This document shows positions 1 through 64,000 of a stretch of DNA of 64,000 bases, piece by piece. The position numbers and the translations under genes were made by a program. The stretch spans positions 124,001-188,000 of the forward strand of contig JYOB01000006.1 in the NCBI GenBank assembly GCA_000955795.1. Reading direction: 5' to 3'. Every line of letters starts with the position of its first letter. The first letter of the stretch is position 1. The DNA is from Burkholderiaceae bacterium 26 (lineage in GTDB: Bacteria > Pseudomonadota > Gammaproteobacteria > Burkholderiales > Burkholderiaceae). The notes under the pieces were generated by a model. That model was not told the DNA's origin. It was given only the letters and a program-made list of their open reading frames with translations, and ran no database searches.

Positions 1-529
1 CCGGATGCGTCATCAGGAAATGCAGCAGTCGGAACTCCGTCGGACCGAGGTCCAGCTTGATCGGGTTTTCTGCTTCGAGGTTCGTGGCCGTCACGCGGTG
101 CGTGGCCGGGTCCAGCTTCAGGCCGTTGATCGCCACCACGTCGTCGGTCAGCTGCGGCGCGCGGCGGCGCAGGACCGCCTTGATGCGCGCCAACAATTCC
201 TTGGGCGAGAACGGCTTCGTGACGTAGTCGTCCGCGCCACTGTCCAAGCCCATGATCTTGTCCTGCTCTTCGCTGCGTGCCGTCAGCATGATGATCGGGA
301 TCTGGCGCGTGCGCTCGTTGGCGCGCAGCTCCTTGGCGAACATCACGCCCGACTTGCCCGGCAGCATCCAATCGAGCAGAACGAGGTCGGGCAATACATC
401 GCTCATCAGCGAGAGTGCCTGCTCGGCGTTGTATGCGCGGATCGGGTAGTGCCCCGCGTGCTGCAGGTTGACGGCGATCAGTTCAGCGATCGCCGGTTCG
501 TCTTCTACGACGAGAATACTGCTCGGCAT
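1..529 (-). CDS. phoB: Phosphate regulon response regulator PhoB (C-terminus beyond window)
   Basis: OmpR-family response regulator that binds Pho boxes when phosphate is scarce. The visible 176 residues hold a complete receiver domain: acidic pair E9-D10, phospho-acceptor D53 in LLDWMLPG, T83, and K105 in VTKPF, the same numbering as E. coli PhoB within one residue. The first part of the winged-helix DNA-binding domain follows (ending near FRLLHFLMTHP). The start is the ATG at 529, 23 bases after phoU in the same direction, so it is the last visible gene of the pst-phoU operon. Its partner kinase phoR would be expected just outside the window. It probably acts on the Pho boxes upstream of pstS. 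The left window edge removes about 55 residues. Confidence 0.95.
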   Translation of the reverse strand, partial: MPSSILVVEDEPAIAELIAVNLQHAGHYPIRAYNAEQALSLMSDVLPDLVLLDWMLPGKSGVMFAKELRANERTRQIPIIMLTARSEEQDKIMGLDSGADDYVTKPFSPKELLARIKAVLRRRAPQLTDDVVAINGLKLDPATHRVTATNLEAENPIKLDLGPTEFRLLHFLMTHP

Positions 530-552
530 GCTCACGTCTCCAGTCCTGCCCT

Positions 553-1266
553 TTATTCGCCCTCGCCGAGGATCTCGCGTGCCAGCGTCTCGCGTGAAGC
601 GTGCCGGACGTCGGTGCCCTTGACGATGTAGATAATAAACTCGGCGATGTTCTTGGCGTGATCGCCAATACGCTCGATGGCCTTGGCAATGAACAGCAGA
701 TCCAGCGCTACCGAAATCGTGCGCGGGTTCTCCATCATGTACGTGATGAGTTCGCGCATGAAGCCGCGGAATTCCTCATCGATGGCCTTGTCTTCCTGCA
801 GGATCGACAAGGCAGCAGCGGTGTCCAGGCGTGCGAAGGCGTCCAGTGCGTGACGCAGGATGGTCGCGGCCATCTCACCCGAACGTTCCACACCGGCGTA
901 GTTGAGCGCATGTGCCGACGGGTCTTGCATGATGCGCTTGGTGCGCTTGGCGATCTTCTCGGCTTCGTCGCCGGCACGCTCGAGGTTGGTGATGGTCTTG
1001 GAGATGGCCATCACCAAACGCAGGTCGCGAGCGGTCGGCTGGCGGCGCGCGATGATGTTGTTGCAATCGCTATCGATCTCGATCTCGAGCGCGTTGATTT
1101 CCAGCTCCACGGCCATGACTTGATCGCACATGGCGGTGTCGAAATTGGCCAGCGCACGCATGGCGCGTGCAATCTGTGCTTCCACCAGACCGCCCATCTG
1201 CAGCACCTTGGTGCTGATGGTGGTCAGGTCGGTGTCAAACTGCGATGACAGATGCTTCTCAGACAT
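553..1266 (-). CDS. phoU: Phosphate transport regulator PhoU
   Basis: Cytoplasmic helical-bundle protein that couples the PstSCAB transporter to PhoR and keeps the Pho regulon off when phosphate is abundant. It has 237 residues, normal for the family, and contains two repeats of the PhoU three-helix fold. The acidic metal-binding patches are visible as ERAGDEAEKIAK in the first half and ERIGDHAKNIAE in the second. The start MSEKHLSSQFD is typical of PhoU. It sits 40 bases after pstB and 23 bases before phoB, all on the minus strand. Confidence 0.95.
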   Translation of the reverse strand: MSEKHLSSQFDTDLTTISTKVLQMGGLVEAQIARAMRALANFDTAMCDQVMAVELEINALEIEIDSDCNNIIARRQPTARDLRLVMAISKTITNLERAGDEAEKIAKRTKRIMQDPSAHALNYAGVERSGEMAATILRHALDAFARLDTAAALSILQEDKAIDEEFRGFMRELITYMMENPRTISVALDLLFIAKAIERIGDHAKNIAEFIIYIVKGTDVRHASRETLAREILGEGE

Positions 1267-1306
1267 CGGTTTCTCCTTTTCGCTTCAGCGTCAGCGTTGT
1301 TGCAGG

Positions 1307-2098
1307 TCAGCCGAAGCGGCCGGTAATGTAGTCCTCTGTTTCTTTGCGCTGCGGCTTGATGAAGATCTTTTCGGTATCGCCGAACTCGATCAGCTCACCC
1401 AGGTACATGTACGCCGTGTAGTCGGAGCAACGCGCCGCCTGTTGCATGTTGTGCGTAACGATGACCACCGTGTAGTCGTCTTTCAGTTCGGCGATCAGCT
1501 CTTCGATCTTGCCAGTGGAAATCGGGTCCAGCGCCGAGCACGGCTCGTCCAGCAGCAGCACTTCAGGGCGGATGGCAATGCCGCGCGCAATACACAGACG
1601 CTGCTGCTGCCCGCCCGACAGGCCGTAGCCCGACTGGTTGAGCTTGTCCTTCACTTCATTCCACAGCGCCGCCTTGGTCAGTGCCCATTCCACGCGGTCG
1701 TCCATTTCGGAGCGCGACAGGCGCTCGAACAGCTTCACACCGAACGCGATGTTGTCGTAGATCGACATCGGGAACGGCGTCGGCTTCTGAAACACCATGC
1801 CGACCTTGGCACGCAACAGAGCGATGTCCATGCGCGAGGTCAGCAGGTTCTCGCCGTCCATGTTGATCTGGCCTTCGGCGCGCTGCTCCGGATACAGCGC
1901 GTACATCTTGTTGAACGTACGCAGCAGAGTCGACTTGCCGCAGCCCGACGGGCCGATGAACGCCGTTACCTGCTTCTCGGGAATCTGCATCGAGATGTTC
2001 TTCAGCGCGTGGAACTTGCCGTAGTAGAAGTTCAGGTCGCGAACATCAATCTTCGGGCTTTGCGTGCGCACTTCGAGGGACGTAGCAGTCATGATCAT
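1307..2098 (-). CDS. pstB: Phosphate ABC transporter ATPase PstB
   Basis: ATP-hydrolysing subunit of the high-affinity phosphate importer on the inner face of the membrane. Walker A GPSGCGKS is at residues 49-56, signature LSGGQQQR and Walker B VLLLDEP follow, and the C-terminus is TGRFG as in other PstB proteins. I chose the ATG at 2098 because its ATGA overlaps the pstA stop by 4 bases. A second ATG two codons later (2092) is also possible. The longer open frame reaching back to 2188 overlaps pstA and is not needed. The protein has 263 residues; the family usual is about 260. Confidence 0.96.
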
Positions 2099-3021
2099 TT
2101 CTTGGTGAACAAGGCACGCGCAAGGACGTTCAGCCCCAGCACACCCAGCGTAATCAGGAACACCCCGGCCCAGGCCAGTTGCTGCCACTCGGGGAACGGG
2201 CTCATCGCAAACTTGAAGATCACGGTCGGCAGCGTGGCCACCGGCTGATTCAGATCCAAGCTCCAGAACTGATTGTTCAACGCGGTAAAGAGCAGCGGCG
2301 CGGTTTCACCGGCAATGCGGGCGATGGCCAGCAGCACACCGGTAATCACGCCGGCATACGACGCCTTGAGCGTAATCGACAGGATCATCTTCCACTTGGG
2401 CGTGCCAAGCGCCATGGCGGCTTCACGCATCGCGTTGGGCACCAGGTTCAGCATGTTCTCGGTGGTGCGCACCACGATCGGAATCTGAAGCAGTGCCAGC
2501 GCAAGCACGCCCGCGATACCCGAGAAGTGCTGCACGCGGGCTACCACGACGGCATACACGAACAGGCCGATCACGATGGACGGCGCCGACAGCAGGATGT
2601 CATTGATGAAGCGCGTCGCGCTCGCAAGCATTGAAGTCTTGCCGTACTCGGCCAAATAGATGCCCGCCAGGATGCCCAGCGGCGTGCCGATCAGCGTGGC
2701 CATGCCCACCAGCAGGAACGACCCTGCGATAGCGTTGGCGAGGCCGCCTCCCGGCGTATCGGGCGCCGGCGTCATCTCGGTGAAGAGCGACATCGACAAG
2801 CCGCCCACACCCAGCGAAAGCGTGGTCCACAGAATCCATGCCAGCCACACCAGGCCGAAAGCCATGGCGGCAAGCGACAGCGACAGCGCAATCCCGTTGA
2901 CGTTGCGGCGGCGGGCCTGCAGGCGCGCCTTGATCTTTTCAGAGTCGGGGCGGACGGCAGGAATGGAAGACGTACGCATGGTGTTGGGTCTCATAGCGTC
3001 AGGCAGATCGCGTTGGTTCAC
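2095..3021 (-). CDS. pstA: Phosphate ABC transporter permease PstA
   Basis: One of the two membrane channel subunits of the Pst phosphate importer. It has 308 residues with a cytoplasmic N-terminal extension of about 40 residues, then about six hydrophobic segments. The permease EAA-type loop reads [15 protein letters not shown]. The start is a GTG at 3021 whose GTGA overlaps the pstC stop by 4 bases. An ATG ten codons later (MRPNTMR) is an alternative. Overlaps with pstC upstream and pstB downstream indicate translational coupling. Confidence 0.93.
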
Positions 3022-3992
3022 TTTTGACCCTCGCTCTTCTGCAAGCGCAGAAGCAGCAACTTGGAGGCCGCCAGCACGATGAACGTGATGACGAACAGGA
3101 TCAAGCCCAGCTCCATGAGCGCCGCGGTATGCAGACCCTGCCCCGCTTCCGCAAATTCATTGGCCAGCGCCGACGTGATGCTGTTACCCGGCGAGAACAA
3201 CGACGGATCGGACAGCAGGTTGGTGTTGCCGATCACGAACGTCACGGCCATGGTCTCGCCCAGAGCGCGCCCCAGGCCCAGCATCACACCGCCGATCACA
3301 CCCGCCTTGGTGTAAGGCAGCACCACGTTCCACATGACTTCCCACGTCGTGCAGCCCACGCCGTAGGCAGATTCCTTAAGCAGCGTCGGCGTGATCTCAA
3401 ACACGTCGCGCATCACCGCCGAGATGTACGGGATGATCATGATCGCCAGAATCACCCCAGCGCACAGCAGGCCGATGCCGATCGGCGCACCTTGGAACAG
3501 CGCTCCGATGACCGGGATCTTGCCGACGGTCGCGGCCAGCGGCTTTTGAAAGTATTCGCCGAAGATCGGCGCAAACACGAGCAGACCCCACATGCCGTAC
3601 ACGATGGACGGCACTGCAGCGAGCAGCTCGATGGCGGTACCCAGCGGTCGGCGCAGCCACGCCGGCGACAGCTCGGTCAAGAACAGGGCAATGCCGAAGC
3701 TCACAGGCACGGCAATGATGAGCGCGATCAGCGACGTGACCAGGGTGCCGTAGACCGGCACCAGCGCGCCATAGATGTCGGAGGGCGGATCCCACTCTGA
3801 ATTCCACAGGAACGACAGGCCGAATTTCTGAATCGTCGGCCAGGAGCTGATGATGAGCGAGATGATGATGCCGCCCAGCAATAACAGCGTAACGATTGCG
3901 GCAAGGCGGGTCAGACCGCCGAACACCAGGTCGCCAAAGCGGCTGGGTGCTCGCATACGGGAAGCGCCAGAGGAATCAGAGAGCGTGGCCAT
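3018..3992 (-). CDS. pstC: Phosphate ABC transporter permease PstC
   Basis: Second membrane subunit of the Pst phosphate importer. It has 324 residues with a first membrane segment near 30-50 and about five more. The permease coupling loop is visible around [18 protein letters not shown], and the conserved [16 protein letters not shown] stretch is present. The start ATG is followed by MATLSDSSG. It is preceded by a 117-base gap after pstS that holds a strong hairpin (4031-4066) and overlaps pstA by 4 bases. Confidence 0.95.
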
Positions 3993-4030
3993 GAGGGAAA
4001 CCGGTCAGCCGAGAAAGAAGCTTTTGAAAT

Positions 4031-4066
4031 GGTGCGGGCGGCCGATTCATACCGCCCTCCCGCACC
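4031..4066 (-). terminator. Hairpin between pstS and pstC, likely attenuator or mRNA stabiliser
   Basis: GGTGCGGG at 4031-4038 pairs with CCCGCACC at 4059-4066, extended inward by GGGCGG/CCGCCC. There is no run of T after it in the pstS direction, so full termination is unlikely. Such hairpins commonly allow more binding protein than permease to be made from one operon; this role is inferred here. Confidence 0.5.
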
Positions 4067-4109
4067 TTGTGCTGCACCTACTTACGAACCCTTATGCAGC
4101 AGGCAACCA

Positions 4110-5144
4110 TCATTGGTTGTAGACAACCTTGCCCGATGCATCCTTCACGCTCGACTTCCACGTTGCGCGGATCTGGTTCTTCACAGCGTCCGGCAGCGGC
4201 ACGTAGTCCAGGCTCTTGGCAGCGTCATCGCCCCCTTTGTAGGCCCAGTCGAAGAACTTCATGACTTCAGCGCCCTGCGCCGGCTTGGCTTGCGTCTTGT
4301 GCAGCAGGATGAACGTTGCACCAGCGATCGGCCATGCGTCCTTGCCCGGTTCGTCCGTCAGGATCTGGTAGTACGACTTGCTCCACTCGGCGCCAGCGGC
4401 TGCAGCCTTGAAGGCTTCAGCGGTCGGTTGAACGGTGGCACCCGACTTGTTTTGCAGGTTCACGTACGTCATCTTGTTCTGCTTGGCATAGGCGTACTCA
4501 ACGTAGCCAACCGCACCACCCAGACGCTGCACGAAAGCGGCCACCCCTTCGTTGCCCTTGCCACCCGTACCGGTCGGCCAGTTCACGGTCGTGCCTTCGC
4601 CCACCTTGCTCTTCCACTCAGTATTCACCTTCGACAGGTAGTTCGTGAAGATGAACGAGGTGCCCGAACCGTCAGCACGGCGCACCACCAGGATGTCCTG
4701 GTCCGGCAGCTTGGCCTTCGGATTCAGCTTGGCAATGGCCGGATCATTCCACTTCTTGATCTTGCCCAGGTAGATGTCACCCAGCAACTGGCCGTTCAGC
4801 GTCAGCTCGCCCGGCTTCACGCCCGGCAGGTTGATCACAGGCACCACGCCGCCGATCACGGTCGGGAACTGGATCAGGCCATCCTTGTTCAACTCCTCGT
4901 CCTTCAGCGGCATGTCCGATGCGCCGAAGTCGACGGTCTTGGCGGTGATCTGCTTGATGCCGCCCGACGAGCCGATACCTTGGTAGTTCACCTTGGTTTG
5001 GGTCGCCTTGTTGTAGTCGGCCGCCCACTTGTTGTAGACAGGTGCCGGGAACGTCGCGCCTGCGCCAGTGATGTCTACAGCAAATGCGGCACCAGCGAAA
5101 GCGAGTGCAGCCACGCCAGCGATTGCGGATTTGACCAGTTTCAT
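4110..5144 (-). CDS. pstS: Periplasmic phosphate-binding protein PstS
   Basis: High-affinity phosphate-binding protein that delivers phosphate to PstCAB. It has 344 residues with a clear signal peptide ([22 protein letters not shown], cleavage near residue 22-23). Mature-protein motifs are [25 protein letters not shown] and [14 protein letters not shown], which hold the phosphate-contacting serines, arginine and aspartate. The C-terminus ends in VVYNQ. It is the first gene of the operon and lies just downstream of two Pho boxes (5171-5188, 5209-5226), so PhoB activation on phosphate starvation is very likely. Confidence 0.97.
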
Positions 5145-5170
5145 GAGTTCTCCAGAGGAGCGGTTGAGCG

Positions 5171-5188
5171 ATGACAGATTTTTGACAT
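5171..5188 (-). promoter_or_regulatory. Pho box, proximal to pstS
   Basis: On the minus strand this reads ATGTCAA-AAAT-CTGTCAT, two 7-base repeats separated by 4 bases, close to the CTGTCATAAATCTGTCAT consensus. It lies 26 bases before the pstS start codon and has no AT-rich -10 element at the right distance downstream. It therefore overlaps the transcript start expected from the distal box. Confidence 0.75.
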
Positions 5189-5192
5189 CCGA

Positions 5193-5226
5193 ACTTTAGG
5201 CGGCTTGGATGACAGTTCTGTGACAA
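5193..5226 (-). promoter_or_regulatory. Distal Pho box with -10 element of the pstS promoter
   Basis: The Pho box at 5209-5226 reads TTGTCAC-AGAA-CTGTCAT on the minus strand. After a 10-base gap a TAAAGT sequence (5193-5198) can serve as -10, the spacing seen in PhoB-activated promoters where the Pho box replaces -35. The predicted transcript start falls near 5186, inside the second box. Confidence 0.75.
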
Positions 5227-5280
5227 CACGAAAACTTCTCATAACTGACCTGCAGAGCATGAAAGTCGACCCACGCGCAT

Positions 5281-5308
5281 AAAAAAAGCGGCCCGAAGGC
5301 CGCTTTTT
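5281..5308 (-). terminator. Rho-independent terminator after glmM
   Basis: The stem AAAAAGCGGCC / GGCCGCTTTTT with a short CGAA loop is followed on the minus strand by seven T. It lies 28 bases after the glmM stop and insulates pstS. Confidence 0.9.
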
Positions 5309-5335
5309 GACTCGCTTACTTGACCGGGCAGGAAC

Positions 5336-6679
5336 TTACTGCAACGTCGCAGCAAGACGCTCCGCATGTTGGTTGGCCAGCTCTGCGTCCTGCGCTTCCA
5401 CCATCACGCGGACGACCGGCTCCGTACCCGACGGACGAATCAGCACCCGGCCCTTGCCGTCAAGCTCTGCCTCGCTGGTCTTCAGCGCCGCTTGCAGGCC
5501 AGCGTGCGATTTCCAGTCGAAACCCTTTTCGACCCGCACGTTGATGAGCTTTTGCGGGAACAGGCGCACGCCGTCCAGCATCTGGTCCAGCGTCTGGCCA
5601 CTGCGACGCAATGCCGCAAGCACCTGCAGCGCCGAGATGATGCCGTCGCCCGTGCTGTGCTTGTCCAGGCAGAGCAAGTGGCCCGACCCTTCGCCGCCCA
5701 GCAGCCAACCATTCTTCTTCAGCTCTTCCAGCACGTAGCGGTCGCCCACCTTGGCGCGCACGAACTCGACGCCCTGCGCCTTGAGCGCCAGCTCCACGGC
5801 GAGATTGGTCATGAGCGTGCCGACCGCACCCGGCACCGTCTGGCCCGCCGCAAGGCGCGCCTGCACCATGACGTAGAGCAGCTCGTCGCCGTTATAGAGG
5901 CGGCCATTGCGGTCCACCACCTGCAGGCGGTCGGCATCGCCGTCGAAGGCCAGGCCAATGTCGGCCCCATGCTCACGCGTGGCCTCGACCAGCTTGCCCG
6001 GCGCCGTCGCGCCATAGCCGTCGTTGATGTTGCGGCCATTCGGCTGGTTGCCGATCGACACGACGTCCGCACCCAACTCATGGAAGACGTGCGGCGCGAT
6101 GTGATAGGCCGCGCCATGCGCACTGTCCAGCACGACCTTCATACCGAACAGGTTCAAATCGCTGGGGAACGTGCTCTTGCAGAACTCGATGTAGCGGCCA
6201 GCGGCATCCTCGATACGACGGGCACGACCCAGCGCGTCTGAGGCCGCGTACACCATCGGTTTTTCCAGCTCGGCCTCGATCTGCAACTCGGTTTCGTCCG
6301 GCAGCTTGTCGCCGGTGGCCGAGAAGAACTTGATGCCGTTGTCGTAATACGGGTTATGTGACGCAGAAATCACGACACCTGCCGACAGCCGCAGTGCACG
6401 CGTGAGATACGCCACACCCGGCGTGGGCAGCGGCCCGCTCATCAAGACGTCAACACCCGCTGCGGTAAAGCCCGCTTCCAACGCGGCTTCCAGCATGTAG
6501 CCCGACAGGCGCGTGTCCTTGCCGATCAGCACGGTGGGACGGCCATGGCCATGCGCCTCTCCGCCGTGGGCCAGCACGCGGCCTGCTGCATAACCAAGGC
6601 GCAACACGAAATCCGGCGTGATCGGGCTTTCGCCGACACGCCCACGGATGCCGTCGGTGCCGAAATACTTCCTGGACAT
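5336..6679 (-). CDS. glmM: Phosphoglucosamine mutase GlmM
   Basis: Converts glucosamine-6-phosphate to glucosamine-1-phosphate for UDP-GlcNAc, peptidoglycan and lipopolysaccharide synthesis. It has 447 residues, typical of the family. Visible motifs are the N-terminal YFGTDGIRG, the active-site phosphoserine S107 in ISASHNP, the Mg-binding loop DGDADR near residue 245, and the sugar-phosphate loop RPSGTEP near the C-terminus. It follows folP in the same direction, the common ftsH-folP-glmM order of proteobacteria. A canonical terminator follows it. Confidence 0.97.
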
Positions 6680-6759
6680 TGGGAGTCTCTCCTGGAGAAT
6701 GTTTCTTTATTTGTTTGTAAGGCGCCGGCCATCGCCGGGCAATCCTCTATTTGCTTGAC

Positions 6760-6781
6760 CCCCAGCCGCGTGAGGCTGGGG
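6760..6781 (-). other. Hairpin between folP and glmM
   Basis: A perfect 8-base stem CCCCAGCC/GGCTGGGG with a 6-base loop lies just after the folP stop. No T run follows on the minus strand, so it is more likely an mRNA end-stabiliser or partial attenuator than a terminator. Confidence 0.5.
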
Positions 6782-6787
6782 CGGCTG

Positions 6788-7663
6788 TCAGGCGACTGGC
6801 GGATCGACGCGTTCATGACGCATCGCCCACCACAGTTGAATCGCTTCCACCGTTGGCCGCACGTCGTGCACACGCACGATGAACGCGCCCCGCTCTGCGG
6901 CCAGCAATGCTGCCGCCACACTGGCCGTCACGCGCTCGGCCGGCGGTTTGCCGCCCAGCACAGCGCCGAGCGTCGATTTGCGCGATAAACCGACGAGCAG
7001 CGGCAGACCGATCCGATTGAACTCCGCCAAGCGATTGAGCATGGTGAGATTGTGATCCGGCGTTTTGCCAAAGCCAAATCCCGGGTCGAGCGAGATACGT
7101 TCGGCCGCCACGCCAGCAGCCATCAGCGCCTCTGTTTGCGCACACAGGAAGGTCTCAACCTCGCCCATCAGGTCGGCATAGCTGGGCGATTCCTGCATCG
7201 TTTCAGGGTCGCGCTGCATGTGCATGACGCACAGGCCCGCGTTGCCCCCGGCGACAGCCTCGATCGCGCCAGGCCGGCGAAAGCCCCATATGTCGTTGAT
7301 CAGATCGGCGCCGGCATCCAGCGCGGCACGCATCACCTCGGGCTTATAAGTATCGATCGACAGCGGTTTTCCGCAGTCGTGTAACGCCTCGACGATGGGC
7401 ATCACGCGGTCCAACTCTGCCTGCAGGCTGAGCGGCTCGGCGCCCGGCCGGCTCGACTCGCCGCCGATGTCGATCATGTCGACGCCTTCAGCGATCAGTT
7501 TTTCAGCGTGGCGCAAGGCCGCATCGCGCGTGGCGTGCTGCCCACCGTCAGAGAACGAATCGGGCGTGACGTTGAGAATGCCCATGACCAGCGGACGCTG
7601 ATCGCGCGCGTAACGGAAGCGACCACACTGGAAGTGCGTTGTGGTGGGAATGGAAGCGGACAA
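6788..7663 (-). CDS. folP: Dihydropteroate synthase
   Basis: Joins p-aminobenzoate to dihydropterin pyrophosphate in folate synthesis and is the sulfonamide target. Family signatures are visible in order: MGILNVTPDSFSDGG near residue 27, DIGGESSRPGA near 60, SIDTYKPEV, DPGFGFGKT and GLSRKS. It has 291 residues. The start appears to be a TTG at 7663 with no obvious ribosome-binding site. No in-frame ATG occurs before the conserved MGILNVTP block, so the exact start is less certain than the gene. It lies between ftsH and glmM on the same strand. Confidence 0.95.
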   Translation of the reverse strand: MSASIPTTTHFQCGRFRYARDQRPLVMGILNVTPDSFSDGGQHATRDAALRHAEKLIAEGVDMIDIGGESSRPGAEPLSLQAELDRVMPIVEALHDCGKPLSIDTYKPEVMRAALDAGADLINDIWGFRRPGAIEAVAGGNAGLCVMHMQRDPETMQESPSYADLMGEVETFLCAQTEALMAAGVAAERISLDPGFGFGKTPDHNLTMLNRLAEFNRIGLPLLVGLSRKSTLGAVLGGKPPAERVTASVAAALLAAERGAFIVRVHDVRPTVEAIQLWWAMRHERVDPPVA

Positions 7664-7727
7664 GATAGATAGACGGAAATGCTGCGCAGGACCGGAATGC
7701 TACGCCAGGCACGCCAGAAAGCGCCAA

Positions 7728-7755
7728 CAAAAAAGCCGGTGCGCTTGCACCGGCT
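7728..7755 (-). terminator. Rho-independent terminator after ftsH
   Basis: AGCCGGTGC/GCACCGGCT with a 4-base loop is followed by six T on the minus strand. It lies 44 bases after the ftsH stop and separates ftsH from folP. Confidence 0.9.
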
Positions 7756-7798
7756 CTTTTGCGTCGCTGCCAGGGCGACACAAGCTAAGGAATCACCA

Positions 7799-9685
7799 TC
7801 AGGCGGTGGCAGGCACGTTGCCCGGGTTCACACCAGCCGGCGTACCTCCACCCGGCGGGGTGCTTCCACCACCAGTCGAGCCGTAACGCGGCGGGCGCGG
7901 CGGCTTGCCGTCCATGATGTCGTTGACTTGGTCCGCGTCGATGGTTTCCCACTCAAGCAGCGCCGCAGTCATGGCTTCAACCTTCTCGCGATTCGCTTCC
8001 AGCAGCCCCTTGGCCAGGGCGTACTGTTCGTCCACGATACGGCGGATTTCCGAATCCACCTTCTGTTGCGTCGCCTCGGACACCGTCTTCGAGGCCATGC
8101 GGCCGAAGAAGCCGTCCTGTTCCGTATCGACGTAGACCATGGTGCCGAGTGCGTCGCTCATGCCATAGCGCGTCACCATGTCGCGGGCCATCTTGGTGGC
8201 ACGCTCGAAGTCGTTGGAGGCACCGGTACTCATTGCACCCAGGAACACCTCTTCTGCAGCACGGCCACCGAACAGAATCGCGACCTCTTCGAGCATCGTG
8301 TCCTTATAGGCGTAGTGCTTGTCGTGCTCCGGCAGTTGCCACGTCAGACCGCCAGCCCAGCCGCGCGGCATGATCGTGACCTTGTGCACCGGATCAGCCT
8401 TCGGCAGCAGCTTGGCCACCACCGCATGGCCCGACTCGTGGTACGCCGTAGCGCGGCGTTCCTCTTCGCGGATCACAGCCGACTTGCGCTCCGGACCCAT
8501 GTAGATCTTGTCCTTCGCATCTTCGAAGTCCTGCATGTCGACCACGCGCTTGTTACGGCGCGCAGCAAACAGCGCAGCTTCGTTGACCAGGTTGGCCAGA
8601 TCAGCGCCCGAGAAGCCCGGCGTGCCACGCGCCAGCACCGATGCATCAACGTCGTTGCCAATCGGCACCTTGCGCATGTGCACCTTGAGAATCTGCTCGC
8701 GGCCGCGAATGTCGGGCAGCCCAACGTAGACCTGACGGTCGAAACGGCCCGGACGCAGCAGCGCCTTGTCGAGCACGTCAGCACGGTTGGTTGCCGCGAT
8801 CACGATAACGCCCGAGTTGGCCTCGAAGCCATCCATCTCGACCAGCATCTGGTTCAGCGTCTGCTCGCGCTCGTCGTTGCCGCCGCCCATGCCGGCGCCG
8901 CGGTGGCGACCGACCGCATCGATTTCATCGATGAACACGATGCAAGGAGCCTGCTTCTTGGCGTTTTCGAACATGTCGCGCACGCGGGCTGCGCCCACGC
9001 CGACGAACATTTCAACGAAGTCCGAACCGGAAATACTAAAGAACGGTACCTTGGCTTCGCCGGCAATGGCGCGAGCCAGCAGCGTCTTACCGGTACCAGG
9101 AGGGCCCACCAGCAGTACGCCGCGCGGGATGCGCCCGCCCAGCTTCTGGAATTTCTGCGGGTCTTTCAGGAAGTCGACCAGCTCGACGACTTCCTCCTTC
9201 GACTCGTCACAGCCTGCCACGTCAGCAAACGTGACGCTGTTGTTGTTCTCATCGATCAGTCGCGCCCGCGACTTGCCGAACGAGAAGGCGCCGCCTTTCC
9301 CACCGCCCTGCATCTGTCGCATCATGTAGAACCAGAACACGATGATCAGCAACGTCGGGCCGAGGTAGTAAAGCGCGGTGAGAAGCACACCTTGCTCTTC
9401 TTCCGCCTTGCCGGTCACCTGCACGCCGTACTTCATCAGGTCGCCCACCATCCAGATGTCGCCGGGCGAGATGATTGAGTACTTGTTGCCCTCGTTGGGC
9501 GTGACCAACAACGTGCGGCCCTGGACTTCGACACGTTTGACCTTGCCAGCCTTCGCGTCATCCATGAATTGCGAGTACGTCACACCCTCTTGGGTGCGCG
9601 GCTTGTCGAACTGCTTGAAGACGGTGAACAGCACCAAGGCAATCACCAGCCAGATGGCCGCCTTCTGAAACCAGTTGTTATTCAA
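7799..9685 (-). CDS. ftsH: ATP-dependent zinc metalloprotease FtsH
   Basis: Inner-membrane AAA protease that degrades misfolded membrane proteins and short-lived regulators. It has 628 residues: membrane segments near 8-23 and 105-121 flank a periplasmic domain. The AAA module has Walker A GPPGTGKT (194-201), Walker B IVFIDEID and the SRH arginine region. The protease domain has the zinc motif HESGH (416-420). The C-terminus is rich in Gly, Pro and Thr. The start is a TTG at 9685 backed by AAAGGAG seven bases upstream. It follows rlmE on the same strand, the classic rlmE-ftsH pair. Confidence 0.97.
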
Positions 9686-9815
9686 GGCGAGACTCCTTTA
9701 GAAATGCCTTGACGGGATGCTTGGCATTGTAATGCACGGACACCGCCGCGGGTTGATTGCCCGCAAGACCGAGGCACCACCATGCCAGCCGGGGCCCCTC
9801 TGTGAGTATCGTCCG

Positions 9816-10481
9816 TCAGCCCGGATGCTTGAGCTGCCGGCCCAACAAGAATGTTTCGGACGATTTGTCGCGGGAGGCTTTAGGCTTGCGCGGCGCAACG
9901 ATCTTGAAATGGCGCTTGAACATCTCGACGATCTGACTATAGCCGCTGCCGTGAAAACATTTGATCAGCAGCGCGCCCTCAGGTTTCAGGTGCGCCATGG
10001 CAAATTCCACAGCCAGTTCAGCGATGTGCTCCATACGCGCGGCGTCTGCTGACGCCACACCTGAGAGATTGGGGGCCATATCGGACAAAACAAGGTCCAC
10101 TTTGCCCCCACCGGTGGCTTCCAGCACGATTTCTTCGAGTTGCCGGAAAACGTCGTCCTCACGGAAGTCGCCCTGGATGAAAGTGACGTCGGCAATGGCT
10201 TCCATCGGCAAGATGTCGATGGCGACGATTGCCCCATCGATACGGCCATCCTTGGCGCGCGGCGATGCGGCCAGCTTGTTGCGCACGTATTGGCTCCAGC
10301 TGCCCGGCGCGGCGCCCAGGTCAACGATGACTTGGCCCGGCTTGATCAGCTTGTCTTGCTCGTCAATCTCTTTGAGCTTGTAGGCGGCACGTGCGCGATA
10401 GCCTTCGCGCTGCGCCAGCTTTACGTACGGATCGTTGATATGGTCGTGCAGCCACGACTGGTTGAACTTGTTCTTTGCCAT
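9816..10481 (-). CDS. rlmE: 23S rRNA 2'-O-methyltransferase RlmE (FtsJ/RrmJ)
   Basis: Methylates the ribose of U2552 (E. coli numbering) in 23S rRNA during late large-subunit assembly. The SAM-binding motif [14 protein letters not shown] is clear. Catalytic residues of the K-D-K tetrad are visible as K35 (AAYKLKEID), D in LSDMAPN and K in LLIKCFHG. I chose ATG 10481 ([10 protein letters not shown]), giving 221 residues. A longer frame to 10517 exists but would start inside the divergent promoter region shared with yhbY. ftsH follows 130 bases downstream. Confidence 0.95.
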
Positions 10482-10589
10482 CGAATTGGTTGCAATTTCG
10501 CCCGAATGTAGCGCCAAACATGGCAGCCCGGACTGGTTTTGGCGGATAATACGCGCCGTTTGTCTCTTTGCGTGATCCCGCCCTTATTT
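10482..10589. promoter_or_regulatory. Divergent promoter region between rlmE and yhbY
   Basis: A 108-base gap between two divergently transcribed ribosome-assembly genes must hold both promoters. I see no convincing -35/-10 pair that I would place with confidence. Confidence 0.35.
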
Positions 10590-11090
10590 ATGCCCGCCCT
10601 TATCCTCACCCCTGCCCAACGATCGGAACTGCGCTCCGAAGCGCACGCGTTGAACCCGGTCGTCATCATCGGTGCGGAGGGCCTGACCAAGCCTGTTCTG
10701 GCCGAAATCGACCGCTCGCTGGCGGCCCACGGGCTGATCAAGATTCGCGTCTTCGGCGATGACCGCGAAGCACGCATTGAGCTTTATGACACCATCTGCG
10801 CCCGCCTGCAGGCCGCCCCCGTACAGCACATCGGCAAGCTGCTGGTGATCTGGCGCGAAGGCCCGGCGTACCTGAAGGAAAACCAGCCGCGCGACCTCAA
10901 GCCGCCACGCAAGACTACCGTTGGCGCCGGTCCGCGCTCCGTCACCGTGCGCAAGCCAAACCCGAACAGCGCACGTCGCCCGAAGCCGGTCCGCCTGAGC
11001 GTGCTTGGCAACGAACGCGTCACGGCCGGTGGCAACGTCAAGCGCGCCAAGCCGCGTCAAACCAGCCAGAAAAAGAAGGCGCTGTCCTGA
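10590..11090 (+). CDS. yhbY: CRS1-YhbY (CRM) domain RNA-binding protein
   Basis: Small ribosome-associated RNA-binding protein involved in large-subunit assembly. The CRM domain occupies about residues 4-95: LTPAQRSELRSEAH, then the GxxG-like loop VIIGAEGLTKPVL, then LIKIRVFGDDRE and GKLLVIWREGPAYLK. A basic, Arg/Lys-rich tail of about 65 residues follows, longer than E. coli YhbY, which is about 97 residues in total. The start ATG at 10590 (MPALILTP) fits the family; an upstream in-frame start at 10539 lacks support. It diverges from rlmE, a conserved arrangement. Confidence 0.92.
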   Translation: MPALILTPAQRSELRSEAHALNPVVIIGAEGLTKPVLAEIDRSLAAHGLIKIRVFGDDREARIELYDTICARLQAAPVQHIGKLLVIWREGPAYLKENQPRDLKPPRKTTVGAGPRSVTVRKPNPNSARRPKPVRLSVLGNERVTAGGNVKRAKPRQTSQKKKALS

Positions 11091-11110
11091 TCCGATCCGG
11101 GGCCGTACAA

Positions 11111-11143
11111 AAAACGACCGGCTTTTCAGCCGGTCTTTTTTTT
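11111..11143. terminator. Bidirectional terminator between yhbY and the DUF4149 gene
   Basis: GACCGGCT (11116-11123) pairs with AGCCGGTC (11128-11135) across a 4-base loop. It is flanked by A on the left and a run of eight T on the right, so it can serve both converging genes. Confidence 0.9.
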
Positions 11144-11144
11144 C

Positions 11145-11612
11145 TCAAACGGCTTGCCGAACATCGGCCGCCTTCCAGATCAGCACTAACCCCAGCAGGC
11201 TCTGCACCAGATAGAACACGCTCGATACGCCGTGCAGCATGCCAAACTGTGCGCGGTAAGGCGAATCCCCCACCGCTACGCCTAGCGCATCGGCCTGTGC
11301 GCGCAGCGACGCCATGAAGGGCTGCAGACCGAAATAGCCCACCAGCACGCAAAGCAGCATCGCCAGCACAAGCCAGCGCAGCCGCCGGTATCCGGCCTGA
11401 CCGCGACGCACCAGCGCCGTAGCAGCCAGCAGGAGCAAACATCCTGTCGCCAGGCCGATCCACGCTTGCGCATGAAACAACCGGCCGGCAATCGAGCCGG
11501 CCAACTGGCGATCGTCCAGCATCGCAAACAGCGTCGGAGCGACAATGTAACCGATGGTCCAGAGCGAGCCACACCATACCGTGGCAAGCAACTGGAAGAA
11601 GCGCTGCGGCAT
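11145..11612 (-). CDS. DUF4149 family membrane protein
   Basis: Protein of 155 residues with four hydrophobic segments (about 8-30, 48-68, 78-98 and 125-148). The pattern W.G.L..IGYIVAPTLFA at the N-terminus is typical of DUF4149 (TMEM205-like) membrane proteins. Molecular function is not known. The start ATG (MPQRFFQLLATVWCG) follows greA by 20 bases on the same strand, so it is probably cotranscribed with greA, as is common in Burkholderiales. Confidence 0.85.
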   Translation of the reverse strand: MPQRFFQLLATVWCGSLWTIGYIVAPTLFAMLDDRQLAGSIAGRLFHAQAWIGLATGCLLLLAATALVRRGQAGYRRLRWLVLAMLLCVLVGYFGLQPFMASLRAQADALGVAVGDSPYRAQFGMLHGVSSVFYLVQSLLGLVLIWKAADVRQAV

Positions 11613-11632
11613 GGCGGTTGTCTCGGATCGGG

Positions 11633-12109
11633 TTAGAGGTACTTGACGGCTAGGACTTCGTACTCGCGTTCGCCGCCGGGGGCGACCACGGTGGCGACGT
11701 CGCCCTCGAACTTGCCGATCAATGCACGGGCGATCGGCGAGCTGATCGAAATCTTACCGGTATCCAGATCGGCTTCGTCGTCACCGACGATCTGGTACGT
11801 GACGGGCTTGCCCGAATCCAGGTCTTCAAGGTCGATGGTGGCGCCAAAAACGATGCGACCGTCGGCGTCCAGCGAAGCAGGATCGATGATCTGCGCGGCG
11901 GACAGCTTGCCTTCGATTTCCTGGATGCGGCCTTCGATGAAGCCCTGGCGCTCCTTGGCGGCATCATAGTCGGCGTTTTCGGACAGATCGCCCTGGGCGC
12001 GTGCCTCGGCGATAGCGTTGACGACGGCCGGACGCTCCTTGGTCTTCAGACGTTGGAGCTCGTCTTTCAGCATCTCGGCACCGCGCTTGGTAATCGGAAT
12101 GGTGCTCAT
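11633..12109 (-). CDS. greA: Transcription elongation factor GreA
   Basis: Rescues backtracked RNA polymerase by stimulating transcript cleavage. The protein has 158 residues, the normal length. An N-terminal coiled coil (about 1-75) carries the acidic tip region [20 protein letters not shown]. The C-terminal FKBP-like domain contains [10 protein letters not shown] and ends in YEVLAVKYL. The start ATG gives [18 protein letters not shown]. It lies downstream of carB with a hairpin-rich gap of 195 bases. Confidence 0.97.
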
Positions 12110-12252
12110 CGTAAGTATTTCGGAATCACAAAAAAATCAGCCGCTGCGAAGCGGGAGGGCGCGTAGCGCACACCCGCCTGACGGCGGCTGTCGTTGTTTT
12201 GACACGGACACTCTAGTTTAGGCGAACCGTCCGGAGGCGGCAACTGCCCCCT

Positions 12253-12297
12253 CTCAGGGCGGTCGCCGCGACGCTATGCCGCGTCGCGGGCCCTGAG
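12253..12297 (-). terminator. Long two-step hairpin after carB
   Basis: CTCAGGGC (12253-12260) pairs with GCCCTGAG (12290-12297), and inside it CCGCGACGC (12266-12274) pairs with GCGTCGCGG (12281-12289). No T run follows in the minus direction. It begins 8 bases after the carB stop and is the only candidate carB terminator. Confidence 0.5.
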
Positions 12298-12304
12298 GGC
12301 GGGC

Positions 12305-15550
<3,246 letters not shown>

Positions 15551-15566
15551 AACCCGCTCGATTCGA

Positions 15567-16241
15567 TTAATTCAGTGTGGCCGTCGCCAGCTTGGCGGAA
15601 AAGCCGATAAACATGACGCCGACGCCGCTGCTCATACCAGCAGACAAACGTCGTCGCGCGCGGAACGCCGCGGCCAGCCGCGCGCCCACGAAGATGATGG
15701 TGGTCAGGTACAGGAAACTGCAGATCTGGCAAACCAGCCCAAGCACGACGAACGACACCACCGGCAACGCGTAGTGCGGGTCGACGAATTGGATGAAGAA
15801 CGAGATGAAGAACAGGATCGCCTTCGGGTTCAGCAGGCTGATGACCAGCGCTTTCTTGAACGGATGCGATTCGTCGGCCGGGGCCGCGGTCTGCTCGACG
15901 GACCCGCCGGCCTTGCGCGCGCGCCAATTGCGCACCGCGCCACGCAGCATCTGCAGGCCGATCCACGCCAGATACGCCGCACCGACGTACTTCACGACGT
16001 AGAACAGCGCCGGACTCGCCTTCAACAGCGAAGCCACGCCCGCTGCCGACAACACCATCAGGATGGCATCGCCCAGAAACACGCCGCAGGCGCCCTGGTA
16101 GCCCGCGCGCACACCGCGGCGGGCCGCCACCGACAGCACGTACATCGAGTTCGGCCCCGGCAGCAGCACGATAAAGATCGTGCCGAGCAGGAAGGTCCAG
16201 AACTCGGTGATGCCGAAGTGGGCGAGCATGAAAGCGTTCAT
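15567..16241 (-). CDS. LysE/RhtB family amino-acid exporter
   Basis: Inner-membrane exporter of 224 residues with about six membrane segments. The family signature [20 protein letters not shown] is at residues 16-36, followed by [15 protein letters not shown]. It looks closest to the leucine exporter LeuE branch, but the substrate cannot be read from sequence. It sits between carA (21 bases upstream) and carB (16 bases downstream) on the same strand, so it must share their transcript. Export of arginine-pathway or related amino acids when carbamoyl phosphate synthesis is high is a guess from context. Confidence 0.88.
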
Positions 16242-16262
16242 GGCGATGCGATCTCGTTTGCT

Positions 16263-17399
16263 TTACTGCTTGGCTGCGTCCATCGCCGCGGTGAAGCGGT
16301 CAAACAGATACGCGATGTCGTGCGGACCGGGCGACGCTTCCGGGTGACCTTGGAAGCAGAACGCCGGACGGTCGGTCAGCTCGAAGCCCTGCAGCGTGCC
16401 GTCGAACAGCGAAACGTGCGTCACGCGCGCGTTGGCGGGCAGCGATTCCGGGTCCACCGCAAAACCGTGGTTCTGCGAGGTGATGACCACGCGGCCATCC
16501 TGCAAATCCTTGACCGGGTGGTTGGCACCGTGATGGCCGGTCTTCATCTTGAGCGTCTTGGCGCCGACGGCCAGGCCCATGATCTGATGACCCAAACAGA
16601 TGCCGAACGTCGGCAGGCGACGCTCCAGGAATTCCTTGGCGGCAGCGATAGCGTAGTCGCACGGTTCCGGATCGCCAGGGCCGTTGGAGAGGAACACGCC
16701 GTCCGGGTTATGCGTCAGCACGTCGGCCGCGCTGGTTTGCGCGGGCACTACCGTCACTCGGCAGCCGCGCTCGGCCAGCATGCGCAGGATGTTGAACTTG
16801 ACTCCGAAGTCATACGCGACCACGTGATACTTCGGGGCGTCCTGCTTGCCGTAGCCGCGGCCCAGCGCCCATTCGGTCTGGGTCCACTCGTACGGCTCGG
16901 TCACGGACACGACCTTCGCCAGATCCATGCCCGACAGGCCCGGGAACGAGCGTGCAAGATCAATGGCCTTCTGCACGTTGTCTTCGCCGGCGAGAATGCA
17001 ACCGTTCTGAGCGCCCTTCTCGCGCAGGATTCGGGTCAGCTTGCGGGTATCGATTCCGGCAATGGCGACGACCTTCTCACCCTTGAGGTAATGCGAGAGC
17101 GAGTGTTCCTTGCGGAAATTGGACGCGAGGATCGGCAGATCCTTGATGATGAGGCCGGCGGCATGGACTTTCGTAGCTTCGACGTCCTCACGGTTCACGC
17201 CGACGTTACCGATATGCGGATACGTGAGCGTGACGATCTGGCGCGAGTAGCTCGGATCGGTGAGGATTTCCTGATAGCCGGTGATGGCAGTGTTGAACAC
17301 CACTTCGCCGATCGTATGACCGGCCGCACCGATGGAATAGCCACGAAAGACCGTGCCGTCTGCAAGCGCGAGGATGGCGGGCGGGAAAGACGGCAACAC
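16263..17399 (-). CDS. carA: Carbamoyl-phosphate synthase small subunit
   Basis: Glutamine amidotransferase subunit that releases ammonia for CarB. It has 378 residues: an N-terminal CPSase domain with [14 protein letters not shown] and [21 protein letters not shown], then a class I GATase domain with nucleophile C268 in FGICLGHQ and the partners H352 and E354 in [11 protein letters not shown]. The start is a GTG at 17399, preceded by AGGAG at good spacing. The first gene of carA-LysE type-carB, it has an upstream leader of about 209 bases from the predicted promoter. Confidence 0.97.
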
Positions 17400-17614
17400 G
17401 GGTAGCTCCTGCTGGATTCACCCTGTGCCGACCTGATCACCTTGTCGCCGAAGCGGAATTCCGGCTGCGCGGAATCCGGGCCGTTCGCGCGTCGCGAGTC
17501 GGGCTGGGACAGAACTCACCAGGAATCACCGAGAAACGAGGCAGACGGGGCGGTAGGCGGGAGGTAGGAAGCGGTTGGCGCTAGGGTGATGGGTTTCTGA
17601 ACTCAAACCCAAAA

Positions 17615-17643
17615 ATTATACCCGGACGCCGCAAAAAACTCAA
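17615..17643 (-). promoter_or_regulatory. Sigma-70 promoter of the car operon
   Basis: On the minus strand TTGAGT (17638-17643) and a perfect TATAAT (17615-17620) are separated by 17 bases. Transcription would begin near 17608, giving a leader of about 209 bases before the carA GTG. Confidence 0.75.
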
Positions 17644-17675
17644 TGAAAGGAAGGACTTAACGGCGAGCGCCAGCC

Positions 17676-17697
17676 GCATGACGGCTTTCCGTCATGC
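17676..17697 (-). terminator. Strong hairpin downstream of prpE
   Basis: GCATGACGG (17676-17684) pairs perfectly with CCGTCATGC (17689-17697) around a CTTT loop. It lies 48 bases after the prpE stop. No T run follows on the minus strand, so terminator function is uncertain. Confidence 0.5.
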
Positions 17698-17744
17698 CCT
17701 TACGCCCAGCTCCAAGCGGATGAGAACGTCGCGTTTGGAGTGCC

Positions 17745-19646
17745 CTACTCACCTCGCATGGCAGCCTGCACCTGAGCCAGTGCCGTGGGGTCTTCGATGG
17801 TGGTCAGATCACCCGGGTCACGGCCCTCCGCTACGGCCTGCATTGCGCGGCGCAGCAGTTTTCCGGAGCGCGTCTTGGGCAAGGCCCCGACAAAGAATAC
17901 GCGCGAGGGCCGCGCCACTGCGCCGAGTTGCGCCTCGACCGTGCGCATCAACTCGCCTTCCAGAGCCAGGCGCCCTGCCGCCTCGGTAATGCGTGAGGCG
18001 TCACGCACGATAGCAAACCCCATCGCCACTTGCCCCTTGAGTTGATCGGCCACGCCCACTACCGCCACCTCGGCGATGGCCGGATGTGACGACAGACTCT
18101 CTTCGATCTCGCGCGTACCGAGGCGATGGCCCGCCACGTTGATCACATCGTCGGTGCGGCCGAGGATGGTCACGTAGCCCCCCTCGTCGCGCACGCCCCA
18201 GTCGAAGCTCGAATAGATGTGCCGGCCGGGAAACGCCGACCAGTATGTTTGCAGGAACCGGGCATCGTCGCCCCAGACGGTGGTCATGCAGCCCGGCGGC
18301 AGCGGCGCAGCGACGGCGAGAAGCCCTTTCTCGCCCGGTGCGCATGGCTCTCCGGTCGCCTCATCCAAGATGTCGAGCTTATAGCCGTAGACCGGAAAGC
18401 CCGGCGAGCCGAGCTTTTGCTCAGAAGGCTCGACCCCTTGCGGAATGGCCAACATCGGCCAGCCGGTCTCGGTCTGCCAGTAGTTGTCGACGATGGGCTT
18501 GTGCAGCGCCTCGCCGATCCAGCTGGCGGTGGGCTCGTCCAGCGGCTCGCCGGCAAGGAACAGGCGGCGCAGACTCGACAGATCATGTCGTTGCAGTAGC
18601 GTCGGATCCTGCTTCTTGAGCACGCGAATGGCGGTGGGCGCGGTGAACATCACGTTCACGCGGTATTGCTCGACGATGCGCCACCAGACCGCGCCGTCTG
18701 GGCGGATTGGTGTGCCTTCGTACATGACCGTCGTCAGGCCCGCGAGCAGCGGCGCATAAACGATGTAGCTGTGCCCGACCACCCAGCCGACATCCGATGC
18801 AGTGAACATCGTGTCGCCGGGCTGCGCGCCAAAAATGAGCGGCATCGACGCCGCCAGTGCCACCGCATAGCCGCCGGTGTCGCGCTGGACGCCTTTCGGT
18901 TTGCCAGTCGTACCGGAGGTATAGAGGATGTACGAGGGCTCGCTCGACTCCATCCATTCGCACGGCACATCGGCATTCGCGTGCTCCGCCGCGAGCGTTG
19001 CGTAATCAACATCGCGCGGGTTGTGCTGCATGGGCGCGAGTTTGCGATTGACGAGCAGCACGCGCTCGGGCTTGTGCGCCGCCAGGTCAATCGCTGCGTC
19101 AAGCAACGGTTTGTATTCGACCACCTTGCCCGCTCGCGAGCCCGCATCCGCACTCACGATCACACGCGGCGTAGCGTCGTCGATGCGCGTGGCGAGACTG
19201 TTGGATGCGAAACCGCCGAACACCACCGAGTGGATCGCGCCGATGCGCGCACAGGCCAGCATGGCAAACGCAGCTTCGGGAATCATCGGCAGGTAAATCA
19301 GCACGCGATCGCCGCGTCTGACCCCCAGCGCCTGCAGGCTCGCCACCATGCGGTTGACCTCGCGATGGAGCTGGCGATACGTGTACGTGGTCTCCTGGCC
19401 GGTTTCGGTGGAGACATACACCAGCGCCGCTTGCTCGCCGCGCGTGGCGAGATGCCGGTCGACGGCGTTGTGGCACAGGTTGGTGCGTCCGCCCACGAAC
19501 CACTTGGCGAACGGCAAGCGCGAATCGTCGAGGACTGCGGAATACGGCGTTTGCCACTCGATGCGCTGGGCCTGCTCGCCCCAAAAGCCTGCGGGGTCGT
19601 CAATGGAGCGCTGATACAGCGCGCGATACGCGGCGGACATGGACAT
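17745..19646 (-). CDS. prpE: Propionyl-CoA synthetase (acyl-CoA synthetase family)
   Basis: Activates propionate (and more weakly acetate) to the CoA thioester through an acyl-AMP intermediate. It has 633 residues, with the N-terminal ACS domain, the AMP-binding loop YTSGTTGKPKG near residue 270, the GWPMLAIPQG region, and the C-terminal lysine of PKTRSGKLLRR that is acetylated in relatives. The start ATG 19646 (MSMSAAYRALYQ) has AGGAG eight bases upstream. PrpE rather than Acs is favoured by the N-terminus and length; acs itself is a separate gene at the right edge. No prpBCD genes are nearby. Confidence 0.88.
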   Translation of the reverse strand: MSMSAAYRALYQRSIDDPAGFWGEQAQRIEWQTPYSAVLDDSRLPFAKWFVGGRTNLCHNAVDRHLATRGEQAALVYVSTETGQETTYTYRQLHREVNRMVASLQALGVRRGDRVLIYLPMIPEAAFAMLACARIGAIHSVVFGGFASNSLATRIDDATPRVIVSADAGSRAGKVVEYKPLLDAAIDLAAHKPERVLLVNRKLAPMQHNPRDVDYATLAAEHANADVPCEWMESSEPSYILYTSGTTGKPKGVQRDTGGYAVALAASMPLIFGAQPGDTMFTASDVGWVVGHSYIVYAPLLAGLTTVMYEGTPIRPDGAVWWRIVEQYRVNVMFTAPTAIRVLKKQDPTLLQRHDLSSLRRLFLAGEPLDEPTASWIGEALHKPIVDNYWQTETGWPMLAIPQGVEPSEQKLGSPGFPVYGYKLDILDEATGEPCAPGEKGLLAVAAPLPPGCMTTVWGDDARFLQTYWSAFPGRHIYSSFDWGVRDEGGYVTILGRTDDVINVAGHRLGTREIEESLSSHPAIAEVAVVGVADQLKGQVAMGFAIVRDASRITEAAGRLALEGELMRTVEAQLGAVARPSRVFFVGALPKTRSGKLLRRAMQAVAEGRDPGDLTTIEDPTALAQVQAAMRGE

Positions 19647-19744
19647 GACGTTGTCTCCTGGCCATCGTGTTCGATGACTCAATCTTGATTGTGCTCGGAT
19701 GCACCTACTTTGCGGTCGCCAACTTACGCAGGTCTTACCGCCGC

Positions 19745-19779
19745 CCAAAAACAAAACGGCGCCCCGCAGGACGCCGTTT
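19745..19779 (-). terminator. Terminator after the MltD-type gene
   Basis: AAACGGCG (19754-19761) pairs with CGCCGTTT (19772-19779). On the minus strand it continues into a T-rich GTTTTT stretch. It lies 12 bases after the stop codon at 19792. Confidence 0.85.
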
Positions 19780-19791
19780 CTCTTGCCAGAC

Positions 19792-21342
19792 TCAGCGCTT
19801 CTTGCGCTTGGCCGAACTCGATGAGGTTGCCACCGGTTTAGCCTTGACCACCGGCTTGCCGGCCACCTTTGCAGTTGGCAGGCGCGTGGTTGCCGCTGTG
19901 GCGCGCGCCGTCGTGGCCGACACGCGCATCACGCGCACATGCCCACCGCGACTGCCACCGCGCGCTTGCGGCAGCATCAGGACGACGCTGTGACCCTTGG
20001 GGATGGCATCGCTAGGCAACTGGTTCCACGCACGAATCTGGGCGACGGACACGCCGTAGCGGCGCGACAAACCCGCAATCGTGTCGCGCTTGCCAGCGCG
20101 AACCACCACCTTTCTGAGATCTGGCATGTCGGGTTCGACCGCCATGGTGGCGTTCTCAGCCAATTCGGGGCTGATGTCGGGTGCGTTTTCCTGGGCGCCG
20201 TCGGCACGCGGCACGACCACGGTGGAGCCGGCCTTCAAACGCATGCCCTTCGGAATGCGGTTGATCTCGCGAATGGTGTCGGGATCAACCTTCAGCCGCG
20301 CCGCCAACGCTTCCACACGCTCGCGGTTACCGACCGTCACGGCCGTCCAGCTCGAAAGACCGCCGTGATAAGTATTCAGGTTGTACTGGAACGTTTCGGC
20401 GTTGTCGTACGGCAGCAGGATCTGCGGGTTAGACGCGCCCAGGATCACCGGCCGGTTGAACGATGGGTTGAGCGCCTTGAACTCATCCATCGGCAGATTG
20501 GCCAGCTTGGCGGCCAGCGTCACATCGATATCGCGTGACGTTGTGACGGTGACGAAGTACGGATGGTTCGGGATCTCGGGCAGCGTGACGCCGTAGCGCT
20601 CCGGGTTGGCGATGATGTTCTTCACTGCCTGGAGCTTGGGCACGTACATGCGCGTCTCGGCGGGCATGTTCAGGTTGACGTAATCGGTCGAAAGGCCGGC
20701 TGCCTGGTTGCGCGCAATCGCCCGCGCAACCGCACCTTCGCCCCAGTTGTAGGCAGCCAGCGCGAGTTGCCAGTCGCCAAACTGGTCGTGCAGCTTGGAT
20801 AGATAGTCAAGCGCGGCATCGGTCGAGGCAAGCACATCGCGGCGCTCATCCTGGAAGACGTTCTGCTTGAGGTTGTAGGTCTTGCCGGTGCTCGGGATGA
20901 ACTGCCACATCCCGGCGGCCTTGGCGCTCGATACAGCCTGGGGGTTGAACGCGCTTTCCACAAACGGCAGCAGGGCCAACTCGGTGGGCATGTTGCGCCG
21001 CTCCAGCTCTTCGACGATGTGATACAGGTAGCGATTGGAGCGATCCACCATACGGCGGAAGGCATCGGGGCGCTGCGCATACCAGTCGGTACGATCGTCC
21101 ACAGCCGAGCTTTGGAGGTCGGGCATGGAGAAACCCTGGCGAATGCGCGCCCAGAGATCCTTGGCCGGCCCTTTCAGGGACCCCACGGGCTGCTGATCGA
21201 CATTGACGACCGGCGCAGGGGCTTGGCCGGTGCCGGTGGAGGCGCTGGTGCTGGCTGTGTCGGCGTTCGGCCCGGGGGCCGTTGCACAGGCCGCAAGGAG
21301 CAGACTGAGCACAGTTGCCGCAAGAAGTCGCACGGATCGCAT
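19792..21342 (-). CDS. mltD: MltD-type membrane-bound lytic transglycosylase with two LysM domains
   Basis: Outer-membrane lipoprotein that cleaves the glycan strands of peptidoglycan. It has 516 residues. The signal peptide ends in the lipobox LLAAC (lipidated Cys about residue 19). The goose-type SLT domain has catalytic Glu near 129 in LPFVESAFNP, followed by SAKAAGMWQFIPSTGKTYNL and LALAAYNWGEGAV. Two LysM-like peptidoglycan-binding segments follow, near 335-380 and 410-460, then a basic Ala/Lys tail. ATG 21342 is preferred over an adjacent TTG. It lies 139 bases downstream of gloB on the same strand. Confidence 0.92.
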   Translation of the reverse strand: MRSVRLLAATVLSLLLAACATAPGPNADTASTSASTGTGQAPAPVVNVDQQPVGSLKGPAKDLWARIRQGFSMPDLQSSAVDDRTDWYAQRPDAFRRMVDRSNRYLYHIVEELERRNMPTELALLPFVESAFNPQAVSSAKAAGMWQFIPSTGKTYNLKQNVFQDERRDVLASTDAALDYLSKLHDQFGDWQLALAAYNWGEGAVARAIARNQAAGLSTDYVNLNMPAETRMYVPKLQAVKNIIANPERYGVTLPEIPNHPYFVTVTTSRDIDVTLAAKLANLPMDEFKALNPSFNRPVILGASNPQILLPYDNAETFQYNLNTYHGGLSSWTAVTVGNRERVEALAARLKVDPDTIREINRIPKGMRLKAGSTVVVPRADGAQENAPDISPELAENATMAVEPDMPDLRKVVVRAGKRDTIAGLSRRYGVSVAQIRAWNQLPSDAIPKGHSVVLMLPQARGGSRGGHVRVMRVSATTARATAATTRLPTAKVAGKPVVKAKPVATSSSSAKRKKR

Positions 21343-21480
21343 CAAGTTCTGTGAGGTTAGGGCTAAAAATTGCCCCAGATAGTAAGAAACGCATCCGACC
21401 GCGTCAACCCGCGTTCATCGGGCGTCGCACCTGCTGGATGCATCACATGTGGCCGCGGCATCGCCGCGCGCCCAGCATTC

Positions 21481-22320
21481 TCAACGGAAATCGTTCTTCC
21501 ACTGACGCAACGCGGCGAATACCGCCACCGGATCATCCGCGTCGATACCGGCATGGCGTGCCACGGCATGCGTCACATTGGCGTCATCCGATCGCATGAA
21601 GGGATTGGTCGCGCGCTCGTGGCCAACGGTAGTGGGTACAGTCGAGCGGCCCTCGGCCCGCAACGCCGTTACCTCATCCTCCCAGGCTGCCAAGTCGGCG
21701 TTGCCAGGTTCGACTGCACGCGCAAAGCGCACATTCGATGCAGTGTATTCATGCGCGCAGTAGACACGCGTATCGGGGGCCAGCGCCGCCAGCTTGGCCA
21801 GCGACGCGCGCATCTGCGCAGGCGTACCCTCAAAAAGCCGGCCGCAACCGGTGGCGAAGAGTGTATCGCCACAAAACAGGCTCGCCGATGCGGCATTACC
21901 CTGAAGGTGCCCCACATAGGCGACGTGACCACTGGTGTGGCCGGGCACATCGATCACCCGGAATTTAGCGGCCGGCTGCACAAGCGTGACGACATCGCCT
22001 TCACGCACGGCCTGCGTGCGGCCTGGAATCGATTCACCCGCCGGTCCGATGACCGGCAGCGGCACACCCTCGGGATTCTCCGGATACGCCGCGAGCAGTT
22101 CGCGCACGCCGCCAACGTGATCGCCATGATGATGTGTGATTACAATGGCACCGAGCGCGAGCCCGCGTTCCTTCAGGAAGCGCAGCACCGGTTGCGCGTC
22201 GCCCGGATCGACGACCGCCGCCACCCGACCATCGTGTAGTGCCCAAATATAATTGTCGGCAAACGCAGCGATCGCCTCGACCTCAAGCGCTACACCACGC
22301 GGCACACCACCCTGGACCAT
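21481..22320 (-). CDS. gloB: Hydroxyacylglutathione hydrolase (glyoxalase II)
   Basis: Hydrolyses S-lactoylglutathione to lactate and glutathione, the second step of methylglyoxal detoxification. It has 279 residues. The metallo-beta-lactamase motif HHHGDHVGG binds the two metals, and [39 protein letters not shown] and [10 protein letters not shown] are family signatures. The ATG at 22320 has AGAGGAG six bases upstream, so this start is well supported. Its CAT complement is also part of the ATG of the divergent methyltransferase gene. The family is usually about 260 residues; the first ten or so are extra. Confidence 0.95.
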
Positions 22321-23224
22321 GTCCGACTCCTCTAACGATCGTCGCATTATAGATTGGCACCACTGGCTCGCTTCGCCGCCTGGGCAATACGTCCTGCGCT
22401 GGGAACAGGCCCAGTTCGATCGCACGGTGGCCGACATGTTCGGCTATCACGCGCTGCAGCTCGGCCACCCTGGTTTTGGGGCGCTGCGCGAGAACCGCAT
22501 CCCGCTGATCGCGCGTGTGGTGGACGACATCGATCCGACGGCCCCCACTGAAACGCTCGACCCGATGGACGGCGATCCCGCCGAATCCGCCGATGCGGCC
22601 GAGGCAGAGCCCGACACCAGCACGGCCCAGCGCCAGGCCACACCACGCGTCATCTGCCGCTATGACGAACTGCCCTTCGCTTCGCAGAGCATCGACCTCG
22701 TCGCGCTGCCCCACGTGCTGGAGTTCACGGATGACCCGCATGAAGTGCTGCGCGAAGTGGCGCGCGTGCTGATGCCCGAGGGGCGTCTGGTCATCACCGG
22801 CTTCAACCCACTGAGCCTGTGGGGCATGCGCCAGGGCATGCGCCGCCTGGGCACGGAATCGTTTCTGCCTGCGCAAAGCCAGATGATTGCGTTCACGCGC
22901 CTGAAAGACTGGCTCAAGCTGCTCGGATTTGATATCGTGCGCGGCCGTTTCGGCTGCTACTGCCCGCCTAATCGCTCCGACAAATGGCTGCAGCGCACCG
23001 CCTTCATGGAAAAGGCCGGCGACCGCTGGTGGCCGATCTTCGGCGCGGTTTACATGCTGCAGGCTGTCAAGCGCGTGCGCACCATGCGCCTGGTCGGTCC
23101 GGCATGGAAGACGCGTAAGTCGCCGTCGCTGGTGCCGGCCGGTACGCCGGTCGCGACGCCTTCGGGCTCGCATTCGACCAAGGCGCCGTCGGCCACAGCG
23201 CGTGACGGCAAATCGGGCGCCTGA
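22319..23224 (+). CDS. Class I SAM-dependent methyltransferase of unknown substrate
   Basis: Protein of 301 residues beginning [24 protein letters not shown]. The glycine-rich SAM loop is weak ([13 protein letters not shown], about 40-52). A post-loop [21 protein letters not shown] and the region [20 protein letters not shown] are typical of methyltransferase-11 domains. An acidic spacer lies around residues 80-115. The C-terminal 35 residues are Pro/Ala/Ser rich. The same gene is commonly found between gloB and rnhA in Burkholderiales. Its ATG shares two bases with the divergent gloB ATG and has only a weak ribosome-binding site. Confidence 0.85.
22327..22333 (-). promoter_or_regulatory. Ribosome-binding site deciding the gloB start
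   Basis: AGAGGAG on the minus strand lies six bases before ATG 22320. It overlaps the first codons of the divergent methyltransferase gene, so the gloB signals are embedded in its neighbour. Confidence 0.75.
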
Positions 23225-23264
23225 TCGCGCCCGTTCCACTCACTGATCACCCATCGTTTTCTCA

Positions 23265-23711
23265 ATGCAGGAAGTCACCGTCTATTCCGATGGCGCATGC
23301 AAAGGCAACCCCGGCCTTGGCGGCTGGGGCACCGTGCTCGTCTCGGGCAGCCACGAAAAAGAACTCTTTGGCGGCGAAGCGCTGACCACCAACAACCGCA
23401 TGGAGCTGATGGCCGTGATCGAGGCGTTCCGTGCGCTCAAGCGGCCGTGTCGGGTGCAGGTGTACACCGATTCGCAATACGTGCAGAAAGGCATCAGCGA
23501 ATGGTTGGCTGGCTGGAAAGCGCGCGGCTGGAAGACGGCCGACAAGAAGCCGGTCAAGAACGACGACCTCTGGCGCACGCTCGACGAACTCGTCACCGGC
23601 CATGACGTGAGCTGGCATTGGGTCAAGGGCCATGCCGGCCACCCCGGCAACGAGCGCGCCGATGCGCTGGCCAACAAAGGCGTGGAGATGGCGCGCCAGG
23701 CAAGCGCCTGA
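23265..23711 (+). CDS. rnhA: Ribonuclease HI
   Basis: Cleaves RNA in RNA-DNA hybrids. It has 148 residues with the four acidic catalytic positions visible: D in [12 protein letters not shown] in [13 protein letters not shown] in [11 protein letters not shown] and D in [10 protein letters not shown], with the basic handle region [11 protein letters not shown]. It starts 40 bases after the methyltransferase on the same strand. In many relatives rnhA is directly followed by dnaQ; here dnaQ is about 9.7 kb away. Confidence 0.97.
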
Positions 23712-23729
23712 CGCGCCCCGGGCGCTCCC

Positions 23730-24239
23730 TCACTTGCCCGCGCAGCGCTGCGTGGGGATCTGCGGCGCGTTTGCGGCGGTGGTCGTGACGTATTGCGGCT
23801 TGCCGTCCTGCGCATAAACCAGCCGCAGCGGGCCGCGCTTGGAAAGACCATCGTCGATATCGGCCTGCAACAGGCCTGTCTGCGCCCATAAATCACCACC
23901 GATGCTGCGCTTCTGCATCATGACGGGGCGATTTGTGCCCGGCTCCCAGTTGGCTTGGCGCTCGGGCACGTAGCGGTTGGGCAGCGTGCCGTAGGCGTAA
24001 AGCTGATTCAGCGTGTCAGCCAGGTAGCGCCCGGCTTGATCGTTGAACGTCGGCAGATCCTGGTTTCCGAGTTCGCTGCGGATGCGCTGCGCCTCCGCCG
24101 TGCAGCTTGGCGCGACATTGTCGGCCGCGCGGGCGTAGGACACGCCGATCGCCACGGCTGCGGCGGCAAGCCAGGTCAGCACGCGATACAGGCGGCGCGG
24201 ACGGGTGGTTGGAATCACGGACATCGGTTCGGTATGCAT
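23730..24239 (-). CDS. Exported protein of unknown function, next to lysozyme
   Basis: Protein of 169 residues that I do not recognise. A twin-arginine-containing basic stretch (RPRRLYRVLTW) precedes a hydrophobic core, and signal peptidase cleavage is likely near residue 39 (SYARA-AD), so it should be periplasmic. The mature part has two cysteines, near its start (PSCTAE) and end (TQRCAGK), which could form a disulfide. A GGAG ribosome-binding site supports ATG 24239. It is 34 bases after the lysozyme gene on the same strand, so the two probably act together. A regulator, inhibitor or helper of the lysozyme is possible but unproven. Confidence 0.7.
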   Translation of the reverse strand: MHTEPMSVIPTTRPRRLYRVLTWLAAAAVAIGVSYARAADNVAPSCTAEAQRIRSELGNQDLPTFNDQAGRYLADTLNQLYAYGTLPNRYVPERQANWEPGTNRPVMMQKRSIGGDLWAQTGLLQADIDDGLSKRGPLRLVYAQDGKPQYVTTTAANAPQIPTQRCAGK

Positions 24240-24273
24240 GCGAGCTTCTCCGGTGAAATAACGTGGTAGTGAC

Positions 24274-24726
24274 TCAGGACAGGAACAACTTGCGTTCGGC
24301 CTGACGACGCTTCGTCAGCCCCTTGAGCGGCTTGCCGCCTGCCTTGTCCCACAGCAGGAACTGGTTGGCCGCGCCGGCGTAGTCGCCGGCGTTGAGCTTG
24401 CGCAGCAGCGTTGACGAGCGCAGCCGCCCCGCTCCCAGGTTGAAGACGAAGGACGCCAGCGCGTCGAACTGACCCTGCGTGATCGACACGCGCACGGCCT
24501 TGGCAATGCCTTGCTCGGTGTCGGCGAGGTCCTTGCGCAGCAGCGCTTCGGCCTGCTGCTGCGAGATCGGACCGTTGAAGGTCTCGCCGGGCCGAATCAG
24601 GTGGCCATAACCGATCGTCGGCTTGCCAACCGCATCCAGATACGTCGACAGACGCAGTCCTTCCGACTCCTTGATCAGCGCGAGGCCTCGCTCGCCGGTG
24701 GTGCGCGGGTTGTGCTCAGTGCTCAT
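24274..24726 (-). CDS. GH24 (T4-type) lysozyme
   Basis: Predicted to cleave the MurNAc-GlcNAc bond of peptidoglycan. Protein of 150 residues with the GH24 catalytic triad E22-D31-T37 in EGLRLSTYLDAVGKPTIGYGH, the same spacing as T4 lysozyme (E11, D20, T26), followed by FNGPISQQQAEALL and ALASFVFNLGAG. There is no signal peptide or signal-anchor helix and no recognisable holin nearby. ATG 24726 has AGGAG seven bases upstream and overlaps the end of the DUF2589-type gene by 11 bases. Phage origin of the family is likely, but the context is not a prophage. Confidence 0.88.
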   Translation of the reverse strand: MSTEHNPRTTGERGLALIKESEGLRLSTYLDAVGKPTIGYGHLIRPGETFNGPISQQQAEALLRKDLADTEQGIAKAVRVSITQGQFDALASFVFNLGAGRLRSSTLLRKLNAGDYAGAANQFLLWDKAGGKPLKGLTKRRQAERKLFLS

Positions 24727-25492
24727 CGCTCTTCTCCTGGGGCGTGCTGGTGTTATCGCGGCCATCGGAGCCGCCGGCATTCGACTGCACGGGCCTTGGC
24801 ACCAGCCGATTCGTGTATTCGTCAATCAGCCGCATCACGGCTTCTGGCGGCTGCAGCGCCGTGAACTTCATCTCGATGTCGATGTGCTCGCTGTCGCGGC
24901 CCGTATCCCGTTTGGAATGCGGTGCAAGCGAGACGTAGAACCGGCCAACGCCGCCCGCGGCTGCACCGTGTAAAGGCAGGGCCTCGGCGATGTCGCTGCG
25001 CACGGTCATGTTCACCGTCATTTCATCGAGCGCGATGCCGCGCGGCATCGCCAGCGAGACCAGCGGCAGCGCCAGCCGGTGCTGACTGTCGAGCGCAAGC
25101 TCAACCTCGCGGGCGACCAGCGTGCCGCTCTCGTCGGCATCGAAAAACTGGTCGAGCAGCGCGGTGTATTGCTGCGCAAGCATCTGGTTGGCAGACGCGG
25201 CGGCGTGCTGCATGCCGCGCGTGATGTCGTCGAGCGTCAGGCTATTCAAGCCCGGATGACCGTGGCTGTTGCTGCCACCACCGGTGCCACCGCCCGGCGG
25301 CGACGAACCTGGTGGCGACGGCGGTGGCGCATCAGGCGCAGTCTCTGGAAACGGCGCTGCATCGGAAGGCCCAGCGGGCTGCGCTGACACAGGTGATGCT
25401 GGTGGCGCGCTGGTGGGCGGCGCTGGCGGTGTGGCGGGCGCTGACGACGCACGGTCATCATCACGCCCGCGGCGGCTGAAGAGATTGAACAT
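24716..25492 (-). CDS. DUF2589-type protein with proline-rich N-terminal region
   Basis: Protein of 258 residues. Residues 15-75 are rich in Pro, Ala, Ser and Gly and look disordered. The rest resembles DUF2589: a helix around LDDITRGMQHAAASANQMLAQQ, beta-rich segments (LALPLVSLAMPRGIAL, VGRFYVSLAPHSK, HIDIEMKFTAL), then a C-terminal helix PPEAVMRLIDEYTNRLV. The last part matches PPEALMRVMEFLTDAA in the next gene, so the two are paralogues. No enzyme motif, signal peptide or membrane helix is visible. The start at 25492 lacks a clear ribosome-binding site. It overlaps the lysozyme gene. Confidence 0.75.
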   Translation of the reverse strand: MFNLFSRRGRDDDRASSAPATPPAPPTSAPPASPVSAQPAGPSDAAPFPETAPDAPPPSPPGSSPPGGGTGGGSNSHGHPGLNSLTLDDITRGMQHAAASANQMLAQQYTALLDQFFDADESGTLVAREVELALDSQHRLALPLVSLAMPRGIALDEMTVNMTVRSDIAEALPLHGAAAGGVGRFYVSLAPHSKRDTGRDSEHIDIEMKFTALQPPEAVMRLIDEYTNRLVPRPVQSNAGGSDGRDNTSTPQEKSDEH

Positions 25493-25601
25493 GGTGTCGG
25501 GTCGGTCGGATCGATCAGATCAATAGGCGGCGCGCGGCAGGCACGCACCGATCAGGACACCGGCCGTGGGGAGGCCGGCCGGCATCCATCACCGTGGCGG
25601 C
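25493..25601 (-). other. Spacer with GC-rich hairpin between the two DUF2589-type genes
   Basis: The 109-base spacer contains CCGGCC/GGCCGG arms near 25560-25583. There is no T run. It may reduce expression of the downstream genes relative to the first DUF2589-type gene. Confidence 0.4.
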
Positions 25602-26270
25602 TTAGGGATTGGCCGGCGCCGGGGCCGGCGCGTTGCCGCCCGCGGGCGCCTTTTCGCCGATCATCGTGCCGTCGGTCGGCGTGGCCGGCAGCGGCTTGAC
25701 GTCGTTCTCCTTGCCCTTGACGACCACCGGCTTGGTTGCCGCGTCAGTCAAAAATTCCATCACGCGCATCAGCGCTTCCGGCGGGTTCTGACGCTTGACC
25801 TGGGTGTGGAAGGAGTACTTGGCACGCGTGTCGGTGCTGCGGGTCTGCTCCGACTTATGCGAGGCGCGCCCCGAGACCGACACGCTGAACGGGCCCCAGC
25901 CGAGCTTGGCCTGGAACGACCCTTCTGCCTCGGTGCTGGACGACGATTTCTCCGACTGCGAAATCTCCAGCTCGAAGTCGATCGTGCCTTCCTCGATGGC
26001 GATCACCGGATGCACGACCGCACACAGCAACGGAATGCGCATCGTTTTCTGGATCGTGCCCTGCGACACCCCCTTCTCGTCGACGATGGTTTCGTCGTAG
26101 TCAAATTGCACCGCAACGGCTTTGCCGTTCTGAATACACACCTGCAGCAGAAAATCCGCATAGGATTTTGCCGCCGAGGTTTGCGCTGCGATCATCGCCT
26201 GCAGCGGCGCAGAGATCATCTTGTCGATCGGCAGCGCATTGATAACCGACCCGATAAGTCCGTTGTCCAT
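25602..26270 (-). CDS. DUF2589 family protein
   Basis: Protein of 222 residues with the DUF2589 pattern: N-terminal helix KMISAPLQAMIAAQTSAAKSY, then beta-rich segments (VAVQFDYDETI, MRIPLLCAVVHPVIAIEEGTIDFEL, WGPFSVSVSGRASHKSEQ), a helix PPEALMRVMEFLTDAA, and a Pro/Ala-rich tail. No known enzymatic residues, signal peptide or membrane segment. The start ATG has AGGAG eight bases upstream. It is the first gene of a four-gene run (two DUF2589-type, lysozyme, exported protein) and diverges from an atypical LuxR-type regulator. The biochemical function of DUF2589 is unknown to me. Confidence 0.8.
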   Translation of the reverse strand: MDNGLIGSVINALPIDKMISAPLQAMIAAQTSAAKSYADFLLQVCIQNGKAVAVQFDYDETIVDEKGVSQGTIQKTMRIPLLCAVVHPVIAIEEGTIDFELEISQSEKSSSSTEAEGSFQAKLGWGPFSVSVSGRASHKSEQTRSTDTRAKYSFHTQVKRQNPPEALMRVMEFLTDAATKPVVVKGKENDVKPLPATPTDGTMIGEKAPAGGNAPAPAPANP

Positions 26271-26518
26271 TTAAAACTCCTCACATTGAATTATTTGGAC
26301 GCACAGGTTTGTGTGCCCGAATCCAAAGTAAGAGTTTTTCCTGCGGGGTTCGATGCCTCGAAAGTCCCAGCCAAGGCCACGGAACAGCGGCCCAGTACCT
26401 GACGATAGGCTGCCCGTGACTTTCGGCACTGAACTTCCGTTTCAATGCATCCGGATCGATCCCGCTCTACAAAATAATCGGTTTCACCGAAAACAATTAA
26501 CTGAAGTACGAGGGGTCG
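26271..26518. promoter_or_regulatory. Divergent control region between the DUF2589 operon and the LuxR-type regulator
   Basis: The 248 bases are more AT-rich at both ends. Dyads include GCACA-GGTTT-TGTGTGC near 26300, GGATCGATCC near 26453 and CGGT-TTC-ACCG near 26480, just before the regulator gene. An AAAATAAT stretch beside the last dyad could be the -10 of the regulator gene. These are candidate operator sites for the neighbouring regulator. Confidence 0.45.
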
Positions 26519-27178
26519 ATGAATATTCTGGTAATCGATAGCTTGCCGCTTTTTGCGGCAGGTGTGTCCAATGTATTGAATGCACTCGACGCGCAGGGTG
26601 TGTTTATCGATACTCACTACGCCGTGCAAATCGGGCCGGCTTGCCGGCAAGCCGAACCCAGTGCTGTCGTGATGGAATGGAGCGCACAGGACGACGACGC
26701 ACGGCAGCGCCTGTCGGAGTTGAAAGCGGTGTTGCCGGAAGTGCCCGTGCTACTGACGGTGCAAGCTGTCGGCCGGCATGTGGTGGGCGACGCGCTACGC
26801 TTCGGCGCGGCCGGCGTGGTCGACCGGCAAGCCACGGCCGACGTTCTGCTCGAAGCCCTGCTGCGCATTACCTCAGGCGCGGTCTACTTGCCGCCCATCA
26901 GTAATCTGTTTCCCGACGATCCGCGCCAAAGTTCAGGAGAAAGCCCGGCCGAACTCTGGCGCCGACTCACGCCGCGGCAACATGAGGTGCTGCAACTGCT
27001 TGCAGAGGGCAAGTCCAACAAACAGATTTGTCGCGTGCTCAACGTAGCTGAAGGCACCATCAAAAACCATCTGTACGCGCTGTTCCGGCAAATTGGCGTC
27101 AACAACCGGACCGAGGCCGCGCTCTGGCTCTCGCGCTGCAAGGCGAGCCTTGTCCGCCTGCAGATGTGTGCGATGTAG
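26519..27178 (+). CDS. NarL/LuxR-family regulator with degenerate receiver domain
   Basis: Protein of 219 residues. The N-terminal 115 residues have the receiver fold (ILVIDSLPLFAAGV, VPVLLTVQAVG, ALRFGAAGVVDRQATADVLLEAL). However, the second acidic residue is S8, the phospho-acceptor position is E53 (VVMEWSA), and the usual Lys near 102 is absent. The C-terminal LuxR helix-turn-helix is intact (LTPRQHEVLQLLAEGKSNKQI, VAEGTIKNHLYALFRQIGV, about 149-200). It therefore probably works without phosphorylation. It diverges from the DUF2589-lysozyme genes and is likely their regulator. Confidence 0.88.
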   Translation: MNILVIDSLPLFAAGVSNVLNALDAQGVFIDTHYAVQIGPACRQAEPSAVVMEWSAQDDDARQRLSELKAVLPEVPVLLTVQAVGRHVVGDALRFGAAGVVDRQATADVLLEALLRITSGAVYLPPISNLFPDDPRQSSGESPAELWRRLTPRQHEVLQLLAEGKSNKQICRVLNVAEGTIKNHLYALFRQIGVNNRTEAALWLSRCKASLVRLQMCAM

Positions 27179-27351
27179 CGCCGCGACGCGCACTTGCCCG
27201 TGGCCTCCGCTGCCTTTTCGGACGTCACGGGCCCGGAGGTTCGCCGCTGGGTGAAAACACTGAACCGACCACATTGCATTCACGCGACCACGCCATACAC
27301 TGATTGGAAGGCGGCGCACGGTGCATCGCCGTCTTTTCATGGAGGCCGCCC

Positions 27352-27630
27352 ATGGAAATCATCGAGTTCCACACCAGCCCGCCACGCTATTGCGCCGCGG
27401 ATCTCACGCTCACCTGCACCGCCAGCGTCGACGGCACCCCGGCGTGCTATGCGGTGACGGCAGAAGCGCTCGAAGAACATTTCGGCGCCCGCTCATGGCG
27501 GCAGGAGGACCTGCTGCAAGCCATGGAAAGCCACCGCGGCACCATTGAAGACATGGCGCGCTCACTGTTCAAGCTGACGGACTCGCACAACATCGTGCTG
27601 CGTAGCGGCCATTTCCGCTTCGGGATGTAG
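27352..27630 (+). CDS. DUF1488 family small protein
   Basis: Protein of 92 residues starting MEIIEFHTSPPRY. The middle pattern TASVDGTPACYAVTAEALEEHFGA and then LLQAMESHRGTIEDMARSLF and SGHFRF fits DUF1488, small cytoplasmic proteins of unknown function. The ATG is 174 bases after the regulator gene on the same strand. GGAGG lies ten bases upstream. A link to the regulator is possible but the gap is large enough for its own promoter. Confidence 0.7.
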   Translation: MEIIEFHTSPPRYCAADLTLTCTASVDGTPACYAVTAEALEEHFGARSWRQEDLLQAMESHRGTIEDMARSLFKLTDSHNIVLRSGHFRFGM

Positions 27631-27674
27631 CTGCGCGGTGAGCAGCACGGCCGACATCCGCGTCTGCGGCGGAC

Positions 27675-27703
27675 AAAAAGAAGGCCAGCGCAAAGCTGGC
27701 CTT
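27675..27703 (-). terminator. Terminator after the SpoVR gene
   Basis: AAGGCCAGC (27681-27689) pairs with GCTGGCCTT (27695-27703), followed on the minus strand by CTTTTT. It lies 17 bases after the SpoVR stop. Confidence 0.85.
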
Positions 27704-27720
27704 GTGGAAGCAGGCGCCTG

Positions 27721-29229
27721 CTAGTCAGGTTTGCACTCGTGCTTCATCTCGCGTCGCCCGTCTTCGTAGACTACCTCCAGCCGGCACGTAAAGCCCCATA
27801 GGCGTACGACGTGCCGCAGCATCTCTTCGTAGTTCGGCCCAAGCGGGCGGCGGCTGCTCTGCAAATGGCGCAGCGTCAATGAGCGATCTCCGCCCACGTC
27901 TACGTTGGTCACCTGGATGTTGGGTTCGATGTTCGAGAGATCGTACTGCCCTGCCAACAACTCGCGGATCTTGCGATAGCCATCGTCGTCATGGATGGCG
28001 GTGACGCGCAGCTTGGCGTCGCGGTCATCGTCGAGCACGGAGAACAGCTTCAACTCCCGGATCACGCGCGGCGAGAGGAATTGCAACAGGAAGCTCTCGT
28101 CCTTGAAGTTGCGCATGGCGAAGTCGAGTGTCTTCTGCCAATCACTACCGGCAATCTCGGGCGCCCAGCGGTAGTCCTCTTCTTCCGGCGATTCGCAAAT
28201 GCGCCGGATGTCCTGGAACATCAGAAAACCCAGCGTGTAAGGGTTCAGGCCACTGTAGTACGGGCTATTGAACGGCGGCTGATAGATCACGTTGGTATGC
28301 GCCTGAAGCAGCTCGAGCATGAACGCATCGTTGACGAGTTTTTCGTCGTACAGCTTGTGCAGGATGGTGTAGTGCCAGAAGGTGGCCCAGCCTTCGTTCA
28401 TCACCTTGGTCTGGCGCTGCGGATAAAAGTACTGCGCGATCTTGCGCACGATGCGCACGATTTCTCGTTGCCACGGCTGCAACTTGGGCGCGTTCTTCTC
28501 AATGAAGTACAGCAGGTTCTCTTCCGGCTCGGGCGGAAACTGCGGATCAGGCTCCGGCACGTCGTCAGCGGTTGCCAGCACGCGTGCCCGGTGCGTGGGC
28601 AGCGTACGCCACAGGTCGTTCACCTGCGCTTCAAGGTATTTCTCGCGCTCCGCCTGGCGGGCCTGCTCTTCGTTGATCGACAGCTTCTTGGGCCGTCGAT
28701 AACGATCGACACCGTAGTTCTGCAACGCGTGGCAGGAGTCGAGCAACAGTTCCACCTCCTGCTCGCCATAGCGCTGCTCGCATTCAGCCACGTAGTTCTT
28801 GGCGAAGAGCAGGTAATCGACGATGGCGTCCGCGTTCGTCCACGTCCGGAACAGGTAATTGCCCTTGAAGAAGGAGTTGTGGCCATAGCAGGCATGCGCG
28901 ATGGTCAGCGCCTGCATCGGCATCGTGTTCTCCTCCATCAGATAAGCGATGCAGGGGTTCGAGTTGATGACGATCTCGTACGCCAGCCCCATGAGGCCGC
29001 GCTGGTAGCCGCGCTCCGAAGCAAGGAAGTGCTTGCCGTATGACCAATGGTTGTAGCCCAGCGGCAAGCCCGACGACGCATACGCATCGAGCATCTGCTC
29101 GGCGGTGATGATCTCGATCTGGTTCGGATAGGTGTCCAGGCCGAACTCTGCGGCAATCTGGGCGATGCTTTGGTCGTAGCGCCTGATCAGCTCGAAGGTC
29201 CATTCCGAGCCCGTAGATAGGTAGGCCAT
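27721..29229 (-). CDS. SpoVR family protein
   Basis: Protein of 502 residues, the normal size for SpoVR/YcgB proteins, named from a Bacillus sporulation gene but widespread in non-sporulating proteobacteria. Signatures include GSEWTFELIRRYD near the start, YGHNSFFKGNYLFRTWT near 130 and MNEGWATFWHYTILHKLYD near 285. Biochemical role is unknown. ATG 29229 (MAYLSTGSEW) is preferred to an upstream in-frame start at 29280. It is the third gene of the prkA-DUF444-spoVR group, a conserved stress and stationary-phase trio. Confidence 0.93.
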   Translation of the reverse strand: MAYLSTGSEWTFELIRRYDQSIAQIAAEFGLDTYPNQIEIITAEQMLDAYASSGLPLGYNHWSYGKHFLASERGYQRGLMGLAYEIVINSNPCIAYLMEENTMPMQALTIAHACYGHNSFFKGNYLFRTWTNADAIVDYLLFAKNYVAECEQRYGEQEVELLLDSCHALQNYGVDRYRRPKKLSINEEQARQAEREKYLEAQVNDLWRTLPTHRARVLATADDVPEPDPQFPPEPEENLLYFIEKNAPKLQPWQREIVRIVRKIAQYFYPQRQTKVMNEGWATFWHYTILHKLYDEKLVNDAFMLELLQAHTNVIYQPPFNSPYYSGLNPYTLGFLMFQDIRRICESPEEEDYRWAPEIAGSDWQKTLDFAMRNFKDESFLLQFLSPRVIRELKLFSVLDDDRDAKLRVTAIHDDDGYRKIRELLAGQYDLSNIEPNIQVTNVDVGGDRSLTLRHLQSSRRPLGPNYEEMLRHVVRLWGFTCRLEVVYEDGRREMKHECKPD

Positions 29230-29346
29230 GCTCGTTCCCGTTGGTCTATCACACAGGGTCACAGGTGGCGTGCTCGCCATGGCACACGCTGTCTCTGCCC
29301 GGCGGCAGTGCCCAGCTGGGAGCAGCTCCTGCGGCCCGATCAGCGA

Positions 29347-30609
29347 TCAGGCTGCGCGCTTCTGAAACAGCTCGTGCAGCACCGGATAGATTTCGTCCGC
29401 CTTGAGAATGCGCTGCATCGCGAAGTTCTCGTGCCCAGCCTTCAACGTAAGATACTCCTCCCACAGGTTCTGCGGCTCCGTCGAAACCACCTCAACATAG
29501 GCGTAATACTGGGTGAGCGGCAGGATCGACTCGCGCAGGATCTTCGCGCACAGCTCCGAGTCCCCTGCCCAGTTGTCGCCATCCGAAGCCTGCGCGCAAT
29601 AGATGTTCCATTGGCTTGGCGAATAACGCTCCTGAATCACTTCCGCCATCAGTTTGAGTGCACTTGACACAACAGTGCCGCCCGACTCGCGTGAGTGGAA
29701 AAAATCCTCCTCATCCACTTCCTTGGCCACGGTGTGGTGGCGGATGAAGACGACGTCGATGCGTTCGTAGTTCCGCTTCAGGAACAGATAAAGCAGCATG
29801 AAGAAACGCTTGGCCAAGTCCTTGCGCGACTCGTCCATCGAGCCGGATACGTCCATCACGCAGAACATCACCGCCTGCGCCTGCGGACGCTTGCGCAGCA
29901 CGCGGTTGTTGTAGCGCAGGTCGAGCTTTTCTATGAACGGCACGCGATCCAGGCAAGAGCGCAGATGTCGCATCTCCTTCATCAGCTCTTGCGCGCGCAC
30001 GCTGTAGGGGCCGTCGTTTTCCAGCTCCTCGTTGTACTCGCCTTCCAGCTCATGCAGACGGCGCTGATACGGGCTGGACAATGCAATGCGGCGACCGAGC
30101 GAGCTGCGCATCGTCCGCAGAATCGACAGGTTGGACGGCGTGCCATCGAGCGAAAAACCCGCACGTACCTTGCGCACCTCAGCGATCTTGGCCAAGCTGC
30201 GCTTGGCAAGATCGGGCAACGCCATGTCTTCGAAAAAGAAGTTCAGGAAGTCCTCGCGCGAGAGCGTAAAGATGAAATCATCTTCGCCCTCGCCCGAGTC
30301 GCTGGCTTGCGAACCGGAGCCGCCGCTGCCCTGCTGCGGGCGGTCGAAGCTGTCGCCGCGAATGAACTCTTTGTTGCCCGGGTGAACGCCTTCTCGGCGC
30401 CCCCCCGAGCCGTGGTGGAACATGGGCTCGGAGATGTCCTTGACCGGAATGGACACCTGCCCGCTCTGCTCGATGTCCATGATCTTGCGACCCGTCACCG
30501 CTTTGGCCACCGCGCGGCGGATCTGGTCTCGGTAACGCTTGATGAAGCGTTGCTTGTTGACGGTGCTTTTGCCGCCACCGTTCTCCCGCCGATCAATGAT
30601 CGTGCCCAT
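29347..30609 (-). CDS. DUF444 family (YeaH-like) protein with VWA-type domain
   Basis: Protein of 420 residues, homologous to E. coli YeaH. It starts MGTIIDRRENGGGKSTVNKQRF, typical of the family. A Gly/Ser-rich spacer covers about 90-110. A von Willebrand A-type domain has the metal-site motif DVSGS at 253-257. YeaH is known to be functionally linked to the kinase YeaG/PrkA in nitrogen-starvation and stress responses. Here it lies 54 bases after prkA and 117 bases before spoVR on the same strand. No membrane segment. Confidence 0.93.
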   Translation of the reverse strand: MGTIIDRRENGGGKSTVNKQRFIKRYRDQIRRAVAKAVTGRKIMDIEQSGQVSIPVKDISEPMFHHGSGGRREGVHPGNKEFIRGDSFDRPQQGSGGSGSQASDSGEGEDDFIFTLSREDFLNFFFEDMALPDLAKRSLAKIAEVRKVRAGFSLDGTPSNLSILRTMRSSLGRRIALSSPYQRRLHELEGEYNEELENDGPYSVRAQELMKEMRHLRSCLDRVPFIEKLDLRYNNRVLRKRPQAQAVMFCVMDVSGSMDESRKDLAKRFFMLLYLFLKRNYERIDVVFIRHHTVAKEVDEEDFFHSRESGGTVVSSALKLMAEVIQERYSPSQWNIYCAQASDGDNWAGDSELCAKILRESILPLTQYYAYVEVVSTEPQNLWEEYLTLKAGHENFAMQRILKADEIYPVLHELFQKRAA

Positions 30610-30663
30610 GTGACTGCCCTCGATTGGAAGTTCGCTGGGTGCCTTTTCCCTCTCCTTATCTCC

Positions 30664-32586
30664 TTAAGATGACTTCCTGACGCGCAGGTACCACTCCACC
30701 AGCAAGCGCACCTGCTTCTGGGTGTAGCCCTTCTCCACCATGCGGTTGACGAAGTTCTCGTGCTTCTCCTTGTCGTCGTGCGACGACTTGGCATTGAACG
30801 AGATCACGGGCAGCAGATCCTCCGTGGTCGAGAACATCCGCTTCTCGATCACCGCGCGCAGCTTCTCGTAGCTGGTCCAGACGGGATTCTTCCCCCCATT
30901 CCTGGCCCGCGCCCGCAGCACGAAATTGACGATCTCGTTGCGGAAGTCCTTCGGGTTGGAAATGCCCGCCGGTTTTTCCACCTTCTCCAACTCATCGTTC
31001 AACGCGCTGCGATCGAGAATTTCGCCAGTGTTCGGGTCGCGATATTCCTGATCCTGAATCCACAGGTCGGCAAACACCACGTAGCGGTCGAAGATGTTCT
31101 GCCCGTACTCCGAATAGGATTCCAGATACGAGGTTTGAATCTCCTTGCCGATGAACTCCACGTACGGCGACGTGAGGTATTCCTTGATATAGGACATCAG
31201 CTTGGATTCCGTCTCCGGCGGGAACTGCTCACGCTCGATCTGCTGCTCGAGCACATACAGCAAGTGCACCGGATTGGCCGCCACCTCCGTCCCATCGAAG
31301 TTGAACACCTTCGAAAGCACCTTGAAGGCAAAGCGTGTAGACAAGCCCGTCATGCCCTCGTCGATGCCGGCAAAGTCGCGGTACTCCTGATACGACTTCG
31401 CTTTCGGGTCGACATCTTTCAGGCTCTCGCCGTCGTACACGCGCATCTTCGAGAAGATGTTGGAATTCTCGGGCTCCTTGATGCGTGTGAGCACCGCGAA
31501 CTGGGCCATCATCTTCAGCGTGTTCGGCGCGCACGGGGCCGCGGCCAGCGAGCTGTTGCGCAGCAGCTTGTCGTAGATCTTCACCTCGTCCGACACGCGC
31601 AGGCAATACGGCACCTTGACGATGTAGATGCGATCAAGGAACGCCTCGTTGTTGCGATCGGACTTGAAGCTCTGCCACTCCGCCTCGTTCGAGTGCGCCA
31701 GGATGACGCCATCGAACGGGATCGCGCCAAAGCCCTCCGTGCCCTTGTAGTTGCCTTCCTGCGTGGCCGTCAGCAACGGGTGCAACACCTTGATCGGCGC
31801 CTTGAACATCTCGACAAATTCGAGCAAGCCACGGTTGGCCAAGCACAGCCCGCCCGAATACGAATACGCATCGGGATCGTCTTGCGGATAGTCCTCCAAC
31901 TTGCGGATGTCGACCTTGCCCACCAGAGACGAAATGTCCTGATTGTTTTCGTCGCCCGGCTCCGTCTTGGAAATCGCAATCTGCGACAGCACCGACGGAT
32001 GCAGCTTCACCACGCGGAAGCGCGTGATGTCGCCGTTGAACTCATGCAGCCGCTTGACCGCCCAAGGCGAGGCAATCGTGCTCAGATAGCGCCTCGGGAT
32101 GCCGTAATCCTCCTCCAGAATCTTGCCGTCTTCGTCGGGCGAGAAGAGCCCGAGCGGGGACTCGTGAATGGGCGAGCCCTTGAGCGCGTAGATGGGAATC
32201 TGCTCCATCAGCGCCTTCAACTTCTCGGCAAGCGAGGATTTGCCTCCGCCCGGAGGCCCGAGCAGATAAAGGATCTGTTTGCGCTCCTCAAGACCTTGCG
32301 CGGCATGCTTGAAGAAGGAAACGATCTGCTCGATCGTGTCCTCCATGCCGTAGAACTCCCGGAAAGCCGGATAGATCTTGATGACTTTGTTGAAGAACAA
32401 TCGTGACAGCCGAGGATCGTGGTGAGTGTCCACCAGTTCGGGCTGACCGATTGCGGTGAGCATGCGCTCAGCGGCAGTCGCATAGGCGGTCGAGTCTTTT
32501 TTGCAGATATCCAGATACTCCTGGATGCTGTACTCGTCCTCTTTGCGAGCTTCAAAACGCGTTGCGTAGTGGCGGAAAATATCCAT
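30664..32586 (-). CDS. prkA: PrkA/YeaG serine protein kinase
   Basis: Protein of 640 residues. An AAA-like N-terminal domain has Walker A GPPGGGKS at 110-117. The C-terminal PrkA region with remote kinase similarity follows from about residue 380. The E. coli homologue YeaG and Bacillus PrkA are linked to stress adaptation and protease-type AAA activity. ATG 32586 (MDIFRHYATRFEARKEDEYS) has GGGGGAG upstream and gives the conserved family length. An upstream start at 32625 is not needed. It is the first gene of the operon with the DUF444 and SpoVR genes. Confidence 0.95.
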   Translation of the reverse strand: MDIFRHYATRFEARKEDEYSIQEYLDICKKDSTAYATAAERMLTAIGQPELVDTHHDPRLSRLFFNKVIKIYPAFREFYGMEDTIEQIVSFFKHAAQGLEERKQILYLLGPPGGGKSSLAEKLKALMEQIPIYALKGSPIHESPLGLFSPDEDGKILEEDYGIPRRYLSTIASPWAVKRLHEFNGDITRFRVVKLHPSVLSQIAISKTEPGDENNQDISSLVGKVDIRKLEDYPQDDPDAYSYSGGLCLANRGLLEFVEMFKAPIKVLHPLLTATQEGNYKGTEGFGAIPFDGVILAHSNEAEWQSFKSDRNNEAFLDRIYIVKVPYCLRVSDEVKIYDKLLRNSSLAAAPCAPNTLKMMAQFAVLTRIKEPENSNIFSKMRVYDGESLKDVDPKAKSYQEYRDFAGIDEGMTGLSTRFAFKVLSKVFNFDGTEVAANPVHLLYVLEQQIEREQFPPETESKLMSYIKEYLTSPYVEFIGKEIQTSYLESYSEYGQNIFDRYVVFADLWIQDQEYRDPNTGEILDRSALNDELEKVEKPAGISNPKDFRNEIVNFVLRARARNGGKNPVWTSYEKLRAVIEKRMFSTTEDLLPVISFNAKSSHDDKEKHENFVNRMVEKGYTQKQVRLLVEWYLRVRKSS

Positions 32587-33250
32587 ATCTCCCCCGTAGA
32601 TTTCTTCCCTACTCCACACCAACAAGCGAGAGCCAGGCTAGTTCTTGCGTGCGTTGCTGATTCCACTGTAGACGAATCACCGATGATCACAAGAACGGTT
32701 GAGAGCCTGGAACGGTGCACAACCGTTGCAATTGCGTTAGCGCTCGACAGCATGAAGTGCTAAACGGACCTTGCACGATGCATCAACACGCGTGCACCAC
32801 GACGATCGGCTACCTCCAGCACAGCAGAAAGCGTACCCATGCCACCTGCCCGCGCTCGCAGGTTGGTACGTAACCGATCTGCGCGAGTTCCCGCGCGCAC
32901 GCTGAATCCAGGAGGGGGATATCCCTGCGTTTTCGTGTCTCGCCAACTGTGATATCGAGCATGGCGCGCACCAGCGACGCGACGCTTGTAGCGGCAGCTT
33001 TCTCCCTGAGCCGCAACAAAGCATTGCGCAAAGCAGGGGGCGAGATACTTTTATCGCCCGGCATGCACTCGCAGCGCGAAGGGGGAAAGACTGAAACGGC
33101 TCGACCGAAAGTGTCTCTTTTTTGCGCCAGAGGGAAACTTGGCCGGACGTGACGAGGAGGCGGTCTGAAAAGCCGCGCACGGAGAGCGCAGACAAAGAAA
33201 AAGGCCCTCGGCGTTTGCCTGAGGGCCTTTTAAGCGATTTCTCGCCAGTT
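32587..33250. other. Long intergenic region between prkA and tRNA-Val
   Basis: The 664 bases hold the prkA promoter and the tRNA-Val terminator. A weak sigma-70-like pair on the minus strand (TTGTGA at 32687-32692, TACAGT at 32665-32670, 16-base spacer) may drive prkA. A minus-strand frame at 32810-33064 (84 codons, MPGDKSISPPALRNALL) is open but has no ribosome-binding site and resembles nothing I know. I would not call it a gene. Confidence 0.5.
33196..33230 (-). terminator. Terminator after tRNA-Val
   Basis: AAGGCCCTC (33201-33209) pairs with GAGGGCCTT (33221-33229), followed on the minus strand by CTTTTTCTTTG. It lies 21 bases after the tRNA 3' end. Confidence 0.88.
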
Positions 33251-33325
33251 TGGTGGGTGGTACAGGGATTGAACCTGTGACCCCTGCCGTGTGAAGGCAG
33301 TGCTCTACCGCTGAGCTAACCACCC
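33251..33325 (-). tRNA. tRNA-Val (anticodon CAC)
   Basis: Full cloverleaf on the minus strand, 75 nucleotides including encoded CCA. The acceptor stem GGGTGGT/ACCACCC, D stem GCTC/GAGC, anticodon stem CTGCC/GGCAG with loop TTCACAC, and T stem ACAGG/CCTGT with TTCAATC loop all pair. Anticodon CAC reads GUG. Confidence 0.96.
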
Positions 33326-33343
33326 GAATGCGGTGAAAACGAG

Positions 33344-33372
33344 ATTATGTCGAAAACGCGCGACCGTGTAAA
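33344..33372 (-). promoter_or_regulatory. Promoter of tRNA-Val
   Basis: TTTACA (33367-33372) and CATAAT (33344-33349) on the minus strand, with a 17-base spacer. Each is one mismatch from consensus. The start would fall about ten bases before the mature tRNA end. Confidence 0.75.
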
Positions 33373-33396
33373 TACCCCGGCCGCACATTTTTTTGG

Positions 33397-34125
33397 TCAG
33401 GCAGCCGGCGCCGCAGACTCCACAGCCTCGCGCGTCCAGACAGTCTTGCCGCCGCTGGCCTTGTCGATCTCCTTGAGCACGCCGGCGTGCGCTTCGGCCT
33501 CGGCTTCCGTCGCCAGCAGCACCGGCAATTGCAGCGCACTGAGGTCGACGGCAACGGCCTCGGCAGATGCGCCTTCGCCCGACTCCAGCATGTCGATCAC
33601 CAGCGTGTTCTGGCCGCGCGTCATGGCCAGGTAGACCTCGGCCAACAGTTCCGCATCCAGCAATGCGCCGTGCAGCGTACGGTGCGCGTTGCTCACGCCC
33701 AGACGGTCGCACAGCGCATCCAGGGAGTTGCGCTTGCCCGGGAACATCTGGCGCGCCTCGCGCAGGGTGTCGATGTGACCCGACAGGTGCTCGCGGAATG
33801 CTGGCAGGCCGAGACGCTGGAATTCCATATCCAGGAAGCCCAAGTCAAACGCCGCGTTGTGAATGATCGCCTCGGCGCCCTGCACGTAGTCGCGGATTTC
33901 GTTGACGATCTCGGCGAACTTCGGTTTGTCGGCCACGAACTCGTTGGTGATGCCGTGCACGGCCATCGCGCCGGCGTCGATCTCACGCTCGGGGTTGATG
34001 TAGAAATGCAAGTTGCGGCCGGTCAGGCGGCGGTTGACCATCTCCACGCAGCCGATTTCGATCACGCGGTCGCCGGTGGCGGCATTCAGGCCGGTAGTTT
34101 CGGTATCGAGAATGATCTGTCGCAT
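33397..34125 (-). CDS. dnaQ: DNA polymerase III epsilon subunit (proofreading exonuclease)
   Basis: 3'-5' proofreading exonuclease of the replicative polymerase. It has 242 residues. The DEDDh motifs are visible: ExoI ILDTETTG (D7, E9), ExoII HNAAFDLGFLD, and ExoIII HGALLDAELLAEVY with the catalytic His and Asp. The C-terminal tail, after about 180, contains the segment that binds the alpha subunit. ATG 34125 gives the expected MRQIILDTETTG start; an upstream frame to 34203 is not needed. It lies 25 bases after purU on the same strand and is followed by tRNA-Val. Confidence 0.96.
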   Translation of the reverse strand: MRQIILDTETTGLNAATGDRVIEIGCVEMVNRRLTGRNLHFYINPEREIDAGAMAVHGITNEFVADKPKFAEIVNEIRDYVQGAEAIIHNAAFDLGFLDMEFQRLGLPAFREHLSGHIDTLREARQMFPGKRNSLDALCDRLGVSNAHRTLHGALLDAELLAEVYLAMTRGQNTLVIDMLESGEGASAEAVAVDLSALQLPVLLATEAEAEAHAGVLKEIDKASGGKTVWTREAVESAAPAA

Positions 34126-34150
34126 CGCGCGCTCCCCTACTCTGACTGGA

Positions 34151-35017
34151 TTACTTGAAGACGACGGTCTTGTGGCCGTTGAGCAGGATGCGGTGTTCCG
34201 CATGCCACTTCACCGCGCGGGCCAGCGCCACGCATTCCACGTCGCGGCCGACGGCGGTGAGTTGCTCCGGGTCCATGCTGTGGTCCACGCGCTCGATTTC
34301 CTGTTCGATGATCGGGCCTTCGTCCAGATCGGCCGTCACGTAGTGCGCCGTTGCGCCGATCAGCTTCACGCCGCGCTCATGCGCCTGGTAATACGGCTTG
34401 GCGCCCTTGAAGCTCGGCAGGAATGAATGGTGGATGTTGATGGCGCGGCCTTCCAGCTTGCGGCACAGATCGTCGGAAAGAATCTGCATATAACGCGCGA
34501 GCACGACCAGGTCGATCTGCTGCTCCTGCGCGATCTCCCAGATGCGGGCTTCCTGCTGCGCCTTCTGGGCGTCCGTCGCCTGCAGCAACGGCAGATGCAT
34601 GAACGGCACGTCGTACGACGCAGCCAGTTGGTAGAAATCGCGGTGGTTCGAGACGATGGCCGCAATCTCGATCGGTAGTTGCCCGGCGCGAGCACGGAAC
34701 AGCAGGTCGTTCAGGCAGTGGCCGATCTTAGACACCAGGATCATCACGCGCGGCTTGATTGCGGCGTCGAACATGCCCCACTGCATGGAGAAACGTTCGC
34801 CGATGGGTGCAAAGCGGTCACGCAGCACGACCAGGTCCAGCGGCTGGCCTTGCGGCACAAAATGCACGCGCATAAAGAATCGGCCCGTGAATTCGTCGCC
34901 AAACTGGTCCGAATCGAGAATATTGCAGCCCTGCTCGAAAAGCAGGCCCGACACGGCGTGGACGATGCCCGGTTGGTCCGGGCACGACAGCGTAAGAATG
35001 AAACCGGAGTGACTCAT
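34151..35017 (-). CDS. purU: Formyltetrahydrofolate deformylase
   Basis: Hydrolyses 10-formyl-THF to formate and THF, balancing one-carbon pools. It has 288 residues: an N-terminal ACT domain (FILTLSCPDQPGIVHAVSGLL, 1-80), then a formyltransferase-like catalytic domain with AAIVSNH, the NIHHSFLPSFKGAKPY catalytic His region and the LDEGPIIEQ Asp loop. ATG 35017 gives MSHSGFILTL. It lies 8 bases after the Nudix gene and before dnaQ, likely one transcript. Confidence 0.95.
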   Translation of the reverse strand: MSHSGFILTLSCPDQPGIVHAVSGLLFEQGCNILDSDQFGDEFTGRFFMRVHFVPQGQPLDLVVLRDRFAPIGERFSMQWGMFDAAIKPRVMILVSKIGHCLNDLLFRARAGQLPIEIAAIVSNHRDFYQLAASYDVPFMHLPLLQATDAQKAQQEARIWEIAQEQQIDLVVLARYMQILSDDLCRKLEGRAINIHHSFLPSFKGAKPYYQAHERGVKLIGATAHYVTADLDEGPIIEQEIERVDHSMDPEQLTAVGRDVECVALARAVKWHAEHRILLNGHKTVVFK

Positions 35018-35025
35018 GAAGCGTT

Positions 35026-35880
35026 TTATGTATTGTTGTCGGACGCAAACCGCTGCGGCGCATGTGGCAAACCCAGGCGCGCCAGGGCGTCGAGGGTAAC
35101 GAGCGTGGCGTCGACCGTCATCGCGAAGTCCGCCATGATATCAAGCGCCGCGTCGGGGCTGGCGCGCAGGTGGCCGGCGACCTCGCCGTCCTGATTGGCG
35201 GGAACGAAGCTGTCCGGCAACGTCAGGTCGAAAGCGAAAAGCGTTTCGCACTGGATACCTTCCGGCACTTGGCGCAGCACATCCAGCGTGCCGCGGGGCA
35301 TCAGACGGGCTGCCAGATCGGCGCCGATGCCCGCTTCTTCCCAGCATTCCTTTTCCAGCGCGCCACGCGCATCGAAGCCGTGGCCGATGCCGCCTGCGAC
35401 GAGGTTGTCCCACATGCCGGGGTCGATCGGCTTGGTCTGGGCGCGACGGGCCAGCCAGAGCGCCGGCTCGGCACCCTCACCGCCGTCGATCAGGCCGTTC
35501 ATGTGCGCAGCGTAGGTTCGGATGCCGAAGAAGCGTGCGGCGGCGCGCTCGATCAGCGCCAGCGTGGGCGTGCCCCAGCCGGTGTTGACGGCGAAACGCT
35601 CGTCGCGCCAGCCGCGCACGTGGCCGTCTTCCGCTAGGCGCATGATGACTTCGGCCAGCGCCGCGGTGCGCTCGGCCTCGCTGGCGAGCGTCTGCCGCAA
35701 ATCGACCCGCTGCGCCGATACGTCGAACCACTGCGGCCAGCGCTCAAGCAGCGCAGCGCGCTCGCGACTCAGCCAGCCGACGCGTTGTCCGGCAACAATC
35801 CAAGGAACGAGCGCATCAGCGTCAAACGCCTGCCGGGCGGCCAGGCCGTCTCGTATGCGTTGTATACGCGGGTCGGTCAT
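35026..35880 (-). CDS. DUF4743/Nudix hydrolase family protein
   Basis: Protein of 284 residues. The N-terminal 120 residues (DGLAARQAFDADALVPWIVAGQRVGWL) match the DUF4743 domain fused to Nudix hydrolases, such as the thiamine-pyrophosphokinase-linked type in fungi. The Nudix box is GGIGHGFDARGALEKECWEEAGI, with Lys for the usual Arg and Phe where GX5E has Glu, a variation known in this branch. The substrate is unknown, probably a nucleoside or thiamine-type diphosphate. It precedes purU by 8 bases. Confidence 0.85.
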   Translation of the reverse strand: MTDPRIQRIRDGLAARQAFDADALVPWIVAGQRVGWLSRERAALLERWPQWFDVSAQRVDLRQTLASEAERTAALAEVIMRLAEDGHVRGWRDERFAVNTGWGTPTLALIERAAARFFGIRTYAAHMNGLIDGGEGAEPALWLARRAQTKPIDPGMWDNLVAGGIGHGFDARGALEKECWEEAGIGADLAARLMPRGTLDVLRQVPEGIQCETLFAFDLTLPDSFVPANQDGEVAGHLRASPDAALDIMADFAMTVDATLVTLDALARLGLPHAPQRFASDNNT

Positions 35881-35984
35881 TTCTGCGCCCCATCATGTCG
35901 GGCGTGCATTGTGCTTTCCGTGCAGCACGGGTCGCGCGATAATGCGCCGTTAATACAAGCCGTCATCAGACTGGAGAAACAAGG

Positions 35985-36377
35985 ATGGATGAAATCGACG
36001 AGCTGTCGGATCTGCCGACCCCGCGGTTTATCTGGGGCTTCGCCATTGCCGTCACACCGTCCGGCGAAGTGTCGCACGATGAATTCGAATATCTGACGCA
36101 CACCCGCACACCGCGCTTCACCTGCCGCGTGGTCGAACTCGAAGACGCACCGGCCGAGCCGGAAGACGAAGGTGACATCGACGGCCGCATCGTGCACTTC
36201 GACAACCCGAAGCGGATGTTCTACATCACGGACTTGGGCCTGGCGTTGATGAACTTCACGCTGTTCGACAAGGTGGATAACAAGTCCAAGCTGAAGGACG
36301 CCTGCGACCAAGCCATCGCCGACTGGCTCACCCGCCGCGAATTCCTCGACTCCGAACCGGACGACGACGAGGATTGA
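35985..36377 (+). CDS. Conserved acidic protein of unknown function
   Basis: Protein of 130 residues, strongly acidic, ending SEPDDDED. No signal peptide or membrane segment. The pattern TPRFIWGFAIAVTPSGEVSHDEFEYLTHTRTPRF has no function I can name. AAGG lies directly in front of the ATG. The upstream gap to the divergent Nudix gene is 104 bases, and it ends 12 bases before the convergent gene at 36390. Confidence 0.75.
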   Translation: MDEIDELSDLPTPRFIWGFAIAVTPSGEVSHDEFEYLTHTRTPRFTCRVVELEDAPAEPEDEGDIDGRIVHFDNPKRMFYITDLGLALMNFTLFDKVDNKSKLKDACDQAIADWLTRREFLDSEPDDDED

Positions 36378-36389
36378 TCGCCTGATCGC

Positions 36390-36950
36390 CTAGCTCTGAC
36401 CGGCGGCGCTGCCATCCTCGGCAAAGCGCAGGTCGGTCAGGCGCACATCGGCGTAGGAGCGCCCGGCATCCAGCAATGCCGAAACCTGAGCCTTCACCCG
36501 CTCTTTCTGAGCGCGCAGCGCACGCGGCGGCACAGTCGAATCCTGACCGGTGTGGTGCAGATAGAGCATCTTGTAGGTGAGTTGACTCACCATCCACTGC
36601 CGCAGCACGCGGCGCCGGCCAGCATGGTCGGCCTCCAACCCATCGATCTGACCAAGCAACGCGGAAAACGCCCGCGCCAAGCTTGCCGGCTCCGTTGCCC
36701 CGCCTGCAATGCAACGTTCGGCCAGGGCACGCGCTTCTGCGGGGGACATGGTGTCGTCCGTTTCAACGAAACGATCTGTCGTCGGGTCCGGACGCGGCAG
36801 TGCCGGCCGGCTTGCCAAGCGGGCAGACACCGCGGACAGCGCTTCCTGAGCACGGCGGATGGACGCATCCAGCGATTCCGCATTGCCCGGCACGATGCCA
36901 ATGGTGGTCGGCATGTCGCCGGATTCTTCGTCGCGTTTTTGGACGTCCAT
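36390..36950 (-). CDS. Hypothetical protein
   Basis: Protein of 186 residues starting MDVQKRDEESGDMPTTIG, supported by GGAGGGAG seven bases upstream. Mostly helical and Ala/Arg-rich, without signal peptide, membrane segment or motif I recognise. A helical stretch around SPAEARALAERCIAGGATEPASLARAF and RRVLRQWMVSQLTYKMLYLH may be a small bundle. The frame could extend to 37037 but the ribosome-binding site favours 36950. It converges with the acidic protein gene. Confidence 0.65.
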   Translation of the reverse strand: MDVQKRDEESGDMPTTIGIVPGNAESLDASIRRAQEALSAVSARLASRPALPRPDPTTDRFVETDDTMSPAEARALAERCIAGGATEPASLARAFSALLGQIDGLEADHAGRRRVLRQWMVSQLTYKMLYLHHTGQDSTVPPRALRAQKERVKAQVSALLDAGRSYADVRLTDLRFAEDGSAAGQS

Positions 36951-37211
36951 CGCTCCCTCCGGTAATCGCCCTCGGCTATGGTGCCGGGCTGGCGAAGCGG
37001 AATTGTAGAACGCGACGCACATTTCGCGACAAATCAACGCAGATGTTCTTTATTGCCAAGGCAGCGCAAACGGTAACGTGGCGTCACAAAGCCACGGTGC
37101 ACTGTTGGCGACGACCCACGCGGCGCGGCCTCGCCACGGGTAAAATGTCGGATTGCGCTGCCAGCGCATGCAATCAATTGCTGACCGCCACCGTGCGGCA
37201 AGGAAATCGCC

Positions 37212-38114
37212 TTGATCAAGTGGATTATCGTGGCCCTCTATCTGGGCTCCATTCTGTACGTACACTTTCGCGGCAAGGTGCGCCTGAAATTCTGGCGCCA
37301 GATGTTCGATCATTCGGCCGTGGTCGCGCCGGTCAACTGCTTCATGTACGCGTTCTCGGGCGTGCCGCAGACGCCGTATGTGCCTGTCGAGCGCTTTCCG
37401 GATCTGGAAAAGCTGCAGGCCGCGTGGCCGCAGATCCGCGACGAAGGTCTGGCGCTCGTCAACCTGCGCAAAATCAAGGCTGCCGAGAAGAACGATGACG
37501 CCGGCTTCAACTCGTTCTTCAAGAATGGCTGGAAGCGCTTCTACCTGAAGTGGTATGAGGCGCATCACCCCTCAGCTGAACAGCTCTGCCCGCAGACCGT
37601 CGCGCTGCTGCGCGATCTGCCCAGCGTGAAGGCAGCAATGTTTGCCGAGCTGCCGCCGGGCGGCAAGCTGAATCCGCATCGTGATCCGTTTGCCGGCTCG
37701 CTGCGCTATCACCTGGGGCTGGCCACGCCCAACGACGACCGCTGTTTCATCGAAGTCGACGGCGAGCGCCACAGCTGGCGCGACGGCCAGGGCGTCGTCT
37801 TTGACGAGACTTATCTGCACTGGGCAGAAAACGCCTCCGACAAGGATCGTCTGATTCTTTTCTGCGATATCGAACGCCCGATGAAATTCGGCTGGGCGCA
37901 GCGCATCAACAAATGGCTGGGCCGCAAGGTCATGACTGCTGCCAGCTCGCCCAACGATGAGGGCGACCAGACCGGCGGCATCAACAAGCTGTTCCGCTAT
38001 GTGTGGGTGATGGGCCAGTACCGCCGCCGCTTCAAGGCGTGGAACCGCAAGGTCTACTACGTGGTGAAATTCGGCCTGATCATTGGCGTGGCAGCGTTGA
38101 TCATCTGGATCTGA
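37212..38114 (+). CDS. lpxO: LpxO-type lipid A hydroxylase (aspartyl/asparaginyl beta-hydroxylase fold)
   Basis: Fe(II)/2-oxoglutarate-dependent enzyme that adds a 2-hydroxyl to a lipid A acyl chain. It has 300 residues with an N-terminal membrane anchor (IIVALYLGSILYV) and a C-terminal hydrophobic helix (YYVVKFGLIIGVAALIIW). The iron site is H156-x-D158 (NPHRDPF) and H203 (ETYLHWAEN). RYHLGL and the RLILFCDIERP stretch follow the family. The start is a TTG at 37212 with AAGGAAA eight bases upstream. A terminator follows. Confidence 0.9.
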   Translation: MIKWIIVALYLGSILYVHFRGKVRLKFWRQMFDHSAVVAPVNCFMYAFSGVPQTPYVPVERFPDLEKLQAAWPQIRDEGLALVNLRKIKAAEKNDDAGFNSFFKNGWKRFYLKWYEAHHPSAEQLCPQTVALLRDLPSVKAAMFAELPPGGKLNPHRDPFAGSLRYHLGLATPNDDRCFIEVDGERHSWRDGQGVVFDETYLHWAENASDKDRLILFCDIERPMKFGWAQRINKWLGRKVMTAASSPNDEGDQTGGINKLFRYVWVMGQYRRRFKAWNRKVYYVVKFGLIIGVAALIIWI

Positions 38115-38428
38115 TCGCCAACCCTCCCCCTCTCCTGCTCTACACAAAGAACCGGCCTGAAGCGCCGGTTTTTTGTTGCGCGTGAAAAAGCTACCTGCGT
38201 TGCGGTGGGCTTGCGTTTTTACAAAGCAGTGAAGCAAAAGCGCCACATGGGGCACAAATCTCGCCTAATGTCAGGAATTGAGCGCTCCGGCGCTTATGCG
38301 ATATGGCGGGCACGCCGCTTGCTCCACCTTAGTCGACACCCTTGCTCAGCGCATGGGACCGAGTCAGAGCCGGGATGCGCGTGTGCCTGTGTCCCTCGTC
38401 AACAACAAAGACAGTGAGATCAATCGCC
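38115..38428 (+). other. Intergenic region between lpxO and the SYLF lipoprotein gene
   Basis: The 314 bases contain the lpxO terminator at the left end. In the rest I see no gene and no promoter that I would place with confidence. Confidence 0.5.
38151..38174 (+). terminator. Terminator after lpxO
   Basis: ACCGGC (38151-38156) pairs with GCCGGT (38164-38169), followed by a run of T to 38174. Confidence 0.85.
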
Positions 38429-39046
38429 ATGAAAAAGAACCTCATCAGCCGCCAGACCATCGTCACCCGCGCCGCCGCGCTTGCTGCTGTCGCACTGCTC
38501 GGTACCCAGATCGCGGCCTGTACCACGACCAGCCCCAATGCACAGGGGTCCGACGTGATGTCGTCCACCAACAAACACGCCACGACCAACTCACAGGCCG
38601 ATTCAGTGCTCTCGCGGCTGTACACCACGGCCAACGGCTCCCGCGAGCTGGTCGGACGCGCCAAAGGCGTGCTCGTGTTCCCGTCGGTGCTGAACGCCGG
38701 CTTTGTGGTGGGTGGCCAATACGGCGAAGGCGTGCTGCGCACCGGCGGCGGGCGTCCGCTGGGCTACTACAACATCGCCTCGGCGTCGGTGGGCTTCCAA
38801 GCCGGCGCGCAATCGCGTGCGCTCATCATCCTGTTCATGACGGACGAAGCGCTGCAGAAATTCCAGGCTAGCCAAGGCTGGACGGCGGGCGTGGATGCCA
38901 CCGTGGCACTGGCAAAGATCGGCGCGAACGGCGCGGTCGATACCAACACCGCACAGCAACCGATCATCGGCTTCAACCTGACCAACGCGGGCCTGATGGC
39001 CGGCGCGTCAATCGAAGGCACGAAGATCACGAAGCAGACCAACTGA
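38429..39046 (+). CDS. SYLF (YSC84) domain lipoprotein
   Basis: Protein of 205 residues. The signal peptide ends in the lipobox-like sequence TQIAAC (Cys about 31), so it is probably a lipoprotein. The SYLF domain spans about 60-200: LVGRAKGVLVFPSVLNAGFVVGGQYGEGVL, then LGYYNIASASVGFQAGAQS, IILFMTDEALQKF and GLMAGASIEGTKI. SYLF domains bind lipids in eukaryotes. Similar Burkholderia proteins are known antigens. ATG 38429 (MKKNLISRQT) is the natural start. It is monocistronic, ended by a strong terminator. Confidence 0.88.
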   Translation: MKKNLISRQTIVTRAAALAAVALLGTQIAACTTTSPNAQGSDVMSSTNKHATTNSQADSVLSRLYTTANGSRELVGRAKGVLVFPSVLNAGFVVGGQYGEGVLRTGGGRPLGYYNIASASVGFQAGAQSRALIILFMTDEALQKFQASQGWTAGVDATVALAKIGANGAVDTNTAQQPIIGFNLTNAGLMAGASIEGTKITKQTN

Positions 39047-39070
39047 TCAGCGCTTCACTGCGCGCCAATG

Positions 39071-39097
39071 CCGCCGTCTCGCACGGCGGTTTTTTTT
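39071..39097 (+). terminator. Terminator after the SYLF lipoprotein gene
   Basis: CCGCCGT (39071-39077) pairs with ACGGCGG (39083-39089), followed by eight T. Confidence 0.92.
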
Positions 39098-39256
39098 GCG
39101 CAGAACCCGCATGAAGCGTTGCGGCAATGTTGCAGCCCTAGGGAAATCCGGAGGGGGCGGCGCGAGGCTTCTCGGCTAGCATCATCCGGCCGATGTTGCG
39201 GTGCACGCTGCCGTATCGGCATACGACAAAACAATCACCCAGAAAAAGGGGGAGAC

Positions 39257-40408
39257 ATGACAGGTCGCAACGCTGCGTTGCGCAGCGCCATTGCATGCGC
39301 GTGGCTGGCGGGGTCGTTGCTGGCGTCTGGCCAGACGATGGCCGAACCGGGCATCACCGACACCAAGATCGTCATCGGCCAGACCGCCGGCTTCACGGGC
39401 CCCGCCGGCGAGCAGGTCAAGGAGATGACGCAGGGCGCCAAGCTCTACTTGGATGCCGTGAACCGCGCGGGCGGCGTGAATGGACGCAAGATCGAGCTGA
39501 TCTCGGAAGACGACGGCTTTGATGCGGCCGCCTCCAAGAAGCACGCGCACGCCCTGCTGGTCGATAAACAGGTCTTCGCCCTCTTCCTGCCGCGCGGCAC
39601 GCCGAATACCGAAGCGATCATGACCGAGGCACGGCCTGTGGGCGCGCCAGTGGTGGCGCCGTCCACCGGTGCTTCAACGTTCTTTGATCAGCCTGATCCA
39701 CTGCTTTTTGTGGTGCGCGCGAAATACCAGGCGGAGATTGCTGAGCTGGTGCATTACTTCGACACGCTGGGCTTGCGCCGTTTGGCGCTCGTCAACGTAA
39801 ACGACACCTTCGGCAAAGACACCGAAATCGGCTTCAACAACGCCACGAAAAAACTGCCCGCCGACGCGCACAGCATCTTCACCGTCGACCGCCTGAAACC
39901 GGACATCGCCAAGGCGACAGCAGACGTCGGCAAGTTCGCGCCGCAAGCGGTGATCCTGGCCTGCCCGGGCACGACGGCGCGCGCCATGATCGAGGCGCTC
40001 AACAAGCAAGGCACGGTGACGCAGATTGCAGCGCTGTCCAACAACGCCGGCTTGGCGTTTGCGAAATCGCTCGGGGCGCTGGGGCGCGGCGTTGTGATCT
40101 CACAGGTGATGCCGTCACCGGTGCGCTCGACCTCGTTGCTGGGCCGGGAGCTGGAATCCAGCGCGAAGTCTGCCGGCGTGACGCCGTCGTACGCCATGAT
40201 GGAAGGCTATGCTGCCGCGCGCGTGCTGGTCGAGGGGATCAAGCGTGCGGGCAAGTCGCCCACGCGGGCCAGCTTTGTCTCGGGGCTGGAATCGGCCGGC
40301 ACGATCGACCTGGGCGGCTTGGAAGTCCACTACGGCCCAAACCTGCGTAAGGGATCGAACTATGTCGAGCTGACGGTGATCGGGCCGAACGGTACCTTCG
40401 TCAAATAG
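39257..40408 (+). CDS. Periplasmic branched-chain-amino-acid-type binding protein (orphan)
   Basis: Protein of 383 residues with a signal peptide (cleavage near residue 29, TMAEP) and a type I periplasmic-binding fold of the LivJ type: IVIGQTAGFTGPAGEQVKEMTQGAKLYLDAVN, GVNGRKIELISEDDGFD, and GGLEVHYGPN near the end. Ligand unknown; the family ranges from amino acids to aromatic acids. ATG 39257 has GGGGGAG upstream. No permease or ATPase gene adjoins it, so it either serves a transporter elsewhere or acts as a sensor partner. Confidence 0.85.
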   Translation: MTGRNAALRSAIACAWLAGSLLASGQTMAEPGITDTKIVIGQTAGFTGPAGEQVKEMTQGAKLYLDAVNRAGGVNGRKIELISEDDGFDAAASKKHAHALLVDKQVFALFLPRGTPNTEAIMTEARPVGAPVVAPSTGASTFFDQPDPLLFVVRAKYQAEIAELVHYFDTLGLRRLALVNVNDTFGKDTEIGFNNATKKLPADAHSIFTVDRLKPDIAKATADVGKFAPQAVILACPGTTARAMIEALNKQGTVTQIAALSNNAGLAFAKSLGALGRGVVISQVMPSPVRSTSLLGRELESSAKSAGVTPSYAMMEGYAAARVLVEGIKRAGKSPTRASFVSGLESAGTIDLGGLEVHYGPNLRKGSNYVELTVIGPNGTFVK

Positions 40409-40574
40409 ATGCGGATGCGCCGCGGTGCAGCCTGCCTCGGCAATTGTTGCACCGCAGGAAATAGCGGTTGCCAGCGAAAACCGCATGAGTACATAAGAAA
40501 ATACTATTTGGAACTCGCATACTGCCTCTACCAGAATGCACGAACTACATGCATGACTGGGATCAATCAGGCGG

Positions 40575-41549
40575 ATGGAACTCCGACAACTCGAAGCGTT
40601 TGCCGCGGTCATGTCGACCGGCAGCGTCACCGCGGCGGGCAAGCTGCTGGGACGCTCGCAGCCCGCCATCAGCCGGCTCATCCAGGATCTGGAAGCTGAA
40701 ATCGGCTATGCCCTGTTCACTCGCGCGGGGCCGCGCGTCTCGCCGACAGAGCAAGGTTTCCTACTGTACGAAGACGTTGAGCACACGCTGATCAGCTTAC
40801 GGCAGATCCGCACGCGTGCCGAAGAAATCGCGCGCGGCGAGGCACGCCCGCTACGCCTGGCAGCGACGTCCGCGTTGGCGGCCGGCTTGCTGCCCGCAGC
40901 CTTGGCCGATGAGCCGGAACTCGCGCAGCACATCCAGATTCGCAGCGCCTCGCCCGAGCAGGTTGTGCACGCCGTGCTGACCGGCGCCGCCGACCTTGGC
41001 CTCAGCAGCCTGCCGCTGGAGCATCGTGGCGTCACCGTACATTGGATCGGGGAAGCGGCGTGCGTAGCTGCCGTGCAGACACACGACCCGCTGGCCGCCG
41101 GCAAGCGCGTGGCATTGGCCGATTGCGCGAGACAGCGGATTATCACGATGCACAACCCATATCGATTGCGCCGACGCCTGGACCAGGCGCTGGCGAAGGC
41201 CGGCGTGGAACCCACCTCGCTCATCGAGACGAATGCCTCGCTGAATGCGCTGACCGCCGTGCGTGCGGGCCTGGGTGTCGCGTTGCTGGAGCCGGTGACG
41301 GCGTACGGCGTGCCAATCGACGGCGTGACCGTACGCCCGATCGACGCCGACATCCCCTTCTTCTTTGGCGTGATTACGCCCGAGGCCAGGCGGCCGTCGG
41401 AGGCGGTGACCTCACTGACCGACGCCCTCGCGCGCGCGGCACAGCGTCTGCTGCCGGACTGCAAGCTGCACGATCCGGCTCGCCATGCCAGCATGCTGCA
41501 GATGGTGTATGGCGAATCCATCAACGAAACCGAAGGCGCGTCCGCATGA
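40575..41549 (+). CDS. LysR family transcriptional regulator
   Basis: Protein of 324 residues. The N-terminal winged helix-turn-helix is clear (MELRQLEAFAAVMSTGSVTAAGKLLGRSQPAISRLIQDLEAEIGY). The effector domain starts near residue 90. The HTH resembles regulators of amino-acid or opine catabolism. AGGCGG lies just before the ATG. Unlike most LysR genes it runs in the same direction as its likely targets and overlaps the next gene by 4 bases (ATGA), so it appears to be the first gene of the operon. Confidence 0.92.
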   Translation: MELRQLEAFAAVMSTGSVTAAGKLLGRSQPAISRLIQDLEAEIGYALFTRAGPRVSPTEQGFLLYEDVEHTLISLRQIRTRAEEIARGEARPLRLAATSALAAGLLPAALADEPELAQHIQIRSASPEQVVHAVLTGAADLGLSSLPLEHRGVTVHWIGEAACVAAVQTHDPLAAGKRVALADCARQRIITMHNPYRLRRRLDQALAKAGVEPTSLIETNASLNALTAVRAGLGVALLEPVTAYGVPIDGVTVRPIDADIPFFFGVITPEARRPSEAVTSLTDALARAAQRLLPDCKLHDPARHASMLQMVYGESINETEGASA

Positions 41550-43045
41550 CCGCTGCACAACAAGACTACGCGCCGAAAGTCACTGGGCTCGCAGCGCTGG
41601 AAGCCCGTTTGCACCAGGATCTCTCCTGGCTTGAACTCCCCGCGAAGGACTGGACGCTGCCACACACGCTAGAGGGTCAACCTGTGCTGGATGTGGCCGT
41701 CATCGGTGGCGGCATGGCCGGCCTGGCGGCGGCGGCATCGCTCAAGCATCTTGGCATCGGCGTGGTGGTATTCGACCGCTCGCCTGCCGGCTTCGAAGGC
41801 CCCTGGGCGACGACGGCGCGCATGGAAACGCTGCGCTCGCCCAAGCAACTGACCGGCCCTGCGCTCGGCCTGCCGGCGTTGACGTTTCGCGCATGGTTTG
41901 AAGCGCAGTTCGGCACCGATGCGTGGGAGGCGCTCGACAAGATTCCGCGCCTGCAATGGATGGACTACCTGCGCTGGTACCGCCGCGTGCTTCAGCTTGA
42001 CGTGCGTAACGATCACTACGTAAAGGCTATACACCCGCGCGTGGATGGCGCCGTCGAGCTGCTGATCGACGCGCCGGGCCAACCGACGCAGCGCGTGTTT
42101 GCGCGCCGCGTGGTGTTGGCCACCGGCCGGGACGGGCTCGGCGGTGCGTCCGTGCCGGACTTTGCGCACCGGCTGCCGCGCCGGTGGTGGGCGCATTCAT
42201 CTGACGAGATGGACTACGGCACGCTGGCCGGCAAGCGCGTCGGCGTGATCGGCGCAGGCGCATCCGCCATGGATTCGGCTGCGACGGCGCTGGAGGCCGG
42301 CGCTGCCAGTGTCGACATGCTGATCCGCCGCCCCGACCTGCCGCGTGTGAACAAGGGCAAAGGTGCCGGCAGCCCGGGCCTGGTGCATGGCCACCTGCAT
42401 CTGCCTGATGCGTGGAAATGGCGCATCCGCCATTACATCAATGTCGAGCAGGTCCCGCCTCCGCGCGGCAGTACGCTGCGCGTATCGCGGCATCCGAATG
42501 CGCGCTTCAATCTCGGCTGCGGCATCCTGGGCGTGGACGAGCACGACGGCGTGCTGCATGTGGCCACCACCAAGGGCGTCTTCCAACTGGACTTCCTGAT
42601 CTTCTCGACGGGCTTTCGCACCGATTGGGCCTCGCGCCCGGAGTTCAGCGCATTGGCACCGCACATCCGCCAATGGCGTGACCGCTATACGCCGCGCCCC
42701 GGCGAGGAAGACGCGGAGCTCGCCGATTCGCCCGACCTCGGCCACGCGTTCGAATTTCGCGAGAAGACGCCCGGCACGCTGCCCGGCCTGTCGCGCGTGC
42801 ATTGCTTCTGCTATCCGGCGTCGGTCACGCACGGCAGCGTATCGGGCGACATCCCGGCCATCAGCGAAGGCGCGAAACGCTTGGCGCAGGGCATTGCCGG
42901 CTTGCTGTATCAGGAAGACATCGACGCGCACTACGCCGCCATCCAGGCCTACGCCGAGCCGGAAATCTTTGGCGATGAATGGACGCCCGCCCCACCGCCC
43001 GGTGTGGAAGCGAATACCACTTCCAGCCAGGAGGCTGCCCGATGA
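41546..43045 (+). CDS. Flavin-dependent monooxygenase-like NAD(P)-binding protein
   Basis: Protein of 499 residues with two Rossmann loops: FAD-binding VAVIGGGMAGLAAAASL near 52-68 and NADPH-type VGVIGAGASAMDSAATAL near 235-252. A LIFSTGFRTDW segment resembles the TGF/TGY signature of class B flavin monooxygenases. The reaction is probably oxygenation or oxidation of the compound imported by the following ABC system; substrate unknown. Its ATG overlaps the LysR stop and its stop overlaps the first permease gene, both by 4 bases. Confidence 0.8.
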   Translation: MTAAQQDYAPKVTGLAALEARLHQDLSWLELPAKDWTLPHTLEGQPVLDVAVIGGGMAGLAAAASLKHLGIGVVVFDRSPAGFEGPWATTARMETLRSPKQLTGPALGLPALTFRAWFEAQFGTDAWEALDKIPRLQWMDYLRWYRRVLQLDVRNDHYVKAIHPRVDGAVELLIDAPGQPTQRVFARRVVLATGRDGLGGASVPDFAHRLPRRWWAHSSDEMDYGTLAGKRVGVIGAGASAMDSAATALEAGAASVDMLIRRPDLPRVNKGKGAGSPGLVHGHLHLPDAWKWRIRHYINVEQVPPPRGSTLRVSRHPNARFNLGCGILGVDEHDGVLHVATTKGVFQLDFLIFSTGFRTDWASRPEFSALAPHIRQWRDRYTPRPGEEDAELADSPDLGHAFEFREKTPGTLPGLSRVHCFCYPASVTHGSVSGDIPAISEGAKRLAQGIAGLLYQEDIDAHYAAIQAYAEPEIFGDEWTPAPPPGVEANTTSSQEAAR

Positions 43046-44025
43046 CAGGTTGGCTAATCCGCCGCATCGGCCAGGCGCTGCTGGTCGTGCTGGTGATGAC
43101 GGTGATCGTCTTCATCGGCCTGCATGCCATCGGCAACCCGGTCGACATCCTGATCGGTCAGGACGTGGACCAGATCGACCGCGCACGCATCATTGCCGAG
43201 CTGGGTCTGGACAAGCCGTTGTGGGAGCAGTACCTGGCCTTCTTAAACGGCGCGCTGCACGGCAATCTCGGCAAGAGCTTCGTCTACAACGAACCGGCCA
43301 TCCAGCTGATCCTGCAGCGCCTGCCGGCCACGCTGGAGCTGGCGTTTTCGGCGCTGATCATCGCGGTGGTGATCGGGGTACCGTTGGGGCTGTTCGCTGG
43401 GCTGTATCCGCGCCATCCGATGTCGCGCCTGCTCATGACGGGCAGCGTGGTGGGCTTTTCGCTGCCGACGTTCTGGGTGGGCCTGATGCTGATCATGGCG
43501 TTCAGCGTGAGCCTGGGCTGGCTGCCTGCGAGCGGGCGCGGCGAAACGGCGCGCCTGTTTGGCATCGAATGGTCGTGGCTGACGCTGGATGGGCTGCGGC
43601 ACCTCGTGCTGCCGGCGGTCAACCTGTCGCTGTTCAAGCTCTCGCTGGTGCTGCGGCTGACCTCTGCCGGCGTGCGTGAGGTGCTGCCGCTGGACTTCGT
43701 GAAGTTCGCGCGTGCCAAAGGCTTGTCGCCGTTGCGCGTGGTGCTGGCGCATGTGCTGCGCAATACGCTGATCCCGCTGGTGACGGTGCTGGGCCTGGAG
43801 CTGGGCTCGACCATCGCCTTTGCGGTGGTGACGGAGAGCATCTTCGCGTGGCCCGGCGCGGGCAAGCTCATTCTCGATAGCATCAACTCGCTGGACCGGC
43901 CGGTCATCGTGTCCTACCTCATCGTCGTGGTGTGCCTGTTCGTGTCGCTCAACCTGATCGTCGACATCCTGTATCGGATGCTGGACCCCCGCGTGCGCGC
44001 GGCTGATAGCGCGGAGGCTGCATGA
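43042..44025 (+). CDS. Dpp-type ABC transporter permease (DppB-like)
   Basis: Inner-membrane subunit of a peptide/nickel/opine-class importer. It has 327 residues with about six membrane segments, the N-terminal signature LIRRIGQALLVVLVMTVIVFI, and the ATPase-contact loop EVLPLDFVKFARAKGLSPLRV. The C-terminal segment ITLVSLN-type DPRVR is typical of DppB. ATG 43042 overlaps the monooxygenase stop by 4 bases. Confidence 0.93.
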   Translation: MTGWLIRRIGQALLVVLVMTVIVFIGLHAIGNPVDILIGQDVDQIDRARIIAELGLDKPLWEQYLAFLNGALHGNLGKSFVYNEPAIQLILQRLPATLELAFSALIIAVVIGVPLGLFAGLYPRHPMSRLLMTGSVVGFSLPTFWVGLMLIMAFSVSLGWLPASGRGETARLFGIEWSWLTLDGLRHLVLPAVNLSLFKLSLVLRLTSAGVREVLPLDFVKFARAKGLSPLRVVLAHVLRNTLIPLVTVLGLELGSTIAFAVVTESIFAWPGAGKLILDSINSLDRPVIVSYLIVVVCLFVSLNLIVDILYRMLDPRVRAADSAEAA

Positions 44026-44947
44026 TGAATACGACATCGCAATCCACGACGGCGACAACGGTGTCAGCCCCGCGCAGGCAATCGCCCTGGCGGCGCGTGG
44101 CGTCGGATTTCCTCGCCTCCAAGGCCGCCATCTTCGGGCTGGTGGTTGTGGTTGTGCTGATTCTGGCCGCGCTGGCCGCACCCTGGATCACGCCGCAGAA
44201 TCCGTACGACCTGATGCAGCTCGACGTGCTCGACTCGCGTCTGCCGCCGGGGTCGCCGGCAGGCACAGGCACGTTCACGTACTGGCTCGGGACAGATGGC
44301 CAGGGGCGGGATCTCTACTCCGGCATCCTCTATGGCTTGCGCATCAGCCTGGGCGTGGGGATCGGTTCTGCAGCCGTGGCCGCCGTGATCGGCACGCTGC
44401 TCGGGTTGATTGCGGCGTATGCCGGGGGCCGCGTCGACAGCATCATCATGCGCACGGTCGATCTGCTGCTGTCGTTCCCGTCGGTGCTGGTGGCCATGAT
44501 GATCCTCGCCTATCTCGGCAAGAGCATCACCAATGTCGTGCTGACGCTGGTGCTGCTGGAGTGGGCGTATTACGCGCGTACGGTGCGCGGGCAAGCCCTG
44601 GTCGAGCGTCGCCGCGAATACGTGGAAGCCGCGCGTTCGCTCGCCCTGCCCGGCTGGCGCATCGCGCTCAAGCACATCCTGCCGAACTGCCTGCCGCCGC
44701 TGATCGTGGTGGGCACGCTGCAGGTGGCGCGCGCGATCACGCTGGAAGCAACGCTGTCGTTCCTGGGCCTGGGCGTGCCGATTACCGAGCCGTCTCTGGG
44801 CCTGCTGATTTCCAACGGATACCAATACATGCTGTCTGGCCAGTACTGGATCAGTTTCTATCCGGGCATCGCGCTGTTGCTGGCGCTGGTGGCCATCAAC
44901 CTGGTGGGCGACCGCCTGCGTGAAGTGCTGAACCCGAGGGCGCAGCG

Positions 44948-44951
<4 letters not shown>
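44022..44951 (+). CDS. Dpp-type ABC transporter permease (DppC-like)
   Basis: Second permease, 309 residues, about six membrane segments. After a Ser/Thr-rich start of about 20 residues come FLASKAAIFGLVVVVVLILAALAAPWI and LGTDGQGRDLYSGILYGLRISL, hallmarks of DppC. The coupling loop reads EYVEAARSLALPGWRI. It overlaps both neighbours by 4 bases (ATGA). Confidence 0.93.
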
Positions 44952-45948
<997 letters not shown>

Positions 45949-45952
<4 letters not shown>

Positions 45953-46950
45953 GCACGCCGCTTGTCGAACTCAAGCAGGTCAGCAAACGCTTTGGCGATC
46001 GCAAAATCGGCGCGGGTGATCGCGTCTTGCAACGCTTCGGCCTGGCACATCCGCCGGCAATCGTTCGTGCGGTCGACGGTGTCGACCTCGCGATCCAGCC
46101 AGGTGAAGTCGTGGGGCTCGTCGGCGAATCGGGCTGCGGAAAATCCACGCTCGGCCGGATTGCTGCCGGCTTGATGCGGCCATCAGACGGTGAGGTACGC
46201 GTTGACGGCAAGGCTGTCGACACGCTCTCCGCAGACGAAGCTCGCGCCGCCCGCCTGAAGATCCAGATGATCTTCCAGGACCCGTATGCGAGCCTCAACC
46301 CGCGCCTGCGCGTGGAAGAGATCGTTGGCGAAGCGGCGCGCGTGCACGGCCTGACCGATCGCACCCACTTTGCCGATTATGTGGCTGCGCAGATGCAGCG
46401 CGCGGGCCTGGACCCCTCCCTGCGCGACCGCTACCCGCATCAGTTCAGCGGCGGCCAGCGGCAGCGCATCGGCATTGCGCGTGCACTGGCGGTGCAACCG
46501 TCGATGCTGGTTTGCGACGAAGCGGTTGCAGCGCTGGACGTGTCGATCCAGGCGCAGATCCTGAACCTGTTCATGGACCTGCGCGAGCAGCTCAACCTGA
46601 CCTACCTGTTCATCAGTCACGACCTGGGCGTGGTGGAGCACCTCTCAGACCGCGTGGTGATCATGTACCTCGGCCGCGTGGTGGAATCCGCAACGGCGGA
46701 GGAAGTCTTCCGCCGCCCGAACCATCCGTACACGCAGACATTGCTGGCGGAGATCCCGCGTCTGTCTGCCCGGCACAAGACGTTCACCGCCATTCAGGGC
46801 GAGATGCCGAGCCCGCTGCACCCGCCCACGGGCTGCCATTTCCACCCGCGCTGCCCGCACGCCATGCCCCGCTGCAAGACCGAAACGCCGACGCTGCGCG
46901 GCATTGCGGTCAACCATATCAGCGCCTGTCATTTGAACGACGCGATCTGA
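45949..46950 (+). CDS. Dpp-type ABC transporter ATPase (DppF-like)
   Basis: Second ATPase, 333 residues: Walker A GESGCGKS, signature FSGGQRQR, Walker [12 protein letters not shown] (Ala-Val replaces the usual Pro-Thr/Val-Ser after Glu) and the tail [15 protein letters not shown]. It has an insert of about 15 residues between the first strand and Walker A region ([17 protein letters not shown]). It follows the other ATPase with a 4-base overlap and precedes the binding-protein gene by 49 bases. Confidence 0.93.
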
Positions 46951-46999
46951 ACGACATTCAATAAGCCAACGATTCCAAAAACAGGAAAAGGGAACCCAC

Positions 47000-48568
47000 G
47001 TGAAACGCCTCCTAGCCTCGTCGCTTGCTGTTGCGCTGTTTACCGCTGCCGGCGCTGTCGGTGCGCAAACGCTGAACATCGCCTTTGCTGATCCGCTGTC
47101 GTCGCTCGATCCGCAGTTGAACAACCACGCCGGCGACCGGTCCGTCGACGTGCATTTCTGGGATCTGCTGGTCGAGAACAAGTGGAACAAGCTGCAGCCC
47201 GGCCTGGCGCTGTCGTGGAAGACGCTGGACCCAAAGACGTGGGAATTCAAGCTGCGCCCGAACGTGAAATGGCACGACGGCCAGCCGTTCACGGCGGACG
47301 ACGTCATCTTCTCGTATCAACGCGCGCGCAGCGTGCCGGGCAGCGTGGCAACGTTCGCGGGCTATCTGCGCACGGTGGAATCGGTAACCGCCAAAGACCC
47401 GCTCACGCTCATCATCAAGACGAACATCCCGAACCCGGACTTGCCGCTGAACCTGGCATCCGTGCACATCGTCAGCAAGCATGTGGGTGAGAAGTCGTCG
47501 ACTGAGGATTACAACGCCGGCCGCGCCGTGGTCGGCACCGGCCCGTACAAGTTCGTTTCGTATGTGCCGGGCGATCGCGTGGTGATGGCGCGCAACGACA
47601 ATTACTGGGGCGGCAAGCAGCTCTGGGAGAAGGTCAACTACCGCTACATCAACAATGCTGCCGCGCGTACGGCCAACCTGCTCTCGGGCGAAGTGGATGT
47701 CATCGACAAGGTGTCGGTGTCGGACCTCGCGCGCTTGCGCCAGTCGCCCAGCGTGAAGGTCTTCGCCTACCCCGGCCTGCGCGTGATGCTGCTGCAGCCG
47801 AGCTTCCGCAAAGGCGAGAACCAGTACATCACCGGCAACGACGGCAAACCACTGCCGAACAACCCGCTGCTGGATGTGCGCGTGCGCCGCGCGCTGTCGC
47901 TGGCGATCGACCGCAAGGCGATCGTCGACCGCATCCTGCAAGGCGCCGCCACCGTCGCCAACCAGTGGATGCCGTCAGACACGTACGGCTACAACCCCGA
48001 TGTGAAGGACATCGCCTACGACCCAGCGCAAGCCAAGAAGCTGCTGGCCGATGCAGGCTTTCCGCAAGGCTTCAACCTGGTGATGCACGTGCCGAATGAT
48101 CGCTACCCGCAAGGCGCCGAGACGGCGCAAGCGGTGGCGCAGTTCTGGACCCGCATCGGCGTGAAGGCACGCGTGGAAGTGGTGCCCTGGTCGGTCTACT
48201 CCGGCCGCGCCAACAAGAATGAATATGCGATGAGCATGCTGGCGTGGGGCAACGGCACGGGCGAGGCGAGCTACGCGCTGGTCAACGTGCTGGCCACGGT
48301 CGACACCAAGAAAGGCCTGGGCGCGTCCAACTGGGGCCACTACAGCAATGCGGCTGTCGACAACGCGCTGAACGCCTCCACTGAAGAATTCAACGTGGAA
48401 AAGCGTGCGGCCATCCTTCGCCACTCCGTCAAGCTGGTGTCGGATGACGTGGGCGTAATGCCGCTGTACCACTACCAGAACGTGTGGGCCGCCAAGAAGG
48501 GCCTGAAGGTAACGCCGATGACGAGCGATCGCACGGCTGCCCAGATGGTCACCAAGGACGGCAAGTAA
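47000..48568 (+). CDS. Periplasmic solute-binding protein, family 5 (Dpp/opine type)
   Basis: Protein of 522 residues with a signal peptide (cleavage near residue 22, GAVGAQ). Family 5 signatures are LNIAFADPLSSLDPQLNNH, LRPNVKWHDGQPFTADDVIFSYQRA and GTGPYKF, and later VRRALSLAIDRKAIVDRIL. It supplies the DppBCDF-like transporter encoded directly upstream. The start is a GTG at 47000 with AGGAAAAGGGA upstream. The ligand is unknown. Confidence 0.93.
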   Translation: MKRLLASSLAVALFTAAGAVGAQTLNIAFADPLSSLDPQLNNHAGDRSVDVHFWDLLVENKWNKLQPGLALSWKTLDPKTWEFKLRPNVKWHDGQPFTADDVIFSYQRARSVPGSVATFAGYLRTVESVTAKDPLTLIIKTNIPNPDLPLNLASVHIVSKHVGEKSSTEDYNAGRAVVGTGPYKFVSYVPGDRVVMARNDNYWGGKQLWEKVNYRYINNAAARTANLLSGEVDVIDKVSVSDLARLRQSPSVKVFAYPGLRVMLLQPSFRKGENQYITGNDGKPLPNNPLLDVRVRRALSLAIDRKAIVDRILQGAATVANQWMPSDTYGYNPDVKDIAYDPAQAKKLLADAGFPQGFNLVMHVPNDRYPQGAETAQAVAQFWTRIGVKARVEVVPWSVYSGRANKNEYAMSMLAWGNGTGEASYALVNVLATVDTKKGLGASNWGHYSNAAVDNALNASTEEFNVEKRAAILRHSVKLVSDDVGVMPLYHYQNVWAAKKGLKVTPMTSDRTAAQMVTKDGK

Positions 48569-48573
48569 GCGCC

Positions 48574-50454
48574 ATGGGAACGTTCGCGATCGGCGTGACG
48601 CCGGCGGATGACCTGATCGACGTATCGCGCAGCGTCGTCGTGACGGGGCTTGCGCCCGGAGCACAGGTGGGCATCGTGGCGCAAACGCGTCGCGGCAATG
48701 GCGTGCTGTGGCACAGCCGCGCCGCGTTTGTTGCCGATGCGCAAGGCACCGTCGACCTCACGCGCGATGCGCCCGTCTCGGGTGATTACACCGGCGTCAG
48801 CGCGATGGGCATCGTCTGGAGCCAGCGTCCGGAAGACGGCAAGGCACGCGAGGTGTTTCCGCAGCCAGCCACGGAGCCATTGACGACCACGCTCACGGCC
48901 ACGGCCAACGGCGAATCGGTCCACGCGAGCTTCGTCCAACGGCTGGCCGCGCCGGGCGTGACGCGCCACGACGTGCGCGACGAAGGTCTTGTTGGCACGC
49001 TTTACCTGCCCGATCCGTATGCGCACCCGGGCCCGCGCCCTGCCGTGCTCATCCTCAACGGCTCGGGCGGCGGCATCAATGAGCCACGCGCGGCACTGTT
49101 TGCCTCGCACGGTTATGCCGCCTTTGCGCTGGCGTACTTCAAAGCACCGGGGCTGTCGGACTACATCTCGAACACGCCGCTGGAATATTTCGAGCGCGCG
49201 CTCGCCTGGCTGCGCAAACGCGTGGAACCGCTGCACGACTTCGTTGCCGTGAGCGGCCAGTCGCGCGGGGGTGAACTGGCATTGCTGCTGGGCGCGACGT
49301 TTCCTGAAGCGGTGTCTGCGGTGATCGGCTATGTGCCGGGCGCCGTCGTGCACAGCGGGCAGAACGCCGCCGACCCCGCCGTCGGCCGCGAGGGCCCGAC
49401 GTGGCTGTATCGCGGGCAGCCGCTGCCGCATCTGTGGGAAGGCAACCGCACCGCGACCTGGGCGCCGTTTGACGAGGGCCCCGCGCCGCATCGGCATGAA
49501 CGCGCCATCCGCACGGCGCTGCACGATGCCGATGCGGTGGCGCGCGCGCGTATCCGCATCGAACGCGCACGCGGGCCGGTGCTGCTGCTCTCCGCCACGG
49601 ATGACGGCTCCTGGCCCTCAAGCGATTACTCGCGCATGATCACCGCCAAGCTGGCCGAGGTCCGCCACCCCTACCCTGTCCAGCACTTCGATTACGAAGG
49701 CGCGGGCCACGCCATCGTCTTCCCGTACGTGCCAACCACGCAGCTCGTTTATGCACACCCGGTGTCGGGCCGCATCAGCACCGGCGGCGGCGAGCCACGC
49801 GCCAACGCCCGCGCCGATGCCCAATCGTGGGCGGCGGTGCGGCGCTTCCTCGCCAGCGCGGTGGCTGCGCGCGGCGCCTCCGTACCCGAATCTCGGAGCC
49901 TTTCATCCATGGATTTCACGCCCGCACAAGACGTGGTCGACCAGGTTGCTGACCTCGGCGACGGCAGCCCCACGCATGCGCTGCGCCACGCCCGCGAAAA
50001 AGTCGCAACCGCCACGCAAGGCAGCTACGAAGCACTATTCGACGCCGCCCTGCCCGGCCTCACGCTGGGCGAACGCCTGCTCGTGGCGCTGTACGCCTGC
50101 CGCCTGACGCCCGCGCCGGAACTGGCCGAGCACTATCGCGCGCGCCTCGCGAACACGCCTGTCAACACAGATGCCCTGCAAGCGGTCGACCACGGCGATA
50201 TCGACACGCTGACCGACGCGCGCCTCCGTGCCATCCTCACCTTCACGCGCACGCTCGTCGAACGACCCATCGAGGGTGACCGCGACGCGCTGTTGCGCTT
50301 GCCCGCAGCTGGCCTTGCCACGGCCGACGTCGTGACGCTCGCGCAGCTCATTGCCTTCCTGTCGTATCAGACGCGGCTTGTAGCTGGCCTGCGCGCGCTT
50401 CGCGAAGCTGCGGGCGCAGGCAGCGCCGCCGCCTCCACGGAGACCGCAGCATGA
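48574..50454 (+). CDS. Fusion of BAAT/acyl-CoA thioesterase-like hydrolase and CMD-like domain
   Basis: Protein of 626 residues. Residues 1-90 match the bile-acid-CoA:amino-acid acyltransferase/thioesterase N-terminal domain (SRSVVVTGLAPGAQV, GDYTGVSAMGIVW). Residues 130-435 are an alpha/beta hydrolase of the BAAT C-terminal type with S230 (SGQSRGGELALL), D343/D344 (ATDDGSWPS) and H379 (EGAGHAIVF). From M446 a carboxymuconolactone-decarboxylase-like domain follows (AQDVVDQVADLGDGSP, LTLGERLLVALYACRL), without CxxC, resembling the Avi_7170 CMD family that is usually a separate protein. An internal GGAG before M446 could allow separate translation. It ends with ATGA overlap to the AhpD-like gene. 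Confidence 0.8.
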   Translation: MGTFAIGVTPADDLIDVSRSVVVTGLAPGAQVGIVAQTRRGNGVLWHSRAAFVADAQGTVDLTRDAPVSGDYTGVSAMGIVWSQRPEDGKAREVFPQPATEPLTTTLTATANGESVHASFVQRLAAPGVTRHDVRDEGLVGTLYLPDPYAHPGPRPAVLILNGSGGGINEPRAALFASHGYAAFALAYFKAPGLSDYISNTPLEYFERALAWLRKRVEPLHDFVAVSGQSRGGELALLLGATFPEAVSAVIGYVPGAVVHSGQNAADPAVGREGPTWLYRGQPLPHLWEGNRTATWAPFDEGPAPHRHERAIRTALHDADAVARARIRIERARGPVLLLSATDDGSWPSSDYSRMITAKLAEVRHPYPVQHFDYEGAGHAIVFPYVPTTQLVYAHPVSGRISTGGGEPRANARADAQSWAAVRRFLASAVAARGASVPESRSLSSMDFTPAQDVVDQVADLGDGSPTHALRHAREKVATATQGSYEALFDAALPGLTLGERLLVALYACRLTPAPELAEHYRARLANTPVNTDALQAVDHGDIDTLTDARLRAILTFTRTLVERPIEGDRDALLRLPAAGLATADVVTLAQLIAFLSYQTRLVAGLRALREAAGAGSAAASTETAA

Positions 50455-51041
50455 CCGAGATCATCCGCGCCCACGGCTTCACCAATGAATCGCTGGAGTG
50501 GCAAGCGTGGCTCGATGTGGTGGATCTCGACCACGCCACGCCCGAGCAGATCGCCGTGCTGGAAGAAAGCCACCCGAAGGCAAAAACCTCGGATTACTAC
50601 CGCTTTCTCGTTCACCAGCCCGAGATCCTGCGTCAACGCTCGGCGGCGTTCAACGCGATCATGTATGCGCCGGGCGGCCTGTCGCGTGCCGAACGCGAAC
50701 TCGCCAGCGCAGTCGTGTCGCGCGTGAACGGCTGCGTGTATTGCGCGTCTGTCCACGCACAACGCTTTGAGCAGCTCGCCAAGCGTAACGACGTCATCAA
50801 GCAGGTCTTTGAAGATCCGCACATCGCCGGCACGAATGCGCGAGAGCGTGCCATCGCGCTGTTCTCGATCGACCTGACGCTGCGCCCAGGCGATGTGCGT
50901 GGCGAAGACCTGCAGCCGCTCAAGGTCGCCGGCCTGACGGACGTGGAGATTCTCGACCTGATACACGCGGTGGCCATCTTTGCGTGGGCGAATCGACTGA
51001 TGCTGAATCTGGGCGAACCCGTGTTTCCGGATGCGGCCTGA
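50451..51041 (+). CDS. AhpD-like alkylhydroperoxidase domain protein (Avi_7169 type)
   Basis: Protein of 196 residues with the AhpD redox signature: E81/E83, C95-V-Y-C98 and H102 in LSRAERELASAVVSRVNGCVYCASVHAQR. It fits the alkylhydroperoxidase subfamily that is encoded beside CMD partner proteins in ABC-transporter neighbourhoods. It may reduce a peroxide made by the monooxygenase or act directly on the substrate; this is inference. Its ATG overlaps the fusion gene stop by 4 bases and a bidirectional terminator follows. Confidence 0.85.
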   Translation: MTEIIRAHGFTNESLEWQAWLDVVDLDHATPEQIAVLEESHPKAKTSDYYRFLVHQPEILRQRSAAFNAIMYAPGGLSRAERELASAVVSRVNGCVYCASVHAQRFEQLAKRNDVIKQVFEDPHIAGTNARERAIALFSIDLTLRPGDVRGEDLQPLKVAGLTDVEILDLIHAVAIFAWANRLMLNLGEPVFPDAA

Positions 51042-51063
51042 GCCCGGCGGCATCGCCCCAAAG

Positions 51064-51095
51064 AAAAAGCCGCAGATTTGCGCCTGCGGCTTTTT
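51064..51095. terminator. Bidirectional terminator between the AhpD-like and IorB-type genes
   Basis: AAAAAGCCGCAG (51064-51075) pairs with CTGCGGCTTTTT (51084-51095), with A and T tails suited to both converging genes. Confidence 0.93.
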
Positions 51096-51113
51096 CGTTT
51101 CAACACTGCAGCA

Positions 51114-53411
51114 TCACACTATCGGCAACTGCCTCACCGGCTTGCCCGTCAACTGCGCCACGGCATGGGCCACGGCCGGCGCGATTGGGGGCACACCCAC
51201 CTCGCCCATGCCGCTGGGTTCTGCCGTGCTCGGCACGATGTGCGTTTCAATGACGGGCGCCTCAGCCATCTTGAGCGCCGGATAGTCCGGAAAGTTCGAC
51301 TGCACGACCTGGCCGTCCTTGATGTCGATCCGGCCATACAGCGCCGCCGTCAGGCCAAAGATGACCGCGCTCTCCATCTGTTGCGCAACGATGCCCGGAT
51401 TGACTACCGTGCCGCAATCGACCGCGCAGACGACGCGATGCACGCGCGGCTTGCCGTCCTTCATCGACACCTCCACCACCTGCGCGACCACGGAGCCGAA
51501 GCTCGGATGCAGCGCAATGCCGCGCGCACGCGGCGCACCGTCGGCCGCCGGGGCGAGCGGCTGCCCCCAGCCGGCTGCCTGTGCGGCCGTATCCAGCACC
51601 TTCAGCTCACGCGGATGCGCCTTCAGCAAGTCACGCCGCATCGCCAGCGGGTCAAGCTTGGCTGCCGCCGCCACATCGTTGAGAAAGCCTTCCAGGAAGA
51701 ACCCGTTGTACGAGTGGCCAACGCTGCGCCAGAACCCCACGGGAACCGGCAGATCGACTGCCAGATGCGCAATGTGCTCGTGCTCAATTTCGTATGGCAG
51801 GTCGAACAGGCCTTCGGCGGTGTAGCGGTCGATACCCACCGACGGCGCGCCAAACAGGCGATCCAGCTCGCCTGCCAGAATCGATTGGCCAGCGCTGCGC
51901 GACGCGATCGCCATAACCTTGCCGTTCTCGACACGCGCCTTGAGCCGTGCGATGGCCTGCGGGCGATAAAAGTCGTGGCGAACGTCCTCTTCACGCGACC
52001 AGATGACCTGCACGGGCTTGCCATCGGTCTTGGTGGCGATGACGACGGCTTGGCCGATGAAATCCGATTCCAGCCGCCGCCCGAAACCGCCGCCGATGAG
52101 CGGGATGTCGATATGCACCTTGTCGCCGCTCACACCTGCTGCGCGCGCCGCCACCAGCTGCGCCAGCGTGGCGACCTGCGTGGGCGCCCACAAATGCACG
52201 CCGTCCTGCGTCACCTGCGCGGTGCAGTTGATCGGCTCCATCGTGGTGTGCGCAAGATACGGCGCGGTGTATTCCGCCTCGACAATGGTGGCGCCATCGG
52301 CCTTGTCGAAGGCTTTCAGGCCATCGCCCATCGATCGATACGTGAAGCCGCCCTTGTCGCTGTCGAGCGCGCTGACGAGTTGCTGCCGAATGTCTGCGGA
52401 ATCGAGCTTGGCATGCGGGCCGTTGTCCCAAACGGGCTCGATCGTTGCCAGCGCCTGACGCGCCTGCCAGTAATGATCCGCCACCACCGCCACGCCCGGT
52501 GCGCCACCGGCAGTGCCTTCAAACGGCACCACGTAACGCACGCCCGGCATGCCGAGCGCCGCTTTCGATTGAAACGTCTTGAGCTTGCCGCCAAACACCG
52601 GGCACATCACGACGGCGGCATACAGCATGCCGGGCAGGCGCGTGTCGATGGAGAAGCGCGCGCTGCCATCTGTCTTGGCTGCAAGGTCGTTGCGCGGCGC
52701 CGGCTTGCCGATCAACTGGTATTGCGAAGCCGGCTTGAGCGTGACGCTGGACGGTGCAGCAATACCGCGCGCCGACTTGGCCATGCCGCCAAACGTGGAT
52801 TGCTTGCCGCCGGGCCCAATCAACTGGCCATCGCGGATGCTGACTTCCGCAGCCGACACGTTCCATTCGCGCGCTGCGGCTTGCACCAGCGCCGCACGCG
52901 CCGTGGCGGCGGCCTCACGCACGGGCTGCCAGCCATCGGCGGTGCTGCTGCTGCCGCCGGTAATGATGAGGCCGATCTCGCGCGCACTCTTGGCCATGAT
53001 CCAGTGCAGTGCGCGAGCCCAGGTCTTGTCGGCGCTATCGGGATGCAGCGGCAGGGAGCTGTCGCCCATGGCGACGACGTTGCCGTAGATGCGCTCCACA
53101 GGCGAGCTTTCGATGCTCACGCGCGAGAGCGGAATGTCCAGCTCTTCCGCCGCCAGCATCGACAGCGCGGTGTGGATGCCCTGCCCCATCTCCACGCGGG
53201 GCATGGCGAGCACAACGTTGCCTTCGGGCGTGATCTTGATCCAGCCGTTCAGCGCAATCTCGCCGTTGTGCTCGGGGAAGATGGACGGATCGCCCACGCG
53301 GCTGCGCGGTGGCATCACACCCCAACCCACCACCAGGGCGCCGCCAATACCAAGCGCGCCTAGCAGGAAACGGCGGCGTCCGCTACGCGGCTTCGTTGCT
53401 TTCGCATTCAT
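51114..53411 (-). CDS. IorB-type molybdenum hydroxylase large subunit
   Basis: Molybdopterin subunit of the xanthine dehydrogenase superfamily, isoquinoline 1-oxidoreductase branch. It has 765 residues. A twin-arginine signal ([17 protein letters not shown]) suggests export of the folded enzyme. Motifs include [46 protein letters not shown] and [16 protein letters not shown], which carries the catalytic Glu. ATG 53411 overlaps the small subunit stop by 4 bases. The actual substrate (N-heterocycle or aldehyde) cannot be read from sequence. Confidence 0.9.
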
Positions 53412-53875
53412 GCGCGACCCTCCCGCAACGCCTTGGCTGCGCGCTTGATGGCGGCGCGCATGCGCGGATACGTGCCGCAGCGGCAGATGTTGGTCATGGC
53501 CGCGTCGATGTCGGCATCGCTCGGATCGGGGTGTTGGGCAAGCAAGTCCGCCGCGGCCATCAGCATGCCGGATTGGCAGTAGCCGCACTGGGGCACCTGC
53601 TCATCTATCCAGGCTTGTTGCAACGCGTGGCGTTTGCCCTCGGCGCCAGCAAGTCCCTCGATGGTTGTGATGTGCTTGCCGGCTGCAGCCGCCACCGGCA
53701 GCACGCAGGACCGCACGGCCGCGCCGTCCACGTGCACCGTGCATGCGCCGCACGCCGCAACGCCGCAGCCGAACTTCGTGCCGGTCAGGTTCAGGTGGTC
53801 ACGCAGCACCCACAACAGGGGCGTGGCCGGGTCGCAATCAACGCTGACCGGCTTGTGGTTGACGTCCAAATCCAT
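53408..53875 (-). CDS. IorA-type [2Fe-2S] subunit of molybdenum hydroxylase
   Basis: Electron-transfer subunit, 155 residues. The plant-ferredoxin-type cluster is held by [11 protein letters not shown] with a later Cys (VRSCVL). The second cluster is in the helical C-terminal domain (CGYCQSGM and ICRCGTY). There is no signal peptide, so it would be carried out with IorB. Together with the large subunit it forms the two-subunit type that lacks a FAD subunit. No cytochrome c acceptor gene is adjacent. Confidence 0.93.
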
Positions 53876-54015
53876 GGGGCGGTGGTCTCCTTGGCTTTTG
53901 TGATTTTTTGCTGGCCAAGCGTACGTTCAAACGGCTGATGTCAGCAATAGTGGACACCCTCGGTCGCTCGCCACGCGAAGAACCGACAACCTGGCCCGGA
54001 CCAAGGCCGGAGGGG

Positions 54016-54043
54016 TTGGCTAGCTCGCCCAGTGTGCTACAAT
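54016..54043 (+). promoter_or_regulatory. Promoter of tRNA-Ser
   Basis: TTGGCT (54016-54021) and TACAAT (54038-54043) separated by 16 bases. The start would fall just before the mature tRNA 5' end at 54055. Confidence 0.7.
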
Positions 54044-54054
54044 CGTGGGCTTCC

Positions 54055-54145
54055 GGAGAGATGGATGAGTGGTTTAAGTCGCACGCCTGGAAAGCGTGTA
54101 TAGGTTAATAACCTATCGGGGGTTCGAATCCCCCTCTCTCCGCCA
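54055..54145 (+). tRNA. tRNA-Ser (anticodon GGA)
   Basis: Class II tRNA of 91 nucleotides with encoded CCA. Acceptor stem GGAGAGA/TCTCTCC, anticodon loop CTGGAAA within CGCACGC/GCGTGT, long variable arm around TAGGTTAATAACCTA, and T arm GGGGG-TTCGAAT-CCCCC. Anticodon GGA reads UCC and UCU. Confidence 0.97.
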
Positions 54146-54154
54146 GAATACAAA

Positions 54155-54175
54155 TGCCCGCGCAAGCGGGCATTT
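54155..54175 (+). terminator. Terminator after tRNA-Ser
   Basis: TGCCCGC (54155-54161) pairs with GCGGGCA (54166-54172) around GCAA, followed by TTTT. Confidence 0.85.
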
Positions 54176-54288
54176 TCGTTTCCAAGGCACATTCCCGTCG
54201 CTCCAAAGCAAAAGGCCCGGTCTCCCGACAAGGCCTTTTGCATCCCACCGCCGACACGTCTCGCGCGGCCGGCATCCCCTCGCATAAC

Positions 54289-54570
54289 TCAATGCAGCGT
54301 GACTTGCGTCTCGCTCGTCAGCAGGGTCTGCGTAATCTGATCGCGAATCGACTGCGCTTTGAGCAGCAGGCGCAGGGCAATATCGGCACCGCGGGCGTTG
54401 GCCACGTGCTCGATAAACGCGGCGCGTGCGCGTTCATTCAGTGTGGCGACGTGCGCGGCTTCTGACCACACCCGCCACGCGGCAGGCTGACCAACAAACT
54501 GCTCGCGGCGGCGGAGCAGGTCCGAGTCGATGGCAGCGGCAATTTCGACGTCTTGAATGGTGCGATTCAT
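54289..54570 (-). CDS. Small hypothetical protein
   Basis: Protein of 93 residues (MNRTIQDVEIAAAIDSDLLRRREQF), mostly helical, soluble, with no motif I recognise. AAGGGG lies nine bases before the ATG. It stands alone between tRNA-Ser and the CocE-type gene, on the opposite strand to both. It could be a real small regulator or adaptor; support is only the ribosome-binding site and codon pattern. Confidence 0.55.
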   Translation of the reverse strand: MNRTIQDVEIAAAIDSDLLRRREQFVGQPAAWRVWSEAAHVATLNERARAAFIEHVANARGADIALRLLLKAQSIRDQITQTLLTSETQVTLH

Positions 54571-55095
54571 GATGGGCCCCTTGCTGTCTGTGCTGTTGTT
54601 GCGCTCTTCGTGTGGCGCCCTGTGCCGGGCGCGCAGCCTGAATATGCAACGTCCATGCCAACACCGATGAGCCGGTCAACGTGCGCTTTTTGCATGCACG
54701 CGTTGTCGTTTTGATCTGTTTGAAACACCCTGTTGACGGGGCTTCGCGGGCAGCATCCCTCCGTTGGTGGGGTGCGAATTCCTCATCTGAAAACGGCAGC
54801 ACCAGGCCCCTCGTTACGCGGAACGTTACGTAACGCCGGTAGCGTTCCGAGACCCAACGCACGTGCCACACCGCCGTACGGCGCCATCTGCGGGTGTCGT
54901 GCCGTGGGCATGCTTGGTGCTTTATCCATGCGCCCAAGCCCGCTGGTGCGCGGTCGGTCGTGTCACCCACCCCTCTTCTGCGCCGGCCTCTTCGCTTGCT
55001 CCGCTTCCGAACCGGAAGCGATCGGCCGCGTGCCGCCACCTTCGGCGCGCCGCCCCCCCCCCTACACAACAAAAGCATTCAAGAGGAGACACCCC
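54571..55095. other. Intergenic region with palindromic operator-like site before the CocE-type gene
   Basis: The 525 bases have no convincing gene. At 54812-54849 there is a nested symmetry: CGTTACG (54812-54818), the perfect palindrome CGTTACGTAACG (54824-54835), and flanking CGGAACG (54819-54825) with CGTTCCG (54843-54849). This looks like a binding site for a dimeric regulator. Confidence 0.5.
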
Positions 55096-57099
55096 ATGCA
55101 AATGGGTAACCCACGCGTGCGGCGCAGCCGCATGCTGATGTCGGCGCTGCTGTGCGCGGCGCTTTCGCTGTCGGGCTGCGGCGGCGGTGACGGCTCGACC
55201 GTCGCCAACAGCATCCCCGCAGATTCAAACACCATGCAGCCAACACAGCCGGTGCAGCCGGCCGCAGTCAACTGGACCACGCTCGGTACGCGTGCCACAC
55301 CGGCGCAACCGGGAACGTCCATCAAGAGCAACGCGGGCGCCAAGTGGGTCGACTACAACCCGCCGGTGCTCTACGCGGGCGTTGCGCGGCAAGCCATGCA
55401 ATACATCACCATGCCCGACGGCACGAAGCTCGCGGCATATGTGACCTTGCCGGCCGACGCATCGGGCAACGCCGCTGCCGGCACGTTCCCCACGGTGCTG
55501 GTGCAGACGTCGTACAACGGCGGCAACGCGCAATACGAAGCCTCGATTGGCGCAGCGCTGGGCGCGGCCGATCCGTACATCGTCCAGCACGGCTACGCGA
55601 CGGTGGTGGTGGACGTACGCGGCACCGGCCAGTCGCAAGGCACATGGGACGCCTTTGGCGCCGATGAGCAAAGCGACTACGGCCACGTGGTCGACTGGGT
55701 GACCCAGCAATCGTGGAGCAACGGCGCCATCGGCCTTTACGGCGTGTCGTACCTCGGGATCACGACCGTCATCACGGCGGCGCAGAACCATCCGGCGGTC
55801 AAGGCGGCCTTCCCCATCGTGCCGATTGGTGATGGCTACCGCGACATCGTCTTCACGGGTGGCCAGACGAACCTGACCTTCATCCCCGCGTGGTTCGGTC
55901 TGGTATCAGTGCTTAGCTTGACCGATCCGACGCTGGTGACAGACCCGACAATCGGTTTGCCGGCCGTGCTGCAGCACCTGGTGTCTGCGGTCACGACGTT
56001 CCAGTTGCCGACGATGCTGCAGGCGCTGCTCGGCACGACGGCCACGGCCTATGACGGCGCGTTCTGGGCGACGCGTTCGCCGCTGGAAAACGACGGGAAG
56101 ATCAAAGTGCCGACCTTCGTGGTGGGCGGCCTGCACGATCTTTTCCAGCGCAGTGAACCGCTCACGTACGAGAGCATCAAGACGCAGGCACCGGCCAAGC
56201 TGCTGATCGGCCCGTGGACGCATCTGCAGGCCGCGTTGGGCAGCGGGTTGCCGGTCGACGGCGTGCCGCCGCTGAACCACATTCAGCTGCAATGGTTCGA
56301 CCAGTACGTCAAAGGCATGAACGTGGGCGCCGATGCGCTTCCCAACGTTACGCAATACGTGACCGGCCTCGGCCACTACGCCACGGCCACGGACTGGCCC
56401 CATCCGCAGGTGCAGGCACAGCAGCTCTTCCTGCGCGGCGACAAGAGCCTGTCGGCCACCGCGCCTGCGGCAAACGAAGCGTCCAACATGGTCGCGCAGC
56501 AGCCACTGAACGGCGCGTGCTCGATCAGCCTGTCGCAATGGACGGCTGGATTGACGGGTTTCCTCCCGCTGCCGTGCCAGACCGACGACACCATTGCAGA
56601 AGCCGCCGATGTGAAGTTCGAAACGCCGCCCATGCCGGCGGATGTCTACCTCAACGGGCCGATTGAGGCGGATGTGTGGATCTCCACCACCGCGCTGGAC
56701 GCAGGCGTCTCGGTACGCATTGACGACGTGGACGCGGCGGGGAACGTCACGCCACTCACCGATGGGCTTCAGACGGCCTCGCTGCGCGCGGTGGACGCGA
56801 GCCGTTCGCGCACGATGAATGGCCTGATGATCCAGCCATGGCATCCGTTCACCCCAAGCTCCGTGCAGGCACTCATGCCGGGCCAGGCCGTCATGGTGCC
56901 GGTGGAGGTGTTCCCGACGAGTGCGCTCATCGCCAAGGGGCACAAGCTGCGGGTGGCCGTGGGCGCAAGCAACCTGCCGCAAGGCGTACCGCCACTGCCC
57001 ACGCTGCTCAACTCGCTCGTCGGTGTGCTGACGATCTACAGCGATGCGGCCCATCCATCCAAGGTTGTGCTGCCTGTTGTGCCGGCCACGGCGCTGTAG
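55096..57099 (+). CDS. CocE/NonD family hydrolase lipoprotein
   Basis: Protein of 667 residues. The signal peptide ends in a lipobox LSGC (Cys about 28), so it is a cell-envelope lipoprotein. An alpha/beta hydrolase of the X-Pro dipeptidyl-peptidase (S15) type follows: VVVDVRGTGQSQGTW, nucleophile S218 in LYGVSYLGIT, and a likely catalytic His in LLIGPWTHLQ. The C-terminal third is the beta-rich CocE C-terminal domain (VWISTTALDAGVSVRIDDVD). Substrate unknown; esters or peptides are typical. ATG 55096 has AGAGGAG upstream. A terminator follows. Confidence 0.9.
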   Translation: MQMGNPRVRRSRMLMSALLCAALSLSGCGGGDGSTVANSIPADSNTMQPTQPVQPAAVNWTTLGTRATPAQPGTSIKSNAGAKWVDYNPPVLYAGVARQAMQYITMPDGTKLAAYVTLPADASGNAAAGTFPTVLVQTSYNGGNAQYEASIGAALGAADPYIVQHGYATVVVDVRGTGQSQGTWDAFGADEQSDYGHVVDWVTQQSWSNGAIGLYGVSYLGITTVITAAQNHPAVKAAFPIVPIGDGYRDIVFTGGQTNLTFIPAWFGLVSVLSLTDPTLVTDPTIGLPAVLQHLVSAVTTFQLPTMLQALLGTTATAYDGAFWATRSPLENDGKIKVPTFVVGGLHDLFQRSEPLTYESIKTQAPAKLLIGPWTHLQAALGSGLPVDGVPPLNHIQLQWFDQYVKGMNVGADALPNVTQYVTGLGHYATATDWPHPQVQAQQLFLRGDKSLSATAPAANEASNMVAQQPLNGACSISLSQWTAGLTGFLPLPCQTDDTIAEAADVKFETPPMPADVYLNGPIEADVWISTTALDAGVSVRIDDVDAAGNVTPLTDGLQTASLRAVDASRSRTMNGLMIQPWHPFTPSSVQALMPGQAVMVPVEVFPTSALIAKGHKLRVAVGASNLPQGVPPLPTLLNSLVGVLTIYSDAAHPSKVVLPVVPATAL

Positions 57100-57122
57100 C
57101 AAGGCCCGTCCGCGTTGATCTG

Positions 57123-57150
57123 ACGGCCCGCTTCGCGGGCCGTTTTCTTT
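57123..57150 (+). terminator. Terminator after the CocE-type gene
   Basis: ACGGCCCG (57123-57130) pairs with CGGGCCGT (57136-57143), followed by TTTCTTT. Confidence 0.88.
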
Positions 57151-57407
57151 AGATACCAGGCACCACCAAAATATGTAATCCGCCAAATACGTCCGTGAAA
57201 CTACGCATCGCGAATACTGTAGTGAAATTATCGATATCTGAATATAAATAACGCAAATAGAGTAGGAAAACGTTGGCACCATCCAGCCTGCATAATCCGT
57301 CGCACGATTCGAAACGATGGCGCCCCAGTCCTTGCCAGATAAGGTTTCACCGGCAAAACAAAGGTTCTCAATTTGCATTAAGTGAAAACGCTCAGAAAGA
57401 ATGTTAT

Positions 57408-57434
57408 TCAGGATTTTCTTTTCAATGCCGATAA
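57408..57434 (+). promoter_or_regulatory. Sigma-28 (FliA) type promoter of the chemoreceptor gene
   Basis: TCAGGATT (57408-57415), 11 bases, then GCCGATAA (57427-57434). The second half matches the sigma-28 consensus in all eight positions and the first half in five of eight. The gene it would drive is a chemoreceptor, a usual FliA target. Confidence 0.6.
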
Positions 57435-57607
57435 CCCCGTGGAGACCCAAAAATCCGACGCATACAAATCGGTCATACCGTGACATAACCTGCATCTTTC
57501 TCGAGTACGCAGTCCTTACACATAACAACGTGGTTGTCGACCGTCTTTTTTAAAGCCGCTCCGGTGCGCGACCACCTCTCAATCCATTCAGCAAACCGGA
57601 GGACGCA

Positions 57608-59185
57608 GTGAACTTTCTTCAGATGACCATCAAAGCCAAGCTCACAACGGGCTTTGGCGTGCTGGCAGCCATTGTCGTCGTGGTATCGGGCATGTCGCTG
57701 CGGGCGCTGTCCGAATCGACTGAAGGGTTCTCGAACTACGTGCACGGCATCAGCGCCCGCGCAGATGTGGCAAACGACGTGCGCACGGCGGTGGATCGGC
57801 GCGCCATCGCCGCGCGCAACCTGGTTCTCGTGGTCACGCAAAAAGACCTGGATCTGGAGAAGGCCGACGTCTTTCAGGCGCACGACGATGTGAAGAACAA
57901 GCTCAAGCAGCTCAACGACATGATTGCGGGCGCCAAGGACACCAGTGACCGCGCGCGTAAGCTGGTTGAAGACATCAACCGCGTGGAAGCCAAGTACGGC
58001 CCCGTGGCGACCGACATCGTCGGGCTGGCACTGGCCGGCAAACACGACGAAGCCATCCAGAAGATGGACAACGAGTGCCGCCCGCTGCTGGCCGCCCTCA
58101 TCAAGACCACGGACGCGTATGCCACGTACACGCACGAGCGCCAGGAGCAGCTCGTGCAGGCGTATGAGGCGCAGTACGTCATGCAGCGCAATCTGTTGGC
58201 CGGCCTGTCGATCGGCGCGGTGCTGCTGGCAATTGTTGCCGGCATCATCATCACGCGCTCGATCACACAGCCGATCCGCACCGCCGTGGATGTCGCCCGG
58301 ACGGTGGCACGCGGTGACCTGAGCAGCCGCATCGAGGTGCAAGGCAAGGATGAGACAAGCTACCTGCTCTCTGCCCTGCGCGACATGAACGGCCGCCTGA
58401 CCGAGATCGTCGACAAGGTACGCGACAGCAGCACCAGCGTGGCCGGCGCAGCCAAACAGATTGCGGCGGGCAATGCCGACCTGAGCCAGCGCACGGAAGC
58501 ACAGGCATCGTCGCTGCAAGAAACGGCCGCCAGCATGGAAGAGCTGACTTCCACCGTGAAGCAGAATGCAGAAAACGCCCAGCACGCCACCGCGCTCGCC
58601 TCCACCGCGTCCGAAGTGGCGCTCAAGGGCAGCACGGTCGTCAGCCAGGTCGTATCGACCATGCAGGACATCAGCGACCGATCAAGCAAGATTGCCGACA
58701 TCACCGGCATCATCGAAGGCATCGCGTTCCAGACCAACATCCTCGCGCTGAATGCCGCCGTGGAAGCCGCACGCGCAGGCGAGCAGGGGCGCGGCTTTGC
58801 GGTGGTCGCCAGCGAGGTGCGCAGCCTGGCGCAGCGCTCGTCAACGGCGGCCAAGGAGATCAAGGAACTGATCGCCTCGTCGGTAGAACGTATTCACGAC
58901 GGATCCACGCTGGCGGGCGAAGCCGGCGAGACCATGACGGAGGTCACGCAAGCCGTGGCCCGGGTCACGCACATCATGGAAGAAATTGCCGCCGCATCGG
59001 TCGAGCAGAAGCGCGGCATCGAACAAGTCAACCAGGCGATCTCGCAAATGGATGAAGTCACGCAGCGCAATGCGGCGCTGGTGGAAGAAGCCGCAGCCGC
59101 ATCGCAATCGCTGCAGGACCAGGGGCAAGAGCTGAACGCCGCGATGTCCTTCTTCCGCGTCGATCCGCACGCCGCACGCGCCTGA
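57608..59185 (+). CDS. Methyl-accepting chemotaxis protein
   Basis: Membrane chemoreceptor of 525 residues. The first membrane helix is near 10-30, a periplasmic four-helix-bundle-type sensor spans about 35-190 and the second helix about 193-217. A HAMP region ([26 protein letters not shown]) follows, then a long coiled-coil signalling domain with the conserved tip [35 protein letters not shown]. The C-terminus (DPHAARA) has no CheR-binding pentapeptide. The start is a GTG with CCGGAGGA upstream. Ligand unknown. The upstream sigma-28-like promoter links it to flagellar regulation. Confidence 0.94.
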
Positions 59186-59501
59186 CCGGAGCACTGTCAC
59201 CGTAGCAGTTGTCGTCTCCAAGCTGTCACTGCGCCCGCCGCCGAAAGGCTGTGGGCGTTTTCTCTTTTCTGTCCTGTGTCTTTCGTTAGGCCGTCGTTCG
59301 TGACTTCCGCTGCATTGGCGGACTCGCACGGGCGACGCAAAGTGGACTGGCCCCGTGCGAAACAAGCAACGGGGCGAGCCGGGGCCGTGCACGGCCCACC
59401 CTGCCGACGAAAGCCACCATGCGACACAACAGCCCACACCTGCAACGCGGCTCGGTTTCCATCATCCTGCCGAGCACGCCATCCAACGACGGGAGGCCCG
59501 C
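59186..59501 (+). other. Intergenic region after the chemoreceptor gene
   Basis: The 316 bases start with the chemoreceptor terminator. In the remainder I see no gene or clear promoter. GGGAGG before 59502 is the ribosome-binding site of the next gene. Confidence 0.5.
59232..59265 (+). terminator. Terminator after the chemoreceptor gene
   Basis: CGCCC (59232-59236) pairs with GGGCG (59253-59257) with an inner GCC-GAAA-GGC tetraloop hairpin, followed by TTTTCTCTTTT. Confidence 0.75.
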
Positions 59502-60515
59502 ATGATCCCGTTCGGCTTCGCGCATTGGCTGCGCCCGCGTGCGGCACCGCAGCCACAACCAATCCCGCCCCTCGTTGAACAACTGCGTGAAGAATGCGAA
59601 GCGATGGCCCGCTACGCCCTGCATCACGGCTTGCCAGTCGCGCCAGAACTCATCGCCCAGCTCGGCCCGCTCATTGACAGGCAGATGCCACCGCAGGCCA
59701 CGCCGCACCACGCGCTGGCAGCCATCCACCGCAAACTTGCGGCCGCCATCGCACCGGCTACCCCGCAGGCCGTCACGCTGCTCGACGCACAGCATCGCAG
59801 CGATCACCCATTCCCCTGGCTCGGTCCTGTGCCGTTGATCCGGCTGCTGACCAGCGCTGCGATCGCCTTCCTGATCGCCGTGATTGCCACCGGCATGTCG
59901 CCCGACGTATCGAGCGCAAACATCGACCGGGGCTTCCTCGATTCGGACGGCGCGCCCCTGTTATGGAACACGCTGTTCCTGCTGTTCTGCGCGGGGCTGG
60001 GCGCGTCGTTTGCCACGCTGTTTCAGGCACATCGCTATGTGGCCGCAGCCACCTACGACCCGAAGTACGACGCTTCCTACTGCGCACGGTTGATCCTCGG
60101 CGTGATTGCCGGATTGATCCTCGTTGAGATGCTGCCGGCGCATCTGTTCGACGGGGGCAGCATGCACAACTTCGGCAAACCGACGCTGGCGATGCTGGGC
60201 GGCTTCTCTGCCACCGCTGTGCACCGGTTGCTGCAGCGGCTGGTGGATGCGCTCGAAACACTCGTACGCGGTGACCGCTCGGCCGATGCCGACGCTGCCA
60301 TGCAGACCTACCGCGCGCGTGCCGCCAGCGAGCGCACGCAATGGCAAAGCGAATTCGCCGCCAACCTGATCGATCTGCAGCAGTCGTTCGACAGCAACGC
60401 CTCACCCGAGGCGATGCGCCAGCGGCTGGCCGACTTCACGCGCGCCATGCTGGCCGCCACCGATTCGCCCGCCTCTACACCTCCGCCTCCCTCCAACCGG
60501 CCATCCAAGGAGTGA
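59502..60515 (+). CDS. Membrane protein of unknown function
   Basis: Protein of 337 residues. The N-terminal 105 residues are soluble and Pro/Ala-rich. Then come three hydrophobic segments (RLLTSAAIAFLIAVIATG near 108-126, LLWNTLFLLFCAGLGASF near 148-166, LILGVIAGLILVEML near 190-206). A helical cytoplasmic C-terminus with coiled-coil tendency (about 230-320) and a Pro-rich tail complete it. I recognise no family. ATG 59502 has GGGAGG upstream. It ends 4 bases before the DUF4239-type gene, so the two likely work together. Confidence 0.75.
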   Translation: MIPFGFAHWLRPRAAPQPQPIPPLVEQLREECEAMARYALHHGLPVAPELIAQLGPLIDRQMPPQATPHHALAAIHRKLAAAIAPATPQAVTLLDAQHRSDHPFPWLGPVPLIRLLTSAAIAFLIAVIATGMSPDVSSANIDRGFLDSDGAPLLWNTLFLLFCAGLGASFATLFQAHRYVAAATYDPKYDASYCARLILGVIAGLILVEMLPAHLFDGGSMHNFGKPTLAMLGGFSATAVHRLLQRLVDALETLVRGDRSADADAAMQTYRARAASERTQWQSEFAANLIDLQQSFDSNASPEAMRQRLADFTRAMLAATDSPASTPPPPSNRPSKE

Positions 60516-60519
60516 CCTC

Positions 60520-61323
60520 ATGCTGTTCCTCTACAACATCCCCGCATGGGCGATGGGCGCTGTCATCGTCTTCGCCACGCTGTTCGTGGCATTGGGCGGC
60601 TACGTGCTGTTTCGCCGCGTTTTTCCAGTCGCGCTGGACGCCGAACAGCGCAACATGACCATCGCCATGATGACGGCCGTCACGACCATCAACTCGTTGC
60701 TGGTCGCGTTCTCGGCCATCTCGGTATGGGGTGCGTATCAAGCCGCCGCGGATATCGTGGCCGCCGAAGCCGCATGCGCCACGGAACTCGCGCGCGATCT
60801 GTCGGCGTTCTCGCATCCGAGCGCCACCACCGCGCGGCGCGAGCTGATCACCTATCTGGAGCACGTTGTCCGTGACGAATGGCCGAGCATGCAGCAGCAA
60901 GCGCGTCCTGATGCCGACACGGAGGCTGCGTTCAACAGCATGTTTGCCACGGCCAACCGCATCACACCCCGCGACGACCGCGAGCGCGTGCTGCTGATCG
61001 AAGTGCTCGCCCGCGTCAACGAGATGGTGAAGTACCGGGAGAAACGCCTGCAGAACCTGGAAGCCGCCATGCCCGGCACGCTCTGGGGCGTGATGCTGAT
61101 CGCCAGCGGCTTGTCGTTGCTGCTGCTCTATGCGCTGCCGGCCACGCGCTTTCACATGGCGCTGGTGGCGGTGTGGGCGACCACGCTGGGCCTGGCGTTC
61201 TTTTTTGTGCTGGCCGTGGACCGGCCCTTTGCAGGCGAAGTCAGCGTCAGTGCGGCACCGCTGGAGCGGGCCATCCAGACGTTATCGAACGACAAGCCGC
61301 AGGCGCATCCCTTGCCCGACTGA
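60520..61323 (+). CDS. DUF4239 (bestrophin-like) membrane protein
   Basis: Protein of 267 residues with four hydrophobic segments: two near the N-terminus (12-32 and 52-70) and two near the C-terminus (180-200 and 207-228). A helical middle (EAACATELARDLSAFSHP, ARVNEMVKYREKRLQNLEAAMPG) separates them, the pattern of DUF4239 proteins distantly related to bestrophin channels. Function unproven. It follows the unknown membrane protein by 4 bases and ends in a strong terminator, so the pair forms one operon. Confidence 0.8.
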   Translation: MLFLYNIPAWAMGAVIVFATLFVALGGYVLFRRVFPVALDAEQRNMTIAMMTAVTTINSLLVAFSAISVWGAYQAAADIVAAEAACATELARDLSAFSHPSATTARRELITYLEHVVRDEWPSMQQQARPDADTEAAFNSMFATANRITPRDDRERVLLIEVLARVNEMVKYREKRLQNLEAAMPGTLWGVMLIASGLSLLLLYALPATRFHMALVAVWATTLGLAFFFVLAVDRPFAGEVSVSAAPLERAIQTLSNDKPQAHPLPD

Positions 61324-61421
61324 GCTCGCGCCGCCTCGCCGCACTGCCTCACTCGCGTTGTGGGCTGGCGGGAGAGGTCAGCCCCGGGGTCGGAGTCCCC
61401 ACATTCCGGCCCTGCTCTTTG

Positions 61422-61447
61422 CCGGCTCGTCGGGAGCCGGTTTTTTT
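61422..61447 (+). terminator. Terminator after the DUF4239 gene
   Basis: CCGGCTC (61422-61428) pairs with GAGCCGG (61434-61440), followed by seven T. It touches the convergent symporter gene stop at 61446. Confidence 0.92.
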
Positions 61448-63509
61448 ACTGCGGATCGCGAATGTAGCCAACAAGTTTGTCGACCACTGGCCGGTTCGGC
61501 CTGGTGAGCAGGCTCACGACAATCGCCGCAACAAAACCCGCCGGCACGCCAAACGCACCCGAGGCAATCGGGTCGACGCCAAACCACGGGTGACCAAGCA
61601 CACCCGTCATGCGCGTGAAGAACGGGTAGTTGGCGATGATGTAGTACACGCTCACGGCCAGCCCCGTCAGCATGCCCGCGACGGCACCGGCACGATTGGT
61701 GCGCTTCCAGAACACGCCCAGCACCAATACCGGAAAGAAGCACGACGCCGCCAATGAGAAGGCCGCGCCCACCAGGAAAAGAATGTTGCCCGGCTTCAAC
61801 GACGTCACATAAGCGGCCAGCAGCGCCACGCCCAGCAACACCACTTTGGCGCTCGTCACGCGCCGCTGGTGGCTGGCCGTGTTGTCGATCATGTGGAAGT
61901 ACACGTCGTGCGATAAGGCGTTGGCGATGGTCAGCAGCAGGCCATCGGCAGTCGACAGCGCCGCTGCCAACGCGCCCGCTGCAATCAACCCGGACAACAC
62001 GTACGGCAGCCCCGCAATCTCGGGCGCGGCCAGCACGACCATGTCCGGCTGCATCATCACCTCTGCCCACTGCACGATGCCGTCGCCGTTGATGTCATGC
62101 AGAGCAAACACGGCCGGATCGACCTTGCGCCACGGCACGATCCACTGTGGCAGGTCGGCAAACGGCGCCCCGACCAGATGCTGCAGCAGGTCGAGCTTGA
62201 CAAGCGCCGCCAGCGCTGGTGCCGAGACATACAGCAGCGCCACGAAAACCAGCGTCCAACTCACGGAATTGCGTGTCTCGCGCACCGACGGCGTGGTGTG
62301 AAAGCGCGTGAGGATGTGCGGCAGGCTGGCCGTGCCGACCATCAGGCAGAACACCAGCAGCACGAAGTTCAGCCGCTCGGTGCCGCGCTCGTTTTGCGAC
62401 GCCGACGGAAATGGCTCGATGGATGGCGGCGCCATGCGGCTGCGCGCCAGCGCGTCTTCACGCTGCTGGTTCCACAGGATCGACGCGGCGGCCGCATCCG
62501 GCGGAAATTCTTCGCGCTGGCGCTCCAGAGACTTGATCTCGCGCAGCGGCGCATTGCGTTCGCGTGCAAGCTTGAGCTGCGTGTTCAGTGTTTCCCGCGC
62601 CTGCTCGAACGACTGCGGTAGCTGCGAGATGCGCTCCTGCAGCGCCTGCGCATCGCTCAGAAACTGGTCGCGCACGTGCTGCTCTGCAGGGTCGTGCGCG
62701 ATGCGCTGTTCCTCTTTCTCGATCTGCAGCAGCAGGCGACCCGTCGAAAGCTGCGGCAGCGGATCGTGATACCGATGCCAGCCGATGATCGACACCACGC
62801 CCAGGAACGACACGATCATGATGATGTACTGCGCCACCTGGGTCCACGTCACCGCACGCATGCCGCCCAGGAACGAACACACCAGAATGCCCGCCAGCCC
62901 GAAGAACACGCCCACCGAAAACTCGACGCCGATAAAACGCGTGACCACCAGCCCCACACCCTGAATCTGCGCAACGAGGTAGACGAACGAACACAGCGTC
63001 GCGCCCAGCACCGCGATGCCGCGTACGACAGAACTGCCGCCGCGCTCGCCGTTGCCGTAGCGATTGGCCAGGAAATCCGGCACCGTGTAGCCACCGAACT
63101 TGCGCAGGTACGGCGCCAGGAGGAAAGCGACGAGGCAGTAGCCGCCCGTCCAGCCCATCACATAAGCGAGGCCCTCATAGCCCGAGGCGAACACGATGCC
63201 CGCCAGGCCGATGAACGAGGCAGCGCTCATCCAGTCGGCCGCGGTGGCCATGCCGTTGAAGAACGCCGGCACGCGGCGCCCTGCCACGTAATACTCGGTC
63301 AGATCGGCCGTGCGGCAGATCAGCCCGATGCACGCATAGATGGCAATCGTGACGAACAGGAACACATAGCCGAGCCACACGCCCGGCCCGCGCACGCGCT
63401 CGATCGCGCCCATCATCACGATGAAGAGCAGCAGCCCTACGGTATAGAGCCCGTAATACAGAAACAGCCGCTTGCGAAAGCGGCTGTCTTGTTGGGAGTC
63501 GGCGGCCAA
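61446..63509 (-). CDS. Sodium:solute symporter, VC_2705-like, with EF-hand-like loop
   Basis: SSS-family transporter of 687 residues, probably for acetate or another short acid given the upstream acs. Core motifs: EYYVAGRRVPAFFNGMATAADWMSAASFIG and LSTADGLLLTIANALSHD. Between membrane helices lies a long helical insert (about 255-375). A later loop has a canonical calcium-binding EF-hand sequence D472-I-N-G-D-G-I-V-Q-W-A-E483. The start is a TTG at 63509 with no clear ribosome-binding site, 22 bases after acs. A hairpin (63464-63487) lies inside its first codons. The small DUF4212 partner often paired with this family is not seen nearby. Confidence 0.85.
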   Translation of the reverse strand: MAADSQQDSRFRKRLFLYYGLYTVGLLLFIVMMGAIERVRGPGVWLGYVFLFVTIAIYACIGLICRTADLTEYYVAGRRVPAFFNGMATAADWMSAASFIGLAGIVFASGYEGLAYVMGWTGGYCLVAFLLAPYLRKFGGYTVPDFLANRYGNGERGGSSVVRGIAVLGATLCSFVYLVAQIQGVGLVVTRFIGVEFSVGVFFGLAGILVCSFLGGMRAVTWTQVAQYIIMIVSFLGVVSIIGWHRYHDPLPQLSTGRLLLQIEKEEQRIAHDPAEQHVRDQFLSDAQALQERISQLPQSFEQARETLNTQLKLARERNAPLREIKSLERQREEFPPDAAAASILWNQQREDALARSRMAPPSIEPFPSASQNERGTERLNFVLLVFCLMVGTASLPHILTRFHTTPSVRETRNSVSWTLVFVALLYVSAPALAALVKLDLLQHLVGAPFADLPQWIVPWRKVDPAVFALHDINGDGIVQWAEVMMQPDMVVLAAPEIAGLPYVLSGLIAAGALAAALSTADGLLLTIANALSHDVYFHMIDNTASHQRRVTSAKVVLLGVALLAAYVTSLKPGNILFLVGAAFSLAASCFFPVLVLGVFWKRTNRAGAVAGMLTGLAVSVYYIIANYPFFTRMTGVLGHPWFGVDPIASGAFGVPAGFVAAIVVSLLTRPNRPVVDKLVGYIRDPQ

Positions 63510-63531
63510 GGTTGGCGACCAGCGCTGGCGG

Positions 63532-64000
<469 letters not shown>

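What the first reader, a model, noticed from the sequence alone, without database searches (positions are those of the whole stretch)
23730..27178. Candidate undescribed system: two DUF2589 paralogues, a GH24 lysozyme and an exported protein under an atypical LuxR regulator
Seen: four same-strand genes (DUF2589, DUF2589 with Pro-rich region, T4-type lysozyme overlapping by 11 bases, signal-peptide protein) diverge from a regulator with a non-phosphorylatable receiver. There is no holin, tail, capsid or integrase, so this is not an obvious prophage remnant. Known: GH24 enzymes cut peptidoglycan; DUF2589 has no known function. Inference: a controlled peptidoglycan-cutting device, for example programmed lysis, release of a cargo, or competitor killing with the exported protein as guard.
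Basis: partly seen in the sequence, partly recalled or inferred. Interest (0 to 1): 0.75.

Follow-up and report, generated by a model that had tools for sequence, protein, structure and literature searches.

The report
Endolysin release cassette with DUF2589 pair
A small, widespread and undescribed bacterial gene cassette pairs two proteins of unknown function with a cell-wall-cutting enzyme and an exported protein, and probably opens the wall under control to let proteins out.

Summary
Their linkage recurs. Of 33 same-family loci examined (40 genomes positive), 27 have the GH24 lysozyme in the DUF2589 operon, 3 a GH19 enzyme, 26 the divergent LuxR gene. Of 80 named loci (277 found), 56 have a wall-enzyme gene beside DUF2589, 49 without a class of uncertain catalytic part. 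Enzyme families change repeatedly on the DUF2589 tree; GH19/GH108/GH24 lie near in 46 of 491 proteins, far in 1 of 540. Secreted EndoU- and RNase-A-like genes close some operons; the window's exported protein is a distant, catalytically degenerate barnase relative. DUF2589-A is predicted to carry a long amphipathic beta-hairpin, as pore formers do (weak evidence). A 3-TM protein 33 kb away in the window is present in the same 12 of 16 genus genomes as the operon and absent from the other 4; elsewhere it sits beside DUF2589 or endolysin genes. Best reading: a type-10-secretion-like, endolysin-based release system with DUF2589 as undescribed core. Pore, lysis, cargo and guard roles are inferred, not tested.

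The parts
25602..26270 (-). DUF2589-A, 222 aa; family predicted to have an N-terminal helix and a long amphipathic beta-hairpin
   Evidence: PF11655 E 3.2e-25; AF2 of family member L084 with 71 sequences, pLDDT 77.7, hairpin tip under 50; alternation; dN/dS 0.00-0.06 in genus
24716..25492 (-). DUF2589-B, 258 aa, Pro-rich N-terminus
   Evidence: PF11655 E 4.3e-13; dN/dS 0.13-0.23
24274..24726 (-). GH24 phage-type lysozyme (endolysin), 150 aa, no signal peptide or TM segment found
   Evidence: PF00959 E 5.3e-46; phrog_7 endolysin 1.7e-60; closest solved 9kbq E 2.6e-42
23730..24239 (-). Exported 169-aa protein, distant barnase relative lacking barnase's catalytic Glu and His
   Evidence: 20 family members, 14 aligned; hhalign to the enteric-type homologues Prob 95, E 3.6e-8, one of which matches binase at E 3.1e-9; P0004 alone and same-family profile A7 find no PDB match
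26519..27178 (+). Divergent LuxR/NarL-type regulator with Asp-to-Glu receiver
   Evidence: GerE E 4.8e-18; NarL E 9.1e-14 in PDB; residue table
26271..26518 (.). 248-bp divergent region between regulator and operon
   Evidence: sequence; no sigma-70 consensus site found
59502..60515 (+). 337-aa 3-TM protein, candidate membrane partner
   Evidence: 75% identical to L057_3 beside the DUF2589 operon of another genus; three hydrophobic stretches; co-occurrence
60520..61323 (+). 267-aa bestrophin-like protein next to the 3-TM gene
   Evidence: homologue L057_4 PF14023 E 1.8e-49; matches to that cluster

Best explanation
A chromosomal endolysin-based protein-release cassette that works like a type 10 secretion system. 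The LuxR protein switches on the operon. DUF2589-A and -B, made in the cytoplasm, assemble (probably with a membrane partner such as the 3-TM protein at 59502-60515) into an opening that lets the leaderless GH24 enzyme into the periplasm; the enzyme cuts the wall; Sec-exported proteins waiting in the periplasm are then released, either without lysis or by lysis of a few cells. Shown: genes, conserved order, interchangeable wall enzymes, co-occurrence with the 3-TM gene, exported nuclease-family genes in relatives. Inferred: export of the enzyme by DUF2589, pore formation, cargo release, regulator control.
For: Recurrent A-B-hydrolase operon. Wall-enzyme genes on the same strand within eight genes in 56 of 80 loci: GH19 28, GH108 17, a PG_binding_1 protein 7, four single cases; Amidase_3 and a pesticin-type lysozyme in the phylum sample. 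11 changes of enzyme label on a quick DUF2589-A tree. Control by profiles seeded from the near genes: GH19, GH108 or GH24 in 46 of 491 proteins within 2 kb and 1 of 540 beyond 3 kb over 80 loci; 17 of 204 against 0 of 226 in 35 non-redundant loci, Fisher 2e-6. Holin-family gene (phrog_2359, 3e-12) in a Luteibacter locus. Secreted EndoU (6e-15) and RNase-A-like (1.2e-8) genes at operon ends. 3-TM gene: 12 of 12 against 0 of 4 in the genus; 31 of 40 DUF2589-positive against 16 of 358 negative family genomes; in 8 of 11 fetched loci that have it without DUF2589 a GH19-cluster gene follows. Amphipathic hairpin: lag-1 autocorrelation negative in 71 of 71 A proteins, mean lag-2 0.42; 10 of 1106 neighbours alternate as strongly as the tenth percentile of A proteins. 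Phage contig L201 carries the pair beside endolysin and holin matches.
Against: 24 of 80 loci show no recognised wall enzyme (some cut by contig ends; 7 have an M12-like metallopeptidase), as do 3 of 33 same-family loci and 4 of 8 in the phylum sample. The catalytic part of the 7 PG_binding_1 proteins matches no named family. Archaeoglobus has DUF2589-related genes (PMC3949148, passage seen). Where a holin is present DUF2589 is present too, so DUF2589 need not be the holin. No significant fold match for DUF2589-A (best PDB E 0.2). The window's exported protein lacks catalytic residues, so a role as toxic cargo is doubtful. The 3-TM co-occurrence is not corrected for kinship, and it occurs without DUF2589 in 17 genomes. 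No expression or phenotype data.
Confidence: 0.6

Rival explanations
1. A captured phage lysis cassette kept for programmed lysis of a few cells (altruistic lysis), with no dedicated cargo.
For: Endolysin-type enzymes, holin in some loci, DUF2589 beside lysis genes in a metagenomic phage contig.
Against: One DUF2589-A query finds 1 of 50,697 named phage records; P0001 and L084 match no PHROG and P0002 only one at E 0.045; the exported-gene side has the same flanking genes in all 11 genus loci; secreted nuclease-family genes in relatives point to cargo.
Confidence: 0.2
2. A wall-remodelling or envelope-building device: DUF2589 forms an envelope structure and the hydrolase only makes room for it.
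For: DUF2589 or its 3-TM partner also stand next to esterase, phasin-like and subtilase genes, and DUF2589 occurs in an archaeon.
Against: Secreted polymorphic-toxin-type RNase domains at operon ends are hard to explain this way.
Confidence: 0.12
3. The lysozyme is itself an antibacterial effector and the exported protein its immunity or guard.
For: An exported protein with two invariant Cys directly behind the enzyme in the window, and secreted cluster-3 proteins in 39 of 80 loci.
Against: The enzyme has no export signal; 10 of 27 GH24 loci of the family lack the exported protein by gene calling.
Confidence: 0.08

Closest known systems
[quoted passage not shown] ChiWXYZ of Serratia, chitinase system of Salmonella, typhoid toxin with TtsA)
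   Same: Leaderless endolysin plus exported proteins in one regulated locus; GH108 among the enzymes used (TtsA's GH108 class is recalled)
   Different: No holin or spanin gene found in the window's operon; DUF2589 pair, small 88-aa protein and 3-TM protein are not named in the passages read; nuclease-type rather than chitinase candidates for cargo
Yersinia entomophaga lysis cassette (holA, pepB, rz, rz1 with RoeA regulator)
   Same: Endolysin cassette with its own regulator for exoprotein release
   Different: No DUF2589 named in the passages read; holin and spanins present there
Phage lambda-type lysis cassette
   Same: Interchangeable endolysin
   Different: Chromosomal with conserved flanks, no holin in the operon
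CdiA-CT polymorphic toxins (EndoU, RNase A domains)
   Same: Same Pfam domains in relatives of the operon
   Different: Here free-standing secreted proteins behind an endolysin

Membership tests
Type 10 secretion system | Peptidoglycan hydrolase without signal peptide | tested here: met
   GH24 150 aa, no TM stretch
Type 10 secretion system | Holin (small inner-membrane protein) in the locus | tested here: not met
   No TM stretch in the five proteins; among ORFs of 30 aa or more at 23701-26520 only an antisense ORF, 24623-24973(+), has one, probably spurious; the 3-TM candidate is 33 kb away and matches no PHROG
Type 10 secretion system | Exported substrate in close vicinity | tested here: inconclusive
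   Exported 169-aa protein in the operon, not shown to be a substrate
Type 10 secretion system | Hydrolase-dependent release of the substrate | not testable with these tools
   needs experiment
DUF2589 (PF11655) | Match above curated cut-off | tested here: met
   89.7 and 50.3 bits, cut-off 23
GH24 lysozyme | PF00959 match and E-x8-D-x5-T triad (spacing recalled) | tested here: met
   E22, D31, T37 in sequence
Barnase-type ribonuclease | Sequence kinship | tested here: inconclusive
   only through the enteric-type homologues; direct searches empty
Barnase-type ribonuclease | Catalytic Glu and His (recalled) | tested here: not met
   Glu position is Q, L, A or S and the His position is not His in the 14 members aligned
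Beta-pore-forming protein fold | Fold match to a known pore former | tested here: inconclusive
Prophage remnant | Phage structural, packaging or integration genes beside it | tested here: not met
   six proteins scanned against PHROGs: the enzyme matches lysis families, the regulator matches HTH families (weak terminase-small-subunit HTH hits at E 0.04 or worse), nothing else of note; rnhA flanks it in 11 of 11 genus loci

The most novel reading that the evidence does not exclude
DUF2589-A is the founding member of a soluble pore-former family that replaces the holin: monomers made in the cytoplasm insert amphipathic beta-hairpins (tip motif GWGP in the window's protein) into the inner membrane as a beta-barrel, with DUF2589-B as control or partner, so that any leaderless endolysin can be exported; the whole is a new class of secretion system with swappable hydrolases and nuclease cargo.
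Probability: 0.28. Interest if true: 0.88.

Novelty: new variant of a known kind. Interest (0 to 1): 0.72.

Why it matters
DUF2589 has no assigned function and occurs in one paper of the library searched. Tying it to wall enzymes of several families gives it a testable role, points to an undescribed endolysin-export or release route without an obvious holin, and links it to exported nuclease-type proteins in many Proteobacteria and a few other phyla.

Tried and rejected

Considered and rejected: intact or recent prophage (no phage genes recognised, conserved flanks); gene-calling artefact (purifying selection).
Full report
WHAT IS THERE. The window holds a four-gene run on the minus strand, DUF2589-A (25602-26270), DUF2589-B (24716-25492), a GH24 lysozyme (24274-24726) and an exported protein (23730-24239), divergent from a LuxR-type gene (26519-27178). 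dN/dS against ten genus loci is 0.00-0.06 for A, 0.00-0.14 for the enzyme, 0.03-0.07 for LuxR, 0.09-0.24 for the exported protein and 0.13-0.23 for B, against 0.02-0.09 for the neighbouring rnhA. The LuxR receiver has Glu for the phospho-acceptor Asp and Arg for Lys. The five proteins contain no TM stretch by the scan used. Its family is taken to be Burkholderiaceae, because three family genomes have contigs of the same length as named Paraburkholderia records; the genus I guess to be Ralstonia (recalled, not tested).

HOW FAR IT RECURS. PF11655 is found in 12 of 16 genus genomes, 40 of 398 family genomes and 9 of 398 phylum genomes (own genome included), in 0 of 14 control genomes, in most cases as two genes. 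I fetched neighbourhoods for 32 of the 39 other positive family genomes and all 8 others of the phylum sample and called genes with a home-made caller, so single starts and small genes may be wrong. Of 33 family loci including the window, 27 have GH24 and 3 have GH19 in the operon, 3 have neither; 26 have a divergent LuxR gene. In the phylum sample, four of eight have a clear wall enzyme: GH19 by cluster twice (L085, L090), Amidase_3 (L089) and a pesticin-type lysozyme on the divergent strand (L087); the other four (L084, L086, L088, L091) have none that is clear.

Among the 80, clusters found within about 8 kb are: a small 88-aa protein in 72 loci, GH19 in 28, GH108 in 17, a PG_binding_1 protein in 7, LuxR/response-regulator in 30, AraC-type in 19 (one member tested), a secreted 136-aa protein in 39. 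Counting same-strand genes within eight positions, 56 of 80 have a wall-enzyme gene, including single cases of a VgrG3-type muramidase with LysM, a PF11860 muramidase, an amidase and a PG_binding_1 protein with only a weak lysozyme match. Without the seven PG_binding_1 proteins, whose catalytic part matches no named family, it is 49. Of the 24 without, 7 have an M12-like metallopeptidase, one has GH24 on the opposite strand, and several are cut by contig ends. GH19, GH24, GH108 and the pesticin type are different Pfam families, but several share the lysozyme fold (recalled); amidases do not.

CONTROLS. Profiles built from the GH19, GH108 and GH24 clusters find 46 of 491 proteins within 2 kb of the DUF2589 genes and 1 of 540 beyond 3 kb in the 80 loci; in 35 non-redundant loci 17 of 204 against 0 of 226, Fisher 2e-6; the M12 cluster gives 7 against 0 in the 80 loci (profiles are seeded from near genes). 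A Pfam scan of 150 of the 204 near and 150 of the 226 far proteins gave near GH19 8, GH108 4, GerE 5, response regulator 6, astacin-like 5; none of GH19, GH108, GerE or astacin is among the 25 far families shown (of 249; response regulator 3), but families with one or two far members may be hidden. On a quick tree of 91 A proteins the enzyme label needs 11 changes among labelled rows, and GH19 alone at least 4 by starred branches; labels are clustered by clade, and long branches make some places unsure. So DUF2589 stays while the wall enzyme is replaced by one of another family.

EXPORTED PROTEINS. The window's exported protein has 20 family members including itself in the fetched loci, each in this operon. 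The enteric-type member L210 matches binase and barnase, best E 3.1e-9. The window's protein alone and a same-family profile do not; profile comparison joins the two groups (Prob 95, E 3.6e-8). The positions of barnase's catalytic Glu and His are not kept in the 14 members aligned (positions recalled). It is therefore probably a barnase-like pseudo-enzyme; its role is open. In the same enteric-type operon (L208-L210) a second secreted gene is RNAse_A_bac (PF18431, 1.2e-8), and the operon also holds two TM genes, two GH24 genes and a LuxR gene. In 9 of 80 loci (8 Pseudomonas, 1 Rhodospirillales) a secreted EndoU-type gene (tested for L148, PF14436 6e-15) is followed by an 85-aa gene whose position suggests immunity. 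In most same-family loci outside the genus a PHB-depolymerase-like esterase (Pfam E 1.6e-4, below cut-off), a phasin-like protein (E 0.012, below cut-off) and three 205-aa paralogues follow.

A MEMBRANE PARTNER. A 3-TM protein next to the operon in other genera has a 75% identical homologue in the window at 59502-60515, followed by a bestrophin-like gene. In the genus, operon and 3-TM gene are present in the same 12 of 16 genomes and absent from the same 4. In the family, 31 of 40 DUF2589-positive genomes have it against 16 of 358 negative ones (Fisher 2e-26, not corrected for kinship). In the phylum sample 2 of 398 have it, one of them without DUF2589. Relatives stand in 10 of the 80 loci, including Granulicella and Azospirillum. 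Of 17 genomes with the 3-TM gene but no DUF2589 match I fetched 11: in 8 a GH19-cluster gene follows the bestrophin-like gene (tested for L219, 2.6e-12); in 5 the esterase and phasin-like genes lie within a few genes, in 2 of these without GH19; 1 has neither. So it travels with endolysins with or without DUF2589.

WHAT DUF2589 MAY DO. The AF2 model of family member L084 (71 sequences, pLDDT 77.7) shows a helix at 18-48 and two strands of about 34 residues, 107-140 and 143-176, with the hairpin tip under pLDDT 50. Hydrophobicity alternates along the hairpin: lag-1 autocorrelation negative in 71 of 71 sequences, mean lag-2 0.42, shuffled -0.02. Of 1106 neighbour proteins 10 reach the tenth percentile of 118 A proteins, 8 of them secreted cluster-3 proteins. 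This is what membrane-inserting beta-hairpins look like, but fold searches give nothing significant, and any long beta-hairpin would alternate. In the metagenomic phage contig L201 the pair lies convergent to genes with matches to an endolysin family (1.7e-13), a holin (4e-5) and, weakly, spanins; 28 IMG/VR loci carry a relative; among 50,697 named phage records one query finds one match.

LITERATURE. 'DUF2589' occurs in one paper of the library (one passage seen, PMC3949148: Archaeoglobus genes AF0414-AF0417 up on lactate). T10SS is described as holin plus peptidoglycan hydrolase with substrates close by (PMC10109510, passages; PMC9527704, abstract and section 4; PMC10101115, passages). Searches for endolysin with EndoU, bacteriocin and secretion (1 listing, unrelated), lysis cassette with ribonuclease, toxin, immunity protein and endolysin (1 listing, unrelated), bestrophin-like with endolysin (none) and DUF4239 (2 listings, unrelated) gave nothing on this system.

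VERDICT. An endolysin-centred release cassette with DUF2589 as an undescribed core is the best-supported reading (0.6). It works like T10SS; I do not file it as one, since no holin was found in the operon.

Noticed in passing
window 59502-61323: 3-TM protein and bestrophin-like gene, 33 kb from the operon, co-occurring with it; see parts.
   Followed up: yes
L208-L210, about 1258-6421: Enteric-type operon GH24, DUF2589-A, -B, second GH24, barnase-like, two TM genes, RNase-A-like secreted gene, opposite LuxR, then an integrase-like gene (name recalled).
   Followed up: partly
L148, L149, L156, L157, L162, L166, L175, L178, L181: Secreted EndoU-type gene in a DUF2589 operon, followed by an 85-aa gene of no known family, perhaps immunity.
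   Followed up: partly
L057-L063, L067, L068, L097-L101, L103: Three tandem 205-aa paralogues of no known family in same-family DUF2589 loci, mostly after an esterase and a phasin-like gene.
   Followed up: partly
L105:2815-3639, L220:5372-6103, L235:12199-12564: Endonuclease/exonuclease/phosphatase-family genes near DUF2589 or 3-TM/endolysin loci, another possible exported nuclease kind.
   Followed up: no
L114:9654-10064 and 38 other loci: Secreted cluster-3 proteins; they include the strongest beta alternation of all neighbours scanned.
   Followed up: no
window 27721-32586: Three genes beside the operon look like SpoVR, YeaH/DUF444 and PrkA (names recalled); the same clusters flank it in 10 of 11 genus loci.
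   Followed up: no
window 27352-27630: DUF1488 gene (PF07369, 5e-16) next to the regulator, found in 11 of 11 genus loci.
   Followed up: no
L185-L207: A group of metagenomic phage contigs carries a DUF2589 pair beside small TM genes; one (L201) was scanned.
   Followed up: partly
window 24623-24973 (+): Antisense ORF of 116 aa with one strongly hydrophobic stretch inside the operon; probably spurious.
   Followed up: no
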